DNA of 64,000 nt from a bacterium. Its GTDB lineage: Bacteria; Verrucomicrobiota; Verrucomicrobiia; Limisphaerales; UBA11358. The notes below the pieces were generated by a model, which worked only from the letters and a program-made list of their open reading frames with translations, was not told the origin of the DNA and ran no database searches. The stretch spans positions 1 to 64,000 of the forward strand of contig JAKAFL010000014.1 of the NCBI GenBank assembly GCA_021817945.1, read 5' to 3'. This document shows positions 1 to 64,000 of this stretch, in pieces. A program made the position numbers and the translations under genes. Position 1 is the stretch's first letter. Each line of letters starts with the position of its first letter.

Positions 1-210
1 ACGGTTCGTTTCATTTTTTGAATTCGCTTTCATCCAATCGTAGTAAAGCAAAAACAGGCACGGCTGTCTAGAAAAACTTTTACCCCATGGCCTTCAACCC
101 ATTATCATTTTTTAAAAAAAGACCCTGTTTTAAGGGCTCTGAAACTGATTTTGGAGTTTGCACCGAACGAAAAATCTGTCATGGTGACCGCTTGCGTCCT
201 TTGCCGCACT

Positions 211-1773
211 ATGAAACCTCAAATTGAAATCTATGACACCACCCTGCGTGATGGGTCGCAGGGCGAAGGCATCCATTTTTCGGTGACAGACAAGTTGCGA
301 ATTGCCGCCAAACTGGACCTTTTTGGGGTGCATTACATTGAGGGCGGATGGCCGGGGAGCAACCCCAAGGACATTGAATTTTTTGAGAAGGCCAGAAAAA
401 TTAAGTTTAAAAACGCCAAACTGGCCGCATTTGGGTCAACACGGAAAAAAAATGTGACCGTGGAGGAGGATGACCAGGTGAGGTTGCTCATCGAAGCGGG
501 CACACCGGTGGTGACCATTTACGGCAAAAGCTCGATGCTCCACGTCAAGGAAGTGTTGCGCTGCACACCGGATGAAAACCTCGCCATGATTGGTGACACT
601 GTCAAATATCTCAAAGACCACGGCAAGATGGTGATATACGATGCCGAGCACGCATTTGATGGATACAAATTGAATCCGGATTACGCACTGGCCACCTGGC
701 AGGCGGCGGAAAAAGCCGGGGCGGATCTTGTGGTGTTGTGCGACACCAACGGAGGATGCCTTCCCACGGAAATCAACGACATCACGCGAGCGGCGGTGGG
801 CCGCCTCAACTGCCGCGTTGGAATTCATTCCCACGATGACAGCGGCTTGGGAGTGGCTAACGCGCTTGCGGCCTTGGATGCCGGGGCGATGCATGCGCAG
901 GGAACCATCAATGGATACGGGGAACGGACTGGAAATTGCAATCTCACCAGCGTCATCCCCTTGGTCCATTTCAAGCTGGGAAAAACCTGTGTTCCAGCCC
1001 GTTCGCTGGCCAAACTGAGGGATCTCTCCCTTTTCGTTGATGATGTGGCAAACATCCGCCACAACCCGCGCTTGCCTTGGGTGGGGTCGGCTGCCTTTGC
1101 CCATAAGGGCGGAACCCATGTGAATGCGGTTCAAAAGCTGGCCTCCAGCTACGAGCACATCAAGCCGGAGTTGGTGGGCAATGTGCGCACGGTCCTGATC
1201 AGCGACCTGGCCGGGCGCAGCAACGTGGTTATGAAAGCCCGCGACCTGGGTTTCAACCTCACCAACGACACACCCCAGCTCAAGGCCATCCTGGAGCGGG
1301 TCAAACACCTCGAGAACCAGGGCTATGAATTCGAAGCCGCTTCCGGCTCCCTGTCCCTGCTCATTCGCTCGGCACTTTCCCCCAAACCTGATCCATTTTT
1401 TCAACTGGAAACCTATCACGTCTCCATGCGCCGCGACCAGATGGAATCCATCTGCGAAGCCACCGTTCGAGTGCGCGTGGGTGACCGCAAGGCCCATACC
1501 GTGGCTGAGGGCGATGGCCCGGTGAATGCGCTGGATCGCGCCCTGCGCGAGGCGCTCGTCCGTTTTTTTCCGAAACTCAAGTCTGTGGAATTGACTGATT
1601 ACAAGGTGCGAATCATCAATGGCGCCACTGGAACCGGGGCCAAGACACGTGTTTTGATCGAATGCACCGATGGCAAACGGACCTGGGGCACCGTGGGTGT
1701 GAGTGGAAACATCATTGAAGCTTCGCTCCAAGCCTTGCTGGACTCATTGGAATTTGCCCTTTGGAAAAAATAG
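211..1773 (+). CDS. cimA: Citramalate synthase, CimA-type
   Basis: Condenses pyruvate and acetyl-CoA to citramalate, the threonine-independent entry to isoleucine synthesis; cytoplasmic. The N-terminus carries the HMGL/isopropylmalate-synthase signature DTTLRDGSQGEG, then the metal-binding HSHDDSGLGVANA and the NGYGERTGNCNL motif; the C-terminal third (from about residue 390) fits a LeuA-type allosteric dimerisation domain. The HKGGTHVNAV stretch is typical of the CimA branch rather than LeuA. About 520 residues is normal for this branch. The start is uncertain: ATG 211 begins the conserved MKPQIEIYDTTLRDG; an ATG at 181 and a TTG at 151 are in frame, and none has a clear Shine-Dalgarno. valS follows after 132 bases. 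Allosteric regulation by isoleucine is expected for the family, not visible here. A 431-residue antisense frame over this gene is a shadow. Confidence 0.93.
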   Translation: MKPQIEIYDTTLRDGSQGEGIHFSVTDKLRIAAKLDLFGVHYIEGGWPGSNPKDIEFFEKARKIKFKNAKLAAFGSTRKKNVTVEEDDQVRLLIEAGTPVVTIYGKSSMLHVKEVLRCTPDENLAMIGDTVKYLKDHGKMVIYDAEHAFDGYKLNPDYALATWQAAEKAGADLVVLCDTNGGCLPTEINDITRAAVGRLNCRVGIHSHDDSGLGVANALAALDAGAMHAQGTINGYGERTGNCNLTSVIPLVHFKLGKTCVPARSLAKLRDLSLFVDDVANIRHNPRLPWVGSAAFAHKGGTHVNAVQKLASSYEHIKPELVGNVRTVLISDLAGRSNVVMKARDLGFNLTNDTPQLKAILERVKHLENQGYEFEAASGSLSLLIRSALSPKPDPFFQLETYHVSMRRDQMESICEATVRVRVGDRKAHTVAEGDGPVNALDRALREALVRFFPKLKSVELTDYKVRIINGATGTGAKTRVLIECTDGKRTWGTVGVSGNIIEASLQALLDSLEFALWKK

Positions 1774-1905
1774 GGGCGCCGGAATCACGCCATTCTCCCA
1801 TGAAGCATGTCTGCGCTGCCCCCAGGAGGGGCTTTCCCAACGAAAACGGCAAATCACGTTGAAACGACCTTGCCGCATATAATGCTGCAATACCCAAATT
1901 CATAA

Positions 1906-4716
1906 ATGGAAATCTCCAAAGCATACGATCCCGGGGTGGTGGAGGAAAAATGGTACGCTTTTTGGCTGCAAAACCAGTTCTTCAAGGCTGATGAAAACTC
2001 AGCCAAGCCAGCCTACTCCATTGTCATACCACCGCCCAATGTCACCGGCATGCTGCACATGGGCCATGTTCTCAACAACACGATTCAGGATATTCTTTCC
2101 CGAAAGGCGCGGATGACCGGGCATGAAGTCCTGTGGCTGCCAGGCACCGATCATGCAGGCATTGCCACCCAGATGATGGTGGAGCGGCAGCTTAAAAAGG
2201 AGGAAAAAAAGAGTCGCCACGACTTGGGCCGAGAGGCTTTCCTGGAAAAAGTGTGGGCCTGGAAGGAAAAACACGGGAGCATCATCATAAACCAGTTGAA
2301 AAAGCTGGGCTGCTCCTGCGACTGGTCACGCGAACGTTTCACCATGGACCCCGAATATTCCCGGTGTGTCCAGCGCGTCTTTGTGGACCTGTACCGGCAG
2401 GACCTCATTTACAAAGGGCGCCGAATGGTGAATTGGTGCCCGGTTTCCCAGACAGCCTTGTCGGACGAAGAAGTGGAAATGAAACCTCAAAAGGGTTTTC
2501 TTTATCATTTCAAAGTCCGCGTTTTGGAGATGGAAGACACTTGGCTGACCATTGCCACCACCCGTCCGGAAACCATTCCCGGAGATACCGCCGTGGCAGT
2601 GAATCCAAAGGATACCCGTTACGCGCACCTTATCGGCAAAAACGTCCTTCGCCCGTTTCCAGCGGATATTCCGGAGACGGCCAGAACCATTCCTATCATT
2701 GGTGATGAACATGTGGATTTTGCCTTTGGCACAGGTGTGCTGAAAGTCACTCCCGCCCATGACAAGGCGGACTTTGAAATTGCCCGCCGCCATGGCCTTC
2801 CGTTTCTGGAGGTCATCCGGGCGGATGGAACCATGGATTCCAGCGCCGGATCAGCCCTGGCCGGCATGGATCGTTTCCGCGCCCGCAAGGAGGTGGTGGA
2901 AGCCTTGCGCAACATGGGAGCGCTCACCGAGGAAAAACCTTACGACCACAATGTGGGATTCAGCCAGCGGGCGGACGTGCCAATCGAACCCCGGCTTAGC
3001 GACCAGTGGTTTCTCAAATACCCCGCCTTGGAAGCCTCCCGTCTCTGTGTTGCCGAAGGACGGATGCGATTTCACCCTGACCGTTGGGCCAAAGTTTACG
3101 ATCATTGGCTTAACAACATTCAGGACTGGTGTATCAGCCGGCAACTCTGGTGGGGTCATCGCATTCCACTTTGGTCGAAAATGTTGCCTGCCGGTCAAAA
3201 CGTGGATGGGCGCCTGGCGGAAGCCATTCAGCAGGCCAGCGATGCTGGCGACCTGGCGGTGATCAAAACCATCCCCCAACCGGACGGCCAGATTCGAATG
3301 GAACTGGCCACCAATAGCGAAGCCTGCAGCAAGGTGGCTCTCATGCTGGGTTTTGAGCAGGACCCTGATGTCCTCGACACATGGTTCAGTTCCTGGTTGT
3401 GGCCATTTGCCACCATGGGCTGGCCCGCAAAAACCGGCATGCTTCGGAAGTTTTATCCAACCACGGATCTGGTCACCGGTCCGGACATCCTCTTTTTCTG
3501 GGTGGCCCGGATGATCATGGCCGGTTATGCCTTCATGGGGGACAAGGAGCAGTCCCTGCCCGATCCAATGCCTTTTAGAAACGTCTATTTCACCGGCATC
3601 ATAAGAGACAAACAGGGCCGGAAGATGTCCAAAACATTGGGGAATTCGCCGGACCCACTTGTGCTCATTGAAAAATACGGGGCTGATGCCCTCCGGTTTG
3701 GAACGATGCGCAGCGCGCCCCTTGGCCAGGATGTCCTGTTTGACGAGAAGGATGTCGAACTGGGCCGCAATTTTTGCAACAAACTCTGGAACGCCTGCCG
3801 GTTTCGCCAAATGCAAGGCGGAGCCATTCAGGATGAAATCCAGCCTGCTCTCCTCAACTCAGATGACCGATGGATTCTTTCCAGTTTGAACACGGCCATT
3901 CGCAGCGTAACCCTGGCCCTCAACGAGTACCAATTTAGTGAGGCTTCCACGGCTTTGTACCGCTTTTTTTGGAGTGAATACTGTGATTGGTACCTTGAAG
4001 CTTGCAAGGCCGTGCTGAACGGCGACGATGCCGCTCGCAAGGCCAACTCATGCGCCGTCATGGATTTTATTCTTTCCCATGTCCTGAGGCTGTTTCATCC
4101 TTTTCTGCCCTTCATAACCGAAGAGCTTTGGCACGGCATGGGTTATTCCGCAGACATGCCATCCAACCAGGGCGGCGCCTCCATCATGTCAGCCCCATGG
4201 CCCCTTCCATTGAATGAGGATGAAATGGAGCAGTTCGGCCTTTCCCAAACTGCCTTTGATCTCACTTCTTCAAAGTACCAGCTTATCACCCAGGGTCGCA
4301 ATTTGCGCCGGATCGGTAACATCCCGTCTGGCAAAAAGGTCAAATATGTCTTTAAACCAGTCCTGGCTCTGGATGCGCACGACCATGAGGTCATCCGCCT
4401 GCTGCTGAATGCGGAATCCCTGCCTGTCCAGCCCGATTTCGCCCCACCCAAGGGCACCCCATCAGTCAAAACCAACTGGGGCGAACTTTTTCTGCCTCTT
4501 GAGGGACATATTGATAAAACGGCAGAAAAGGCCCGGCTGCAGTTGGAACTGGGCAAAATTGAGGCAGAAATCCTCAAGGTGAAACTAAAGCTGGAAAACC
4601 CGGGTTTTGTCCAAAAAGTCCCGCCTCAAGTCCTTCAGGAACACCAACAGCGTTTGGTGGATTGGCAGGCCAAAATGAAACACGTCCAGGAATCCATTGA
4701 TGCTTTAGAAGATTAA
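1906..4716 (+). CDS. valS: Valyl-tRNA synthetase
   Basis: Class I aminoacyl-tRNA synthetase that charges tRNA-Val. The ATP-binding signature is HMGH (residues 51-54, within PPPNVTGMLHMGH) and the second signature is KMSKT (about residues 573-577). The insertion carrying the editing domain (TTRPETIPGDTAVAVNP) lies between them, followed by the anticodon-binding helical domain and a C-terminal coiled coil (about residues 870-936, rich in K/E/L/Q) that is typical of ValRS. Its 936 residues match bacterial ValRS. The start MEISKAYDPGVVEEKWYAFW is the conserved N-terminus although no strong Shine-Dalgarno precedes it. It ends just before a dispersed intergenic repeat and converges on a minus-strand lipoprotein gene. 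Confidence 0.97.
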   Translation: MEISKAYDPGVVEEKWYAFWLQNQFFKADENSAKPAYSIVIPPPNVTGMLHMGHVLNNTIQDILSRKARMTGHEVLWLPGTDHAGIATQMMVERQLKKEEKKSRHDLGREAFLEKVWAWKEKHGSIIINQLKKLGCSCDWSRERFTMDPEYSRCVQRVFVDLYRQDLIYKGRRMVNWCPVSQTALSDEEVEMKPQKGFLYHFKVRVLEMEDTWLTIATTRPETIPGDTAVAVNPKDTRYAHLIGKNVLRPFPADIPETARTIPIIGDEHVDFAFGTGVLKVTPAHDKADFEIARRHGLPFLEVIRADGTMDSSAGSALAGMDRFRARKEVVEALRNMGALTEEKPYDHNVGFSQRADVPIEPRLSDQWFLKYPALEASRLCVAEGRMRFHPDRWAKVYDHWLNNIQDWCISRQLWWGHRIPLWSKMLPAGQNVDGRLAEAIQQASDAGDLAVIKTIPQPDGQIRMELATNSEACSKVALMLGFEQDPDVLDTWFSSWLWPFATMGWPAKTGMLRKFYPTTDLVTGPDILFFWVARMIMAGYAFMGDKEQSLPDPMPFRNVYFTGIIRDKQGRKMSKTLGNSPDPLVLIEKYGADALRFGTMRSAPLGQDVLFDEKDVELGRNFCNKLWNACRFRQMQGGAIQDEIQPALLNSDDRWILSSLNTAIRSVTLALNEYQFSEASTALYRFFWSEYCDWYLEACKAVLNGDDAARKANSCAVMDFILSHVLRLFHPFLPFITEELWHGMGYSADMPSNQGGASIMSAPWPLPLNEDEMEQFGLSQTAFDLTSSKYQLITQGRNLRRIGNIPSGKKVKYVFKPVLALDAHDHEVIRLLLNAESLPVQPDFAPPKGTPSVKTNWGELFLPLEGHIDKTAEKARLQLELGKIEAEILKVKLKLENPGFVQKVPPQVLQEHQQRLVDWQAKMKHVQESIDALED

Positions 4717-4731
4717 GCCCGGTCTTTTTTG

Positions 4732-4885
4732 AACCCAAAGCGAAATTGAAAGGGTTAAGATGCCGCAAGATGCTGTCTTTGGAAAAATCGAAACCATACC
4801 CGAAGCGGTCTGGTGAGATTGATCCAAAGAGTTTGCGCCCGGTGGATTGGCGCAGACTGGCATTTTGAATTTCCTTTTTCGGTTT
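4732..4885 (+). repeat. Dispersed TIR-bounded intergenic element, copy A
   Basis: About 154 bp, in the 320-base gap between convergent valS and the lipoprotein gene; I see no gene in the rest of the gap. It starts AACCCAAAGCGAAATTGAAA and ends with TTTTGAATTTCC...CGGTTT, so the ends are imperfect inverted repeats. Internal blocks shared with the other copies are CGGCAAGATGCTG-like, TTTGGAAAAATCGAAACC, CGAAGCGGTCTGGTG and TTTGCGCCCGG. Found again at 9623, 39380, 43028 and 63928, with a half copy at 33205. No reading frame is conserved among copies. Its position between convergent ends would suit an RNA hairpin or terminator role, which is inference. Confidence 0.8.
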
Positions 4886-5036
4886 GAATGGACACATCCG
4901 CCTTGTAATTCAGGAAAGGGCAATGCCTCAAATTCCTGGGGTTTTGTGGATCGCATTATCCGACCACTACCCTCTACAATATCAACTTGGTTTTCACGGG
5001 TTCAATGTTGCCATTCTTCCTCAACGAACCCACGCC

Positions 5037-5618
5037 CTATAACCTGCTTTTGACCCATCGAATTTCCGCCCCCAAAATGGGCACTTTTTCATATAGTAAT
5101 TGGGCGCCATCGTAGTAATCATGCTGGAATAGGACTTTTCCATCGGCTCCAAACCGCACCATGCTCATGCCATCACACACCGTGGGCGGGGTGCTTTCCT
5201 TGTCATGCTTCAATTTCAGCGTCATGCGCCATCTGAAATAATAATTTCCCTGATCCTGCGCCACATCCTGCCACTCCATTTTAAACTGTCCGACCGCATC
5301 AGCCTCCCTTAATAAATAGGATTCAAACCCGGATTCTCCGTGAATGACCTTGAAAGAGTCTTGAAACCATACGTCCTTGGCATAGATTTTGGAGGTGTTT
5401 TCTAAGATGTTTTTGCGGGAAAAATCGCCGTTAAAAACCTCAAACTGATTCAAGTTGGTGGAATCGGCATCCGCCACTTTTGCCGCGCGGGTGGCTTCCA
5501 AAGCCTCGTCTTGAAAGGCGGCAGGGGCTTCGCCACGCGGGCTGCTGGAACAACCCGCAGCAACCACCAGCAGCAACCCCGCCACAACACCACAAGCAAA
5601 TCCTTTTGTTGCACCCAT
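5037..5618 (-). CDS. Lipoprotein with NTF2/SnoaL-like domain
   Basis: Predicted 193-residue lipoprotein of unknown function. The N-terminus MGATKGFACGVVAGLLLVVAAGC has a hydrophobic core ending in a lipobox (VAAGC, Cys about residue 23), so it should be anchored on the outer face of a membrane. From about residue 55 to the end it resembles the nuclear-transport-factor-2/SnoaL-like fold: a helix with NGDF, an aromatic-rich sheet (WRMTLKLK), and the tail HDYYDGAQLLYEKVPILGAEIRWVKSRL, which recalls the HRDYWD...LYEKLP tail of small NTF2-like proteins. No catalytic residues can be assigned. It lies downstream of the pectinesterase but is separated from it by a strong terminator, so it is probably transcribed on its own. 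Function not known. Confidence 0.8.
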   Translation of the reverse strand: MGATKGFACGVVAGLLLVVAAGCSSSPRGEAPAAFQDEALEATRAAKVADADSTNLNQFEVFNGDFSRKNILENTSKIYAKDVWFQDSFKVIHGESGFESYLLREADAVGQFKMEWQDVAQDQGNYYFRWRMTLKLKHDKESTPPTVCDGMSMVRFGADGKVLFQHDYYDGAQLLYEKVPILGAEIRWVKSRL

Positions 5619-5678
5619 TCATGAAATAATACGCCTGTGGTAAGCTCATGGACGCATTTTTTCAAAAACATCCGTTCC

Positions 5679-5716
5679 AAAATGAAAACCCGCAACCAGT
5701 TCAAGCTGGTTGCGGG
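5679..5716 (-). terminator. Rho-independent terminator of the pectinesterase gene
   Basis: A perfect 11-bp stem (CCCGCAACCAG at 5689-5699 with CTGGTTGCGGG at 5706-5716) around a 6-base loop. On the minus strand it is followed by TTTTCATTTT. It lies 25 bases after the pectinesterase stop codon and before the lipoprotein gene. Confidence 0.85.
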
Positions 5717-5740
5717 CTCCCCACCCCTGCATGGTCGCCA

Positions 5741-8700
5741 TCAAGGGCCAAGAAGGACCCTGTAAAATTGAACCGGCACCCCTGAACTGGAAGAGTCTGT
5801 AAAAACAAATGGCAACACAGGAGAAAGATTGGTGGAAATCCCCCTCCAATTGATCAAGTTGGTGGAGCTTTGAATGATGTAATCCGGACCGGCTGCGCCG
5901 TTGATGTTCATTGAAAAGACACCCAGAGAATAGGTGGGTCTGGCCGTTGGAACCACTGCCGGGTTTACAATCACATTAAAGGTCTGCGTGGCTGTCAGGC
6001 TTGGGCTTCCATTATCCGAGACAGTGATAACCACTGGATTGGTGGAACCTGATGCTGAAACTGAGGCGCGCCAGACAAACACACCTGTGGCAGGATTCAA
6101 TGTCGCTCCAACAGGACCGCTGACCAGAGCGAAACTCAACGTTTTGGGTGGTACATCCGGGTCAATGACCTGATTGGTGACATTCAAGGTGACACCGGCA
6201 TTGACATGCAGGTCTGCCAAGGGAGTGAAAACCGGCGCCGTGCTTCCCACGTTTAAAGTTGCGGAGCTGCTCGTGGCAACGCCTGCCACGTTGGACACTT
6301 GCACAAAATAGGTGCCTGCCTGACCCGCATAGGCCTGGGCGAAAAACAATGTGCTGTTCGTGGCGCCGGAAAGCGGTGATCCATTTTGATACCATTGGAA
6401 AGTGGTGGTGCCAATGGCGGAGGCTGCCACGGACAAGGTGGCTGGTGCTCCTCCGGCAACACTCGAGCCAACTGGATTGGTGAGAATCAATGGAGCCAGT
6501 TCGGGCTGCCATCCGTAGAGCCAATTGGTTGCATTACCCACCAGGTTGGTGGCCGTGCTGGCGGAGATTTGCGTGGACCAGGCCACACGTGAGGATGTGT
6601 TTACGGGGTTTCCATTGAGATCCACGCTTCCATACTCCCAAAAACGCAGGCTAGCCGTGTCTGCACCTTGGGTGGTGCCGCTGCCCAAAGCCCAGCCCGC
6701 TGGAATAATCAGGTTGGTATCCATCGTGCAATCCACGTAAGCCGCCTGCCCATAGGGATAATACGGCGTGCTGCCGCTGGCCCCGGCATCACGTCCCAGC
6801 GTTCCATTGCTCACCGATGAATTGGCGCGGTCAATAAGGCAGTCCACAAAGGCAAAGCCATTGGTGTATTGCAAGGTCCGCGCCTGGGTCAGATAGCTTT
6901 GCGTGGACATGGCCATCAGCTCATCGTTCGTGGCAAACAACGTTCCACTGCCCCAAATGTAATCGGTATCACCCTGGATATGGGAGTCCTGGATATACGC
7001 CTGGTCCCCGCTCTGGTTCACCAGCAGGGTATCCTGGTAGCTGCACAGGTTGGCATTCAACAGCATGAAACGTTTGGCATAATTCACCAGCAACGCCTCG
7101 GCTTGGGACCCCCCGTGTGGCGTGCTGTTGGTAAGCGTCAGGTTTTCCAGCGCAATATCATTGGCGCTCATCACCCCAAACATTGGGCGCGTGGTGGTGC
7201 TGGGATTGATGTTGTTGTTGTTTGGATAATTAATGATGGTCTGGGCCCGGTTCTGGCCAATGAAAGTGATGTTGTTCTTGGAATTGACGCGGTTGATCTC
7301 CGTGTAAACGCCGTTTTGAACATGAATCACCGTGGGCGTTGTATTGGCCGCAGGAACAAAATCAATTGCTCCCTGCACCGTGCAGAAATCCCCGCTGCCA
7401 TCCGCTGCCACGACAAGATTGGTGGCGACGGATGGACCGGCGGACCGGGTGGTGAATTGCCACGTCGTTGAATTGGTGACTCCGGCAAAATAAGCCCCGT
7501 TGGTATCCACAAACACGCCCGGATCCACTGTCACATAATAGGTCTGGCCCAGACTGAGCACCCCCGCGTGCGGATAGATGGTGGCCGTATTGCTATTCAC
7601 CAGGATGTCATAACTATTCAATGAAATACCGCCTACAGTCCTGGGTTGAAGGTTGCCGCCGCTAAGGTCAAGGCTGTCCACAGGGGTGGAAGGGTTGGCG
7701 GTGTTGTACACTCGTATGGTACCCGTGTTGCCCACCAGCACCGGCTCGTTGAAGCCCAGTGTTAGTAAAGTATCGTCACATACCGATGAGGCGTTGTTCA
7801 AGGGCGATGTTGGCCCTGCTGTCATCGAGGAATAAAGCGCCAGAATAGCGCCGCTGCTGGTGGTGGCTCCCGCCGAATTGCTCACCACCACATCGTAGGT
7901 GCCAATATCGCCTAACCCCACGCTCGCAATGGTATAATTAGTGTTGGTGGCGCCAGGTATGAGTTGGTTGTTTTTATACCACTGGTAGGTTGGCGCTGGC
8001 ACTCCGCTGGCGGTCACTAAAAATGTGGCGGATTCACCCGCATTCAACAACAGATTGGTCGGCTGGCTGGAAATGACAGGCGTGACAATCACCGTGATGT
8101 CAAAATTAGTCTCCACCGCGCCCAGGTAATTGCTCGTCACCACCGTGTAAACCCCTGCCCCGCCCTGTTGTACATTGCTCAGCGAAAGTGTCGGCGATGC
8201 GCCGGTTTGAAGCAGGTTGGACCCGGCATCGTACCAATAATAAACCGGGCTTGGCGCCCCGGCGGCTGTCACCGTCACATTAGTGCCCTGCCCCGACACG
8301 ATGGTGGCTGTGCGGGGTGCGATGCTATAAATCGTGGGCGCAGTGGCCGTGGCGAAAATATTCAAAAAGGCCGGGGCGCTTGTCGCGGAGCCATAGGCAT
8401 TTGTCACCACCACAAAATAGGTTCCCGAGTCCGCAGGCTGGGCATTGGCAAAGGAAAGAATATTAGAAGTGGAACCGGTGATCACACTGCCATTCACGGT
8501 CGTCCCATCCACCAGGGTATTGGTCACGGTGGCCGTGGCTTCATACCATTGATAACCAACTGGCGTTCCGCTGTTTGCATTCAAGGCAACTGAGAATGAA
8601 CTGGCAGGAGTGGTGTCGCCCGGGCTGCCACTGTAACCCACTGGCTGGGACTGAATAATCGGGTTCGCAGGAACAAACGTGATGCTGCTCAATGTCACGG

Positions 8701-9436
8701 TTACGGCAATTCCGGACAGATTGTCGTACATGAAGGCCAACTCATTGAAATTGGTCGTGGGCAGCGTCACAAATGTGGTTGCGGAGGAGTAGCTCTGCAC
8801 ATCCACCGAATTGTTGCCATTGGTGATGGCCGCCCCGGATGCCGCATAGGTGCTGGAGCTTGTGCCCATGCTGATGCCAGTCCCGGATGGGTTGTTTAAT
8901 TGAAACTGCATCCCATACGGAACATTATTGGAAGGTGTGCCAAGGCTGATCTTGCCGCTGCCCAGTTTATGCGCGCTATCATATTGGAAAAAGGTGGTGA
9001 CGGTGCTTGTCCGGTAAAACATCTCGAAGGATGGCGGTGTATTCCCGGTGTTTAGGTCCGTCCAGTATCCTGAGTCATCCAGCGCATTTGTAGGGGTCCC
9101 AGGGTCATTAAACAGGCCCATTCCCATTACGCGACCTGTGTTTCCAGGGCTTAAACCACCTGTGGATGTCATGTTGAAATTGACCTTCGTGGCCGACCCG
9201 GCAACTCCAATGTTGGTGGGCTGGAATGTTTTTGTCATGAAAATCAACTCAGTAGTCGGCGGAATGATGAAGCTCACATTGCCCCCATAGGTTGAATCAC
9301 CGCCGGTCGCCACATCATTGGTGACCAGGCCACCGTTCTTGTTAAAAGAACTCCATTGCAACTGTCCAATTGCTCCAGGAAGAAATCCTGCAAGGAGCAA
9401 GGCGGTGATCCAGATTTTGGCAAACGAGGTTTTCAT
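5741..9436 (-). CDS. Secreted multi-domain pectinesterase with Ig-like modules
   Basis: A 1231-residue exported enzyme expected to remove methyl esters from pectin. Signal peptide 1-24; an unrecognised beta-rich region about 25-255; three Ig-like modules about 256-360, 365-450 and 453-535; a Big_5-like module about 540-665; the pectinesterase beta-helix about 672-975; another Ig-like module about 980-1064; a cadherin/He_PIG-like module about 1068-1158; and the C-terminal FYR module about 1165-1231 shared with three other secreted proteins of this window. In the enzyme domain I see GSGDFCTVQGAIDF, QDTL (D802), GDTDYIWGSG (D825) and LGRDAG (R882), so both catalytic Asp and the substrate Arg are kept, while the usual LGRPW has lost P-W. 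It follows the GH67-like gene after 432 bases that hold repeat copy B and a small dyad, so it probably has its own promoter. No clear Shine-Dalgarno. Confidence 0.9.
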   Translation of the reverse strand: MKTSFAKIWITALLLAGFLPGAIGQLQWSSFNKNGGLVTNDVATGGDSTYGGNVSFIIPPTTELIFMTKTFQPTNIGVAGSATKVNFNMTSTGGLSPGNTGRVMGMGLFNDPGTPTNALDDSGYWTDLNTGNTPPSFEMFYRTSTVTTFFQYDSAHKLGSGKISLGTPSNNVPYGMQFQLNNPSGTGISMGTSSSTYAASGAAITNGNNSVDVQSYSSATTFVTLPTTNFNELAFMYDNLSGIAVTVTLSSITFVPANPIIQSQPVGYSGSPGDTTPASSFSVALNANSGTPVGYQWYEATATVTNTLVDGTTVNGSVITGSTSNILSFANAQPADSGTYFVVVTNAYGSATSAPAFLNIFATATAPTIYSIAPRTATIVSGQGTNVTVTAAGAPSPVYYWYDAGSNLLQTGASPTLSLSNVQQGGAGVYTVVTSNYLGAVETNFDITVIVTPVISSQPTNLLLNAGESATFLVTASGVPAPTYQWYKNNQLIPGATNTNYTIASVGLGDIGTYDVVVSNSAGATTSSGAILALYSSMTAGPTSPLNNASSVCDDTLLTLGFNEPVLVGNTGTIRVYNTANPSTPVDSLDLSGGNLQPRTVGGISLNSYDILVNSNTATIYPHAGVLSLGQTYYVTVDPGVFVDTNGAYFAGVTNSTTWQFTTRSAGPSVATNLVVAADGSGDFCTVQGAIDFVPAANTTPTVIHVQNGVYTEINRVNSKNNITFIGQNRAQTIINYPNNNNINPSTTTRPMFGVMSANDIALENLTLTNSTPHGGSQAEALLVNYAKRFMLLNANLCSYQDTLLVNQSGDQAYIQDSHIQGDTDYIWGSGTLFATNDELMAMSTQSYLTQARTLQYTNGFAFVDCLIDRANSSVSNGTLGRDAGASGSTPYYPYGQAAYVDCTMDTNLIIPAGWALGSGTTQGADTASLRFWEYGSVDLNGNPVNTSSRVAWSTQISASTATNLVGNATNWLYGWQPELAPLILTNPVGSSVAGGAPATLSVAASAIGTTTFQWYQNGSPLSGATNSTLFFAQAYAGQAGTYFVQVSNVAGVATSSSATLNVGSTAPVFTPLADLHVNAGVTLNVTNQVIDPDVPPKTLSFALVSGPVGATLNPATGVFVWRASVSASGSTNPVVITVSDNGSPSLTATQTFNVIVNPAVVPTARPTYSLGVFSMNINGAAGPDYIIQSSTNLINWRGISTNLSPVLPFVFTDSSSSGVPVQFYRVLLGP

Positions 9437-9541
9437 GGCAGGGTATGACTTGGGTTGCGGTTTAGGGTTGGGCTTTTTGTGTTTAATCCAGCCCCGCTGC
9501 CGGGCGCGCTGCCGCGCATGCAGGCATACAACAGATCAGGG

Positions 9542-9556
9542 CTTGAATGATTCAAG
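9542..9556. promoter_or_regulatory. Perfect 7-bp dyad upstream of pectinesterase
   Basis: CTTGAAT-G-ATTCAAG, centred about 113 bases upstream of the pectinesterase ATG. The sequence is unlike the CATCGCCA dyad found elsewhere in the locus. It could be an operator; the role is inference from position and symmetry only. Apart from this dyad and repeat copy B I see nothing in the 432-base gap 9437-9868. Confidence 0.35.
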
Positions 9557-9622
9557 AATAATCCAGAGCCAGAACCATACAAGCTGCCATTTTTGCAAAA
9601 TCATTTGAATTTTTGGCAGGCC

Positions 9623-9797
9623 TTAAACCCGAAAAGCGAAATGGAAAGGGTCAAGATACGGCAAGATGCTGGAGTGGAAATTCTTTGGAGAAACCAAAAC
9701 CAAACCCGGAGCGGTCTGGTGGGTTTTTTACAAAAATTTTGCGCCCAGGAGATTGGAGCAGATTGGCCTTTTGAATTTCGTTTCCGGGTTAAAACCA
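9623..9797 (+). repeat. Dispersed TIR-bounded intergenic element, copy B
   Basis: About 175 bp, the most complete copy. The left end TTAAACCCGAAAAGCGAAAT pairs imperfectly with the right end TTTGAATTTCGTTTCCGGGTT. The order of internal blocks is GGTCAAGATACGGCAAGATGCTGGAGTGGAA, then CCCGGAGCGGTCTGGTGGG, then TTTTGCGCCCAGGAGATTGG, given here as overlapping landmarks. It sits 72 bases downstream of the GH67-like stop and upstream of the pectinesterase gene. It has no conserved frame. Confidence 0.85.
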
Positions 9798-9868
9798 ACG
9801 GCCATCTGGAAATGGCTCTTTCCATGGTGTTAAAACCTTTAAATGGGAGTTTATCCTATTGCGAGGGT

Positions 9869-12106
9869 TTATTCTCCCTCGTTCAGGTTCCCATCCCAAA
9901 CACCAGCCGGCGGATGAACTTTCCCCCTAAGCCAGGGGGTTGGCACACTTTGAGGACCCAAAGCCCCTTGAACCAAGCCCAGGGAACTGGCGTAAAGCTC
10001 GTTCATCAATGGCAGCGGGTTGCCCAGTGCGGGTTTCATTTCCAAATCCCCGAGCGGAACGCTGTAGCAGGAAAAGCGCTGGCCCGGGTCCATTTTGAAC
10101 ATCATTGCGTAATGTTGGCGCACCTGGTCATAAGCCTCAGCCAGCATGGCCATCTGGTCGGCATCGGTTTCCAGGAGATTTGACTTTTCGCGCAGGTAGC
10201 GAAAGCGCCAAAGACTTTCATCCAAATAGCGTTCCACCTGCCCGAATTCTTCCAGCCAATTCACACGGGTCCGCAATTCGGCAAGTTGCGCGGGCTGCAA
10301 ATCTCCTGCAACGCTTTCAATATCCTGTTTCATGGCTTGAATCTGGCGGAGGCATTTCTCCTTTTCTTCAATCACGCGATCCACGTTTTCAAGCGTTGGA
10401 GCCAACGCCGCCTGGCCTTCAGGCAGGAAATACCGATTGGTGTATTTCAACAAAACCTCGCGACGGGCGATGCTCCCGGCAAAACCTGAGTTGGTGTCAT
10501 TGCCCAGTCCCAGAGCGGAAAAAAGGTGATGGATCACATATTCCGAACGGCGCAGCGCCCGAACCACCGCCGGTGCCGCCTTGTCGCCATATACTTTACG
10601 GGCCCAGTCCAGCCATATTTGGCCCAGACTCTCTTCCGGGTCCCAAGAAAGGCGGCGCCAGGCATACAGGTTGATACCGTTCACCGCATCGCCGAATACA
10701 TGGTAACCGGGATTTTTTGTGGCGCCACAGAACAAACTCACTCCCCCATCATTTCCAACCAGGGCATGACTGCGTTGCATGGTCCACGCGGTGTAATCCA
10801 CTTCGGATGCAGGCAGAAAAAGTCGTCCGGTGGTCTGGCCTGTGATTTGGTATTCTGCAATTTCCCGGTGGGGAGATGCCTTGCCCAGCAGGTCTGAGAA
10901 CGGTGGATTGGGCTGACAATCCGCCGCATAAACCTTGGTTTGAATGGAGACGCTTTCGGGGACATCCCGAATGACAGGTCCCCACAGGTCCTGCCCGGAG
11001 CCACTCGGTCCACCATTGCCCGGGGCATGCACCCATTGGTCCCCCAGCCAGTGTGGAACACCCGAGGACCATGTGCGCACAATCAGGGGACATCCCATTG
11101 ATTCCGCCACCGATTGATAATTGCTCACGCAAACGCTCAATTCATTGGGAAATTGGTTCAGTCCATCCTTCTGGCAACGGTCGCACTGGCAGAAAATTCC
11201 GTAATGATCCCAGAAGGTGGCGTATAATCCATCGGCATGTGATCGCTCTATGAATTCCGCCACGTACGCCCGGACCAACCGCCATGTGTTGGTGTCTGAG
11301 GGACATAAGGTGCCTTTTTCCCAGGAATTAGCCTCATCCACTCCCTTGGCAGATGGAAAAACACGCACTGCGGCATCATAGAGGGCGGGCGACCAAAGGC
11401 TGAAATCGTTGCCATACAACAGTGGGTAATACTCCACGTCCGCCTCATGGCATTGGGCAGCCAGAGCCTGATGCGCTCTTTCGGCCTCCTCAGCCGAAGC
11501 ATCCACATCCCCACGGTCCATGGCTCCCATCCTGTAAAAGACAGCGGGAAGCCGTTTTTTAAAGGTGACCGGGGCATCTGCCCGGCCAATGATGATGTTT
11601 ACCCCCAAACGCGCCACGCATTCCGCCACGGAGTAATGCCCATTTACGGATGCTGAACGAAAAGCAAAGGCAGGTTTGCGGAGAATAGCGCCGCTGGTCA
11701 TTTCCTCCCACTGGTCCACATCACCTGCTGCATATAAAAGCGAGCGGGGGCGCTGCCCGAACACGATCCACGCGCCATCCTTGCAGACGACTCCAAAGGC
11801 ATCATTGGGCAGGGTTGAATGCTTAAGGCCCAGTTCCCTGGCCTGTGTCGGGTCTGGCAGGTTTGTGGTCAATAGTACCTCCCCTTTTTGCAACAGCCAC
11901 GAATCAGGTTTCTGAAAAACAGACCCTTCAGGAAGGTGCCATTCCTTCGCCAACAGGTTTGCCGCAGACATAACCGCCGGATGACACCCCAAAACAACCA
12001 CAATTGACCGAACAAACGGTTGTGCCCCGGCAGACTGCAATAACGCCATGGAAACAATGGACAGGATGAATCCATGAAACAACTTGGACCTGTTGAAAAA
12101 TTGCAT
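9869..12106 (-). CDS. Secreted GH67/DUF4838-like glycoside hydrolase
   Basis: Exported protein of 745 residues with signal peptide MQFFNRSKLFHGFILSIVSM... (cut likely after AGA, about residue 29). The N-terminal part (about 30-150) resembles the alpha/beta domain that precedes GH67/GH20 barrels (FGQRPRSLLYAAGDVDQ). The middle has FWDHYGIFCQCDRCQKDG, a Cys cluster like that of DUF4838 proteins. The C-terminal part (GDAVNGINLYAWRRLSWDPEESL, WLDWARKVYGD, HHLFSALGL) resembles the GH67 alpha-glucuronidase C-terminal helical region. I therefore place it in the alpha-glucuronidase-related clan. Its substrate is unproven; in this context a glucuronate or galacturonate side group on pectin is plausible. 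Starts: ATG 12106, with an upstream in-frame TTG at 12127 possible. It is 58 bases downstream of GH28 on the same strand. Confidence 0.7.
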   Translation of the reverse strand: MQFFNRSKLFHGFILSIVSMALLQSAGAQPFVRSIVVVLGCHPAVMSAANLLAKEWHLPEGSVFQKPDSWLLQKGEVLLTTNLPDPTQARELGLKHSTLPNDAFGVVCKDGAWIVFGQRPRSLLYAAGDVDQWEEMTSGAILRKPAFAFRSASVNGHYSVAECVARLGVNIIIGRADAPVTFKKRLPAVFYRMGAMDRGDVDASAEEAERAHQALAAQCHEADVEYYPLLYGNDFSLWSPALYDAAVRVFPSAKGVDEANSWEKGTLCPSDTNTWRLVRAYVAEFIERSHADGLYATFWDHYGIFCQCDRCQKDGLNQFPNELSVCVSNYQSVAESMGCPLIVRTWSSGVPHWLGDQWVHAPGNGGPSGSGQDLWGPVIRDVPESVSIQTKVYAADCQPNPPFSDLLGKASPHREIAEYQITGQTTGRLFLPASEVDYTAWTMQRSHALVGNDGGVSLFCGATKNPGYHVFGDAVNGINLYAWRRLSWDPEESLGQIWLDWARKVYGDKAAPAVVRALRRSEYVIHHLFSALGLGNDTNSGFAGSIARREVLLKYTNRYFLPEGQAALAPTLENVDRVIEEKEKCLRQIQAMKQDIESVAGDLQPAQLAELRTRVNWLEEFGQVERYLDESLWRFRYLREKSNLLETDADQMAMLAEAYDQVRQHYAMMFKMDPGQRFSCYSVPLGDLEMKPALGNPLPLMNELYASSLGLVQGALGPQSVPTPWLRGKVHPPAGVWDGNLNEGE

Positions 12107-12164
12107 TGGATGGATAAAATGAAGCAAAGCAGTGGCTTGGCAAGCAAGTCATTAAAAAACGACG

Positions 12165-13724
12165 CTAATTATTGGCCGGGCCATCCACGGCATCCCCCAG
12201 CATGGACCATTTGCCCTGGGTCGAGTGCGTTAAGGTTCGCACAGTAGGCACAGGCGTGGCCGCAGCCCTCAGCGCTGTTTTTTCCCCTGAAACCATCATT
12301 TTTAATGCCTGGGGACGACCCACGTCAATGGCATCGCTCAGCGTCAGGTTCGATCCATCAGGGGTTGTCAAAACCACGTTTTTCATGATCCAATCCGCCG
12401 CATGGTTAATTGAGCCAGCTTTGCTGGAACGGATGAAAATATTATCCAATTGAATGTCGTGAATGGGTTTGTTGGCATATCCATCGGCAAAAATGGCCCT
12501 CCCCAATGCCGTGGCTGTTACGTTCGAAATGATGATGTCCCTGAATTCCGGTAAACCACGGTCCGGCGGCTCGACTTTTTCCGCCAAGGTAAGCCAATAG
12601 GATGGCACTCGGTTGGTGTCCACCCCTGGCGGAAGTGTGACATAACTATAGGCTGGATTCCAATTAAGCTCAAAACTCAAGGCGTCCCCCACCCCTTTCA
12701 TTTGAATATCATGAATAAATACATTTTGCACCACCCCTCCGCGAAATCGGGCAGACTTTAACCTGATGCCATTGGAAGTCCCGACCGCCGTCAGGTGGCT
12801 GATTTCCACATTACGGATTCCGCCGGATGTCTCGCTTCCAATGGTGAACATTCCACCGCCAGCCCCTGCCACACAGTTGCGTATTATCACGTTTTCAGTG
12901 GGCCGATTCACCCTCAAGCCATCGGCATCCCGCCCTGATTTCAGGCAAAAATCGTCGTCGTTGCAGTCCACGTCGCAATTTTGCACCAGGATGTCGTGGG
13001 ATGAATCTATATCCACCCCGTCAGAACTGGGTCCAAATCCACCTATGTTGGCCCGAATCACCACCCCATCCACCTTGATCCAGCCGCTGTAAATCAAAGC
13101 CAGGCTCCAGAACCCGGAGCGATTAATGGTGACCTGCCGCACCGTGATATTCGTGCACTCATAAACTGCCACCGCCCGCACCCGCTTGCAGTCATAGTCC
13201 ACCGCCCAGCGTTCTCCACGCTCACGATAATCCTTCAGCATGCCGCCCTTATGGTCCTCGCCCCAGAATTGTTTCCACCAATATGAACCATTACCATCTA
13301 TCGTCCCCTGCCCGGAAACTACCACGTTTGTCTGCTGGTAAATGTTTACCAACCCGGCAGGCCATGGCATTTCAATTCCAGCTACGCGGGTCGGCAACTC
13401 TGGGTACAGCGCAGTGTCTTGAATGGCCCTGAGCACTGTCCCCTTGGGCAAATGCAATTCAACGCCAGATTTGAGGAACAAGGCACCGCTCATATAAATT
13501 CCATGGGCAAAAACAACCCGCCCGCCCCCTGAAGCTGCTGCTGCGTCAATGGCACGCTGAATAAAGCAGGTATTGGTGCTCACTCCATCGGGATGCGCCC
13601 CAAAATCATCCACCAGCCATGACCGCGCTTCCACGACAGGTTGCTGAATAAGCCCGAGCAGGCAGAAAAGCATGCAGGTCCAGCGCAGGCTCAGGTATGC
13701 TTTAAATGCCAGGGTCATATCCAT
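12165..13724 (-). CDS. Secreted GH28 family (polygalacturonase-like) enzyme
   Basis: A 519-residue right-handed beta-helix hydrolase expected to act on galacturonate linkages of pectin. Signal peptide about 1-34 (MDMTLAFKAYLSLRWTCMLFCLLGLIQQ...). GH28 hallmarks present: GTIDGNGSYWWKQFWG, SSDGVDIDSS (equivalent of NTDG), DCNDDDFCLKSGRDADG with the paired Asp, TIGSETSGGIRNVEI, and RLKSARFRGG (equivalent of RIK). Odd: the segment before IGSE reads AGAGGGMFT, so the His of the usual GHG motif appears to be Gly/Ala. The enzyme may thus belong to a subfamily with another linkage specificity. Its start overlaps the end of GH106 by 23 bases, which suggests translational coupling. Exact substrate not known. 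Confidence 0.88.
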   Translation of the reverse strand: MDMTLAFKAYLSLRWTCMLFCLLGLIQQPVVEARSWLVDDFGAHPDGVSTNTCFIQRAIDAAAASGGGRVVFAHGIYMSGALFLKSGVELHLPKGTVLRAIQDTALYPELPTRVAGIEMPWPAGLVNIYQQTNVVVSGQGTIDGNGSYWWKQFWGEDHKGGMLKDYRERGERWAVDYDCKRVRAVAVYECTNITVRQVTINRSGFWSLALIYSGWIKVDGVVIRANIGGFGPSSDGVDIDSSHDILVQNCDVDCNDDDFCLKSGRDADGLRVNRPTENVIIRNCVAGAGGGMFTIGSETSGGIRNVEISHLTAVGTSNGIRLKSARFRGGVVQNVFIHDIQMKGVGDALSFELNWNPAYSYVTLPPGVDTNRVPSYWLTLAEKVEPPDRGLPEFRDIIISNVTATALGRAIFADGYANKPIHDIQLDNIFIRSSKAGSINHAADWIMKNVVLTTPDGSNLTLSDAIDVGRPQALKMMVSGEKTALRAAATPVPTVRTLTHSTQGKWSMLGDAVDGPANN

Positions 13725-16473
13725 TCACCCGCAAATGAACCGGCTCCAAAACCACTGGCCCAACCAATCCACAAGGAGCGACTGGCCAATTGGCCGCATC
13801 GAATGGGTGATAATCCTCGTTCACCAGATTGATGTCCTTGAAATACTTCCAATTCACCCCCCGCCGATCCAAATCCCGCACCCGATTGGCTGAAACGCTG
13901 GTCACCTCTAGTTCCAAATGATTGTCGGATGGTTTTAAATGTTCCACCAACACCCGGTAGGGAGGCACCACGCATGTGCCCAAGTCCTGGCCATTTAATA
14001 CCACCCTCGCGCTCTGGCAAACCACGCCCAAATCCAGGTAACATGCTTTCCCAGCCAGGTCAGGCGCATCAAATGTCACGTCATAACTGGCGGTCCCTCC
14101 AAACGCCTGATATGCCGGGTCCTTGAAATTAGTCCATGCAACTGGATCGGAAAGCTCCCGGGCTTCCGGCAACTCCGGACCTCCGACCAGAAAATGAAGA
14201 TTCCATTTTCCATGCACAGGAACTGATTCACCGTTTGTTTCCCAATAATCCCAATCCGGTCCGGTCACTTTGCCGCTGCCATAGCACCGAACCAATACAC
14301 TCTCACCCGCATTGAGTTCCAGCCACAAACCATGCCCTGCCTCGACTTTGGCCTTGCCCATTTTGCCTGTCATGGGATCCATCACTGCGGCTGATGTCAC
14401 GGGGCGGCCCATTTTGACCAAGCCCTGAAAATCCTGTTTTCCCCGGTTGGCGATGAAATAATCCCAACCTTGACCCGTGGTTTCACGCACAAAGGATAAC
14501 CCTTTCTGAGCCATTTCCTCTGGCTCGACTCCGGCTTCCCATAATCCTTGGCCCAAGGCCCTGGTCCCAAGCTCCATATACCCACCCCCCACCTTCACCA
14601 TGACGCTCAATGAGTCCCTGCCTCGCAATTCCATCAATTGGCTCACCAAAGATTCAAACCGGCGTGTCTTTTCCGGCCCGCAAAGCCCGGCCGGTTGCAG
14701 TTGATCCAGCGTGTCCATGTCCCACACCACCGTGGCGCCGGATTTCATCAATCCAACCAGCAATTCAAGTGTTTCCAACGGCATGTAATGGCATTCCGGC
14801 ACGACCACCACCTTGTATTGCGCGCCTGGCATGACGATTTCTTGGTCATGCACTCTGGCCTCTTGCAATTGGGAATCAGAAACATAATCAAAGGCAAAAC
14901 CTTGATTCCAAAGTTCGTGTGCCTCCCTGCCGACTGCCTGTCCCTCAAACCACGCCGTTTGGCTCACGGTCATCGGCTGCAGCAGGCCATCGGGTTGGCT
15001 CCAATAATCCGCCACAGGCCAATAAAGCAGGACGTCGCTGTCCGGGTGTCCTGATTGCAACAAGGATTGGCAGCGGGCAATGTAGGCGTTTACACTTGGC
15101 ATGTCGTGCCATATCGAATTGCGGGGATTCATCTCGGTGGAGGCGTAAAACAACCAGCCTGGCCATGGCGCATCCGCCGGTGAATAACAGGTTCCATGAA
15201 AATAGACGTGGTTTACACCGGCAAGAAACATGTCATCCACCAGGTATTTGACATCCGCCAGCGTCTCCGTGAAGTGCTCCTTCAACCATGTCCCGGTTTC
15301 CGCTCCAACCAGCCTCCGACCCATGGTGTGAGCCGCCGATGAGGCAAATTTGGAAATCAAAACGCTTCGGTCATTGTGAAACATTTCAGTTTCAGGCACA
15401 TCTGCATCCCCATACAAATCCAACCAATTAGCCGGCGTGCCATGCGCCTGATAGATGGTCTCCATACCGTGGGCGTGGGCCCAAGCGATCCAAGCCGGTT
15501 CGCTTTCTTGGGCCAGGATCCCGGAAACGGTCCTTCGATAATCATATTTTACCCGGGCAGTCTGTTCATCAGCCTGGTCCGAGAAAAGATGCTGGAATTG
15601 ATCCTCAAGCCGGTAACCACGGAGTTCCGCAAACCGGCTTAAAAAATCGGGGGACCAATCAGTGCGATACTCGTAAGAATCCTGAAAAACTGCCAGAGGC
15701 CGGGGGCCGTTGTATTTCCCCAGGGCGCCATCAAACCATTTGAGCCAATTTGTGACGGCCTGTGGGTAGAGCGGATTTAACATCCAACCCGTCCCGCCCG
15801 GGGCTGCGCGTTTCACTTTTTGCCCGGATGGCTCCTGGGATATGGCGAAGATTTTCCACGTTCCTTGCGCGCCATTAACTCCTGAAACAGTACCTGGAAT
15901 CGTCGGGGCTTGAAACCGCATCAAACCCTGCCCATCCAATGTTGGCAAAAGGTTGATGGCAGGGCCGGTAGGCGGATAGGCCATCAGTGCTTGAAGTTTG
16001 AGAGGATCAAACTGATGGGTTAAGGTCCCGCCAGGCTCGATTTCATAGGTCTGCACAACCACCTTGGCATTGGCATCCCTGTCGGAAATCGTTGGCCCGC
16101 CGAAACACCAGCCCGAACCCAAGGACATGTCCACACCCATGCCCAGGGATTTTGCATCACCAATGGCATAACCCAGCATTTCCATCCACTCGGGGCTAAG
16201 ATAAGGAATATCGGGGTGTGAACCTCCTTTGACACCGTAGATGGTGGTTATTTGCACACCGCCCAAGCCGACATCATGGAACAGATGCAGTTCCCGGTCC
16301 AAATCCGCCTGGTCCACCGCGCTGCCATGCCACCACCACCAAGTCCAAGGACGATTTTCAGAACGGATTGCAGGCCAAGCCAGAGGGTGGGAATCCGATC
16401 CGCCAAGCGCCCATTCGCACGGCAACACAAAAAACGCCAGTAAAAGGAATAAAAGTGGGCCTCCATTTTTCAT
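13702..16473 (-). CDS. Secreted GH106 alpha-L-rhamnosidase-like protein
   Basis: About 923 residues, expected to release rhamnose from pectin (rhamnogalacturonan). Signal peptide MKNGGPLLFLLLAFFVLPCEWALG. The GH106 N-terminal signature is clear: RPWTWWWWHGSAVDQADLDREL, then GLGGVQITTIYG and MGVDMSLGSGWCFGGP. The barrel continues through SYEYRTDWSPDFLSRF, FHGTCYSPADAPWPGW and DVLLYWPVADYW. The last 150 residues form a galactose-binding-like beta-sandwich (VVLNGQDLGTCVVPPYRV). An in-frame ATG 25 codons upstream (16548) would add residues in front of the signal peptide, so 16473 is preferred. First of three closely spaced enzyme genes (GH106, GH28, GH67-like). The 190 bases between the pseudopilin stop and this start hold no clear terminator, so readthrough from the pilin is possible. 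Confidence 0.9.
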   Translation of the reverse strand: MKNGGPLLFLLLAFFVLPCEWALGGSDSHPLAWPAIRSENRPWTWWWWHGSAVDQADLDRELHLFHDVGLGGVQITTIYGVKGGSHPDIPYLSPEWMEMLGYAIGDAKSLGMGVDMSLGSGWCFGGPTISDRDANAKVVVQTYEIEPGGTLTHQFDPLKLQALMAYPPTGPAINLLPTLDGQGLMRFQAPTIPGTVSGVNGAQGTWKIFAISQEPSGQKVKRAAPGGTGWMLNPLYPQAVTNWLKWFDGALGKYNGPRPLAVFQDSYEYRTDWSPDFLSRFAELRGYRLEDQFQHLFSDQADEQTARVKYDYRRTVSGILAQESEPAWIAWAHAHGMETIYQAHGTPANWLDLYGDADVPETEMFHNDRSVLISKFASSAAHTMGRRLVGAETGTWLKEHFTETLADVKYLVDDMFLAGVNHVYFHGTCYSPADAPWPGWLFYASTEMNPRNSIWHDMPSVNAYIARCQSLLQSGHPDSDVLLYWPVADYWSQPDGLLQPMTVSQTAWFEGQAVGREAHELWNQGFAFDYVSDSQLQEARVHDQEIVMPGAQYKVVVVPECHYMPLETLELLVGLMKSGATVVWDMDTLDQLQPAGLCGPEKTRRFESLVSQLMELRGRDSLSVMVKVGGGYMELGTRALGQGLWEAGVEPEEMAQKGLSFVRETTGQGWDYFIANRGKQDFQGLVKMGRPVTSAAVMDPMTGKMGKAKVEAGHGLWLELNAGESVLVRCYGSGKVTGPDWDYWETNGESVPVHGKWNLHFLVGGPELPEARELSDPVAWTNFKDPAYQAFGGTASYDVTFDAPDLAGKACYLDLGVVCQSARVVLNGQDLGTCVVPPYRVLVEHLKPSDNHLELEVTSVSANRVRDLDRRGVNWKYFKDINLVNEDYHPFDAANWPVAPCGLVGPVVLEPVHLRVNGYDPGI

Positions 16474-16663
16474 GTCATTTATTTTCCAAGGCTTGGGAAA
16501 GGGCCGACGCCTCCCCCAATTCTCTACTGCCCTCATACCGAAGCGCAATCACTCTGCTTAAGGATAAGCAAGGACCTGAATAGCCTCATTCAGCCTTGAT
16601 ATTCCCCCAAAACAGCGCGAAAAAATCCATTTTTATCTTTTTGATGAATTTCCGCGCAGGAAA

Positions 16664-17647
16664 TTATAATCCCTCCTCAAGGTAGCCGCACATTGAGTTC
16701 AGCTCCCAGATGTCATAGGGGCTTTGCTTTTGCCAGCCGCTACCAAGGACATAAATCAATTTCATTTGGGGAAAAATCTTATGAAACTCAGCGCTCCCGT
16801 CGGTAAACAGAACATTCCAACCCTGGCTGCGGCTATGGGCAAAATCAACGCTGTTCACATTCACCTGCCCTGCGCCGACAAACTGCGACCAGTCAATAAA
16901 ATCCATCGACAAAACAGCCCGTTTATTGACATTGGAAGTCTTTTGATAAAGCCGGAGATTGCTTGTGGTTCCAGAACTGCCCGGACCAGCGGGATTCACC
17001 ACATGGGGATTACAAAGATAGCTTCCCCGGCAGTTGTTGTAATCGCCTGAGGCGCTGGAGGTGGATAATAATGGAGAGTACTGATCTGAACCAAGGGGTG
17101 ATTTTTTGTAATTCAGACTGGGGCAGTATAGAATCCCGCCGTTTCCAGCCAAGCCGGAAAAATAAAGCAAACCATCGTCAGTATAATCTGTATTGGGCAG
17201 ATTTTTGGCGCTTAACAGCTCTTGGGATGTCGCATTGGCATCGTAACACAACCAACGAGTGTAATATCCGCCGTTGATAATGTTCACCGGATTTGAACCC
17301 GCATGGGTAATGGGATACCAATCCTGATTGTCCCCGGCATAAATTGTGTAACCGATGCCAAGTTCATGAAAATTATTCGAACATGTGATCCTCTGGGCCT
17401 TGGCCTTGGCTGCCGACAAGGCAGGAAGAAGCATGGCTGCCAGAATGGCTATGATGGCAATCACAACCAAAAGTTCAATCAAGGTGAATCCTTCGCCAGC
17501 CTGGGCAAATGCTTTTTGCCGGGCCTTAAAATAATTATTGTGTTGATTCATAGGAAAGCTTGCTTTTTTAAAATTTAAAGCCGGACTGATTTGTTTCATT
17601 GCCATTTTTGAATTCATGAGTTTCGCTTTATCACTTTTAAACATCAT
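16664..17647 (-). CDS. Type II secretion/type IV-like pseudopilin, H...DG type
   Basis: Prepilin-like protein. After a leader of about 52 residues it has [33 protein letters not shown] in pieces (the classical G-FTLIE processing site, Glu at +5 and the long hydrophobic helix), then [19 protein letters not shown] and a C-terminal [14 protein letters not shown], the H...DG motif found in the large pseudopilin families of Planctomycetes and Verrucomicrobiota. The globular part is Tyr/Asn/Gly rich. The start at 17647 overlaps the stop of the upstream lipoprotein as ATGA, which argues for coupling and for this early start. Internal ATGs at 17617 and 17548 ([15 protein letters not shown]) would give shorter, more usual leaders. 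Located at the cell envelope. Its partner machinery is not in this window. Confidence 0.85.
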
Positions 17648-18021
17648 TTGCCGGCTTTTGGGTTTGATTGGATTTGCTGGATGAAATCATTGATGGCAGC
17701 TTTTTGTTCTGAAGTGAGACGGGAATCCGCGGCTATCTTCGATAACTGCGGAAGAGCATCTGCAGCGCCTCCATGCTCCGCTTCGCTCACTGTCTCGAGG
17801 ACAAAACTCTGGCTTGCTGGAGGCGCGTTGCTGAAAGCCTTGGCAACCCCAGAATCATCATAAGGCAATTGTGAGTTTTGCGGAAATTGCGCGGGTTCAG
17901 AACCCGATTTTTTGCAACCCACGGCCATGCACAGCCCAAAGGCTACCACACAAACCCACAAAAACGCGCCTGCCGAATCCATGCCAAAACGCGCCAATAT
18001 TTTCTCTCTAATCGTCTTCAT
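17644..18021 (-). CDS. Small lipoprotein coupled to pseudopilin
   Basis: A 125-residue protein of unknown function. The start ATG 18021 gives [20 protein letters not shown]; a hydrophobic stretch ([16 protein letters not shown]) ends in a lipobox (MAVGC, Cys about residue 36), so it is a probable lipoprotein. The C-terminal half is helical and Lys/Gln rich ([19 protein letters not shown]). An in-frame GTG at 18060 would extend it. It shares an ATGA overlap with the pseudopilin gene, the sort of coupling used for proteins made in fixed ratio. A GGTGA sequence precedes the ATG as a weak ribosome site. It is the first gene after the upstream region that carries the CATCGCCA dyad and the AACATGTTAT element. 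No homologue recognised. Confidence 0.7.
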
Positions 18022-18134
18022 TAAATTCACCAAAATTATATTCAGCCCCAACAGGAGCACCCAAAAAGATTAAAAAATCCATAATCAATACAAGGTGAAC
18101 ACAAGAGAAACATACCATCATTCCATTTCGATTC

Positions 18135-18154
18135 CATCGCCAGTTATGGTGATG
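18135..18154. promoter_or_regulatory. CATCGCCA-N4-TGG(T/C)GATG dyad, site 1
   Basis: CATCGCCA-GTTA-TGGTGATG: an inverted repeat with one mismatch, centred about 124 bases upstream of the lipoprotein/pseudopilin start. Same 20-bp length and AT-rich 4-base spacer as the sites at 22820 and 23825. Likely operator of the locus (inference). The surrounding 18022-18461 has no gene that I can support. Confidence 0.6.
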
Positions 18155-18240
18155 CGGCTATTGTGATGATGCGGCCACGAAGCGTCTCGACCATTGCTAC
18201 CATCAGATTTGCAACCCAATTCATCGCCCGCCAAAAATGG

Positions 18241-18277
18241 CACATGTGTTTTTAATCTAACATGTTATATAGATTTT
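18241..18277 (-). promoter_or_regulatory. Upstream element with AACATGTTAT, copy 1
   Basis: CACATG...TTTAATCTAACATGTTAT, with AACATGTTAT at 18259-18268, aligns with 22951-22985: the CACAT, the TTT-AAT and the AACATGTTAT-T blocks are in the same order. Both copies lie about 105-135 bases beyond the CATCGCCA dyad, on the side away from the minus-strand gene. It may be a second operator or a distal promoter part (inference). Confidence 0.45.
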
Positions 18278-18461
18278 AAAATCGCTGACTTTGTATTCGG
18301 CATTGCTACAGCATTATGGAGCGTGACCCATTCCGAAAAATTGCCAACGCAACTTCAATCCTGATTTTACCCGGCAGTGAGAACACTACTTCGACCAGTT
18401 TTGCCCGCCATTTAAACTCATCGCCCTAAAATTCATGGTTCACGATTCGAATTCATTGGCT

Positions 18462-18500
18462 AAAAAAACTCATCCCGGCTCCTTGCAGAACCGGGATGAG
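18462..18500 (-). terminator. Rho-independent terminator of the beta-strand-repeat gene
   Basis: A perfect 10-bp stem (CTCATCCCGG at 18469-18478 with CCGGGATGAG at 18491-18500), a 12-base loop, then a T7 tract on the minus strand (18462-18468). It lies 40 bases after the stop of the 1363-residue protein and insulates it from the pilin/enzyme run downstream. Confidence 0.92.
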
Positions 18501-18540
18501 ATGAAAAACCAAGTATTTGGAACCTTGATTCCTTTAAAAA

Positions 18541-21500
18541 TCAAGGCTTGCGCATCCTATAGAAAACCGCCGGTTGGGTCGGGTTCACGGGGATGTTTGT
18601 GGTAGTGATATTGGCTGTGCCGGGCACATCGGCCCAATTGGTGTTGATACCTACAGCCAAGGTGTTGGTCTGGCTCTGGAGAATCCAGCCTGCATTGGTA
18701 GGCCAGCTCAGGGTGAGCACCCCGCCGCTTACGCTGGTCAACAGGTGGGGAGGCAACAGGTTAATGCTGGGCAACCCGCCATTGGTCAAGGTAATGGATC
18801 CATCCACGGCTATGTTGTTCAGCCAATTATAATTGGTTGTTCCGGTAGGATCCGTCAACGGCAGGTTCACGGCGGAGAAGCCAGCCACGGGCTGGCTGAA
18901 TATCTGGAATTTGTCGCCATTTTCCAAGGCGGCACCGGAATTGGTGATATTCAACACGCCAGTGGGATCAATTTTGAATGTTTGGGCTGCCAGTTGGCCG
19001 GAATTTGGCAAAATGGTGCGATTCAGCTTCACATTGACCGCACCAGCCAACTCCATTCCCTGGCTGCTGGACAAGTTGCCGGTTGGCAATCCCACGTTCA
19101 AAGTCGCACCTGAATCCAGCAACAAATTGCTGGCTTCAATGGTGCCCAATCCTGCCAGAGTCCGTCCAGAATACACCTCAAACACCCCATTGGTGACAAG
19201 GTTGGTGCCGGTGGAATCAATGTAGCCCATGCTCAAGGCATTCAAAATCGCGTTGGTAGAGGCCAACGTGACGGAAGTTGAATTAGTGAGCGAGGAGGGC
19301 ACCACCAGCGTCAGCATGCCATTGCTAATGGTGGTGCTGCCCGTGTAAATAACGGTGTTGGTGTAAATATAGTTGGTCACGAGGTTCAAGTTGGCGTCCA
19401 AGCCAATGATTGCAAGCGAGCCTCCATTCAACGTCAGGGAACCGGTGCCGTCTTTCACGAGGGAGAGCGGCTCCGAGGCGCCGTTGCGAATAGTGCCGCT
19501 GAAGGTGGTGCTCAGGCCGGCGTCACCAATCAGGTAGGTGACATTATTATTACCTCCGGCAACATCTCCGCCCCCCAGCACGCCGGATCCCTCCAATGCG
19601 CCGAGGTAGATGCCCACACCCACCTGACCATTGCGGGTATTGATCAAGCCTTCATCATCGAAGATGGCGCTTTGTCCCCCATTTATGGACAATCCAGTGG
19701 AAGAGAAGCGGATCTGGCCATTGGTGGCAACCATGATTGTGCCAAGGAAATTACCAAATTGCTCAACTCCTCCAGTGCCCATGGAAATAGGTCCTGCGAA
19801 GATATTTGTCGAATCAGCGCTTCCATAGAGGTTGCCGCTAATGCCATTGGCAAGCTCGCCTGATGTGAAAGTGGCCGTCGCTCCTGCCACAGTCGTTATG
19901 TTTTCACCATAATAAGCCGCAGTGCTGGATTTGGAAGGTTCAGCCAAGGTGCTGCTGTTGCTAAGAATGATTCCGCCATTGCCTGCGGTGCCGGCGTTGT
20001 TGATTGCCAGGGTTGCGCCACTGGCCACAAAGGTTCCACCGCTGTAGGTATTGGCCGAATTGTAAGAGAGGGTTCCGCTGTTGATGGTCACCGCAATGCC
20101 GCCCCCACCAGAACCATCCACAATATTGCCGCTAAACGTGGAAGTTCCGGCAATATTCAGCAGGTTTGTGCTGGTCGAGGAATTATTAGCTATTGTACCA
20201 GCGGTTCCGTTCAAGTTGGTGATCATCAGGCCGGTAGCGGCATTCAAGGTTCCGCCATTCATGACCACCGGGCTGTTGCCTCCACCCAAGGCATACAAGT
20301 TGCCGGCTGTGAGTGTTCCCGCGCCAATGATTGTGGTTCCAGTGTAGGAATTGGACCCGGTCAAGGTCTCCATGCCGGCACCCTCCTTATTGATTGACAA
20401 GGTTCCTGCAGTGTTCTGGAGAGCACCAGAGAAGGATCCGCTGTCACCATTCGCACCAACAATCAACGCACCGGATCCAGCGCTGGTGTTGTCAACAGTG
20501 CCCGAACCGTTCAATGCATTCACGGTATTGGTGAAGCCATTCATGTCCAGCGTCCCAGAACTTTGCAAAATCACATTGCCGGACCCTGAATCTAAAGGAC
20601 TCGGCAAAGCGCCGTTTACGCCCAGTTGAATCACACCATTGCTAACCACGGTGTTTCCGCCGTACTTGTTCACATTCTGAAGAACTAAGGTTCCTGTGCC
20701 AATCTTGATCAGGCCAGCGACACCAGCCACAGATCCAGAGCCTGAAAATGTGTAATTGTTAGCGGTGCTATCCACAACAACGCTGGTTGGCGCGATGGGT
20801 CCGATCAAATTGACAGTAGGATTCGTTGAGCCAACGGAATTGAAGGTCACATAGTCAGAGTTGCTGAACACCGAGTGAATTGCTCCATTAAGAAAGTTTG
20901 AATCGGTGCCAATGTCCCAATTTGCATTGGGATTCCCGCCCGTCCAAACCAGGTTTTTGGGAGTGTAATTGATCACCACCAGGTCAACCTCACTGCCATT
21001 CACAATAATATTGCCCACAGTTCCAGGCGCCAATCCAGCTCCTGTAACGGATGTCACAGAATAACCTCCGGCTGTGGTGATGGTTCCGGAAGCTTGAAGA
21101 ATCAATTGATAGGTCCCAGCACCCAATGGAGTGCCGCTCGTGTTATTGATGACAAAGGCATTGTTTCCCATGGACAGTGTGCCTTGCGAAACATAGAGCG
21201 CCGGATGGGTCAAATCTCCCGTGGGGGAGTTGGGTGAATAGGTGATGTTCACACCGGTGGAACCCGAGGCGAGATTGATGGTGCCACTGGGATCCGCCTT
21301 GATCGTCGCCGCCGTGCTCCCCACTGCGGTGCCCGCGCCGCTGCCGCCAATTGCTGCCACGCTGGGTGTAAAAACGCCCCCGCCCGTTGTCAAAGCGGTG
21401 ACATCCAAAGTGCTGCCAGCCGCAAGGTTCAAGGCGTTCCCCGTGCCAAGACCGCCGACTGCATTGGTTGAAAGGCTCAGGGTTCCAGAATCCACCGACC

Positions 21501-22632
21501 AGTTTCCAGTGTAATTATTGGGATAATCCAGCAACACCGTTCCAGGCCCGGCCACATGCAGGAAACTGCTTACAGAGCCGCCAGTCAGGTCGTTGGTGGC
21601 AATACCCACGGTCATGATGTCCGATGGATTCATCGTCTCCAAGGTGGGAGTAGTCCCGGCCAGTGTGCTCACACTCGCAGAATTCAGCGTTCCAGTGCCA
21701 TTCATCAACACCGCGCCGCTTTCATTGAGACTGAAGCCTTGGGCAAGCGTTGTCCCATCAATCTGCAAAACGCCATTGCTATTTACAAACACGGTTGACA
21801 TGGCGCCAAAGGCATTGGTTTGCTGCACCTCCAACACACCTCCGTTGATGTTGGCGGTTGAATAATTGCCTTTGAAAAAGTCAGAGTTTCCAGCGAGGAT
21901 CCAGCGTCCGGCACCATTTTTGGTGACGCCCTGAATAGCCGTTGTCGAAGTGGTGGTACCCCGGGAGAGTGCGCCTATGGTATTGGTTCCGGGATTGCTT
22001 CCGCTTAATACAAAGACCGTGCTGCGAGTGTTCGCACTGTCATTGGTCACGCTGTTCACATAGAGAACGGCATTGGGGTTGGTGGAATTATTGACAAAAT
22101 TAAAAATTCCCCATGTCTGAGATGGCAATCGGATAAATACCGGCACAAGAAATGTCTCGCTGTTGGTCACTGGCGCGTTCATTGTGATGCTGCCATTATG
22201 GGACACGTTGAGAATACCCGTTTCAATGGTTGAAACGGAATCAGGAACCGGGGCGCTGGGCGAGTAAAATACGTATGCGCCGCAGTTGGCGGTGTCAAAA
22301 ATAATGCTGCCCAATTGCCGGCTACGATCGCCCACAATGGTGGCGTCATCTGGAATAATGGGGGTTCCGGCGCCTCCGATCCCATTGTAAATGGGCGAAT
22401 TAAAGGTGGCGACATCATTGTTCACGTTGTTGCCGGACAGGTTAATCACACCTGGCACTGCGCCGGTGACCCAATTGTTGGTGACCGGCCAGCTTCCGCT
22501 AACAGGCGCGTTGCTCCATGTATCGCTGGCGGCATAACTCGCCGAAACTGCAAGCGCTCCAGCCAGACTCAACAAATGGCGAATCCGGTTTTGGATTTTA
22601 TTAGACTTTATTTTTCGATTTGGGGTTCTCAT
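18541..22632 (-). CDS. Large secreted autotransporter-associated beta-strand repeat protein
   Basis: A 1363-residue extracellular or surface protein. Signal peptide about 1-34 (MRTPNRKIKSNKIQNRIRHLLSLAGALAVS...). Nearly the whole length is repeated PATR-type (TIGR02601) units recognisable as G-G-L-x-K-x-G-x-G-T/x-L-x-L-x-G-x-N-x-Y-x-G-x-T variants, for example KNGAGRWILAGNSDFFKGNYS, KIGTGTLVLQNVNKYGGNT, KEGAGMETLTGSNSYTGTT and KDGTGSLTLNGG. These fold as a beta-helix. No C-terminal autotransporter barrel is present; it ends instead in a module (ILQSQTNT...W...FYRM) shared with the pectinesterase, PL4 and S53 proteins. It is monocistronic, with its own terminator, and its upstream region carries the CATCGCCA dyad. 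A role as adhesin or polysaccharide-binding surface protein is inference. Its composition is very rich in Gly, Asn, Ser and Thr. Confidence 0.85.
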   Translation of the reverse strand: MRTPNRKIKSNKIQNRIRHLLSLAGALAVSASYAASDTWSNAPVSGSWPVTNNWVTGAVPGVINLSGNNVNNDVATFNSPIYNGIGGAGTPIIPDDATIVGDRSRQLGSIIFDTANCGAYVFYSPSAPVPDSVSTIETGILNVSHNGSITMNAPVTNSETFLVPVFIRLPSQTWGIFNFVNNSTNPNAVLYVNSVTNDSANTRSTVFVLSGSNPGTNTIGALSRGTTTSTTAIQGVTKNGAGRWILAGNSDFFKGNYSTANINGGVLEVQQTNAFGAMSTVFVNSNGVLQIDGTTLAQGFSLNESGAVLMNGTGTLNSASVSTLAGTTPTLETMNPSDIMTVGIATNDLTGGSVSSFLHVAGPGTVLLDYPNNYTGNWSVDSGTLSLSTNAVGGLGTGNALNLAAGSTLDVTALTTGGGVFTPSVAAIGGSGAGTAVGSTAATIKADPSGTINLASGSTGVNITYSPNSPTGDLTHPALYVSQGTLSMGNNAFVINNTSGTPLGAGTYQLILQASGTITTAGGYSVTSVTGAGLAPGTVGNIIVNGSEVDLVVINYTPKNLVWTGGNPNANWDIGTDSNFLNGAIHSVFSNSDYVTFNSVGSTNPTVNLIGPIAPTSVVVDSTANNYTFSGSGSVAGVAGLIKIGTGTLVLQNVNKYGGNTVVSNGVIQLGVNGALPSPLDSGSGNVILQSSGTLDMNGFTNTVNALNGSGTVDNTSAGSGALIVGANGDSGSFSGALQNTAGTLSINKEGAGMETLTGSNSYTGTTIIGAGTLTAGNLYALGGGNSPVVMNGGTLNAATGLMITNLNGTAGTIANNSSTSTNLLNIAGTSTFSGNIVDGSGGGGIAVTINSGTLSYNSANTYSGGTFVASGATLAINNAGTAGNGGIILSNSSTLAEPSKSSTAAYYGENITTVAGATATFTSGELANGISGNLYGSADSTNIFAGPISMGTGGVEQFGNFLGTIMVATNGQIRFSSTGLSINGGQSAIFDDEGLINTRNGQVGVGIYLGALEGSGVLGGGDVAGGNNNVTYLIGDAGLSTTFSGTIRNGASEPLSLVKDGTGSLTLNGGSLAIIGLDANLNLVTNYIYTNTVIYTGSTTISNGMLTLVVPSSLTNSTSVTLASTNAILNALSMGYIDSTGTNLVTNGVFEVYSGRTLAGLGTIEASNLLLDSGATLNVGLPTGNLSSSQGMELAGAVNVKLNRTILPNSGQLAAQTFKIDPTGVLNITNSGAALENGDKFQIFSQPVAGFSAVNLPLTDPTGTTNYNWLNNIAVDGSITLTNGGLPSINLLPPHLLTSVSGGVLTLSWPTNAGWILQSQTNTLAVGINTNWADVPGTANITTTNIPVNPTQPAVFYRMRKP

Positions 22633-22819
22633 GGTTTATTCAGGTGAAGGATTTGTTTGCAACCGAGCGAATGAAATGGTGTGAATTTGCAATTTAATGT
22701 GTGTGCGACTTGTGGATTGCAGAATAAATACAAACAGGCGATTTCAAAAAATCAGCAAGTCCGCGATTTAAAAACGTGCCGGGCATGTTCATCAATATAC
22801 ACCTACTGATGATTCTCAC

Positions 22820-22839
22820 CATCGCCAATTCTGTGGATG
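22820..22839. promoter_or_regulatory. CATCGCCA-N4-TGG(T/C)GATG dyad, site 2
   Basis: CATCGCCA-ATTC-TGTGGATG: the left arm is identical to the other two sites and the right arm differs at two of eight positions. Centred about 197 bases upstream of the beta-strand-repeat gene start. The 424-base gap 22633-23056 otherwise holds the AACATGTTAT element and no gene I can support. Confidence 0.55.
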
Positions 22840-22950
22840 CGCCATTCGGGCGGGCTATCGGTCGTTATCAGAATAAACCGGGTTGATTCAGGCCAAAAAA
22901 GGTTGCCCAATTAAAAGAATCCCCAAAAGCTGGATTCAGCGATTTAAAAT

Positions 22951-22985
22951 CACATCCAACTTTGAATAAACATGTTATCTATTTT
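22951..22985 (-). promoter_or_regulatory. Upstream element with AACATGTTAT, copy 2
   Basis: CACATCCAACTTTGAATAAACATGTTAT continuing to TATTTTGAAAA, given in part: AACATGTTAT is at 22969-22978. Matches the copy at 18241-18277 in order and spacing of blocks. It lies between the response-regulator stop and the beta-strand-repeat gene. Confidence 0.45.
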
Positions 22986-23056
22986 GAAAACCCCTGAGCC
23001 AGAGCCGATAGCCCCTGCCGAATATCCAGACCACCTGCGGTTCAAATTGAGGAAGT

Positions 23057-23698
23057 TTAGCTGTTGGGCATTGCCTGCTTGAGGTGTTTGGCCACAGCTT
23101 CCGTTCTAGAACGGACATGCAATTTCTCGTAAATGTGGCGAATGTGAGTGTGAACCGTGGCGTAGCTCACTTTCATTTGCTCGGCTATCTCCTTGTACAA
23201 AAAGCCTTTGGCGAGCAAATCAAGAACCTGGGCCTCGCGCGGAGACAAGGGGTCCGCCCCTGCCGCCGAGGGTGCGGTTTTTTGAAAGGATTGAACGATT
23301 TTACGGGCAATGTGGCTGCTCATGGGCGACCCACCCCCATGAACGTCCCGGATGGCAGTGAGAAGCTCTGCCGGCGGAGTCTGCTTCAGCATGTATCCGG
23401 TGGCGCCCGCAGCCAGGGCGTTAAAAATATGATCCGTATTCTGGTAAACGGTGAGCATGATGATCTGAATCCCTGCCATCTGAGGCTTTAAACGCCGCAC
23501 ACACTCCACTCCGTTGATTCCTGGCAGGTTAATGTCCATCAGCAACACCTCCGGCTGGATTTTTGGAATTCCTTGCAAAGCCTCCTCACCGCTCCCGTGC
23601 TGGCTCACACAAACGAACCCGGGCGTGCCATCAATCAATTTTGCCAAACTCGCGCGCACCTGCGCATCGTCTTCCACTATGGATACTTTTATGCTCAT
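23057..23698 (-). CDS. NarL/LuxR-type response regulator
   Basis: A 213-residue two-component regulator. The receiver domain covers about 1-120, with the acidic pair ED-D at 9-11, phospho-acceptor D55 (VLLMDINLPG), the T of MLTVY and the K of MLKQTPPAEL. The LuxR-type helix-turn-helix covers about 145-210 (LSPREAQVLDLLAKGFLYKEIAEQMKVSYATVHTHIRHIYEKLHVRSRTEAV in overlapping parts). The start at 23698 begins MSIKVSIVEDD; upstream in-frame residues to 23737 do not fit the family. It follows the propeller kinase after 102 bases on the same strand, so it is the probable partner. A perfect CATCGCCA dyad lies 137 bases upstream, inside the end of the kinase gene. It should bind DNA as a dimer, making the recurrent dyads candidate targets (inference). 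Confidence 0.93.
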   Translation of the reverse strand: MSIKVSIVEDDAQVRASLAKLIDGTPGFVCVSQHGSGEEALQGIPKIQPEVLLMDINLPGINGVECVRRLKPQMAGIQIIMLTVYQNTDHIFNALAAGATGYMLKQTPPAELLTAIRDVHGGGSPMSSHIARKIVQSFQKTAPSAAGADPLSPREAQVLDLLAKGFLYKEIAEQMKVSYATVHTHIRHIYEKLHVRSRTEAVAKHLKQAMPNS

Positions 23699-23800
23699 AA
23701 TTTTTATCTTGGACGATTGCTGGTTGAATCCCGGCATTTCAAACCCGGCTGCATGGCCAAATCAATTGGGGTGCAGACAGGCATAGGGGCCCGATTCAAT

Positions 23801-26800
23801 CTACCGATGCAAACCCTTTTGCTGCATCGCCAATTTTGGCGATGATTTGGAATGGATATAAACCGTCAAGGATACGGAAGTGCCGCTCCCAGGCAGGCTC
23901 TGAATGGAGCAATGCCCGCCTACTTCCGCCAGTCGCTTGCCAAGGTTGCCCAAGCCAGACCCGGAATTCAACCGGTCTTCCTCCCCGCTTCCCACGGCTT
24001 GTATTCCCCGTCCGTTGTCCTCCACGACCAGGGTGATGGACTCGCCTGCCGTTCGGAGCCGCAGCCATACTTCAGTGGCTTGGGCATGCTTCACAATATT
24101 GTTCAACGCCTCTTTCAATGCCAGAAACAAGTTGTACCTCAACTCGGCATCCACACGCATGTCCGCCATTTCAACGGGTAAATCCATGCGGCACCGCACA
24201 TCTGCCAGGCGGAGGTAATCCTCCGCATAGGCGGAAACATAGTCCATTAACCCCGCCAGGGTGTCGTGCTGGGGGTCCACTGCCCAGACAATTTCATCCA
24301 TTGCCTTGGTCAGGTGCCGGGCGGATTCCGTGATTCGTCCCAGATTGGCATCGGTTTGCGCAGGATCCCTGCGGGCCAGTTCGGTCAGAAGAGTGATCTG
24401 GGTCAATCCAGCCCCGATGTCATCATGGATATCCTTGGCAATTCGCGCCCGGTCCAGTTCCACGGCTCGCTGTTTTTCAAGGAAAGCCAGTTTTCTGCGG
24501 TATTTGCGGGTGGCCGCGCGGCGGGCCGCAACCACCACGGCTCCAATCCCAAGCGCTGCCAGCAAAAACCTGAACCACCAGGTCTGATAGAAAAATGGAA
24601 GCACACGAAACTTTAATGTCGCGCCCGTCGTGTTCCAAACCCCCTCCCGGTTGCAGGCTATCACCCGGAAACAATAAGCCTGGGGAGGCAGGTTGCGCAA
24701 TTGCACCATTCGCCTCGTCCCGATATCCACCCAATCGGAATCCAAACCGTCCACGCGATATCGAAACCGAGCCAGGGTGCCGGCGTCAAACGTGACTGCG
24801 GTGAAAAGAAAATCCAGTTGCTTGCTGCCGTGCTCCACGATCAATTCACCATTGCCCAGGTTTTCAGGCTGGTCATCCACACGCACCTCCTCAATATGAA
24901 CCGGTGGTGCAGGCTGATTGTGGGGCAAGCCGTTTGGATTCAGGGAAACCACCCCCCTGGCGGTCGTAAACCAAAGCATGCCATCACTCGCACGCCAGCA
25001 TGCCGGCTGGTATCCATCCGAGCACTCCAATGAGGGCAAACCGTCATGCCGGCCGTAAATCACGTAGTCCAGCTTTTTGAATTGACCGTCGGCCACCGCG
25101 TTAAGTTGCGCCTTGGTAATGGAAAAAATCCCCTGGTGGGTTCCCAGCCACAGACGCCCCCTGCCATCATCCAAAACCTGGCAAATGAAATCCGCAGGCA
25201 ACCCTTGCTTCAATCCAATTCGCTTGAAGACACCATCCCTGAATCGCAACAAACCTCCACGGAAAGTCCCAATCCAAAGTGTCCCCTCGGCATCCACGGT
25301 CATGGAATAAATGGGCTGGTCTGAAAGATCGTCCTGCGCCCGGTAAGGGGTCAATTTCCCGGGCTGGCAAAGAAATAAAGTGCCGTCATCTGCCCCCGCC
25401 CAAATCTTCCCATCCGGCGCTTCCACCAGCGCCCGGATCGCAGGCAAAGGGATTCCCTGGTCGTTGGTGCTTAAAAACTGCCGCACCTGCCCCATGCCCA
25501 GGGTCACGCCGGCTTTGGTCCCCATCCATAAACGACCCTGGGAATCTTCCAGCAATGATTTAATGCCATGCACTTCCAAGGGCGCATGTTCCTCAACTCC
25601 GTTGGAGAATTCATACAAATCCTCCCCCTCCCCGGCGCTGATCCATGCCCCACCGCTGGCTTTGGGATAGATTGAAAACACAAAATTGGCAGAGGCATTG
25701 TCACCCACGGGATAGGTGGTCAATGTTCCATGCTGCCAGCAGCACAACCCGCCACCGGCGGTGCCAACCCAAACAGCTCCTTTGTTTTCGCAAACCGACA
25801 GGGCAGTCCGCACCGGCAGGCCTTGCGGCGTGCCTATCACATGAAATTGACGAGGCCGCAGTTGAACAAGGCCGCCATGATCCACCCCGGCCCAGATGCT
25901 TCCATCGCTGCTTTGGTACCAGGCACCCACACGGTCGCCAGGCAAACCATTCCTCATGGTCAACCGCTCAAATTGGTTTTTGGGGGTGATGTGGAACAGG
26001 CCGTTCCCATAATGATTCAGCCAAAGTCCACCATCGCGGTCCTCATGGACCCCCGTTGACCGCCCTGAAGCCGGCCCCAGCAGGCCATTCCACCGGGGCA
26101 CATCACCCAACCATTTGCGCCCCAGCATTTCTTTTAACCGCGGACCATCCCACACCCAAATCGCACCGGAACGGACCGGAAATAAATCCTGCGGCTCAAT
26201 GATGTTATTGCCATTGGTGGGGGTTTCATCACAAAAACGAACCCCATCCCACACGGCAATCTCCCCCTGCGCGCCGACCCATACCTGGCCGTGGGTATCG
26301 CTCACCAATGTGTAAATTTTGCGCCCAGCCAGCCCACCGTTATCGGCCAAACTGGAAAACTTACCGCCGGAATACCGCAAAATATGGCCATCCCGGCCTA
26401 AAAACCATAACTGATGATCCCCCGCTGTGCATTGATAAATTGGACGTGCTCCCTGCGGCGGAGCGCTGATTTGCCAATGGGCATCCTTCTGGTTGGGATT
26501 AATTTCCAACACCTCACCAAATTGAGTGACAAACGTCACGTGATCGGGACTGGAATCCACCAGCGAGGTGTGCAGGTTGAAAGTAGGTTGATCCGGCCAT
26601 TCCTTGCGAAAAACGCCATGGCGGTAGGAGGTCAGCCCGCCTCGAAAGGTGTTGATCCAGAGCGTTCCATTGGTGTCCAGATATAGCCCCTGCACGCGTG
26701 TCTGGGTTAGTTCAGGCGTGTTGGCGGAATCGAAGGTCACAAAATTGGCACCATCAAATCGCGCCAACCCGTCATAAGTTCCCACCCACAAATATCCATC

Positions 26801-27028
26801 CGGCGTCTGGGCAATATCCGTCACCGTGCTACCGGGCAGGTTGTTTTCTGTATCCCAAATGTTGATGAGGTAGTTGTAGGGGGAAGAAGGCCAGGATTCG
26901 GTTTGACCCAAACTCCTGAACCCCAAAGCCAAAAAAAAGCATAGAGCCGGCAAATATCGCAGCAAAACTCCCGGAATATTTTTTTCTCTCCCGGAATGCA
27001 ATCCGCGCTGACTCTCTGTTTGGTCCAT
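23801..27028 (-). CDS. Periplasmic-propeller sensor histidine kinase
   Basis: About 1075 residues. N-terminal hydrophobic segment (LPALCFFLALGF), then a large periplasmic sensor of two-component propeller (Reg_prop) repeats, about residues 50-700, recognisable as DGYLWVGTYDGLARFDG, GGLWLNHYGNGLFHI, GSIWAGVDHGGLVQL, GAVWVGTAGGGLCCW and GTLWIGTFRGGLLRF; a Y_Y_Y domain (FRYRVDGLDSDWVDIG), about 710-790; one transmembrane helix (FLLAALGIGAVVVAARRA); HisKA_3 with H868 in AKDIHDDIGAGLTQITLL; and HATPase with EALNNIVKHA and VVEDNGRGI. This architecture is known from polysaccharide-sensing systems of Bacteroidetes and Verrucomicrobiota. ATG 27028 is preferred over GTG 27052. It lies divergent from the PL4 lyase and upstream of its regulator, so rhamnogalacturonan or pectin fragments are the likely signal (inference). 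Confidence 0.93.
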   Translation of the reverse strand: MDQTESQRGLHSGREKNIPGVLLRYLPALCFFLALGFRSLGQTESWPSSPYNYLINIWDTENNLPGSTVTDIAQTPDGYLWVGTYDGLARFDGANFVTFDSANTPELTQTRVQGLYLDTNGTLWINTFRGGLTSYRHGVFRKEWPDQPTFNLHTSLVDSSPDHVTFVTQFGEVLEINPNQKDAHWQISAPPQGARPIYQCTAGDHQLWFLGRDGHILRYSGGKFSSLADNGGLAGRKIYTLVSDTHGQVWVGAQGEIAVWDGVRFCDETPTNGNNIIEPQDLFPVRSGAIWVWDGPRLKEMLGRKWLGDVPRWNGLLGPASGRSTGVHEDRDGGLWLNHYGNGLFHITPKNQFERLTMRNGLPGDRVGAWYQSSDGSIWAGVDHGGLVQLRPRQFHVIGTPQGLPVRTALSVCENKGAVWVGTAGGGLCCWQHGTLTTYPVGDNASANFVFSIYPKASGGAWISAGEGEDLYEFSNGVEEHAPLEVHGIKSLLEDSQGRLWMGTKAGVTLGMGQVRQFLSTNDQGIPLPAIRALVEAPDGKIWAGADDGTLFLCQPGKLTPYRAQDDLSDQPIYSMTVDAEGTLWIGTFRGGLLRFRDGVFKRIGLKQGLPADFICQVLDDGRGRLWLGTHQGIFSITKAQLNAVADGQFKKLDYVIYGRHDGLPSLECSDGYQPACWRASDGMLWFTTARGVVSLNPNGLPHNQPAPPVHIEEVRVDDQPENLGNGELIVEHGSKQLDFLFTAVTFDAGTLARFRYRVDGLDSDWVDIGTRRMVQLRNLPPQAYCFRVIACNREGVWNTTGATLKFRVLPFFYQTWWFRFLLAALGIGAVVVAARRAATRKYRRKLAFLEKQRAVELDRARIAKDIHDDIGAGLTQITLLTELARRDPAQTDANLGRITESARHLTKAMDEIVWAVDPQHDTLAGLMDYVSAYAEDYLRLADVRCRMDLPVEMADMRVDAELRYNLFLALKEALNNIVKHAQATEVWLRLRTAGESITLVVEDNGRGIQAVGSGEEDRLNSGSGLGNLGKRLAEVGGHCSIQSLPGSGTSVSLTVYIHSKSSPKLAMQQKGLHR
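23825..23844. promoter_or_regulatory. CATCGCCA-N4-TGGCGATG dyad, site 3 (perfect)
   Basis: CATCGCCA-ATTT-TGGCGATG: both 8-base arms are perfect complements. It lies within the last codons of the kinase gene, centred about 137 bases upstream of the response-regulator ATG. The same sequence occurs at 18135 and 22820 outside coding DNA, so codon constraint does not explain it. Possible autoregulatory operator (inference). Confidence 0.6.
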
Positions 27029-27126
27029 AAAGGCTCTGGGAAAAGATGCCACAGGTTCTCCCGTTTTGGCGAGTCTCCATCTTGACGGTCAAGAGTCACC
27101 CGTTATCAAGCCACGAGCACTCCAAC

Positions 27127-27142
27127 CATCGCTTGTTGGATG
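27127..27142. promoter_or_regulatory. Degenerate CATCGC...TGGATG dyad, possible site 4
   Basis: CATCGC-TTGT-TGGATG in the 209-base divergent region between the kinase and the PL4 lyase, about 103 bases upstream of the lyase ATG. It keeps the outer CATC/GATG arms and the 4-base spacer but is four bases shorter than sites 1-3. It could be chance. Confidence 0.25.
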
Positions 27143-27237
27143 AAGCCAGGACCCGTTTGAAAGGGGTGGTTTTGTCAATATCAACAATACTGTGGATGGT
27201 AAAGCTCCCTGAAATGGGGGATATTAACGAATCCATC

Positions 27238-30200
27238 ATGAATTTTCGTTTCTTCTCCCGCTGCATTTACGGATTGGTCTCCCTCTTGTCGGTCATGGCA
27301 ATCATGCCTCTTCAAGCCAACGTTCCCGGAGGTGGAACGGGAACGGGCCCAAATGTAACGCTCACTGACAATGGCAGCACCGTGGTTTTGAACAACGGAA
27401 CGGTGTCCCTGCTCTGCACCAAGTCCGGGGCATCCATCAACCAGATCAACTACACTTTCAATAATAGCGGGACTCCAAGAACCCTCAACCTGCTTTCCGG
27501 GGGCAACAATGGAGGCCAGTTGTATTGGGAAAACAGTTCTGATGAAGGGCTTGCCTTCACCTACACCAAGGTGGCCGATCCCGCCAGCAACAATGGTGAT
27601 TATGCAGAAATATCCATGATCACCACCTCGGTTTCAAACGATTGGCTCGAGGTTCATTATTCACTCCCAAGGGGTGCAAGCGGTTTTTATGTGACCGCCA
27701 TCTACGGCCACTCGGGCACCAACGGTGCTTTTGGAATGGGTGAATGCCGGGATAACATTTACGCCGGCTCCATGTTTAATTGGATGCATGTGGACAACGC
27801 GCGGAACCGCATCATGGAGGTTTCTGGAGGTTCAGCCATAGCTGTCCAAGGGGCGCCCAAAGAAGTTTCTCTCTGGACCAACGGCATTTATGCGGGCGAC
27901 TACGAGGACAAGTATAAGTACAGCGCCGACTTGGGTATCAACCACCTTTGGGGCTGGGGCAGCGTCGGGGCGGGCGGTAATAATGTCGGCCTTTGGAACA
28001 TCACTGCCAGCTCCGAATACTACAATGGCGGCCCGCTTAAGCGGGAATTGATGGAGCATATTGGAACCACCGTCCTGAACATGCTCAATGGTGGACATTA
28101 TGGCATGGGTTCGGATGGGAATTTTGCCAGCGGCGAAGTCTGGACCAAGGTTTGTGGACCTTATTTCATCTATTGTAACGCCATCACCAACACCATCACC
28201 TCCACAAACCTGGCTGCACAAGCCCTCTATGCCGATGCGCAGGCCCAGGATCAGGCCGAACAATCGGCCTGGCCATATTCATGGTTCACCAACTCCAATT
28301 TTACGCCCGGCTCCGGACGAGGCGCAGTTGCTGGCTCCATTGCCATCAGTGACCCCTACAATCCCAACGCCTCGGCCTCCAATTTATGGGTGGGTCTGAT
28401 CCAGCAGCCAGCCACCTCCGCAGGCATTTACGATTTTCAGCAGTGGATGAAACCCTATCAATTCTGGGCGCAAACGGATGCCACCGGTCATTTTACCATA
28501 CCCAATGTCCTGGCTGGCACGAATTATACCCTCTACGCATTTGGTCCCGGGGCGGCTGGAACTTTCATGAGCCAAAGCCAAAATGGAAACGCACCGCCTC
28601 TACTGGTGGACATTCCGTCCAGTCCATTTTCCGTGACCGTTTCCCCCGAGACCACCAATAACCTTGGCACGGTGACATGGACCCCCAATAGGGTTGGTCC
28701 CACGGTCTTTGAGATAGGGTTTCCAGACCGCACTGCCTCTAAATTTAGGCACGGCGATGATTTTTGGGTGGGCGACATAGGCCCAAGCCCTACGGCACCA
28801 AGTCCCATTTGGAGCAAATGGCTGGAATTCCCCTTCGACTTCCCCAACGGATTGAATTATGTGGTGGGCCAAAGTCGCTGGACCACCGATTGGAATTTCG
28901 TCCAACCCGTGGTGAGGGATGGTTTGGGCAACTATGATGATTCCTCCTCCACCATCACCTTTTCACTTCCCACCCCACCCGCATCCGGTGCGTTGGCCAG
29001 TTTTTACCTTGGCTTGGCATCGGATTATTACGCAGCCCTGATTATTACCGTCAATGGCGTGAATCTTGGAAGTGCCGGCGGCGTTTCGGGTTCGCCCCAA
29101 ACCAGTGTGCCCACCTCGGGTTATTACGCAGGGTATGGTGATAGTGACACAAGCATTCGCGAGGGAAACAATGCGGCCTTTTCTGATGAGCGTCTTACTT
29201 TCCCGGCATCCCTCCTGCACGCCGGCAATAATACCATCAACATCTCCATCCGTCAGGTTGGCGGAAGTTATTTTGCCGATCACGCCATGTATGATTACAT
29301 CCGCCTTGAGCTTTCGGGATACGTGCCTGGCGCGCCGTCATCGGTTGCGGCCTATCCCGGAAACAATGCCGCTCTTGTAAGCTGGCCTGTCTGTCCGGGC
29401 GCCACTTCCTACACGGTTCTCCGTTCCGCCTCCGTCAACGGCTCCTATTCCACGGTGGCTCAGGGAGTGGTCGGGCCGGTTTGTGGCAGCGGCTGGAACA
29501 ACGCCACATGGCTGGACACCTCAGCATTGAATGGATCCACCTACTATTATAAAGTCCAAGCCAATAATGTCGTGGGTTCCAGCGCGACATCTCCAGCCAG
29601 CGGGTCGGCCACACCCTCCGGAGCGCTGCCCACCTCGCCACCCCCTACACCAACTGGTTTGCAGGTGCTAAGCTCCGGCCACCAATTTGCCTCATTGCAA
29701 TGGCTCCCCTCGGCCAACGCCAGTTTCTATTCCATCTGGCGCTCCACGCTGGTCAGTTCCGGCGGGGGTTCGTCTAATGTTCTCAGCACGATCATTTTGG
29801 ACAACGCCACCACCAACAATTATTTCACAGATTCCACCCTCACCGATGGGTCCATTTACCAATACACGGTCACTGCCAATGGCCCGGGCGGAGTCAGCGG
29901 CGCTTCTGCTCCTGTCTTCGTTATTCCCAGACCCGCCACCCCGGGCTCTCTTCCCATATCTTTGACCGGTGTGTTTACGCAAACCAACGTCATCTCCTTG
30001 AATTGGTCCCCTGTGCAGGGAGCTGTGGGGTACGCCCTTTATCAAGCCACAAGCCCGCAAGGCCCGTTCACTTACATCCAAACCATCACCATGACCAATT
30101 ATTCCTTGGGAGGAATCAATCCGGCCTCCGTGTATTACTACAAGGTGGTGGCAGTCAATGCAGGTGGAACCTCTGGAGCAGCAACAGACTGGGTCAATAG

Positions 30201-33126
30201 CACGCAACCGCCCCCATCCAGCCTCCAGGCGACGGCATCAGGCCAGCAAATCACTCTGAATTGGTCCGCCCCAACAAACACATCAAGTTACACCATCTAT
30301 CGCGGCCTGTCCCCAGGCAACGAAACCAACACCGTGGCGACAGGCGTCACGGGCCTTTCTTATGTGGACTCGACCCTTCTGGGTGGCTTGACTTATTACT
30401 ATGTGGTCACCGCCAATGGCCCCGGTGGGGCCAGCGGACATTCACCCGAAGCCAGCGCCACAACACAAGGCAACTCAACTTTTATATGGACCTCCACGTC
30501 AGGTGGAGCATGGGATGTTTCAACAAATTGGGCGGGAAACAGCGTGGCTGCGGGATTCGGAAATCTGGCTGATTTTAGCCAGCTCAGCCTATCCACCAAC
30601 GTGTCCGTGTCTTTGGACAGCCCAACCGTAATAGGCAACCTTGATTTTGGTGATTTTTCCCAAGCTTTTTCATGGACTTTGGGCGGTGCCGGGCCTTTGA
30701 CACTTGCGCCAGCGCCGGTCATTAATGTGGTCAATGATTCCGCCACCATTACTGTACCATTGGATGGCAGCGGCGGGCTGACCAAATCCGGGGTTGGCAC
30801 GCTGGTTTTGGGCGGTGCCACCAACCAAATCAATGGTGGAATGAACATATACTCCGGAACCCTCTCGCTGGATTACTCCCTCTCAAATTCGCCGGCCACC
30901 AATTTGCTGCCAAACTCAAACCCCCTTTCCATGGGTGGAGGCACGCTTCAGGTCACTGGCAATGGCCAGGCCTCGATCACCCAGGGTTTCTCAGGGCTTT
31001 CCCTCATTGCCGGGGCCTCTGTCTTGAGTGCCCAGCCTGCCTCGCCCAATTATTTGCCCACTGTTCAAGTGGGCGGTGTCACCCCCAATCCAGGAGCCGT
31101 GATTGATTTCAATGGCCCGGCCACCATCGGAGCCGGCGGTGCCAATATTCCCGCTTCCGCCATCATGACCACCTCGAATTCAGGCAGCGCTGCTTTTGTG
31201 GGAACCGGTTCCAGTCCTTTTTTGGACTCGTTTTATGCGACTGCGGGGCTTTATGATTTTGCCGCCTGCACGGGTTCCAAATCACCTTATTCCATTGTTG
31301 GCGGCAGCCAGATTGCCGGATTCTACACCCAAGCCAGCGGTAATACCGCCGTGACATCGGGCAATTTGGACGTGATTGGCAACATTTCCGGCTGGTCCGC
31401 GCAGCCATACCTCACGTCGTTGCGTTGTAATGCCAGCCTGGGATCGGCCCAGTCCATTTCTGCCTCAGGCAAAGGTTCCACTCTCACCCTGGCAGATGTT
31501 CTCATTACCCCCGAGGTGGGGCCTTACAATGTCAGTTTCAACAGCGGCGCCATCCGGCCTGGTTCTGATTCCTACAACCCGGTTCCATTTGTGGTCTGGC
31601 AAAACAACACCGCCGGCGAGTTGGTGATGAACACCGCCATTAATAATTCCAAGGCGGGCTCTTCTTCCTACGTTCAGGCAGGTTCCGGCACCGTGATTCT
31701 TTCCGCCTCGGCCAATGGTTTCTCTGGACCAAGCTATTTGAATGGCGGAGCCACTCTGGTTGGCTCGAATTCGGCGCTGGGCAACCCCGCCTCGAACGCA
31801 CCCGTCAATCTCGATGGCGGTTCGCTGGTCGCCAGCTCATCCTTTTCACTCGATAATGGGTCCGGCTTGAATCGCTCCATTTATTTGCTCGGCAGTGGAG
31901 GTGGGTTGGCCGCCTTGCCTGGACAATTGCTCAACGTGGATGGCGCGGTCTCAGGCGCCAATTTGAGTGGACCTTTGGTCATAGGCTTGGCTGCCAGCGC
32001 CGCAAACAGTGAAGTGCCAGGCCTTTTACCAGGCACAGGACCTTCCACAGCCAATCCCTCTCCCGCCCTTGCCACGGGCACCGTCCTGATGACCAATGCC
32101 AATTCGTATCCCGGTGGCACCCTGATCGAAAGCGGCACCCTCATGATCAATGGCTTGGGTTCGCTGGGGGGTTCACAGTTTGGCGGTCTCGTGTTGAATG
32201 GCGGAACATTGGCCTTTGCCCCCGCGTCAGGTGTCGTTAATGGCGCCACGGATCTCACCTTGGGTGGTGGACAGGGCATCACCCTCGCTCAAGCCGGTGG
32301 AACCTTGGACCTCAACGGCCAGGCCATTGTTTTTTCTAAAGCCTTTGGAAACCATGGCCCGGGGGCATTTCGCATATTGAGTTCCAGCCCCGGTGGTTCC
32401 CTTACTCTCTCCGGAAATAATCAATACTCTGGCGACACCGTGGTCTCCAATTCCACGCTGGTTTTAGACAACACATCCGGCTCCGCAACCGGCCAGGGAA
32501 ATATCACGGCTCAATCCGGTGCAACGCTGACCGGCTCCGGCTCGGTTGCTGGCTCGGGATTCCTGCTCTCCGGCAGCTTTTTAATTCCTTCTTCACTGTC
32601 TTCAATATTTCAATTGAGTGGCGATCTGACTTGCTCCAGCGGGTCGGAAATCATTTGCCCCGTGTCTCCGCCGGCTTCATCCAGCCTGGTGAAAGTGGGT
32701 GGCCTGTTCTCCATGGGTGGCGTTCTGGTGGTCACCAACGCAGGCGGGTCGTTTGCCAATGGCGATTCCTTCGCCTTGTTCCAATCTGGAACTTTTGCGG
32801 GTTCTTTCCAATCCGTCATCCTTCCGTCCCTGTCTTCCAATCTCGTTTGGAATACCAATCTTCTGGCATCCCAGGGCATTTTGTCCGTCACTACCTTGAG
32901 CGCGCCCATTTTCTCCGCCACCTACATGGCCGGAAACAATCTGGTTTTTCAGGCCGCAGGTGGCCCTCCCAATTATCCCTTCACCCTGCTTTCCACCACC
33001 AACCTTGCCTCAGGTATTTGGACCCCTGTGACCACCAACGTCCTGGATTCATCGGGTCATGTCAGCATGACCAACTCAATCAATGCAGGCCAACCTCAGA
33101 CTTTTTTCCGCCTGAAACTCAACTGA
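27238..33126 (+). CDS. Rhamnogalacturonan lyase (PL4) fused to FN3 and beta-strand repeats
   Basis: A 1962-residue secreted protein. Signal peptide MNFRFFSRCIYGLVSLLSVM... (cut likely near QA-NV, about residue 31). Residues about 30-330 are the PL4 beta-sandwich: FGMGECRDNIYAGSMFNWMH, EDKYKYSAD and EYYNGGPLKRELMEHIG...NGGHYG resemble fungal/plant rhamnogalacturonan lyases. K227 (or K225) and H287 are candidate catalytic residues by spacing, not proven. Then a small fn3_3-type domain (GRGAVAGSIAISD...TNYTLYAFGPG), a CBM-like domain (VFEIGFPDRTASKFRHGDDFWVGD...FADHAMYDYIRLEL), about four FN3 modules (about 695-1075), and some 800 residues of autotransporter-associated beta-strand repeats. It ends in the shared C-terminal module (FTLLSTTNL...FFRLKLN). 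An early in-frame start at 27046 lacks a signal peptide and overlaps the kinase start, so 27238 is chosen. It should cleave the backbone between rhamnose and galacturonate by elimination. Confidence 0.9.
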   Translation: MNFRFFSRCIYGLVSLLSVMAIMPLQANVPGGGTGTGPNVTLTDNGSTVVLNNGTVSLLCTKSGASINQINYTFNNSGTPRTLNLLSGGNNGGQLYWENSSDEGLAFTYTKVADPASNNGDYAEISMITTSVSNDWLEVHYSLPRGASGFYVTAIYGHSGTNGAFGMGECRDNIYAGSMFNWMHVDNARNRIMEVSGGSAIAVQGAPKEVSLWTNGIYAGDYEDKYKYSADLGINHLWGWGSVGAGGNNVGLWNITASSEYYNGGPLKRELMEHIGTTVLNMLNGGHYGMGSDGNFASGEVWTKVCGPYFIYCNAITNTITSTNLAAQALYADAQAQDQAEQSAWPYSWFTNSNFTPGSGRGAVAGSIAISDPYNPNASASNLWVGLIQQPATSAGIYDFQQWMKPYQFWAQTDATGHFTIPNVLAGTNYTLYAFGPGAAGTFMSQSQNGNAPPLLVDIPSSPFSVTVSPETTNNLGTVTWTPNRVGPTVFEIGFPDRTASKFRHGDDFWVGDIGPSPTAPSPIWSKWLEFPFDFPNGLNYVVGQSRWTTDWNFVQPVVRDGLGNYDDSSSTITFSLPTPPASGALASFYLGLASDYYAALIITVNGVNLGSAGGVSGSPQTSVPTSGYYAGYGDSDTSIREGNNAAFSDERLTFPASLLHAGNNTINISIRQVGGSYFADHAMYDYIRLELSGYVPGAPSSVAAYPGNNAALVSWPVCPGATSYTVLRSASVNGSYSTVAQGVVGPVCGSGWNNATWLDTSALNGSTYYYKVQANNVVGSSATSPASGSATPSGALPTSPPPTPTGLQVLSSGHQFASLQWLPSANASFYSIWRSTLVSSGGGSSNVLSTIILDNATTNNYFTDSTLTDGSIYQYTVTANGPGGVSGASAPVFVIPRPATPGSLPISLTGVFTQTNVISLNWSPVQGAVGYALYQATSPQGPFTYIQTITMTNYSLGGINPASVYYYKVVAVNAGGTSGAATDWVNSTQPPPSSLQATASGQQITLNWSAPTNTSSYTIYRGLSPGNETNTVATGVTGLSYVDSTLLGGLTYYYVVTANGPGGASGHSPEASATTQGNSTFIWTSTSGGAWDVSTNWAGNSVAAGFGNLADFSQLSLSTNVSVSLDSPTVIGNLDFGDFSQAFSWTLGGAGPLTLAPAPVINVVNDSATITVPLDGSGGLTKSGVGTLVLGGATNQINGGMNIYSGTLSLDYSLSNSPATNLLPNSNPLSMGGGTLQVTGNGQASITQGFSGLSLIAGASVLSAQPASPNYLPTVQVGGVTPNPGAVIDFNGPATIGAGGANIPASAIMTTSNSGSAAFVGTGSSPFLDSFYATAGLYDFAACTGSKSPYSIVGGSQIAGFYTQASGNTAVTSGNLDVIGNISGWSAQPYLTSLRCNASLGSAQSISASGKGSTLTLADVLITPEVGPYNVSFNSGAIRPGSDSYNPVPFVVWQNNTAGELVMNTAINNSKAGSSSYVQAGSGTVILSASANGFSGPSYLNGGATLVGSNSALGNPASNAPVNLDGGSLVASSSFSLDNGSGLNRSIYLLGSGGGLAALPGQLLNVDGAVSGANLSGPLVIGLAASAANSEVPGLLPGTGPSTANPSPALATGTVLMTNANSYPGGTLIESGTLMINGLGSLGGSQFGGLVLNGGTLAFAPASGVVNGATDLTLGGGQGITLAQAGGTLDLNGQAIVFSKAFGNHGPGAFRILSSSPGGSLTLSGNNQYSGDTVVSNSTLVLDNTSGSATGQGNITAQSGATLTGSGSVAGSGFLLSGSFLIPSSLSSIFQLSGDLTCSSGSEIICPVSPPASSSLVKVGGLFSMGGVLVVTNAGGSFANGDSFALFQSGTFAGSFQSVILPSLSSNLVWNTNLLASQGILSVTTLSAPIFSATYMAGNNLVFQAAGGPPNYPFTLLSTTNLASGIWTPVTTNVLDSSGHVSMTNSINAGQPQTFFRLKLN

Positions 33127-33204
33127 AAGCGTGGCGCATCTTTGCACGGCGGCAGCCTCCCCCAGTGGCAACTCATTCATGACCAGAACAATTTGAATAA
33201 AAGG

Positions 33205-33266
33205 TTCTGGCCCCCAGTAGATTGGGGCGGTTGGCCTTTTAAATTTCGTTTTTCAGGTTCAAACCC
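33205..33266 (+). repeat. Dispersed intergenic element, copy F (right half only)
   Basis: Only the right part is recognisable: GGCCCCCAGTAGATTGGGGC, then GGTTGGCCTTTTAAATTTCG and TTTTTCAGGTTCAAACC, which align with the right end of copies A-C. The left half is absent or too diverged. It lies between the PL4 gene and the DUF3088 gene. Confidence 0.65.
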
Positions 33267-33400
33267 TTCCCACGCTGACTTTCCCTTGGACAGGTGATTT
33301 CTCCAAGGCTGCCAGAGACGATTTTTTGAAGCATTTGACAATCACCAAAAATAATGGAGCTTGTTAAAATGCCAATGAGGTCGCCTTGGCAGGTTTCCAA

Positions 33401-33751
33401 ATGAATCGTGACCGTCTTTTTTTGATCAAACCAGGCTTTGCTGGAAGGCACGGCCAGCCGTCGTTCTGCCCTGCTTGTGCCCAGATGGAGGGCCTCTTGG
33501 AATACTACCCCGTCCTGCGTTCCAAGCTGGAGATTTGCCTGGTGGATTTTGAGCGACCCCGGCCCGCTCTGGTCAAGATTCTTGGCAGCGAGAATCAGAG
33601 TTGCCCCGTTCTGATCCTGAGCGGAACACCGCCCCTGATCCCCCAGGGTATCAATGTATTGGAATCGCATGGGCATTATTTTGTGGAGGGCCCCGCTTCC
33701 ATCTGCGCATGGCTCTCCTGCATCCATGGCACCGGGTGGCCTCACGAATAA
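33401..33751 (+). CDS. DUF3088 family protein
   Basis: A 116-residue protein starting MNRDRLFLIKPGF. The family pattern is RD-LFLL-PGF, then CPACAQMEGLLEYYP (the conserved C-x2-C and E-G-L/V-L), FERPRPALVKILGSENQSCPVLIL (PRP-LV-LLGE-NQS-PVLVL) and a C-terminal GPASICAWL region. The fold is probably thioredoxin/glutaredoxin-like, by analogy of the C-x2-C and the PVL segment. Function is unknown for the family. A longer in-frame start at 33386 exists. A 185-residue antisense frame over the same DNA (33239-33796) matches nothing I know and is taken as a shadow. Confidence 0.8.
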   Translation: MNRDRLFLIKPGFAGRHGQPSFCPACAQMEGLLEYYPVLRSKLEICLVDFERPRPALVKILGSENQSCPVLILSGTPPLIPQGINVLESHGHYFVEGPASICAWLSCIHGTGWPHE

Positions 33752-33831
33752 TGCATGCCCAAATCCAGCCCTCCTTTTTCTTCCTGCCAAGTCCATGACT
33801 TGCTTGAAATAGGAATTTGGTTTAGCTTGGC

Positions 33832-33990
33832 ATGGTGAAGTTTATGACCAGACAGGAACAAACCATACTCCTTGTCATTTTTGGCCTCTTGATGGTGGGT
33901 TGGGCAGTCAAGGCCTATCGCGCCTCCCACCCCCAATCCCGCGCCATGGCCCCTTTACAGACGAGCAAGGCCCCACCTCAAACGCCATAG
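33832..33990 (+). CDS. Small single-span membrane protein
   Basis: A 52-residue frame: MVKFMTRQEQTILLVIFGLL then MVGWAVKAYRASHPQ and a Pro/Ala/Thr-rich tail ending QTP. It has one hydrophobic helix (about residues 11-27) flanked by charged residues, as expected for a membrane anchor with a short tail. Alternative start at 33844. Its TAG stop is two bases before the ATG of the Minf_1886-type gene, so the two are probably co-transcribed. The pattern (R-x-E-Q, helix, K-A/x-Y/W-R) recalls the anchor of small helix-hairpin-helix proteins of Verrucomicrobiota, but the second domain is missing. Function not known. Confidence 0.55.
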   Translation: MVKFMTRQEQTILLVIFGLLMVGWAVKAYRASHPQSRAMAPLQTSKAPPQTP

Positions 33991-33992
33991 CC

Positions 33993-34415
33993 ATGCTTGA
34001 GGTCAACTTTGATGAGGTGGTGCAGCGCATTGTGGCGGGTGATCCCCGGTATCATCCCGATTCATATGGCTTTCTGCGTGAAGCCCTGGATTTTACCCAG
34101 AAGCAAATTGGCAGGGAAAATCACGGACGCGTTCGCCATGTGACCGGCCAGGAACTTCTTCAAGGAATTCGCGAATTTGCCCTGGCTCAATTTGGCCCCA
34201 TGGCCCGGACTGTGTTGGAAGAATGGGGCGTCCATTCCTGTGCGGACTTTGGCGAGATGGTTTTTAACATGGTGGAAAGCGGGTTATTGTCCAAAACCGA
34301 CAAGGATTCACGTGTGGATTTTCAGGATGGATACGATTTTACCGAGGCTTTTTGCAGGCCATACTGGCCGCTAAACCGGCAATTTCCATCGGCCAAACCG
34401 GCTTCAAACCGTTGA
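33993..34415 (+). CDS. Minf_1886 family (TIGR04138) conserved hypothetical
   Basis: A 140-residue protein of the family confined largely to Planctomycetes and Verrucomicrobiota. Conserved stretches: NFDEVVQRIVAGDPRYHPD, REALDFTQKQIG, RHVTGQELLQGIREFALAQF, VLEEWGVHSCADFGEMVFNM, LLSKTDKDSRVDFQDGYDF. No catalytic motif is known. The start at 33993 (MLEVNFDEV) fits the family; an upstream in-frame ATG at 33900 would overlap the small membrane gene. It converges on tsaD with a four-base gap. It is a useful lineage marker for this window. Confidence 0.9.
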   Translation: MLEVNFDEVVQRIVAGDPRYHPDSYGFLREALDFTQKQIGRENHGRVRHVTGQELLQGIREFALAQFGPMARTVLEEWGVHSCADFGEMVFNMVESGLLSKTDKDSRVDFQDGYDFTEAFCRPYWPLNRQFPSAKPASNR

Positions 34416-34419
34416 TTCA

Positions 34420-35445
34420 TCAGGCCAGGGACAGTCCCGGGTCCGGCTCAGCATCCAGGGCGGATGCCTCAGCTCCGCTCATCAATCTGCGCTCAGCCAG
34501 GATGCCAATCATGGCTGCGTTGTCCGTGCAGAGTTCTCTGGGTGCCAATCTCAATTTCAATCCGTGCTTGGCGCAGGTGTTCTTTAACATCTCCCTCAAG
34601 CCCATGTTGCAAGTCACCCCCCCGGAAGCCGTCACACATTTCACCCCAAGCCGTCGGGCTGCTCTCACGGTTTTGCTTGCCAGCACCTCCACGATGGCGG
34701 CCTGAATGCTCGCACAGAGGTCTCTCAAGCCGTCTGACCTTTCCAGCACGCCAGGGTTGTCCCTGAGAAAATAGCGCACCGAGGTTTTCAAACCGCTAAA
34801 ACTGAAATCCTCGCTGCCATCATGAATCAACGGCTTCGGAAATGAAAAAGCCTCACGGTTTCCCTCGCGCGCAAGCTGGTCAATGATGGGGCCGGCTGGA
34901 TAGGGCAACCCCATCAACTTGCCGGTTTTATCAAAGCATTCACCAGCCGCATCATCTATGGTGCCTCCCAGCACGCGGTGTTCAGTCTCGCTCTCCACCA
35001 AAACCAGAAGCGTATGTCCGCCGCTCACAATCAGCGAAACATTGGGCTCAAATTCCCCGTAATCCGCGCGTGCAGGTGATCCCGTGATCCAGGGCGAATA
35101 AAGATGCGCCTCGTGATGGTTGATTCCGAGAAAGGGTTTTCCCAGCCCAAAAGCCATGCCCTGGGCCGCCTTCAATCCCACTAATAAGGCAATCGCCAGG
35201 CCGGGCCCGCGGGTGGCGGCCACCGCCTGCACCTCGCCCGGAACCACCCCTGCCCGCGACATGGCTTCCCTGGCCAAAGGCGCAAGGTTTTTTAAGTGTT
35301 CCCGCGCTGCCAGTTCAGGCACCACGCCTCCATATTCTTCATGCAAGGAAACCTGCGAGGAAACCAGGTTGGACAGCGCCACTCCATCTCGGATCACTGC
35401 CACTCCCGTTTCATCACAGGAGGTTTCAAAAGCCACCAGGGTCAT
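34420..35445 (-). CDS. tsaD: tRNA N6-adenosine threonylcarbamoyltransferase
   Basis: Transfers threonylcarbamoyl to A37 of tRNAs that read ANN codons, in the cytoplasm with TsaB/TsaE. From the chosen start it has 341 residues, the usual length. Visible: [12 protein letters not shown] near the N-terminus, the metal-binding NHHEAH (H110/H111 and H114), [28 protein letters not shown]-like (here PAGP), and [14 protein letters not shown]. The start ATG 35445 has an excellent ribosome site (AAAGGAGG, 35450-35457). It follows the C-terminal processing protease by 35 bases on the same strand, so the two are likely co-transcribed. Confidence 0.96.
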   Translation of the reverse strand: [341 protein letters not shown]

Positions 35446-35449
35446 TCCG

Positions 35450-35457
35450 CCTCCTTT
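35450..35457 (-). promoter_or_regulatory. Shine-Dalgarno of tsaD
   Basis: AAAGGAGG four bases before ATG 35445. It decides the start against an in-frame codon at 35484. Strong sites like this are rare in the window; many genes here have none visible. Confidence 0.85.
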
Positions 35458-35480
35458 GATTGAATCGCCACAGGGTGGAT

Positions 35481-36803
35481 TCAATGAATCTCGCGCGCAG
35501 CGATTTTGCGCGGCCCGGATTCCTCACGGGATTCCATGATCAGAAGCCCTTGCAGCAAATCCCGCGCCCGTTCCAATTGAACATCATGCACCGCCAGCAC
35601 CCGGGCCTGCTGGCCTTCCGGCAGTGATTCCACGCCTCCAAGCGTGCTTTGCACCGAAAGGGCCCAATCCTCAAAATCTGTCACCGGCACCACGCTGTCG
35701 GGAGTGATTCCGTGCTCATGAATCACTCTATGGCTGGGCGTGTAATACTTCGCCACCGTCAACTTCAAGGCCGACCCATCCGCCAAAGGAAAGATGGTCT
35801 GCACCGATCCTTTGCCGAAGGTTTTTTCTCCAATCACATACGCCCTATGCAGGTCCTGAAGGCATCCGGTTACAATCTCCGATGCGCTGGCGCTGTCCAA
35901 GTTCACCAAAATAACGATTGGCATGCCCTTTAATTCATCACCCTGCCCGTGGGCATAATACTTCTCCACGGACTGCCGTCCCTCAGTGGAAACCACCAAC
36001 TGTCCCGCTGGGAGAAACTTCTGGCACACCCCCACCGCCTCGTCCAACAATCCTCCGGGGTTTCCCCTTAAATCAAGTATCAGGGCTTTCATTCCCTGTT
36101 CCTCCATGTGGTCCAATGCATCTTCCAGTTCGTCGCTGGTTTGATCCCCAAATTCCACGATCCGCACATAGCCAATATGGTCCGGTCCCACGGAAAATTC
36201 CTTTTGCCCGTGAATATCTTTCACCATGTCCATTTGAACCACCGATCGAGTCAGCGAATAATCCATTGCCTTGCCAGTGGAGGGACGCAGCACCGTCAAG
36301 TTTACCTGGGTACCGGGATCTCCGCGCAACTGATCAACCACGTCCTCCAGCGCCGCTCCCACCACGCTGTTTGTTCCAATCCGGATGATGCGGTCTCCTG
36401 CCATGATCCCCGCCTTGGAGCCTGGTGTGCCGTCCATGGGCGAAACCACGGTCACATATCCATCCTTCTCCACCACCACCAATCCCAAACCGCCAAACTG
36501 CCCTTCGGTGTCGTCTTGAAGTTGCTGGTACGAGGAGGGGTCCAAAAATTCACTGTGCGGGTCCAGTTTGGACACCATTCCGTCCAAGGCAGCATAGGTA
36601 AGGTCCCGGTAGGTCAGATTGGTGCCGTCCACGTATTCGTTCCGAATTTTGGAAAGCACATCCGCCAGCACCTGCACATTGGGTCCCGCCAGATCCGGGG
36701 ACTGGCTGCTTTTGGGCGTGGTCAAATAAATGTCAGCCCCTATCGCAAGATTGATCAACAACACAACGGTGACCAGTCCAAAAACAACCCGACGGCTCAT
36801 CAT
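35481..36803 (-). CDS. C-terminal processing protease (S41, CtpA-type)
   Basis: A membrane-anchored or secreted serine protease of about 440 residues. N-terminal hydrophobic helix (VVFGLVTVVLLINLAIGA); the S41 N-terminal region with YVDGTNLTYRDLTYAALDGMVSKLDPHSEFL; a PDZ domain about 95-180 (GLGLVV...DGTPGSKAGIMAGDRIIRIG); the catalytic region with LRGNPGGLLDEAV, the SASASE serine (S307) and the K332 of FGKGSVQT, 25 residues apart as in tail-specific proteases. The terminal part after about 385 is lineage specific. The first three codons are GTG-ATG-ATG; 36803 is chosen. Roles known for the family are processing of envelope proteins and degradation of tagged proteins. tsaD lies directly downstream. 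Confidence 0.93.
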   Translation of the reverse strand: MMSRRVVFGLVTVVLLINLAIGADIYLTTPKSSQSPDLAGPNVQVLADVLSKIRNEYVDGTNLTYRDLTYAALDGMVSKLDPHSEFLDPSSYQQLQDDTEGQFGGLGLVVVEKDGYVTVVSPMDGTPGSKAGIMAGDRIIRIGTNSVVGAALEDVVDQLRGDPGTQVNLTVLRPSTGKAMDYSLTRSVVQMDMVKDIHGQKEFSVGPDHIGYVRIVEFGDQTSDELEDALDHMEEQGMKALILDLRGNPGGLLDEAVGVCQKFLPAGQLVVSTEGRQSVEKYYAHGQGDELKGMPIVILVNLDSASASEIVTGCLQDLHRAYVIGEKTFGKGSVQTIFPLADGSALKLTVAKYYTPSHRVIHEHGITPDSVVPVTDFEDWALSVQSTLGGVESLPEGQQARVLAVHDVQLERARDLLQGLLIMESREESGPRKIAAREIH

Positions 36804-37000
36804 CACCAGAATCTACAACACGTCGCCAACAACACCAAGTTTTTAGTAAATGACATTCTGCGCCCGGCTGAACTCAAAAATCCGGGATCGGTTGGACCCC
36901 CAACAAAATCGGGCATAAATTGCTTCCAATTGGAAACGAGTTCCCCTCTTCCATAGCCTCCCCGAATGGCTTGAGAAGGCGGAAGCCGGGTTCATAAATT

Positions 37001-37534
37001 CTAAAAGTCCGGCTCCTCTGTTTTTCGGGCCAGCAGCCATAAAACATCAGCCAGGCGATTGATGAAAACCAAGATGCCATCATTTTTTAATTCTCCAGAC
37101 TGTTGCAAAGCCACCAAGCGACGTTCAGCACGGCGGCAGACCGTGCGCGCCAGGTCCAGCGCTGCGGAACAGGCATTGGCACCCGGAGTGGCCCAACCGT
37201 CAAATCGAATGCCCCCGGCTTCCAGTTCCTTCGCCAAATGGTCCAGATATGCCACCATTTCAGGGCCAACCAATACGAACCCCTGCCGGGCATAACGTTC
37301 CAAATCCTTGGGAAGGACACCCACCTCGCCCATGACCTCAACCATCCTCCTTTGTACCCACAGCAAGTGTTCGCAGATTGCACTGTCACCCACATGCGTC
37401 CGCGCCATTCCGATGGCCGCATTTAATTCGTCCAGACTTCCACAGGCCTCCACCCGGAGGTCATTTTTGAGAACGCGGTGTCCATACATCAACCCCGTTG
37501 TGCCATCATCCCCGGTTTTAGTGACAATGCTCAT
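37001..37534 (-). CDS. Cob(I)alamin adenosyltransferase, PduO-type
   Basis: A 177-residue enzyme that makes adenosylcobalamin from cobalamin and ATP. N-terminal ATP-binding signature TKTGDDGTTGL, then ACGSLDELNAAIG, and the C-terminal PGANACSAALDLARTVCRRAERR, the equivalent of PGG...LHLARTVCRRAER. The helical bundle is of normal length. Its ATG overlaps the amidase stop as ATGA and has a strong Shine-Dalgarno (AAGGAGG, 37544-37550) inside the amidase gene. No cobalamin riboswitch is visible upstream. The 197 bases between it and the protease gene hold nothing I recognise. Confidence 0.93.
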   Translation of the reverse strand: MSIVTKTGDDGTTGLMYGHRVLKNDLRVEACGSLDELNAAIGMARTHVGDSAICEHLLWVQRRMVEVMGEVGVLPKDLERYARQGFVLVGPEMVAYLDHLAKELEAGGIRFDGWATPGANACSAALDLARTVCRRAERRLVALQQSGELKNDGILVFINRLADVLWLLARKTEEPDF

Positions 37535-38631
37535 TGCGCTCCCCCTCCTTGGGACTCCCGGCCAAGGCCTGCGGCAAAACGAGTTCCAGCCACCCCGGCT
37601 TCGGTCATGGACCGGGTATCCACCATCCGGCCCACCACCCTTAGGTATTGTTCAATCCCAGTCACAATCAAACGGGCCATTTCCTCGCGATACGCTGCGG
37701 ATTTGATTTTATTGCCCTCGGCGGGATTTGTCATATAGCCGCCCTCCACTAGGATTGCAGGCATGCGCGCATCCCTGAGCACTGCAAATCGGGCACGCCT
37801 TACGTCCCGGTCGGGTGCATGCAATCCTTGTACAAGGGTTTTTTCCACTTCATAGGCCAGAATCAGGCTTTCTGCCTCGTGGCCATTAGCCGTGGTCCAG
37901 CCAGTGTCGGCGGCTCCATCCATTTCCTCGCCATGATCGTTGGATGACTTGGCTCCTTCAGGGGTAATACAATAGGTTTCCGGGCCGGAAACGGATCCAG
38001 AGTCCACCTGCGATGCGTTGAAATGAAGGCTTACAAACAAATCCGCCCGGCGCTCATTGGCCAGGCCAGGCCTCGCCGGCAAGGGCACGTACACATCCCG
38101 GTTGCGCGTCAAAATCACCCGGAACCCCGCCTCCTCCAATTCTTTTCTCAAGGCCAGGGCCAGCGCCAGAGTGTAGGTTTTTTCATTGCGCGCCAGCAGG
38201 CCGCTCCCCACACGATTACCCGTGTCCCGGCCCCCATGCCCGGGGTCCACGCATATTGTGACCGGACGCCGCACCTGTATCCCTGGCGGATCCACCAGGG
38301 GATGAATCAGGGTGGCCACATCCAACTCCGAGATGTACAACTGACCACCCTGACAGGCGATGGGGTAGGACAATCGGACACGCTCCCCGTTGATCTCCGC
38401 CACGGAGGTGTTCATTTGAAATCCCAGGCGCGTCCTCCCGTCCTCAAGCCATAAACCCCGTCCTCCATTGGCCCTCGTTTCCTGAAATCCATTGGCGGCG
38501 CCCCATTGCTCCAGCAATAGGTAATCCTGGCCATTGAAACTGGTCAGACCGCCCGGCCGCCCCATGGCAGTCAGGCAAGACATTATGCAAGCCACAGCCC
38601 CACCCATTATAAACTTTGCCAGAACCTTCAT
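37531..38631 (-). CDS. N-acetylmuramoyl-L-alanine amidase (Amidase_3)
   Basis: A secreted cell-wall hydrolase of 366 residues. Signal peptide MKVLAKFIMGGAVACIMSCLTAMG; residues about 30-115 resemble the copper-amine-oxidase-N-like module often placed before amidases (FNGQDYLLLEQWGAANGF...LYISELDVATLI). The zinc-dependent Amidase_3 domain spans about 122-350: CVDPGHGGRDTGN (first His), the Glu of RNEKTYTLALALA, SLHFNAS (second His) and ILVEGGYMTNPAE (catalytic Glu). Expected to split the amide between muramic acid and the peptide stem. It is coupled to the adenosyltransferase by a 4-base overlap and is preceded by the coiled-coil lipoprotein gene 21 bases upstream. Confidence 0.93.
   Translation of the reverse strand: MKVLAKFIMGGAVACIMSCLTAMGRPGGLTSFNGQDYLLLEQWGAANGFQETRANGGRGLWLEDGRTRLGFQMNTSVAEINGERVRLSYPIACQGGQLYISELDVATLIHPLVDPPGIQVRRPVTICVDPGHGGRDTGNRVGSGLLARNEKTYTLALALALRKELEEAGFRVILTRNRDVYVPLPARPGLANERRADLFVSLHFNASQVDSGSVSGPETYCITPEGAKSSNDHGEEMDGAADTGWTTANGHEAESLILAYEVEKTLVQGLHAPDRDVRRARFAVLRDARMPAILVEGGYMTNPAEGNKIKSAAYREEMARLIVTGIEQYLRVVGRMVDTRSMTEAGVAGTRFAAGLGRESQGGGAQ
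37544..37550 (-). promoter_or_regulatory. Shine-Dalgarno of the adenosyltransferase gene
   Basis: AAGGAGG, nine bases before ATG 37534, located within the last codons of the amidase gene. It supports independent initiation at the ATGA junction. Confidence 0.8.
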
Positions 38632-38652
38632 TTTGAAATCTTCATCCTCAGG

Positions 38653-39324
38653 TTACTTTAAAAAAATAGCCCCGTTTGTCGCCGGCATCTTGGAGGCCAG
38701 AACATCCAGCCTTTGGTTTATTTGAGCCAGCGAGGCTATCATCTGCTGTCTCCATGCCGCAAGGGCGGGATCCGGGGCGGATGCTGCCTTGACTGCCGCC
38801 ACCGTGTCAGCCTCCGCTTCCCCCACGGCCTGCCTGGTGGACTGGTTCACCTCCTCCACCACCGCTTTCCGGGTGTCCTCCACGGCTTGTACCAGTTGGG
38901 TGGTGCAGATATACAAAGCTCCAAGCTGGTTCGTATGGTAGGTGTAATCCAACCCATTGGCTGTCTGCCGCTCGGTGTCTGCCAGTTGTAGCTGGCCCTC
39001 AATCTGCCTTCCTATGGTCAACAAAAGATACAAGGTGTTGGTGTGAAAAAACAGCGCCGCATCCTGGTCCTTCTCAAAATAGGAGCTGTTGATACGATCC
39101 AGTTCCGGTGCCAGGGCATTCATTTCCCCCTGCAAAATCCGTGTCTGTTGTTGTTGTTCCTTCTCCAATTGCGCGATTCGCTGGTTAAGTTGGTCAATTT
39201 TCTGGCTGTTGATCTTCGCCTGTTTGTTGCAACCGGCCAACAGTGCCGCCACCAGAGCCAGAAATATCCATGATGCCGCTCTGGGCACCCTTCCACCGGC
39301 CCATCCATGTCGTTTGTGTGTCAT
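38653..39324 (-). CDS. Coiled-coil lipoprotein
   Basis: A 223-residue protein of unknown function. N-terminus: basic MTHKRHGWAGGRVPRAASW, hydrophobic core IFLALVAALLAGC with the lipobox LLAGC (Cys about residue 32). Residues about 35-65 form a strong coiled coil (INSQKIDQLNQRIAQLEKEQQQQ), followed by a helical body (about 70-170) and another helix near the C-terminus (WRQQMIASLAQINQRLDVLASKM). An envelope-anchored helical protein is the safest description. It is first in the likely run lipoprotein, amidase, adenosyltransferase. Divergent from sucC, with repeat copy C between. Confidence 0.75.
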   Translation of the reverse strand: MTHKRHGWAGGRVPRAASWIFLALVAALLAGCNKQAKINSQKIDQLNQRIAQLEKEQQQQTRILQGEMNALAPELDRINSSYFEKDQDAALFFHTNTLYLLLTIGRQIEGQLQLADTERQTANGLDYTYHTNQLGALYICTTQLVQAVEDTRKAVVEEVNQSTRQAVGEAEADTVAAVKAASAPDPALAAWRQQMIASLAQINQRLDVLASKMPATNGAIFLK

Positions 39325-39379
39325 TTATGCCTAGCGATGGAACACGGTGCCACCGGTTTCGTCAACGCCTTTCAAATTC

Positions 39380-39552
39380 TTAAAACCGCAAAAACGCAAT
39401 TCAAAAGACCAATCTGCCCCATCCTACCGGGCGTAAACTTTTTGGAAAATTCTCCCCAAACCCCTTTGGATATGGGTTCGCTTTTTCCAAATAAATTCCG
39501 CTTCAGCATCTTGCCGCGTCTTGACCTTTTCCACTTCGCTTTTCGGGTAAAG
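39380..39552 (-). repeat. Dispersed TIR-bounded intergenic element, copy C
   Basis: About 173 bp in the opposite orientation to copies A and B. Read on the minus strand it begins TTTACCCGAAAAGCGAAGTG, continues through GGTCAAGACGCGGCAAGATG and TTTACGCCCGGTAGGATGGGG, and ends TTTTGAATTGCGTTTTTGCGG. It lies in the 300-base divergent region between the coiled-coil lipoprotein and sucC. A possible sucC promoter follows it (TTGATT at 39579, 16 bases, TTTAAT at 39601). Confidence 0.85.
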
Positions 39553-39624
39553 CGTCCATTCCATTTCAACCTTAGCAGTTGATTTCTTTTTGCAATGGGC
39601 TTTAATGGTCGTGCAATCGTATCA

Positions 39625-40830
39625 ATGAATATTCACGAATACCAAGCCAAACAGTTGCTGGCACGCCATGGCGTGGCCGTGCCATTGGAAATACCCGCCC
39701 GTTCGATCCCGGAAGCCCGCTCTGCCGCAGACCAGATCATGGGCAGTGGCGCATCGCGGGTGGTGGTCAAATCCCAAATTCATGCCGGAGGCCGCGGCAA
39801 AGGCTCTTTTAAGAACGGATTTCAGGGTGGAGTGAAGGTCGCCTCTTCAGCAGCCGAGGCCACCGACCTGGCCCAAGCCATGCTCGGCAACGTGCTGGTG
39901 ACCAAACAGACCGGCCCCGAGGGCCGCACCGTGCAGACGCTGCTCATTGCCGAGGGCGCAAAAATAAAGCGCGAGTTTTATCTCGCCGTGCTCCTGGACC
40001 GCGCCTCCTCCCGCCCGGTGATTATGGCCAGCACTGAGGGCGGAATGGATATTGAAGAAGTCGCCGCCACTCACCCACACCTCATTTTCCGCGAACAGGT
40101 GGACCCTGCCCTGGGCATCATGCCCTACCAGGCCCGCAAAATCGCGTCTGCTCTTCAATTAAAGGGCGAACTTTTCAACGCTGCCGTCAAGCTCATTTGC
40201 GGGGTTTATCAAACCTGGTGGGAGTCTGATGCCTCCATGGTTGAACTCAACCCGCTGGCGGTGGTGGGGCGACCGGATGGGTCCGAGGCGCTGCTGGCAT
40301 TGGACGCCAAGATTTCCCTTGATGACAACGCGCTTTTCCGCCACAAGGACATCCTTGAGATGCGGGACTTGAATGAGGAGGCTCCGCTGGAGATCGAGGC
40401 CTCGAAATACTCGCTGAATTACATCAAGCTGGATGGCTCCATTGCCTGTCTGGTGAACGGAGCCGGTCTCGCCATGGCCACGATGGACATCATCCAGCAT
40501 TTCGGTGGCAGCCCCGCCAACTTTCTGGATGTCGGGGGCGGTGCCAGCCAGGAACAGGTCTCTGCGGCCTTCAAGATCATTCTGAGTGACCCCAACGTGA
40601 AGGGCATTCTCGTGAATATTTTCGGCGGCATCATGGATTGTAATGTCATCGCCTCCGGCATTGTCGCTGCCGTCCTTGAAACCGGCCTCAAACTGCCACT
40701 GGTGGTCCGGCTGGAGGGAAACAATGTCACCCAGGGTAGGAACACGCTCGCCCAATCCGGCGTCTCCATCATCACCGCAGGTTCCATGGCTGATGCCGCC
40801 CAAAAGGTGGTCCAAGCCGTGAAACGCTAG
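39625..40830 (+). CDS. sucC: Succinyl-CoA ligase, beta subunit
   Basis: The ATP-grasp subunit of the TCA enzyme that makes succinate and ATP/GTP from succinyl-CoA. The start at 39625 gives the conserved [20 protein letters not shown], 402 residues; ten extra in-frame codons upstream are not family-like. Visible: [29 protein letters not shown]-like [24 protein letters not shown], the metal-binding ELNPLAVV, and the CoA-ligase half with [24 protein letters not shown] and [13 protein letters not shown]. Its partner sucD is not adjacent: 417 bases separate them, which is unusual. Confidence 0.96.
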
Positions 40831-40921
40831 TCCGTGCAATCGCCGGCACATGGTCCAGGATCCAACAGGCACAATTTTGCCCTGCCCCTCCGCGGCGGCC
40901 TGCATGGTCCCCTCTTTTTAC

Positions 40922-41188
40922 ATGGACCAGCCGCACCAGCCAGTAAACCTGGAACCTTATCACCGATTGATTGCCCTCCAAAAACAGATTGTTCTCATCA
41001 GCAGGCAGAACGAAAAAACCCGCGTCCAATGCGCATTGCTCAGGGATGGAGTCCGGTTGAACCATCGCTTGCCATTATCCAGGCCTTTCCTGCTCCGAAA
41101 ATTGTCCAGCGCCTGGACCGCCCGCTTTCGTCGGATCGTCAAACCGTCCCTTTTACCCGTGCCCATCAATGAACAGGCTGCTTTTTAG
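40922..41188 (+). CDS. Possible small basic coiled-coil protein between sucC and sucD
   Basis: An 88-residue frame in the 417-base sucC-sucD gap. After MDQPHQPVNLEPYHRLIALQ it reads KQIVLISRQNEKTRVQCALLRDGV, an amphipathic helix of heptad-like spacing, then an Arg-rich tail. No Shine-Dalgarno is visible, a longer in-frame start exists at 40850, and the sequence matches no family I know, so it may be chance. No other feature is seen in this gap. Confidence 0.35.
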   Translation: MDQPHQPVNLEPYHRLIALQKQIVLISRQNEKTRVQCALLRDGVRLNHRLPLSRPFLLRKLSSAWTARFRRIVKPSLLPVPINEQAAF

Positions 41189-41247
41189 ACTCGCCGAATC
41201 CAAACTGAGTTGCCTTCAACCCAAACCTTGATTCATAATACTCTCTC

Positions 41248-42150
41248 ATGGCTATCCTCATTAAACCAGACACCAAGATTCTCATTCAGGGCATCACCGG
41301 GAGTTTCGGCGGGCGCCACGCCGGTCTCTCCCTTGATTATGGCTCGTCCGTGGTTGCAGGCGTCACCCCGGGCAAAGGCGGACAGTTTTTCGAGCATAAT
41401 AAACACCGCGTTCCCATTTTTGATACCGTTGCAGAAGCCGTCCGCCAGACCGGCGCCACGGCAAGTGCGGTTTTTGTTCCGCCGCCCTTTGCCGCAGATG
41501 CCATCCTGGAAGGCGCCAATGCCGCATTGGACCTGGTCGTGGCCATTACCGAGGGCATTCCCGTGCGTGACATGATCCGGGTGAAACGAGCCCTGGCGGG
41601 CAACACCCGAACCCGGCTGATCGGCCCCAACTGTCCCGGGTTGGTCACACCCGGCGAGGGCAAGGATTCCCATGGAGGTTGCCGAATTGGAATCGCCCCG
41701 GGTTATATCCATAAAAAAGGTTCGATTGGGGTCGTATCCCGCAGCGGCACTCTCACCTATGAAGCCGTCTGGCAGCTCACCTCGCGGGGCGTGGGCCAAT
41801 CCACATGCGTCGGCATCGGCGGTGATCCTGTCAATGGAACCTCACACTTGGATGTCATCAAGCTTTTCAATGACGACCCGGAAACCAAAGGTATCATCAT
41901 GATTGGCGAAATTGGAGGCAGCGCCGAGGAGGAAGCAGCCGATTGGATACGGCAGCATTGCAAAAAACCCGTGGCGGGCTTCATTGCCGGGGCCACAGCG
42001 CCGCCGGGCCGCCGAATGGGCCACGCGGGCGCCATTGTCAGTGGGGGACTGGGAACTGCCGAAGCCAAAATTGCCGCATTCAAAGCTGCTGGCATTGGCG
42101 TGGCCGTAACTCCCAGTGAAATGGCTGAAACCCTTCTCAAAATGATGTAA
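41248..42150 (+). CDS. sucD: Succinyl-CoA ligase, alpha subunit
   Basis: 300 residues, the normal length. The Rossmann CoA-binding domain comes first ([22 protein letters not shown]...[22 protein letters not shown]), then VGPNCPG-like [46 protein letters not shown] and the active-site His in [13 protein letters not shown], which carries the phosphate during catalysis. Works with sucC as an alpha-beta enzyme in the cytoplasm. It is followed after 49 bases by the YggT-like gene. Confidence 0.96.
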
Positions 42151-42199
42151 GGATGCTGGGATCCTGGATTTTCCCGTTTTTCACCAACTCTTTCCAGGC

Positions 42200-43030
42200 A
42201 TGGGCTACGTGGATTTGATTCTGAATCTGTCAGCCCTGCTGCTCTGGCTGAACTGGCGATCCATCCGTTTTGACCCACTGACCCGGAGGCTGCCCACCAC
42301 CCTGATGGGCACTTTACGGCCAGCCAGCCCGGCAAAGTTGCACCGCTGGCATTTTCTGCTGTTTGTCCTGCTCCTGATCATTTTGCGCGGGTTTCTGTAC
42401 CGATGGCTGGGCCCGGCCACTGGTAGCTTCACCACCTACCTGGATTTCTCTGTCACTTCCCAGGGGTTCAGGCATGATTCCCTCATTCAGGATCTTGCTT
42501 TTTCAGTGATCAGTTTCGCGCGCTTTTTTATTCTTTTTTACTTGGTGCTCATTTTTATAGCCATTCTCAAGGGACCCCAGCCCATCGCCGGATTAATCCG
42601 CATTCCGCTGGGTCGGGTGTATGACTGGCCGCTTTGGGCTCTCCTGGTGACGCCCTTTTTGCTGGCAAGCGTGGCTTGGGGATTGGGAGGCTGGCTGATT
42701 GATGAACTTCCGCCCCGTATCCACACTTCGGGAGCAATTCAATTTCAAGGCGCCTTGGTCATGGGTCTTTGCGCTTATTTGACCTGGAAAATCCCCGCCT
42801 GCATCATCCTCACGCTGCACATTCTCAATACCTACATTTATTTTGGCCGGCACCCTTTCTGGAATTTCATCAGTTCACTGGCACGCCGGCTTCTTCTGCC
42901 CTTGCAGGCCGCCCCGCTCAGGGTGGGTCGGGTGGATTTTGCTCCGCTCGCACTCATGGCAATACTGCTTCTCCTGTTTCAAGCCGCTTCGCAGGTCCTG
43001 GCCTGGCTCTACTTTCACCGTCTTCATTAA
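42200..43030 (+). CDS. YggT-like integral membrane protein
   Basis: A 276-residue polytopic protein. Hydrophobic segments at about 5-20, 50-70, 95-125, 150-172, 190-212 and 248-270. Near the C-terminus HPFWNFISSLARRLLLPLQAAPLRVGRVDFAPLALMAILLLL resembles the YGGT pattern (H-P-hW-hh...P-L-x-P-h-R...G-h-D-h-x-P-h), and a second, weaker version may lie in the first half, as in duplicated YggT proteins. Function is unclear for the family, with links to cell shape and osmotic tolerance. Same strand as sucD. Its TAA stop merges directly into repeat copy D. Confidence 0.65.
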   Translation: MGYVDLILNLSALLLWLNWRSIRFDPLTRRLPTTLMGTLRPASPAKLHRWHFLLFVLLLIILRGFLYRWLGPATGSFTTYLDFSVTSQGFRHDSLIQDLAFSVISFARFFILFYLVLIFIAILKGPQPIAGLIRIPLGRVYDWPLWALLVTPFLLASVAWGLGGWLIDELPPRIHTSGAIQFQGALVMGLCAYLTWKIPACIILTLHILNTYIYFGRHPFWNFISSLARRLLLPLQAAPLRVGRVDFAPLALMAILLLLFQAASQVLAWLYFHRLH

Positions 43031-43140
43031 ACTCGAAAAGCGAAATTCGAAAGGCCAATCTGCCTCATTTTACCAGGCGCAAACTCTTTGGAAAAATCCC
43101 ACCAGACAGCTTCGGGAGGGATTTCGCTTTTCGGGCTAAA
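43028..43140 (-). repeat. Dispersed TIR-bounded element, copy D (internally deleted)
   Basis: About 113 bp. Read on the minus strand: TTTAGCCCGAAAAGCGAAAT, then directly CCCGAAGCTGTCTGGTGGG, GAGTTTGCGCCTGGTAAAAT, and the right end CGAATTTCGCTTTTCGAGTT. The block with CGGCAAGATGCTG that full copies carry is missing, but both terminal repeats are intact. It begins at the stop codon of the YggT-like gene and sits between convergent genes. Confidence 0.85.
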
Positions 43141-43184
43141 CGCTCCGGCCTGCCGGGCTTTGGAGGGCTGCCAAGGTCTGATTC

Positions 43185-44303
43185 TTAACTTTCGCGGGCC
43201 AGTGGCAACCGCACGGTAACAATCGCCCCCTCACCGGGCTGGCTGCGAATTTCCAGTGTGCCCCCGTGGATCTCCACAAGCTTCCGGGATATGGTTAAAC
43301 CCAGGCCCAAACCACCAGTGTCCTGCATCCTCCGTTCAAATTGCATGTAGGCGTCTATCCTCTTGAGATGTTCCGTGGAAAACCCCCGGCCTTGATCTTT
43401 CACCACCAATTCCAGTTCATCACCCGCGATTCCCAGTTTCACATTCACAGGCTTGCCTGGCTCTGAGAAATGAAACGCATTTTGCACCAATTCCCCCACG
43501 ACTTTGTTGAAATACTGCTCTTGTATGGCCGCCGCCCCATCGTCCGCTTGCAGCTTGAGGTCCTGCATCCGGTTGCAGAGGTCCGCCACACCCACCGACA
43601 CCTCGCGCACCCGGTCTCCCGCCCGCCGGGTCACCGCTTTGCGCATTTCCAACACGCTTCGTTCGTCCTTGCCCACAATCTCCAATTGGGCATGAATCAA
43701 AAAATTCTCAATCAACCGCTCCAGTCGCCGCCCGGATTCCGCCATTTCCCTCCCCATCTCGGCCACTTCCTCAGGCTTGAGGTTCGCCGCGGATTCCGCG
43801 AGCAATTCCGCGTTCGACAAAACCCCGTTCAATGGCGTGCGCATTTCATGCGGCAGCATCAGGCTGATTTGTGTTTGGAGTTCGGTCAGCTTGCGCTCGG
43901 CATCCTCACGCACTGTCTGCACTTTCTTGAGCCGTGCATCCACTGCCGCGTAGAGTTCCTCAATCCGAAACGGCTTGGGAAGGTAATCATCCGCCCCCAT
44001 TTCCATCCCATGCCTCATCCCCCGCGCATCCGCCAGACCCGTCATCAAAATAAACGGCGTGGCCGCAGTCCTTTGGTCGCCCCTCAACTTCTCCAATGCC
44101 ACATACCCTTCCCCGGTTTTTCCCATGTTCACATCGCAAATGATCAGGTCCGGCAAAATGTCCCACGCCATGCGCACCCCGGCTTCACTGCTTACCGCTT
44201 CCGCCACCTCATACCCCTCCTGCGTCAGCGCCAGATTGATCATCTCACGCAACCAGTCTTCATCATCAATCACCAGGATTTTTCGCTTCGCCTTTTTATC
44301 CAT
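43185..44303 (-). CDS. Receiver-histidine kinase hybrid protein
   Basis: A 372-residue soluble signalling protein with a receiver first and a kinase second. Receiver about 8-125: acidic DDED at 13-16, phospho-acceptor D57 (LIICDVNM), T of ILMTGLAD and K110 of YLPKPF. A linker helix (about 125-145) is followed by the HisKA motif with H152 (LMLPHEMRTPLNGVLSNAELL) and the HATPase domain with GELVQNAFHFSEPG (N box), KDQGRGF and GGLGLGLTISRKLVEIHGG. No transmembrane segment or output domain. Such proteins relay phosphate from another kinase or respond to one. It is a lone gene; the partner is not evident. A terminator and about 220 bases separate it from gltA upstream. Confidence 0.93.
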   Translation of the reverse strand: MDKKAKRKILVIDDEDWLREMINLALTQEGYEVAEAVSSEAGVRMAWDILPDLIICDVNMGKTGEGYVALEKLRGDQRTAATPFILMTGLADARGMRHGMEMGADDYLPKPFRIEELYAAVDARLKKVQTVREDAERKLTELQTQISLMLPHEMRTPLNGVLSNAELLAESAANLKPEEVAEMGREMAESGRRLERLIENFLIHAQLEIVGKDERSVLEMRKAVTRRAGDRVREVSVGVADLCNRMQDLKLQADDGAAAIQEQYFNKVVGELVQNAFHFSEPGKPVNVKLGIAGDELELVVKDQGRGFSTEHLKRIDAYMQFERRMQDTGGLGLGLTISRKLVEIHGGTLEIRSQPGEGAIVTVRLPLARES

Positions 44304-44522
44304 CTCAGGTTTAAATTAATCTTTCACTTAAAGCAGGTTTCATTCCAAAAAAACCAGACTTTCCCTTGTTTTTCTCTAATTTCTCCCCCGAAAACGAATG
44401 GTTGAATTTGTCACAATTCGCATTCAAAAAATCGCCCCTCACCGGCAACTCTTTCCATGGGCCTAAGGCAGCGCACTACGTGAAGTGGCACTTTTTTTTA
44501 CAAACGCCCATCAAAACTGTCT

Positions 44523-44548
44523 AAAAAGGGGCCAGACCGCTTAGGCCC
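44523..44548 (-). terminator. Probable terminator of gltA
   Basis: On the minus strand, GGGCC (44544-44548), a 10-base loop and GGCCC (44529-44533) are followed by a C and then T5. It lies 16 bases after the gltA stop. The stem is short but all G-C. A second inverted repeat (GGGCCTAAG 44459-44467 with CTTAGGCCC 44540-44548) uses the same right arm and could form an alternative structure. The remaining sequence up to the kinase start holds nothing else certain. Confidence 0.5.
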
Positions 44549-44563
44549 AATCCCCACAAAGCC

Positions 44564-45862
44564 TCATTTGCCCCGCTGATCCACTCCCAGATACGGGTTG
44601 ATGGTTTTGCCCATGTAAACCTGCCGTGGCCGGTAAATGCGGCTCTTGGGATCATCCATGATTTCCTTGTAGTTGGCGATCCATCCCGGCATCCGGCCTA
44701 TGGCAAAAATCACCGTGAACATTTCGACAGGTATCCCTATCGCCCGCATGATGATGCCGCTGTAAAAATCCACATTGGGGTATAATTTCCGCTCCACAAA
44801 ATAGGAGTCCTTGAGAGCCGCTTCCTCCAGTTTTTTGGCAATGTCCAGAAGCGGATCCGTGATGTGCAGCTTTTCCAGCACACTGTCGCAGGCCCGTTTG
44901 ATGATTTTAGCCCGGGGATCGTGGTTTTTGTAAACTCGGTGCCCAAATCCCATCAGCTTTTTACCGCTATTTTTATCCTTGGCGGACATGATGAATTTGG
45001 AGCCGTCATCCCCTTCCTTGTGAATCTGGTCCAGCATTTCCAACACCGCTTGGTTGGCGCCACCATGAAGCGGCCCCCACAGGGCGCAAACCCCGGCTGC
45101 GCAGCTTGCAAAAAGGTTCGCCTGGCTTGATGCCACCATGCGCACAGTGGATGTCGAACAGTTCTGCTCATGGTCCGCATGCAAAAGAAATATCAAATCC
45201 AAGGCCTTCACCACCTCGGGCTTCAATTCAAAATCCTCATACGGCATGGAAAACAGCATGTGCAGGAAATTGGCCGTGTATTTATAGGTTTGCTTCGGGT
45301 AAATCAGCGGCAAACCATGGGATTTGCGGTAAGAGTACGCCGCAATGGTCCGCACCTGCGAAATCAGCTTGGCCACGTACACGTCAAATTGTCGCAACTT
45401 GCCCCATTGCCAGTTCATCAATCCCTCGTCAAAGCAACTGGCTGCATTGATCATGGATGAAAGGATCGCCATCGGATGCGCCCCGGTGGGAAAACCTTCA
45501 AAATGATACTTCATGTCTTCGTGCAGAAACTGGTGCTCTGCCAGAAGGTCGCTGAAATGTTTGAATTGCTTCGCATCGGGCAGGGTCCCGTAGATTAATA
45601 GATAAGCCGTTTCAATGAAATTAGACTTTTCAGCCAGCTCCTCGATCGGAATGCCCCGGTATCGCAAAATACCCTGGTCACCATCAATGAAGGTCACCTT
45701 GCTCACGCAGGAACCAGTGTTTCCGTATCCGTCATCCAGTGTGATGTACCCCGTGCTCGCCCTCAAGGCGCTCACGTCCAGCGCTTTTTCCCCCTCAGTC
45801 CCAACCATTGTCGGAAGTGAGAATTGCTTTCCGTCCAGTTCCAGTTTGGCTTGTGTGCTCAT
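44564..45862 (-). CDS. gltA: Citrate synthase (type II, GltA)
   Basis: A 432-residue hexameric-type citrate synthase, first step of the TCA cycle. Start ATG 45862 ([31 protein letters not shown]) has GAGGA just upstream; a longer frame to 46099 is not family-like. Motifs: the small beta N-terminal domain, [61 protein letters not shown] (catalytic His), [14 protein letters not shown] (second His region) and NVDFYSGII (catalytic Asp). It is transcribed opposite to cysS; the 490 bases between them contain a transposase remnant. Confidence 0.96.
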
Positions 45863-45963
45863 ATTCCTCGTCAATGTCCCTGTTGCATTAATTAACCTGA
45901 TATGACTTTGCCGCTGCGGGCAACCGATGGCAAGCCACGAAAACATTTTTTTCAGGAATTTAT

Positions 45964-46257
45964 TCAAGGGAACCTCAACCATGAGGGTCGGTTGCGTATC
46001 CCCAACGCCACCAGGTCGCGGTGCAAGCCAAAGCCAAACGGCCCGGCTTCGTAGCAATTTTGCACCTGTTCGGCCAGCGAGACCTGCGTCTTGAACCACG
46101 TCAGGAACTTGGCCGGCGTGAACTTTTGGGCCGGTTGCGGCGCGCTTTTCTCCAGAATCCGCACTCGAACGATGCTATCCGCGTGAACTTCGGAGGTGTT
46201 TAGTTTTTGTTTGAGCATACGGTTAATTGGTGTACCGCCTTTGCCCCCTCCAGCCAA
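45964..46257 (-). pseudogene. Remnant of an IS110-type transposase
   Basis: A 97-residue frame whose middle reads [20 protein letters not shown], then [25 protein letters not shown], the CYEAG-x-x-G-x-x-LHR segment of IS110-family transposases, and breaks off right after GIRN. The N-terminal DEDD region is incomplete and the whole C-terminal half is absent, so it is inactive. No terminal repeats or target duplication seen. It occupies most of the 490-base gap between the divergent gltA and cysS genes; otherwise I see nothing there. Homology is judged from the motif only. Confidence 0.6.
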
Positions 46258-46352
46258 CTACTCGTGTCATCTCTTAAAGTAGGGGTATTCATTAAACCCC
46301 TTTTTCCATTTTCTTTTTCCTCGTCCAGCCATTAATTTCGTTCGGGTAAAAC

Positions 46353-47783
46353 ATGGCATTGAACCTTTTCAACACGCTCACACGAACCATCCAGCCTTTC
46401 GAACCGATTGAAAAAGATGGAAAGAATGTAGGACTTTACTGTTGCGGCCCAACAGTTTATGATTACGCCCACATCGGCAATTGGCGCACATTTGTCTTTG
46501 CAGACCTTGTCCGGCGAGCCCTCCAATTCCAAGGCTTTACCGTGCGCCATGTCATGAATATCACCGATGTGGAGGATAAAATCATCCAGCGCGCCCAGGA
46601 ACGGCAGGTTTCCCTCGAATCCTTCACGCGGTCTTACGAGCAGGCTTTCCTGGAGGATCTCCAGTGCCTGAACTGCCTCAAACCGCACCAAACACCCCGC
46701 GCCACAGATCACATCGCTGAAATCATTGGTATGATTCAGCAACTCATCCAGCGCGGTTTTGCCTACCGCACCCCGGATGGTTCGGTGTGGTTTAGCATCC
46801 ATAAATACGCCGCTGCAGGTCATCAATACGGTCGTCTCCTGCCCATTCAATTGGATGAACTGCGCGTTGGGGAACGGGTGGCCACAGATGAATACGCCAA
46901 GGAAGCCGCCTCAGACTTTGCCCTATGGAAAGCCCGTGTCACCTCCGATGGCCCCATTTTCTGGCCATCCCCGTTTGGTGAGGGACGTCCGGGTTGGCAC
47001 ATTGAATGTTCCGCCATGTCCGTGAAAGCCCTGGGAACCACATTTGACCTCCACCTGGGCGGGGAAGACTTGAAATTCCCCCATCATGAGGATGAAATCG
47101 CCCAAAGCGAAGGGGCAACCGGCCGGCCTTTCGCTCGATTCTGGCTCCATGGCGCCCACCTTCTGGTCGAGGGCAAAAAGATGAGCAAATCGCTTGGCAA
47201 TTTTTTCACGTTGCGCGATCTCCTTGCCCGGGGATTTTCAGGCCGGGAGGTTCGATGCCTCCTTCTCACCGCGCACTATCGTGAGACTTTTAATTTCACC
47301 CTGGATGGATTGCATGCCGCTCGGTCCTCTCTTTCGCGCTTGGATGAATGCCTGGACAAGTTGAAGGCCGCCGCCAGCCCGCAAGCCCCTGCCATCTCCA
47401 GCACCACGCATGCGGCATCGGTTGAGTTGCTGAAGACCTTCGAGGAGGCTATCTGCGATGACCTGAACATTTCCGCTGCTTGGGCTGCTGTTTTTCAGTG
47501 GGTTTCCGCCATCAACCGTCAAGCCGCCACCGCTGAATTAAACCCCGCAGAAGCCAGCGTGGCCCTGGCAGCTTGGCAACGAGTGGATTCAGTCTTGGGA
47601 ATGGGTTCACGACCCACGGCAAGCGTGCCGCCTGAAATCATGGCCCTGGCCCAGGAACGCACCGAAGCCAAAAAAAACCGCGATTTTAAGCGGGCGGACG
47701 CCTTGCGGGCCCAACTTAAAGCTCTCGGCTGGGTGATTGAAGACACCTCCGACGGAATCAAACTTAAAAAATCAGAGCCATGA
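46353..47783 (+). CDS. cysS: Cysteinyl-tRNA synthetase
   Basis: Class I synthetase of 476 residues that charges tRNA-Cys. CGPTVYDYAHIGNWRTF contains the HIGN form of the HIGH signature and the zinc-binding Cys; MNITDVEDKII follows; zinc ligands continue in WHIECSAM and GGEDLKFPHHEDEIAQSE; KKMSKSLGNFFTLRD is the KMSKS loop. The C-terminal DALR-like helical domain (about 350-476) ends in RTEAKKNRDFKRADALRAQLKALGWVIEDT. It overlaps tmk by four bases (ATGA), so the two are one operon. Confidence 0.96.
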   Translation: MALNLFNTLTRTIQPFEPIEKDGKNVGLYCCGPTVYDYAHIGNWRTFVFADLVRRALQFQGFTVRHVMNITDVEDKIIQRAQERQVSLESFTRSYEQAFLEDLQCLNCLKPHQTPRATDHIAEIIGMIQQLIQRGFAYRTPDGSVWFSIHKYAAAGHQYGRLLPIQLDELRVGERVATDEYAKEAASDFALWKARVTSDGPIFWPSPFGEGRPGWHIECSAMSVKALGTTFDLHLGGEDLKFPHHEDEIAQSEGATGRPFARFWLHGAHLLVEGKKMSKSLGNFFTLRDLLARGFSGREVRCLLLTAHYRETFNFTLDGLHAARSSLSRLDECLDKLKAAASPQAPAISSTTHAASVELLKTFEEAICDDLNISAAWAAVFQWVSAINRQAATAELNPAEASVALAAWQRVDSVLGMGSRPTASVPPEIMALAQERTEAKKNRDFKRADALRAQLKALGWVIEDTSDGIKLKKSEP

Positions 47784-48430
47784 CGGGCCGGGGACGTTTC
47801 ATTTCTTTTGAAGGATCGGAAGGTTGCGGAAAATCCACCCAGATCCGCCTGCTTGCCGAACGCCTGCGCCAGTGCGGCCTTGTCGTCCGCACCCTGCGTG
47901 AGCCGGGCGGAACATCCATAGGCGAGGAAATCCGGCACACCCTCCAGCATAGTTCACAAAACCACCTCATGACTGCGGAGGCTGAGCTTCTGCTCATGAA
48001 TGCCAGCCGCGCACAGCTTGTGCGCGAAATCATTCGTCCCGCTCTTGCGGCCGGTGAATTTGTCCTATGCGACCGTTTTCTTGATTCCACCCACGCCTAC
48101 CAAGGGTATGGACGCCAGCTCCCGCTGGATCTTGTGCAAACCATCACCCAATTTGCCGTGGGTGAAACGCTGCCTGACCTCACGTTTCTCCTCATCGTTT
48201 CGCCGCAGGAGGGAGCCAGGCGCATCCAATTGAGGCAGGCCAAAGCCACTCCGCAGCGTGATCGAATTGAAGAAGCGGATGCCGCCTTTTTTGAAAGGGT
48301 CCAAAGGGGTTTTCAACAACTGGCCACCCAACACTCCATGCGAATCAAAACAGTGGACGGAAGTCCATCCCCCGAAAAGGTGAGCCTTGATATTTGGAAT
48401 CACATTCAACCCTTTCTCCCGGTCCTGTGA
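47780..48430 (+). CDS. tmk: Thymidylate kinase
   Basis: A 216-residue enzyme that phosphorylates dTMP to dTDP. P-loop FEGSEGCGKSTQ (about residues 7-18), the DR-loop region LREPGGTSIGEEIR, CDRFLDSTHAYQGYGR with the catalytic Arg/Asp, and a LID region RRIQLRQAKATPQRDRIEEADAAFFERV. Start coupled to the cysS stop through ATGA. It ends 25 bases before the convergent tilS stop, with no clear terminator in between. Confidence 0.95.
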   Translation: MTGRGRFISFEGSEGCGKSTQIRLLAERLRQCGLVVRTLREPGGTSIGEEIRHTLQHSSQNHLMTAEAELLLMNASRAQLVREIIRPALAAGEFVLCDRFLDSTHAYQGYGRQLPLDLVQTITQFAVGETLPDLTFLLIVSPQEGARRIQLRQAKATPQRDRIEEADAAFFERVQRGFQQLATQHSMRIKTVDGSPSPEKVSLDIWNHIQPFLPVL

Positions 48431-48455
48431 CTGGGACGGGCATAAAACCCCCGGA

Positions 48456-49871
48456 TCATTGAGGGAGAGGCGGAATTTTTAAAACAAGGCACCTTTGCGT
48501 TTGCGCCGTGACCTTGAACCGCTCGCCAATCCGCAAGCCCTCCACCCAGAAAATCATTCCCCGGCCATTGGTGGCCACCACCTTCTGGCGTCGCTCTGCG
48601 GCGGTAATTTTCGCGTTTACGAATAAATCCTGCAATTTCACCGCGCGGTCCATGCCGATGGGCTGAAACCTGTCCCCAGGGCGCCAATGCCGAAGAATAA
48701 CCGCCGACCCCACGGCCTGGGCATCAAAAAATTCCTCCTTGGGGAATGCAGTTTTTGGACCGGAAAGCAATGGAATGGATTCAATCCCCTTGGCTTGGAC
48801 CCGCCAATCAAAAACGCGTTTCCCAAAATGCACGCGCCCCTCCCCCTCGCCCAGTTCCAGCCGCACCTTGTCCGACCTGAATGCCAATGGCGTTAAAATT
48901 TCCTTTTGCAGCACCCCTTCCCGGGTTCTCCGGACCCTTTGCCCATTCTGGAGGTTCACCCAAGTCTCCGGCGATTCGCGCAGTTTTTCCACGACCAAAA
49001 ATTCCGGTGCCTGGCCCAGGGCCGTGAGTTCATCCCGCAAAATCTGGCGCTGTATGGCTGGGTCCAATTCTTGAAAGGATTGGACAGGTTTTGTTCCGGG
49101 CCGGCTTTCTTTTTGTTTCAACCATGCCTGGGCTGCGTTGGACACCACCCGGGATTCGCCCTGGATGATTTCCATGCTTCGCAGGACCGCCGCATCCAGA
49201 CCGGGCTGGTACCTGCGCCGCAATAATGGCAGCAAATGGTTTCGAACACGGTTTCTCAGCGCATCCTCAAGCGCATTGGAAGAGTCCTCGCGATGGAGGA
49301 TTTTTTCCGCCTTTACATACCCGTGGATTTCCCTTCTGGAAAAGCCCAAAAAGGGCCGGATCAACAACAGCCGCGGATCCGCCGGCGAAGGGGATTTCCA
49401 TTTCATCCCCGCCAGTCCAGTGCCGCCGGCGCCCCTTAACAGACGCAAAAAAAATAATTCGACCTGGTCATCCGCATGGTGTGCCAGAGCCAGAACGCCA
49501 TATCCCTCCCGGTTGGCGACCCCAGCCAGGAATTCGTGGCGAAGTCGGCGCGCGGCCATTTCCACGGAGATTTTTGCACGCGCCGCCATCGCAGCAACCT
49601 TCCCCCGCCCATTATAAAAAGGCAGATTCAACTCGCGTGCCTTATCACCTGCCAGGTCTTCGTCCAAATCACTTTCCATTCCACGAAGCTGATGATTGTA
49701 ATGGGCCACTCCCAGCTTCACACCCCACGCCGGAGCCAGTCTTTGAAACACATGCAGCAAGGCCATGGAATCGGCCCCGCCAGACACTCCCAGCAGGATT
49801 TTTTGGCCATCCGCCACCAAACCCTGGTTGCGGATGATCGCATCGGTGCGCTTCTGAAAATCACTTTTCAC
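48456..49871 (-). CDS. tilS: tRNA(Ile)-lysidine synthase
   Basis: A 471-residue enzyme that changes C34 of the CAU-anticodon tRNA-Ile to lysidine, so that it reads AUA. The PP-loop LLGVSGGADSMAL (S30-S35) opens an N-type ATP pyrophosphatase domain; VAHYNHQLRG and LALAHHADDQVELFFLRLLRG follow. The C-terminal region (about 380-471, LRHWRPGDRFQPIGM...KLQDLFVNAKI...RRQKVVATNGRGMIFWVEGLRIGERF) is the tRNA-binding TilS_C domain. GTG start at 49871. It is downstream of nothing obvious; the S53 gene ahead of it ends 170 bases upstream on the same strand. Confidence 0.95.
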   Translation of the reverse strand: MKSDFQKRTDAIIRNQGLVADGQKILLGVSGGADSMALLHVFQRLAPAWGVKLGVAHYNHQLRGMESDLDEDLAGDKARELNLPFYNGRGKVAAMAARAKISVEMAARRLRHEFLAGVANREGYGVLALAHHADDQVELFFLRLLRGAGGTGLAGMKWKSPSPADPRLLLIRPFLGFSRREIHGYVKAEKILHREDSSNALEDALRNRVRNHLLPLLRRRYQPGLDAAVLRSMEIIQGESRVVSNAAQAWLKQKESRPGTKPVQSFQELDPAIQRQILRDELTALGQAPEFLVVEKLRESPETWVNLQNGQRVRRTREGVLQKEILTPLAFRSDKVRLELGEGEGRVHFGKRVFDWRVQAKGIESIPLLSGPKTAFPKEEFFDAQAVGSAVILRHWRPGDRFQPIGMDRAVKLQDLFVNAKITAAERRQKVVATNGRGMIFWVEGLRIGERFKVTAQTQRCLVLKIPPLPQ

Positions 49872-50041
49872 ACTGGATCAGGCGTGATTGACTTGCTGAC
49901 GGGCATGGCCATATTCACGCCCTTATTTAAGGGGTCGCCGCAGCTCTTGCCAATTCATTTTGGCTTCACTCCACCCCATCCAACACAGTTTTGGGCGGTT
50001 TGGGTGGACCGGTGCGCTTACCAAACGTGCCCACATCGCAT

Positions 50042-53000
50042 TCATGGGCCATTCCCTATGCGATAAAAGCGCTGGGAAATTTGGGCTGCCCCTGGATCGC
50101 CGTATTGCCAGGTTCCCGAGACATCAAGAATGTTTGTCACCAGGGTTTGCCAAACGATTGGGGGGGCCAGGTTGCTGGCGGCTTGCAATACATAGGCCTG
50201 GCCGGGAACCCCGGTCACAATCAATAATGGCCGCCCCATGCAGGAGGGCAAAACCTCGGAAAGACCCGGAAATACAACCTGGATGCTCACGATTTGATCA
50301 TTCGTCCCTCCCATGCCATCACTCACCAGGCAAATGAATTGGTCATTCACATTCAGTGGATTTTCATACGCAAGCCATCCCGGGGTATTGGTGTTTAAAA
50401 TCACACCATTCGTGGATGTCGTCACTCCGGCCAGTTGAACTGGATCGCCATCCGTGTCGCTCCAATATCGGGCAAGGTTGCTGATGGACAGCTCAAGGAT
50501 AGTCCCTGCGGCCCGCTCCACAGTTACCGGCTGTGCCGTGGGCGGATGATTCGTGACCCATTCTTGGTATTGGTTTGTACAACCCAATGTATTCGCATCA
50601 CCGGAATAGATTGCCAGAATAATATTGGTCCCTCGCGGCAGGATTTCTCCACCGGCTGTTTCCGCAATTCCGTTGGTCAAATCAGTCGCTTGATAAAATG
50701 ATCCGTTGGTAAACCATTGTACCTGGCCCGTCCCCGTAACCGGGATGATTTGCCCATTAAAGGTTAATGGCACAAGGTATCCCGCAGGGTTCAACGAAGA
50801 TGAGATCACCAACTGGCTTGGCTGAGGGGTCACCACCAAATTGGCAATGGAACTGGTGACACTGCCTCCAGATGACGAAACCTCGACTGAATAGCCACCG
50901 GTTTGGGTCGAAACCAGGTTGGTAAAAACCAGGCTGGTGGTGGTGGCCCCGGTCAGGATCATGCTGTTTTTATACCATTGAAATGTCATGGGCGTACAAG
51001 CCGAGGCGGCCACTTGAAAAGTTGCAGACATGCCCGCCTGATTGGTCTGGCTCATGGGCGACAAAAGAAACTGGGGCGGCTCTCCATCCAATATCGTCAC
51101 TGAATTGGTTGAATGGGATGTGTTCCCGTAAGCGTCACTCACAGACAATACCACGGGATAGGTCCCTGGTGAGAGGCCCGTCCCGGCAACCGGCTCTTGT
51201 TTGATGGTCAATGGCAATGAAAGGTCTGTCGCCCCAATGGAATTGGTACCTGTCAGGTCAGGTAGTGAAACACTGCAATTTGTTGTGGCGGTCAAAGTAA
51301 GGTTCGTGAATGAATAAAGAATGGACGGCGGGGTGGTGTCCCGGACGATCACCTCTCGAACCACACTGGCAGAATTGGATGAAGGATCCGTTGCCGTGTA
51401 GGTCAAATAGTTGGTTCCCACAACGGACGCATTGATCGAGCCAAGAATCGAGACAGGCAGCGAGCCTGCACAGAGGTCTATGGCGGTCGCGCCTGGATCC
51501 ACAAAGGTTCCGCCCAATTCCACAAACATGGGATTGAAACCATTAAGAAGGACGGACGGCGGCAGGGTATCTTCAACCGTGACAGACGTGATATTGGTGG
51601 CTGATCCATAGCTATTGGATGCCACCACCTGGACAAGATGATTAGAGAATGCGAGGTTTGTCAGTGTCAAATCCGTCTGGGTTTCACCGGCCAAAAAATT
51701 CCCATCCAAAAGCCATTGATACGTGGGAGCAGGCGATCCCAAGGCGGTGATTTGAAAAACCGGGTTGTTGGAGCCACACTGCACCACGATGCCGGGCGGC
51801 AGGCTGGTGACGATGACTGGAGGCTGATAAACAAACAATGCGGCAATTGAACTGGTGCAGACTCCAAAAAGGTTGGTGACCATCACTTGATAGTTTCCAT
51901 TATTGGTTGGGGAAACGGAGTCCAGCGTCAGGAGATTACTGGAGCTTCCCATCAATCCGGAATGGTCCGGAGCCAGAAAACTCCCATTCTCCAGCCATTC
52001 ATAGGAAAGTGGAGCCGAACCGGCAGCTTGAACTTGAAACTGGACCTGACTGCCGATTGGCACCGTTTGTCCCGCAAGCGGCACGGTGATGGACGGGGCA
52101 AATCCAACTTGCACCAGCGCCACGCTGCTGGTGATGGATCCAAAAACATTTGTCACCACCAGGGAATAGAAACCCGCATTGGCGCTGGTGATACTGGCAA
52201 AAGTCAGATTGTTGGATTCGGACCCCGTCACATTCCCGCCATCCACCAGATTGGTTCCATCAAATTGCCACTGAAAGAACAGCCCTGGCGCACCCTGCAC
52301 GGCTGTGGAGAGTTCTACCGCTGCACCATTGGTTGCGGCCACATCCTGCGGTTGGCTCATGAAAAAAGGAAGGGAGAGCGGCGCCAGCGCATTGATCAAG
52401 TTAGTGCCGGCGGGGGTGCCCAACCCGGTGCACAAGTCATATCCCGGCACGGCGTAAAACAAACCAGGGGTGTTGGTGCCCACATTGTTTCCCGATAGGA
52501 CATCGTGAAAACAACTGGCGGCATTGGATCCCAGACCTATTGTGTACAACGCGGGATTTAAAAATCCCGGACCCGTGCCGCCGGGTTCAGTGCCGGCAGC
52601 CTGTTGGTTGACCAGGGCACAGAAACCCGCCCACAGGGGTGCCGCGCAACTGGTGCCGCCTGCGGGTGTTTCGCTGCCATTATTGAAAAGGACGTACACT
52701 GAATCTGCCGTCAGCGCCACATCCGGTATGTTTCGCCACGAGGTGGATCCCATGTTATTGGTCATGGGCACGGCAGCCTGCCAGGTTGGGATGACATAAT
52801 TAGTGCTGATCCCTCCGCTTGTTCCCGTGTTTCCGCCCCAGTTCCATGCAGATTCAGATTCATAGCCCGCACCTTTCCCGCCCATGAACAGGCTGGTGCC
52901 ACCCACGCTGGTCACATAGGGACTGTCCACGGGAATGGGTCCTCCAACACCCGTGATCATGCCAGCCCCAGTGTAGGCATCGGTGTCTCCTGACGCCTGA

Positions 53001-54088
53001 AAAAATGCCTGCCCCTGCGCTGCCATTTCCATCAGGATGGAATCCAGCGTCCCACCCGACCCGGTCCAATCGTACATTGGGCCGTTGCCAATCAGCCAGG
53101 ATGAACTCACCTGCCGCGCTTGGTTGTCGGTTGCGATGGCATTATAAACATCATAGGGCGAATTGCCCTCGTAAACCGTCACATTGGAAATGCCAGGAGC
53201 CATGGCAATGGCGAGTTCGATATCCAATGAAACTTCCAGCACAGCATTATTAATCTGGCTGAAACCAGGCACTCCGCTCACGGAATCGAGGAGGACATTC
53301 GTCAAGGAAACCGGCGGACAAAAACAGCGCGCCTCGTAATTTGAAATATCCTGGGGGTAGTAGCCATCGAATTCCACCAAGGCAATCTGTTGTCCTGTGC
53401 CGGTCAATGCGGAGCCTGGCACATAGGCGCGGCGAAAATCCGCGCCCCAATAATTGCCGCCGGGCGCAGTACCGCCAGCCGGCTGGCCCACATGACCTGC
53501 CAGTGGCGTCTCCACCTGCGGGCGTGGACGCCGCTCATTGTTCAATCCCCACACATCTGCCAGCGCCATTCCATTCGGAACTGATGGGTTGACATCCGGC
53601 GCATAAAAGCAATGTGCCTCGCCATGCCTCTGGTAATTATATAAATGGACATGAAACGCCCGCTGCACCGCATCCGCGTCGCCCCCCACATCCAGCACAA
53701 GACGGTTGCTGTGGCGTCGCACCACGGTCAATCCATTCGAAACCGCGTAGCCTGCCAGGTATTCGTATTGTGCTGCTGTGGGGCCATACCGGTTTAAAAA
53801 ATCACCCGGGGTGAGAAAGTGATGAAAAAGCGGACTTTTAGGATCATACAATTCATGGATGAAAACTTTCAAGCCTTGAGGATCGCGAACTGGCAAACCC
53901 AGGGACAAATTCAACCAATTGGACCCGGCAAGATTCCCCACAATCCGGCATCCAACGCTTGGTGGACTTGAAAAGCCGGGCAATTCATGAAAACCGGTGG
54001 AGGCAGCCACAACTTGATTCGCGCAAGAGATAACCAAAACCCCAAAAAACGCAATGGCCCGCGACAATCTATGCCAAGTCCAACCCAT
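50042..54088 (-). CDS. Giant secreted sedolisin (S53) protease with Ig-like modules
   Basis: 1348 residues. Signal peptide about 1-29; a Pro-kumamolisin activation domain about 50-185 (LKVFIHELYDPKSPLFHHFLTPGDF in part); the S53 catalytic domain about 225-570. The catalytic Glu and Asp are E285 and D289 (EVSLD), the oxyanion Asp is D368 (ASGDTD) and the nucleophile S480 lies in GGTSCAAPLWAG, so all key residues are kept. The calcium-site region DLCTGLGTPAG follows. Then come about three Ig-like modules (571-832), a DUF5011/HYR-like pair (about 835-975), another Ig module, a Big_3-like module and a cadherin-like one, ending in the shared C-terminal module (LIVTGVPGQAYVLQAASNL...FYRIGNGP). Sedolisins usually work in acid. 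Divergent from the CruF-like gene, with a dyad in the gap. Confidence 0.92.
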   Translation of the reverse strand: MGWTWHRLSRAIAFFGVLVISCANQVVAASTGFHELPGFSSPPSVGCRIVGNLAGSNWLNLSLGLPVRDPQGLKVFIHELYDPKSPLFHHFLTPGDFLNRYGPTAAQYEYLAGYAVSNGLTVVRRHSNRLVLDVGGDADAVQRAFHVHLYNYQRHGEAHCFYAPDVNPSVPNGMALADVWGLNNERRPRPQVETPLAGHVGQPAGGTAPGGNYWGADFRRAYVPGSALTGTGQQIALVEFDGYYPQDISNYEARCFCPPVSLTNVLLDSVSGVPGFSQINNAVLEVSLDIELAIAMAPGISNVTVYEGNSPYDVYNAIATDNQARQVSSSWLIGNGPMYDWTGSGGTLDSILMEMAAQGQAFFQASGDTDAYTGAGMITGVGGPIPVDSPYVTSVGGTSLFMGGKGAGYESESAWNWGGNTGTSGGISTNYVIPTWQAAVPMTNNMGSTSWRNIPDVALTADSVYVLFNNGSETPAGGTSCAAPLWAGFCALVNQQAAGTEPGGTGPGFLNPALYTIGLGSNAASCFHDVLSGNNVGTNTPGLFYAVPGYDLCTGLGTPAGTNLINALAPLSLPFFMSQPQDVAATNGAAVELSTAVQGAPGLFFQWQFDGTNLVDGGNVTGSESNNLTFASITSANAGFYSLVVTNVFGSITSSVALVQVGFAPSITVPLAGQTVPIGSQVQFQVQAAGSAPLSYEWLENGSFLAPDHSGLMGSSSNLLTLDSVSPTNNGNYQVMVTNLFGVCTSSIAALFVYQPPVIVTSLPPGIVVQCGSNNPVFQITALGSPAPTYQWLLDGNFLAGETQTDLTLTNLAFSNHLVQVVASNSYGSATNITSVTVEDTLPPSVLLNGFNPMFVELGGTFVDPGATAIDLCAGSLPVSILGSINASVVGTNYLTYTATDPSSNSASVVREVIVRDTTPPSILYSFTNLTLTATTNCSVSLPDLTGTNSIGATDLSLPLTIKQEPVAGTGLSPGTYPVVLSVSDAYGNTSHSTNSVTILDGEPPQFLLSPMSQTNQAGMSATFQVAASACTPMTFQWYKNSMILTGATTTSLVFTNLVSTQTGGYSVEVSSSGGSVTSSIANLVVTPQPSQLVISSSLNPAGYLVPLTFNGQIIPVTGTGQVQWFTNGSFYQATDLTNGIAETAGGEILPRGTNIILAIYSGDANTLGCTNQYQEWVTNHPPTAQPVTVERAAGTILELSISNLARYWSDTDGDPVQLAGVTTSTNGVILNTNTPGWLAYENPLNVNDQFICLVSDGMGGTNDQIVSIQVVFPGLSEVLPSCMGRPLLIVTGVPGQAYVLQAASNLAPPIVWQTLVTNILDVSGTWQYGDPGAAQISQRFYRIGNGP

Positions 54089-54133
54089 TTAAAATGCAAT
54101 GTATGAATTGAAAGCATAGTTCAAAATGTGAGG

Positions 54134-54151
54134 TTTGTCTAATCAGACAAA
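54134..54151. promoter_or_regulatory. Perfect dyad between S53 protease and carotenoid gene
   Basis: TTTGTCT-AATC-AGACAAA: perfect 7-base arms, placed in the 169-base divergent gap, 46 bases from the protease ATG and 107 from the carotenoid gene ATG. It could serve either gene; operator function is inference. Confidence 0.45.
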
Positions 54152-54257
54152 ATCCATTCAGGTCAGGCAATTTTCAAAAAAAGGCGATCGGTGCGGAGAT
54201 GTATTTTCATTGCGGCAACCAGACGATTCATGCATTGTGCCCCCTCGACAATCAAAC

Positions 54258-55076
54258 ATGGCCACCACATCCGATTCCAAAACCTCAAGCAATGCAACCT
54301 CCTTGTTGCCAGCGCTCTACGGAACACTCCACATGCTACTGGCATGCTTGGCCCTTGGCTTTGTCTTCCTGCCTTTGCATGATGGACTTTTTTGCGTGTT
54401 TTTCCTGGTTTGCGCCATTGTGTCGTGCATGGTGGGTTTGGCCCGTCAAATGCCATGGCAAAATATTTTGATGGGTGCGGGCATAGCGGCGGTTATTGGA
54501 TCCCTCGCCCACGCCCTGAGCGCCATTCATTCCTGGGCCATACCATTCGGCCCGGTTTATTTTCACGAGGCATGCGGGGCACAGATCCTGGACTTGCTGC
54601 CTTGGCCCATCTCCCTTCTCTGGGTGGCAGCCATCCTGGCTTCAAGGGGAACAGCAAGGGTGATTTTGCGGCCTTGGCGCAAGCTCAAAACTTATGGTTA
54701 CTGGCAGCTTGGATTGACCTCTGTGCTGGCCATGCTCCTGGACTTTGCCATCGAACCTTATGCCACCGCCAGCCAGCATTTCTGGTCCTGGCAAGCCACC
54801 AAAATTCCATTGAACTGGTACGGCGCATCGCCCCTCAATTTTATCAGTTGGGCCTTCGTGGCCTTGTTGATCCAGGCCTTTGCAACCCCGGCCATGGTCA
54901 AAAAAAGGCCCGGCAGCCGCAGTCCCCTGGACATGTTGCCTGTGACGGCATGGCTGGGCTTGGTGATCTTTTGTGCCGTGGGATGCGCCCGATCCGGCCT
55001 TTGGCCGGCGGTCACGGCCGATGCCTTGGTGGTCTTGCTCACGGCTGGCTTTGTGATTCCCGGGGCGCGTTGGTGA
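54258..55076 (+). CDS. Carotenoid biosynthesis membrane protein, CruF-like
   Basis: 272 residues from ATG 54258, with about seven hydrophobic helices. The family signature (PF04240) is well kept: FGPVYFHEACGAQILDLLPW, WVAAILASRGTARVIL, TSVLAMLLDFAIEPYATASQHFWSWQ and IPLNWYGASPLNFISWAF. Characterised members hydrate the end of gamma-carotene or related bacterioruberin precursors in the membrane; which substrate applies here cannot be told. An in-frame start at 54135 exists but would run through the dyad. No other carotenoid genes are in the window. Its last 38 bases overlap the end of the convergent CNNM-type gene. Confidence 0.85.
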   Translation: MATTSDSKTSSNATSLLPALYGTLHMLLACLALGFVFLPLHDGLFCVFFLVCAIVSCMVGLARQMPWQNILMGAGIAAVIGSLAHALSAIHSWAIPFGPVYFHEACGAQILDLLPWPISLLWVAAILASRGTARVILRPWRKLKTYGYWQLGLTSVLAMLLDFAIEPYATASQHFWSWQATKIPLNWYGASPLNFISWAFVALLIQAFATPAMVKKRPGSRSPLDMLPVTAWLGLVIFCAVGCARSGLWPAVTADALVVLLTAGFVIPGARW

Positions 55077-56385
55077 ACTCGGTTTCTCCTGACGCGCATT
55101 TGGTGATGCGCAACCTGGCCACTTTGGGTCCGTCCATTTCATCCACCCTCAGTTCAAATCCGTTCACAACAAAAGCCTGCCCAGGCTTGGCGAATCCGCC
55201 CTGATGCTGGGTCACCCAACCACTGACGGTGGCCACGCCCTCCTCATGGGCCACCTGGCCGATGATCTTCTCCAGTTCATGCAGAGGCAGCCCGCCGCTG
55301 GCTTCCCAGGACTGATCCTGCAAATGCCGGAGCTCGGGAACCTCCGAGTCAAATTCATCCTGTATTTGCCCAACCAAGGCCTCCATGACATTTTCCAAAG
55401 TTGCCACTCCCAATGTCCCGCCATACTCATCCACCACCAGGCAAAAGTGGAGTTTTCGGTCTAGAAAATGTCTTAAGAGCTTGTCTAGGCGCACACTTTC
55501 CGGGACGCAAGGCAGTTTGCGTGCATGCGGCAGCAACTGGCCCGCTGAGCCGGAAAGGTTGCGGCAGGCATAGATGTCCTTGATGTGCACCACCCCCAAA
55601 GTTCGGTCAGGATCACCCTCTTCACAAAGAGGGTATCGGGAATAGCGAGTGCGCTCGACCAATTCAAGGCAGTCGGCCATGGATGCCGAGATGTCCAGGG
55701 TGACAATTTCGCTGCGCGGCCTCATGACTTCACGCACAGTGCGGTTCCGAAGGTCCAGGGCGTTTAAAATCAAATCCCGCGCATCCCTCGGTCCTTGCGC
55801 GGTTTTCAATACCATCCGCAGTTCCTCCTCCGATTGGCTGGCACTGAGCGTTTCCGGGTCAACACCCAATTGGCGCACAATGGCTTGGGATGAAGCCTGC
55901 AGGAGCCAGATGAAAGGATACGAAATTTTATAAAACCAATGGAGGGGAGATGCCACCCAGAGCGCGGTGGATAGGGTTTTTCGAATGGCCACAGCCTTGG
56001 GGACCAATTCACCCGCCACGATCAGGAGGTAGCAATTGACAAAAAATCCAACGCCCAAGGCAATATGCCCCCGGGTTGAGGGTGACGGGATGTTTAGCAG
56101 GTCAAACAATGGGGTGAGCAGGCTTTCAAATACCGGCTCCACGGCCACACCCAGCCCCAGACTGACGAGCGTGATGCCAAATTGCGTGGCGCTTATATAG
56201 GCGTCCAAATGGGAGATGATGTGACGGGCTGTCCTCGCCCGGCGGTTTCCCCGCTGGGCCGGACCTGAAAGCTGGGTGTCCCGGATGCGCACCAGGGCCA
56301 GTTCAGCCGCCACAAAAAAAGCGTTCAGCAAAACCAAAGCCAACACGGCCAGAAGTTTCAGTGCGATGAGGATAAACGCATTCAT
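55039..56385 (-). CDS. CNNM/CorC-type membrane protein 1 (DUF21-CBS-CorC_HlyC)
   Basis: 448 residues. DUF21 transmembrane domain about 1-195 (MNAFILIALKLLAVLALVLLNAFFVAAELALVRIR...), two CBS repeats about 215-335 (VREVMRPRSEIVTLD...RYSRYPLCEEGDPDRTLGVVHIKDIY; FCLVVDEYGGTLGVATLENVMEALVG), and a CorC_HlyC domain about 350-435 (EASGGLPLHELEKIIGQ...TVSGWVTQHQGGFAKPGQAFVVNGFELRVDEMDG). The family includes magnesium/cobalt efflux proteins and the so-called hemolysin C proteins. It is the last of three adjacent paralogues with gaps of only 10 bases, and the last gene of the run that starts with the second propeller kinase. Its 3' end overlaps the carotenoid gene. Confidence 0.93.
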   Translation of the reverse strand: MNAFILIALKLLAVLALVLLNAFFVAAELALVRIRDTQLSGPAQRGNRRARTARHIISHLDAYISATQFGITLVSLGLGVAVEPVFESLLTPLFDLLNIPSPSTRGHIALGVGFFVNCYLLIVAGELVPKAVAIRKTLSTALWVASPLHWFYKISYPFIWLLQASSQAIVRQLGVDPETLSASQSEEELRMVLKTAQGPRDARDLILNALDLRNRTVREVMRPRSEIVTLDISASMADCLELVERTRYSRYPLCEEGDPDRTLGVVHIKDIYACRNLSGSAGQLLPHARKLPCVPESVRLDKLLRHFLDRKLHFCLVVDEYGGTLGVATLENVMEALVGQIQDEFDSEVPELRHLQDQSWEASGGLPLHELEKIIGQVAHEEGVATVSGWVTQHQGGFAKPGQAFVVNGFELRVDEMDGPKVARLRITKCASGETEFTNAPRESQSQP

Positions 56386-56395
56386 AAAGCTGCAA

Positions 56396-57391
56396 TCAAA
56401 GGTTCATCTCACCAAACATCACCTTGAGAATGTCTTGAAAGGCAGCGATGCCCACCTCCTGCCGGTCACTGGCTATCACAATGGCCACACGCTGCCCGGC
56501 GCGTTGCATTTGGCGCAGGGCCGTCTCCAGCCGCGTGGCCTCGTCCAGAAACAATGCCGGGATCATGTATTGCGCCACAGGACGTTGAATGTCCAACCTC
56601 TCCTGGTATTGAATCAATCCCATGTCCAGCAAACCAGCCACGCGACGATGCCCCTCACGGTTTTCCCAGACAGGCATGCGCATGATGTTGTGTTCCCTGC
56701 ATTTCTTCAGGACATCGGCAAAAAGATCAGTGGATTCCACCGCCACTGCCTCGGTCCAGGGCTTGGTGATGTGCGCCACGGTGAAATTTTGGAGGTCCAG
56801 TATGCGATTGATCATGGTGCGCTCATCCACGGTCAGGTTGCGTCCATATTCCTGCATAATAGCCCTGAGTTCTTCCCTGTTGCCAAACAGTCGGCGCGGT
56901 CCGGTTGACCTGCCGAATACCGTCAATAATGCATGGGAAATGCCCTCAACCACGGATACCACCGGGCTTAGCAGGAGGTTGATGAACCGGAAAGGATGGG
57001 CCGCCGAAAGACAAAGGGAATTGGGATTCGAGCGAAACAGCATTTTGGGAAGGAGGTCGAACAAGGCATAAAACCAAAATACAGCCAGGAAAAAGAAAAT
57101 GGCTGTTTTCACCTCATGGCCCATGAACAAGTTCTCCAGACTGACCAGGGTCCAGCCCAGGATGAAAAAATTGGCCAGGGTGTTGCCCACCAGGATGGTC
57201 CAGAGAAAACGCTCTGGTTTTTCAAGGAATCCATTCAGCAGCCGCGCGGAAGGTTTTCCCGCACGGGCCAGGTGCCGGATACGGAGGCGGTTCAGCGCAA
57301 AGACCCCAGCCTCCATCCCCGAAAAAAGAAATGAAGCCATCAATAAGAAAGCCAGTGCCAGCCAGTTCATCATTGTGGGTGCCGGGGTCAT
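56396..57391 (-). CDS. CNNM-type membrane protein 2 (DUF21-CBS, no CorC domain)
   Basis: 331 residues. DUF21 domain about 1-190 (LALAFLLMASFLFSGMEAGVFALNRLRIRHLARAG), with the S-G-x-E-x-G/A-x-F-x-L-N signature of the family, then a CBS pair about 205-325 (FTVAHITKPWTEAVAVE...NIMRMPVWENREGHRRVAGLLDM; VAIVIASDRQEVGIAAFQDILKVMFGEM). Unlike its two neighbours it ends right after CBS, so the C-terminal CorC_HlyC domain is absent. It sits between two full-length paralogues, which suggests a role as partner subunit (inference). Confidence 0.9.
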   Translation of the reverse strand: MTPAPTMMNWLALAFLLMASFLFSGMEAGVFALNRLRIRHLARAGKPSARLLNGFLEKPERFLWTILVGNTLANFFILGWTLVSLENLFMGHEVKTAIFFFLAVFWFYALFDLLPKMLFRSNPNSLCLSAAHPFRFINLLLSPVVSVVEGISHALLTVFGRSTGPRRLFGNREELRAIMQEYGRNLTVDERTMINRILDLQNFTVAHITKPWTEAVAVESTDLFADVLKKCREHNIMRMPVWENREGHRRVAGLLDMGLIQYQERLDIQRPVAQYMIPALFLDEATRLETALRQMQRAGQRVAIVIASDRQEVGIAAFQDILKVMFGEMNL

Positions 57392-57401
57392 GTATTCAGT
57401 G

Positions 57402-58619
57402 TCATTTCACTTTTCGCGCCAGCAATTCACGCACGCGCCGCCCATCTGTGACCAGCGCTTTCAATAGCAGGCCCGCAAATCGCGCCTCGGCGCCGTTTTC
57501 AGGAACGATGCCTAAAAGATGCGTCAGCAATCCTCCCATGGTTTCCACCTCCGGCAAATCCGGCAGCGCGGGGTATTCCCGCCGGAAATCATCCAGCCTC
57601 ATCAAACCATTCAACCTCCAGGAATCGGGGCCTATTTTCTCCATCATCAACCCCTCCGGGACCGCAGGCGAACGAAAACGCCCCACAAGCTCGGCCAGGA
57701 TGTCCTCCATGGTTACGATTCCAGCGGTGCCTCCAAACTCGTCCAAAACCACCGCCAGCCCGCGCCTTTGCTTTTGCAGGGCTTGGAATAGTTGCAGCAG
57801 GTTCATGGTTTCGGGCACAAATGAAGGAAATTCTATGGCCTCCGACAGGTCTATTTCAGGATTTAAGAGCAGCGCGCGGGTGTTCAAAATGCCCACGATG
57901 GTGTCCGGGGTCTCGTCATAAATGGGCAGTCTGCGATGCCGATGGCGGCGGGCGGCGGCAATCATTTCCTGAATGCTGGCGGCATCGCTCACCGCCGCCA
58001 TGCCTGCCCGGGGTCGCATCACATCACGGGCGGTGCGTTGATCCAGGCTGATGATTTGCAGGATGATTTCCTTTTCCGATTCGCCCAGCGCCCCCTGGGT
58101 GGATGCCATGTCAATAAGCTCATGGTATTCCGCATCGGACAAGGCATTGGAAGCCGCCGGGGCGGAGGCGAAGGAGGAGAGTAGCAAAAGGTTCAGGGTT
58201 TGGGCCACGCGATACACGGGCTTGGTGAGCTTGGCGAACACAAAAAGCGGCAGGGCCGCCCTCAGTGCCCATCGCTCCGGCTGGCGCACGGCAAGGGTTT
58301 TGGGAAAAACTTCGCAGCCCACCAGCGTCAATACAGCCATGAGCAGCAGAACCAGGGCCATGGTCCAACGCTCCTGCCCGGCCAAGGTCAGTGTCACCAA
58401 CAGCATTGCCGCATTGGCAAACGTGTTCCCCAGGGCCAGCACGGCGAGCAAATCCACGGGCCGCTGCAATAATTGGGCCACCATGCCGCCCCGCCGGGGA
58501 TGCTGCTCCGCCATGCGCCCCACCTGCCACTTGTTCAGCGTGAATAATGCCGTCTCGGAAAGGGCAAACAGAAAGCTGACTGCGGCAAACAACAGGATGA
58601 CCATCACTGCATGTTGCAT
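57402..58619 (-). CDS. CNNM/CorC-type membrane protein 3 (DUF21-CBS-CorC_HlyC)
   Basis: 405 residues from ATG 58619 (MQHAVMVILLFAAVSFLFALSETALFTLNKWQVG); a GTG nine residues upstream (58643) is also in frame. DUF21 about 1-180, CBS pair about 205-320 (RDVMRPRAGMAAVSDAASIQEMI...HRRLPIYDETPDTIVGILNTRALL; RGLAVVLDEFGGTAGIVTMEDILAELVG), and a CorC_HlyC-like end (DSWRLNGLMRLDDFRREYPALPDLPEVETMGGLLTHLLG). First of the three CNNM-type genes, 72 bases after the sulfotransferase stop. Confidence 0.92.
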   Translation of the reverse strand: MQHAVMVILLFAAVSFLFALSETALFTLNKWQVGRMAEQHPRRGGMVAQLLQRPVDLLAVLALGNTFANAAMLLVTLTLAGQERWTMALVLLLMAVLTLVGCEVFPKTLAVRQPERWALRAALPLFVFAKLTKPVYRVAQTLNLLLLSSFASAPAASNALSDAEYHELIDMASTQGALGESEKEIILQIISLDQRTARDVMRPRAGMAAVSDAASIQEMIAAARRHRHRRLPIYDETPDTIVGILNTRALLLNPEIDLSEAIEFPSFVPETMNLLQLFQALQKQRRGLAVVLDEFGGTAGIVTMEDILAELVGRFRSPAVPEGLMMEKIGPDSWRLNGLMRLDDFRREYPALPDLPEVETMGGLLTHLLGIVPENGAEARFAGLLLKALVTDGRRVRELLARKVK

Positions 58620-58691
58620 GGCCAAAGTATGCCCCGGTTCCACCGTTTTAAAAAGGCAAATGCAGGCATGATAGTCCGCTTCATCGCTTTC

Positions 58692-60272
58692 TTAATCCCC
58701 TGGTTCATATCCAAAAGTGCGACAATATGGGGCCAACCTGGCTTGCAATGGGGCCAGCGCCTGCCTGTAAAACCGCCACCGGCTTACCGCCTTTTGATGC
58801 ACAGGCTGCGCCACGGCAGCACGATTCGGGGATACCACCAGACGGCTTCCGGATGTTTCATAAAACCGGCTTTGCATCGAATCCCAATCCAGCCCCATGA
58901 AACCGGTCATCCGCCGCACCTCCGCGTCCGGGTTCGCCACGAGGCCTTCATACGGGCTCTCCTGCCACTCAAATCCACCCATTTCCCGCAATTTCAGCCA
59001 GACATCCATCAGGTCGCAATAGTGCTTCAATAGACGCTCCCATCCCGTGTAATTGGAACTGATTGCGTTCAAATTTAAATTCTGAAAATAGCAACTCACC
59101 AGAACGTCACGCGGGTCCCGCAGGGCCACGATGATTTTTGAGCGCGGAAAAATCCGCAGCCATAGGTGCAGGGCACCCGTGTAGGACGGGTTTTTATCCA
59201 GGTGCAGAACGGGCGCGCCCGGGTTCAAAGCCCTGCCTCGGGCAAGGCTTTTGAAATATCGCTCCCTGAAAAAACTTCTGCGGCTGGGCGAAAGGGAATC
59301 CAGCCCTTGCGCGGACAACCGGGTTCCGCCTTCCATGGGCGACAGCGATTCCAATACCTCCTGCCCAAAGGCAGGAGGTTCGTCATGGGCCAAAACCCGG
59401 GGGTGCGCCCCAAGTATTTGCTCCAGCAAGGTGGTGCCGCTGCGGGGATGACCCGCCAGTAGTATGACCTGTTCCTCTGTTGTTTCCTTTCCCCGCCCTT
59501 CCTCCGTCCAGCAGCGAATCATGCCGGCCTTGATTTCGTCAAGGGTCTCCCGCCGCCTCCGGTCGAACTGGTCATAAACATCCTGAAGCCGTTTCACGGG
59601 CTGTGTCCGGCACAAAATGGCTTTCGCCTCCTCCAGGTTTTTCAAAGCCTCCTCGTGCCGCATGGTCTTATCCAAAACCAACGCCAGTTCGTGATGGCAG
59701 GCTTGACGGGACGGCAGGTTGGTTCGCGAACTTTCCAGTGCGCCCCTGAAAATGGTTTCTGCCTCATCCAATTTTCCCAGATGCGCTTTCATCTTTCCAT
59801 GCAGGCATTGCACTTGTCCATCCACCGGGTGATCATCAAGCAATGGTTGCAATATTTCCAGGGCCTCCTGCGGCTTGCCTTCCAGGTCCAGCCATTCCAC
59901 CATGCTCAACCGGGCTTTGATTGACCCGGGATTGCCTTCAAGCGCTTTTTTAAAACATTCCCGGGCCTGATCCATCCACTGTAGGTGATGGTGCTGCTGT
60001 CCCACCAAAATGAGCAAACCCGCATCTCCCTGGGCCAGTTCCATTGTCCGCTGAAATGCGCGCCCGGCCTCTTCAAACTCCAGGGCACGGCTGGCCGCCA
60101 CCCCGTATTCAAACCATAGCTCCGCCATGTCGGGAAATCGCTTTAAAAGTTCCGCATAACGGGTCATCCCACGATGAAATTTCCCCCCCAACATGTCCCG
60201 CTGGGCAGCAACCCACTGGTCCCTGTCAAACTCCTTCAACGAAGGCGAAGCGGCTTTCTCGATGGCGCTCAT
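58692..60272 (-). CDS. TPR-repeat sulfotransferase
   Basis: About 526 residues. The N-terminal half (about 15-235) is a string of tetratricopeptide repeats (AELWFEYGVAASRALEFEEAGRAFQRTMEL; GLLILVGQQHHHLQWMDQARECFKKALEGNPGS; LHGKMKAHLGKLDEAETIFRGALES). The C-terminal half is a Sulfotransferase_3-type domain with the PAPS 5'-phosphosulfate loop LLAGHPRSGTTLLEQILGAHP (about 268-288) and the 3'-phosphate motif IIVALRDPRDVLVSCYFQNL. It would transfer sulfate from PAPS to an unknown acceptor, with the TPR part choosing the partner. The ATG is five bases after the response-regulator stop, so it is co-transcribed with the two-component pair. Confidence 0.9.
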   Translation of the reverse strand: MSAIEKAASPSLKEFDRDQWVAAQRDMLGGKFHRGMTRYAELLKRFPDMAELWFEYGVAASRALEFEEAGRAFQRTMELAQGDAGLLILVGQQHHHLQWMDQARECFKKALEGNPGSIKARLSMVEWLDLEGKPQEALEILQPLLDDHPVDGQVQCLHGKMKAHLGKLDEAETIFRGALESSRTNLPSRQACHHELALVLDKTMRHEEALKNLEEAKAILCRTQPVKRLQDVYDQFDRRRRETLDEIKAGMIRCWTEEGRGKETTEEQVILLAGHPRSGTTLLEQILGAHPRVLAHDEPPAFGQEVLESLSPMEGGTRLSAQGLDSLSPSRRSFFRERYFKSLARGRALNPGAPVLHLDKNPSYTGALHLWLRIFPRSKIIVALRDPRDVLVSCYFQNLNLNAISSNYTGWERLLKHYCDLMDVWLKLREMGGFEWQESPYEGLVANPDAEVRRMTGFMGLDWDSMQSRFYETSGSRLVVSPNRAAVAQPVHQKAVSRWRFYRQALAPLQARLAPYCRTFGYEPGD

Positions 60273-60277
60273 CAAAA

Positions 60278-60913
60278 TTACCGCTGAAAAAATCGGGCCA
60301 CCGCCTCGGTCCTGGTGCGGACCTGAAGTTTTTCATAAATCCTGCGGATGTAGGTATGGACGGTCTCGTAGCTGATATCGAGTTTTTCGGCGATTTCCTT
60401 GTAGATCAGCCCCTGGGACAGAAGGTCCAGGACCTGTTGCTCGCGTTCGGACAACTCGGACAACTCATCCGTTGGCCGGGCCTGATCCTTGGGCTTTTGA
60501 AAGGATTGAACCACCTTGCGCGCAATATGCGTGGTCATGGGGGACCCCCCTCGTTTGACCTCGTGAATGGCTTCGATCAGTTCCTTGCCGGGGGTGCGTT
60601 TGAGCATGTAGCCGCTGGCCCCGGCGGCCAGGGCGTTGAATATGTTTTCCGTGTCCTCATAAACGGTCAACATCATGACCTGCGTTCCGGGAAGTATCGC
60701 CTTCAATTGCCGGACACATTCCACACCATTCATTCCAGGCAGGTTGATGTCCATGAGCACCACATCAGGCTTTACCTGGGGCAGCGCCGCCAATGCTTCC
60801 TCTGCGCTGCCGTGGTCGCTCGCCAGCCGGAAACCCGGGGCGCGGCCAATCACCTTGGCCAGCGTCCCCCGCAATTGCTCATTGTCCTCAACTATGGAAA
60901 TTGTCGTTGCCAT
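60278..60913 (-). CDS. NarL/LuxR-type response regulator 2
   Basis: 211 residues. Receiver 1-120 with D55 (VVLMDINLPG), ED at 9-10, MLTVYED and MLKRTPGKELIEA; LuxR helix-turn-helix about 145-205 (LSEREQQVLDLLSQGLIYKEIAEKLDISYETVHTYIRRIYEKLQVRTRTEAVARFF in overlapping parts). Closely related to the regulator at 23057: the spacing is identical and most core blocks match. It follows the kinase by 45 bases, and AGGGG precedes the ATG. Partner of the propeller kinase directly upstream. No CATCGCCA dyad is visible upstream of this one. Confidence 0.94.
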   Translation of the reverse strand: MATTISIVEDNEQLRGTLAKVIGRAPGFRLASDHGSAEEALAALPQVKPDVVLMDINLPGMNGVECVRQLKAILPGTQVMMLTVYEDTENIFNALAAGASGYMLKRTPGKELIEAIHEVKRGGSPMTTHIARKVVQSFQKPKDQARPTDELSELSEREQQVLDLLSQGLIYKEIAEKLDISYETVHTYIRRIYEKLQVRTRTEAVARFFQR

Positions 60914-60958
60914 TTCAAATCCCCTCTCCCGCCTGCACCGCCTGCACCGCTGTGCCGT

Positions 60959-63835
60959 TCATTCTGAAAGCGGAACAATCAACTGAACCATTGTGCCGCC
61001 TTCCGGCCCGGGTCCAATCTCAAAATGACCCCGGACATCCTCCAGGCGACGGCTCATGTTTTTAATCCCGTTGCGCATGGATTTTTTGGCCATGTCACCG
61101 GGCCCGCGCCCGTTGTCCTCCACCCCAAGGATAAATTGTTTGGCCTCCAGCCGCAACCATACTCGGGCCTGGGTTGCATGGGCATGCTTGACCACGTTGT
61201 TGACAGCCTCTTTGAAGGCCAAAAAGACATTGTGTCGCACTTCAGGCAGGATTTTGGCGGCGGGAAGGCTCGCGGGAAGGTCGCTCCGAAATCGTATCCC
61301 CGCCAGCGCAAAGTAATCCTGTGCATATTGACAGGCATAATTAACCAGGCTTTCCACCGTGTCATTGGAGGGATTCACCGCCCACACGATTACGTCCAAC
61401 GCCCGGGTGGTTTCCCTTGCGGTTGCGCCAATCTGCCGGGCATGGTTTTCCACCTCCCCGGGTATGTCCTTGTCCGCCTCGGCTAATTCCCCCAGCAAGG
61501 CCACCTGGGTGAGGTTCGCGCCAAGTTGATCATGGAGGTCCCGCGCAATGCGGGACCGTTCGCGTTCGATTAATTCCTTTTGGTGTAGTATCCGCAATTC
61601 ACGCTTCAGCCGGGTGGTGGATACCAGATTGATGACACCGGCCAGCATCCCCAGGCTCGTGAGTAGCACCGCGCCCAAAAACCAGGGCTTTTGCCAGAAT
61701 GGTGGCAACACCACGATTCGCACCCTCGCGCCTTCCCGGTTCCATACCCCCTCCTCGTTGCATGCCATGACGTGAAAAGTATAATTGCCCGCCGGCAGCT
61801 TCGTGAACCGCACCACCCGGTCGCCACCAAGATCGGTCGCGTTGCGGTTCCTTCCCTCCAAACGATAGCGGAATCGCACCGACCCTTGAAGACCCTTGGG
61901 AGCTGAAAAATTCAACGCGGTGAAATGGATTTCCAATTGCTCGTTGTCCGGCTGAAGCGTCAATTGCTCAAGCTCGCCGCTGGCCAGCGGGTTTTTGTTT
62001 TGCAGCACCCCATCCACCCATGCCGATTCAATGATCACCGGCGGAGGCTGGTCATCTGGCTTCAACTCCTTGGGGAAAACGCTCACAAGGCCTTGGATCG
62101 TGGGAAACCAAAGAATCCCATCCATGCCCGCCACCGCAGCGGGTTGCGCCCCGGCAGAACATTCACGGGTGAGATAAACACGACAGGAAATCCGGTCGTG
62201 CACGGAATCCCGCACCCCGGGCGAAGGGTTGGACACCAAGGCGGCGGATTTCTCATTCAATCGAGCCAAACCCTCATACGAACCCATCCACATGTAATGT
62301 TCCGCGTCTTCAATCAAATACCCGACATCATCGCCGGGAAGACCGTCCTCGGACGAAAACAAATGCCACCGGCCCCCGTCAAGCCGGGCCAGGCCATGCC
62401 CGGAAGTTCCCGCATACAGCGATCCATCATGGGCAACGCAAAGACATGAAATATCATTCACCGGCGACCGGGCGTTGGAAATCAATCCATTAAAAAGCCC
62501 ATAAACCCCCGATCCGCCGGTGCCGATCCAAATGTGCCCATCCGGGCCTTCTGCGACCGCCCGCACCGGGCCTGAAGGCAGCCCGTCTGCGGCCGTGTAA
62601 AACCGCCAATCCTCACCGTCATAAGAAGCCAGTCCGTCCTCGCTGCCCACCCACAACCGCCCATCATGGCTTTGAAATAGAGCATATATTTTACGACCCG
62701 CCTTGTCCGCCCACGGCACGGGTTGAAAACCCTCCTTGCCCAGCCTGAACAAGCCTTGGCCGCGCGTTCCGGCCCACACATTCCCACTGGCATCCACCAA
62801 CACGGACCATGCTCCAAAATGATAATCTTTCACCGTTTGCCCCTGGCAATAAACCACGCCTCGTGTATTGTCTTGCACCCATAGCCCCCCAGCCTTGTCC
62901 TCCGCCACCGATTGCACCACCCCAGGGGTGATTCCTGGAAGGCTCTTGAAATGATTCTTTTGAATACGGTATAGTCCGCCCCCATCCGTCCCCGCCCACA
63001 AATCATGATCAGCATCTACAAAGAGGCAAAATACATTCCCCTGAAAAAGTCCCGACGATGCCAAAAGTTTCCGGCAACATCCCTGGTCGTTAAACCAATA
63101 GATTCCGCTGCCCTTCACTCCCACCACCAGTTCCCCCTCGGAATCTTCGCACAAACAGGTGATGTTCGCATCGAATGCGGTTGAAAACGATGATGCCACC
63201 GGAGCTTCTGTCCATGGATACGAACCAAGGTCTTGAATGGCTCCCCCCGCATCCTGCTTTTGAACCCGGCCATTTTCCAAAATCCACGATCCGCCACCCT
63301 GCCTTGGCCATTCCACGTGAAATGCCCGCCTCAGCAAGGTCCTCCATTGTTGCGAAAGCGGATGAACATTTTCCTCTATGTGTCCATCCTTCAAAAAAAT
63401 CAGCCTGCCGTTGGCCAACACACACCATAGCCCCCCCGACGTGTCCTCCTCCGCATAATAAACATTGGCGCCCAAAGCCTCGGTTGGCAGGGTTTGAATT
63501 AATCCATCCCGAATGCTGCACAACCCTGCATTGTCCATCCCCACCCAAAGCGTGTTCGAAAACCGATCCTGATGAAGAAACACAATACGGTCCCCGGGTA
63601 AACCAGGGGTGTTGTTCACGTTGAAATGAGTGAAGGAATGCCCATCAAACCGAACCAGGCCATTCAAGGTCCCCAACCAAAGATAACCATCCCTGCCCTG
63701 GGCCATGGCCAGGACCGAGCTTTGTGGCAAACCATCCTCCGTTGTCCATGCGTCCACCTTGAAATCAGAGTCATCCGCCCGAACCCTCAAACTTAGGAAA
63801 ACAATCACCACCCAACACAGCCTCAAAACATTCAT
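60959..63835 (-). CDS. Periplasmic-propeller sensor histidine kinase 2
   Basis: 958 residues from ATG 63835. Signal/anchor MNVLRLCWVVIVFLSLRVRA; Reg_prop propeller repeats about 25-570 (DGYLWLGTLNGLVRFDG, NTLWVGMDNAGLCSI, HDLWAGTDGGGLYRI, GNVWAGTRGQGLFRL, GHIWIGTGGSGVYGL); Y_Y_Y domain about 610-690 (FRYRLEGRNRNATDLG...NYTFHVMACNEEGVW); transmembrane helix about 700-722; HisKA_3 with H768 (ARDLHDQLGANLTQVALL); HATPase with EAVNNVVKHA and VEDNGRGPG. Same architecture as the pectin-locus kinase but with divergent sensor repeats, so a different signal. The start is fixed by GAGGAGG right upstream; an in-frame extension to 63967 runs into repeat copy E. It heads a run of six genes. Confidence 0.94.
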   Translation of the reverse strand: MNVLRLCWVVIVFLSLRVRADDSDFKVDAWTTEDGLPQSSVLAMAQGRDGYLWLGTLNGLVRFDGHSFTHFNVNNTPGLPGDRIVFLHQDRFSNTLWVGMDNAGLCSIRDGLIQTLPTEALGANVYYAEEDTSGGLWCVLANGRLIFLKDGHIEENVHPLSQQWRTLLRRAFHVEWPRQGGGSWILENGRVQKQDAGGAIQDLGSYPWTEAPVASSFSTAFDANITCLCEDSEGELVVGVKGSGIYWFNDQGCCRKLLASSGLFQGNVFCLFVDADHDLWAGTDGGGLYRIQKNHFKSLPGITPGVVQSVAEDKAGGLWVQDNTRGVVYCQGQTVKDYHFGAWSVLVDASGNVWAGTRGQGLFRLGKEGFQPVPWADKAGRKIYALFQSHDGRLWVGSEDGLASYDGEDWRFYTAADGLPSGPVRAVAEGPDGHIWIGTGGSGVYGLFNGLISNARSPVNDISCLCVAHDGSLYAGTSGHGLARLDGGRWHLFSSEDGLPGDDVGYLIEDAEHYMWMGSYEGLARLNEKSAALVSNPSPGVRDSVHDRISCRVYLTRECSAGAQPAAVAGMDGILWFPTIQGLVSVFPKELKPDDQPPPVIIESAWVDGVLQNKNPLASGELEQLTLQPDNEQLEIHFTALNFSAPKGLQGSVRFRYRLEGRNRNATDLGGDRVVRFTKLPAGNYTFHVMACNEEGVWNREGARVRIVVLPPFWQKPWFLGAVLLTSLGMLAGVINLVSTTRLKRELRILHQKELIERERSRIARDLHDQLGANLTQVALLGELAEADKDIPGEVENHARQIGATARETTRALDVIVWAVNPSNDTVESLVNYACQYAQDYFALAGIRFRSDLPASLPAAKILPEVRHNVFLAFKEAVNNVVKHAHATQARVWLRLEAKQFILGVEDNGRGPGDMAKKSMRNGIKNMSRRLEDVRGHFEIGPGPEGGTMVQLIVPLSE

Positions 63836-63836
63836 G

Positions 63837-63843
63837 CCTCCTC
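63837..63843 (-). promoter_or_regulatory. Shine-Dalgarno of propeller kinase 2
   Basis: GAGGAGG ends two bases before ATG 63835 (minus strand). It selects this start over the in-frame extension. The spacing is short but the match is strong. Confidence 0.75.
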
Positions 63844-63927
63844 GTCGCCCTGAAAATTGGCTCAGGTTAAAAAATAAATTTCTGAACGCGTTTGGAGCCA
63901 TGGTCAATCTTGATGACAACGAAGCAT

Positions 63928-64000
63928 AATCCCGAAAAGCGAAATTGAAAGAGTCAAGATGCGGCAAGATGCTGGAGTGTAAACTTTTTGGAAAAATCGA
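63928..64000 (+). repeat. Dispersed TIR-bounded element, copy E (cut by window edge)
   Basis: AATCCCGAAAAGCGAAATTG, then GAGTCAAGATGCGGCAAGAT and GCTGGAGTGTAAACTTTTTGGAAAAATCGA in overlapping blocks, matching the left half of copies A-C. It runs off the window end, so the right terminal repeat is not seen. Located upstream of propeller kinase 2. Confidence 0.8.

Follow-up and report, generated by a model that had tools for sequence, protein, structure and literature searches.

The lux box is a 20-bp inverted repeat that acts at a class II position, centred at -42.5 (PMC7585371, PMC3376562). The GacA small-RNA promoters have a palindrome together with a conserved -10 (PMC3684763). In the hybrid systems of Bacteroides, the kinase is fused, the HTH is of the AraC type and the motifs are direct repeats separated by a long spacer (PMC3878776). 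Verrucomicrobiota subdivision 3 comprises abundant soil and lake degraders, of which few members have been cultured, and in the open literature searched, no operator or two-component polysaccharide regulon was found described for this subdivision.

In the present work, a dyad that recurs in a pectin locus was analysed. The window, that is, the whole 64-kb stretch of DNA analysed, belongs to a draft genome of 3.76 Mb in 99 contigs, whose named near relatives are Limisphaerales / Verrucomicrobia subdivision 3. It was concluded that the dyads are very likely (probability about 0.86) operators of the LuxR/NarL-type regulator encoded at 23057-23698, which would activate its own gene and pectin genes. 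The binder, the activation and the signal are inferred, and no binding or expression data are available.

Results

Genes of the locus

The order of genes on the minus strand is kinase, response regulator, PATR giant, lipoprotein, pseudopilin, GH106, GH28 and a GH67C-like gene. A PL4-domain giant is divergent from the kinase, and a pectinesterase is located further along. The genes concerned were as follows.

23801..27052, minus strand: sensor histidine kinase (Reg_prop propeller, Y_Y_Y, HisKA_3, HATPase); its 3' tail holds the regulator promoter
23057..23698, minus strand: NarL/FixJ (LuxR-HTH) response regulator (Pfam Response_reg and GerE), likely ATG at 23698; proposed binder of the dyad, putatively autoregulated
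18541..22632, minus strand: PATR/TIGR02601 beta-strand-repeat giant, the most conserved target
17644..18021, minus strand: small lipoprotein (assigned from sequence) that opens the target operon, with its probable ATG at 18021
16664..17647, minus strand: DUF1559-type pseudopilin, second gene of the operon, of a family also targeted in relatives
13702..16548, minus strand: GH106 alpha-L-rhamnosidase (domain search)
12165..13724, minus strand: GH28, polygalacturonase/rhamnogalacturonase (domain search)
60278..60913, minus strand: paralogous response regulator of the sister (GTC-dyad) clade, outside the pectin regulon; no CATC dyad upstream of 30 orthologues

A Pfam search with the lipoprotein at 17644..18021 gave no match. 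The kinases of relatives share the Reg_prop/Y_Y_Y/HisKA_3/HATPase architecture.

Dyads in the window

Three recurrent dyads had been reported in a first-pass annotation, made without database searches, as putative operators of a pectin regulon and most simply of the LuxR-type regulator encoded there. A pattern search of the 64-kb window with CATCGCCA-N4-TGGCGATG yielded a perfect match at 23825-23844, a match with one mismatch at 18135-18154 and a match with two mismatches at 22820-22839. The sole further match with three or fewer mismatches was at position 9020, with 0.63 expected from shuffles. When the window was scored with a weight matrix, built from the sites of relatives and the three window dyads themselves, these dyads reached 28.6-32.1 and the next-best position 12.3. 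The positions and mismatch counts that had been reported were confirmed. The distances to the likely starts, 113 (lipoprotein ATG at 18021), 187 (22632) and 126 bases (response regulator ATG at 23698), agreed with the estimate of about 120-200 bases, and all three dyads serve minus-strand genes. A weak dyad claimed before PL4 was not supported: the best candidate, at 27179 with a score of 12, was inside the PL4 gene, and an operator before PL4 in the window was dropped. Perfect 8+4+8 dyads were not rare as such, four being present in the window; therefore, the recurrence of one dyad is what needs explanation.

The promoter elements were as follows.

23825..23844, minus strand: dyad of the response-regulator promoter, CATCGCCAAAATTGGCGATG read towards the gene, within the last kinase codons
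23798..23803, minus strand: -10 hexamer TAGATT, 21 nt after the dyad; 23803-23801 is the kinase stop codon TAG
22820..22839, minus strand: dyad of the PATR-giant promoter, CATCCACAGAATTGGCGATG, in the same place in the near relative G019 (L181)
22794..22799, minus strand: -10 hexamer TATATT, 20 nt after the PATR-giant dyad
18135..18154, minus strand: dyad of the lipoprotein/pseudopilin/GH106/GH28 operon promoter, CATCACCATAACTGGCGATG
18109..18114, minus strand: -10 hexamer TATGTT, 20 nt after the operon dyad

Promoter geometry

Of 33 sites oriented solely by the downstream gene, 23 had TAnnnT starting at an offset of 20 or 21 nt from the dyad; the maximum for any two adjacent TAnnnT offsets in 2000 shuffles was 8. 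A larger set of sites gave 35 at offset 20, 31 at 21, 6 at 22 and few elsewhere, but this set is not independent because the scan itself rewards the 20/21 spacing. Since the spacing between the dyad and TAnnnT is fixed, the dyad is centred at about -42.5, the position of a class II activator. With the -10 set at -12 to -7, the centre falls at about -42.5 or -43.5, the transcription starts being inferred from the -10 matches. The -35 position is taken up by the end of the dyad (GATGG/GATTGG), as judged by eye without scoring. In the 33 oriented sites, the -10-proximal arm TGGCGATG was nearly invariant and the distal arm was variable at position 5. Leaving the TGGCGATG arm out of the composite pattern made it less specific, and this version was discarded. 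Three features of a class II activator site of a NarL/FixJ response regulator were present: a palindrome of about 20 bp, a fixed distance to the -10 and a linked regulator with receiver and GerE domains.

Distribution in related genomes

The dyad was present with no more than one mismatch in 32 of the 49 genomes of the family, and the reversed-pattern control gave a single site. Coding matches (such as CATCGCCA-N4-TGACGATG) were separated from sites by position and spacer; sites outside genes or at gene ends have A/T-rich spacers. Orthologues of the regulator (at least 72% identity) were detected in 24 family genomes. All 24 contained the site, compared with 2 of the 25 genomes without a detected complete regulator (Fisher 6e-12 for family genomes, not phylogenetically corrected). 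These two were G024, in which the regulator is cut by a contig end, and G042, a 75% complete genome with two good sites and no detected regulator. Across the order, convincing composite sites were nearly confined to one family and G073.

A predicted promoter nested in the kinase gene

For 23 of the 24 family orthologues, the regulator gene was directly preceded by the dyad with a -10 box at offset 21; the exception was G035, which has the regulator and no dyad upstream. A contig-truncated copy of the regulator in G024 and the regulator of G073, a genome of another family, were also preceded by the dyad and a -10. Only weak sites were found in G079 and G254, which belong to other families and have regulators 75-77% identical. 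Upstream regions of the nearest paralogue were ruled out as dyad carriers, no dyad being present: those of 30 orthologues of the 60278-60913 type all scored below 0.

The dyad was within the kinase reading frame in all 24 genomes examined. In each of these 24 genomes, 23 with an orthologue plus G024, the -10 box opened with the three bases of the kinase stop codon, TAA or TAG. The kinase tail encoded by the dyad varies (SPKLAM, SPVVAI, SPIVAI, SPILAI) while the palindrome persists; therefore, it is the DNA and not the peptide that is kept. No comparable tail was present at the kinase end of the paralogous pair where this was read. At the regulator promoter, the stop codon and the -10 overlap, a clean case of a promoter embedded in the tail of a coding sequence.

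Putative target genes

The strong sites in the whole genome of the window were only the three window dyads and C34:57241. The latter is a good dyad with a -10 at offset 22 and precedes, distant from the window locus, a PL4 rhamnogalacturonan lyase with an RhgB_N domain; in G019, a dyad was also found before a PL4 rhamnogalacturonan lyase. The composite pattern (dyad, 20/21 spacing and -10) matched the three window sites and C57:68266. The last of these has a poor distal arm and was read as a chance match. There were 85 places within three mismatches of the dyad in this genome, and those inspected closely were mostly coding-type matches. These scans were performed with patterns and fetched stretches only.

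In the family genomes, another copy of the site is usually located between the regulator gene and a PATR giant; of 24 further giants of relatives that were scanned, 23 contained PATR. Other targets in relatives were pseudopilins, GH28, PL4-type proteins, and UxaE followed by UxaC and GH28. The PATR giants are not known to have a role in pectin use, and the label "pectin" rests on the enzyme targets.

Two tests proposed in the first-pass annotation were thus run. The whole-genome scan, with strong sites confined to the three dyads and the distant PL4 lyase, supported its proposal. The scan of related genomes placed the dyad upstream of the orthologous regulator, the PATR gene, and pseudopilin, PL4, GH28 and uronate-catabolism genes. 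The proposed pectin operator of the LuxR-type regulator was therefore supported and sharpened, the PL4 site in the window excepted, with binding still inferred. The fixed -10 spacing, the stop codon that doubles as the start of the -10 and the sister small-RNA dyad had not been noticed in it.

A sister dyad and the associated regulators

More distant regulators (60-67% identical) were associated with a shifted dyad, AGTCGCCA...TGGCGACT or TGTCCCCA...TGGTGACT. The pattern GTCNCCA-N4-TGGNGACT (that is, GTCNCCA-N4-TGGNGAC) with the same -10 spacing was present in 74 of the 313 genomes of the order and in 51 of 118 genera. Directly downstream were mostly short conserved non-coding stretches. In the 59 loci with enough sequence, GTTCTC was present within 200 nt in 52 (shuffled mean 3.6, largest 10) and an intrinsic terminator in 55, whereas the respective counts for pectin-type promoters were 0 and 2 of 67. 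Compensatory changes were seen in part of the paired positions of the folded stretches (4 of 14 and 6 of 17 pairs), and an Rfam search of the sister loci and of the window gave no match. Judging from sequence, transcription of a hitherto undescribed small-RNA family seems to depend on the sister dyad, in a Gac/Rsm-like layout.

Outside the family, the sister site and a sister-clade regulator were both present in 63 genomes, the site only in 4, the regulator only in 15 and neither in 184; the identity threshold used here admits a few pectin-clade regulators, for example, that of G073. In 20 genomes, the dyad and the RNA were located 29-322 nt past the regulator stop codon on the same strand. 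No convincing sister dyad was found in the window genome, where two degenerate matches within two mismatches were read as chance. Most sister-clade regulators in the family of the window lacked an exact GTC site, which is unexplained.

In the tree, the pectin regulators formed one supported clade, and the GTC-linked regulators together with the 60278-60913 regulator of the window fell into the other. The recognition helix YATVHTHIRH was paired with CATC dyads and YETVHTYIRR with GTC dyads. In G081, which is basal in the pectin clade, the helix YDTVHTHIRR was accompanied by a GTC-type site. Although it rests on few independent changes, this covariation provides the strongest indication from sequence that the dyads are read by these regulators.

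A bolder reading, which could as easily prove wrong as right, is that the pectin operator branched off from a more ancient NarL/FixJ small-RNA system spanning the order. Substitutions in the recognition helix, from YETVHTYIRR to YATVHTHIRH, together with a half-site change from GTC to ATC, would then have given a dedicated pectin regulator with a kinase-nested promoter, whose -10 starts with the stop codon.

Discussion

Recurrence of the site, its spacing, its conservation, its co-occurrence with the regulator and the content of its targets were demonstrated. The mechanism proposed for them is inferred. The propeller-sensor kinase would detect a pectin-derived signal and phosphorylate the neighbouring regulator. 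The regulator dimer would bind the 20-bp dyad at about -42.5/-43.5, beside a -10 box for which no obvious -35 was seen by eye. Judging by this position, it may activate transcription as a class II activator. Within the window, the regulator would control its own gene by positive autoregulation, and in addition the PATR giant and the lipoprotein-pseudopilin-GH106-GH28 operon; outside the window, its predicted target is the PL4 rhamnogalacturonan lyase. Because the promoter of the regulator is nested in the kinase gene, the regulator could be boosted apart from its kinase.

The alternative that survives best, though unlikely, is that the dyad is the operator of another factor (for example, of the LacI, MarR or CRP type) that has co-evolved with the locus. 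Many protein families bind palindromes, and binding by the regulator is only inferred. However, the dyad tracks one response-regulator clade across genomes and sits on the promoter of that very gene, and a sister clade with a different recognition helix pairs with a sister dyad of the same geometry.

It is less likely still that the regulator binds the dyad as a repressor relieved by pectin, a possibility that sequence alone cannot exclude. Autoregulated operators are often repressor sites. Nevertheless, the dyad precedes the -10 by a constant class II activator distance and covers neither the -10 nor the start; moreover, the arm closer to the promoter is the less variable of the two, which is what contact between the subunit bound there and polymerase would predict.

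Conservation of the kinase-internal copy merely for the C-terminal peptide SPVVAIG is similarly improbable. The dyad is coding in all 24 genomes, but the window has SPKLAMQ and yet a perfect palindrome, and the same dyad with the same spacing occurs at non-coding promoters.

Chance, or matches scattered in coding sequence, is all but excluded: despite the 85 loosely matching places, mostly coding-type where inspected, a strong dyad with a well-placed -10 occurs at only four, all at pectin genes or their regulator; the reversed-pattern control was near zero in relatives; and the spacing, the scan of relatives and the conservation upstream of orthologues already refute it.

If the dyads are operators of the response regulator, as preferred here, the rule of a dyad, 20/21 nt and TAnnnT allows the regulon to be predicted for every genome of the lineage, and a short DNA fragment suffices to test it. 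The pair of regulator clades is suited to mapping how LuxR-type DNA specificity changes, and the sister dyad opens up a possible Gac/Rsm-like small-RNA network across an order.

Among known systems, the window regulator resembles the NarL/FixJ family (NarL, DevR/DosR, VraR, DesR) in its receiver and GerE domains and in its full-length similarity to solved members, the nearest solved structures being NarL, DevR, DesR and VraR; it differs in that its promoter is nested in the kinase gene. The operator shares with the lux box the 20-bp inverted repeat, the LuxR/GerE HTH regulator, the centre at about -42.5 and positive feedback (here putative) on regulatory genes. However, the pectin dyad has another sequence and is linked to pectin genes rather than quorum sensing, and the regulator carries a phospho-receiver and not the acyl-homoserine-lactone (autoinducer-binding) domain of LuxR. 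The operator CATCNCCA-RWWY-TGGCGATG was not found described in the literature searched.

Propeller/Y_Y_Y sensors beside polysaccharide genes, including rhamnogalacturonan loci, are also found in the hybrid two-component systems (HTCS) of Bacteroides polysaccharide loci (PMC3878776), and a sensor of the Reg_prop/Y_Y_Y oligosaccharide type is present here. The kinase is not fused to a receiver and an AraC-type HTH: it is separate, the regulator has a LuxR-HTH and the site is an inverted repeat, which rules out a Bacteroides-type HTCS regulon. GacA-RsmX/Y/Z resembles the sister-dyad system in its LuxR-HTH response regulator, its palindrome with a -10 and its small RNAs with a repeated short motif; the palindrome, the RNA sequences and the motif differ, the motif being GUUCUC and not the GGA by which RNAs of Gac/Rsm-type control titrate CsrA/RsmA, and the pectin-type dyad, unlike the GacA sites, would drive mRNAs. 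Thus, a response-regulator operator at a class II position is of a kind already known, and what is new, as far as could be checked, is the dyad sequence, the nested promoter with its shared stop codon and the sister small-RNA branch.

Short RNAs and the sister dyad

Across the order, the sister dyad, a GTC-type inverted repeat, is accompanied by short, terminator-ended RNAs.

L322-L381, fetched loci carrying this RNA family
L358:350-470, L355:767-887 and L330:1501-1700, examples of its members

These RNAs carry GUUCUC and GUGUGUG motifs, comprise at least two structural types and had no match in Rfam. From sequence alone, it was inferred that the sister dyad, GTCNCCA-N4-TGGNGACT followed after 21 nt by TAnnnT, drives their expression.

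The second response regulator of the window (60278-60913) belongs to the clade tied to these RNAs in other genomes. Despite its presence, no convincing GTC dyad was found in the window's own genome, and the link between this clade and the dyad-borne RNAs seems to have been lost in most other family members as well.

Pectin-type sites and neighboring sequence

Genome G042 had two strong pectin-type sites (L172 and L173), each before very large proteins; no regulator orthologue was detected in this genome, which is 75% complete. In G013 (L053:4015-5160), a near-perfect dyad sits directly ahead of the point where an HPr kinase gene probably begins, but its -10 spacing was off the pattern.

Two further features were found in the window.

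23801-23850, short C-terminal tail ending the kinase gene
18260-18272 and 22970-22982, another shared motif, AACATGTTATNTA with A/T-rich sequence after it

The nested promoter determines most of the tail's sequence. The motif copies lie about 106 and 131 bp past the upstream end of two dyads; among the fetched loci, the motif was restricted to the window's genome and its near relative G019.
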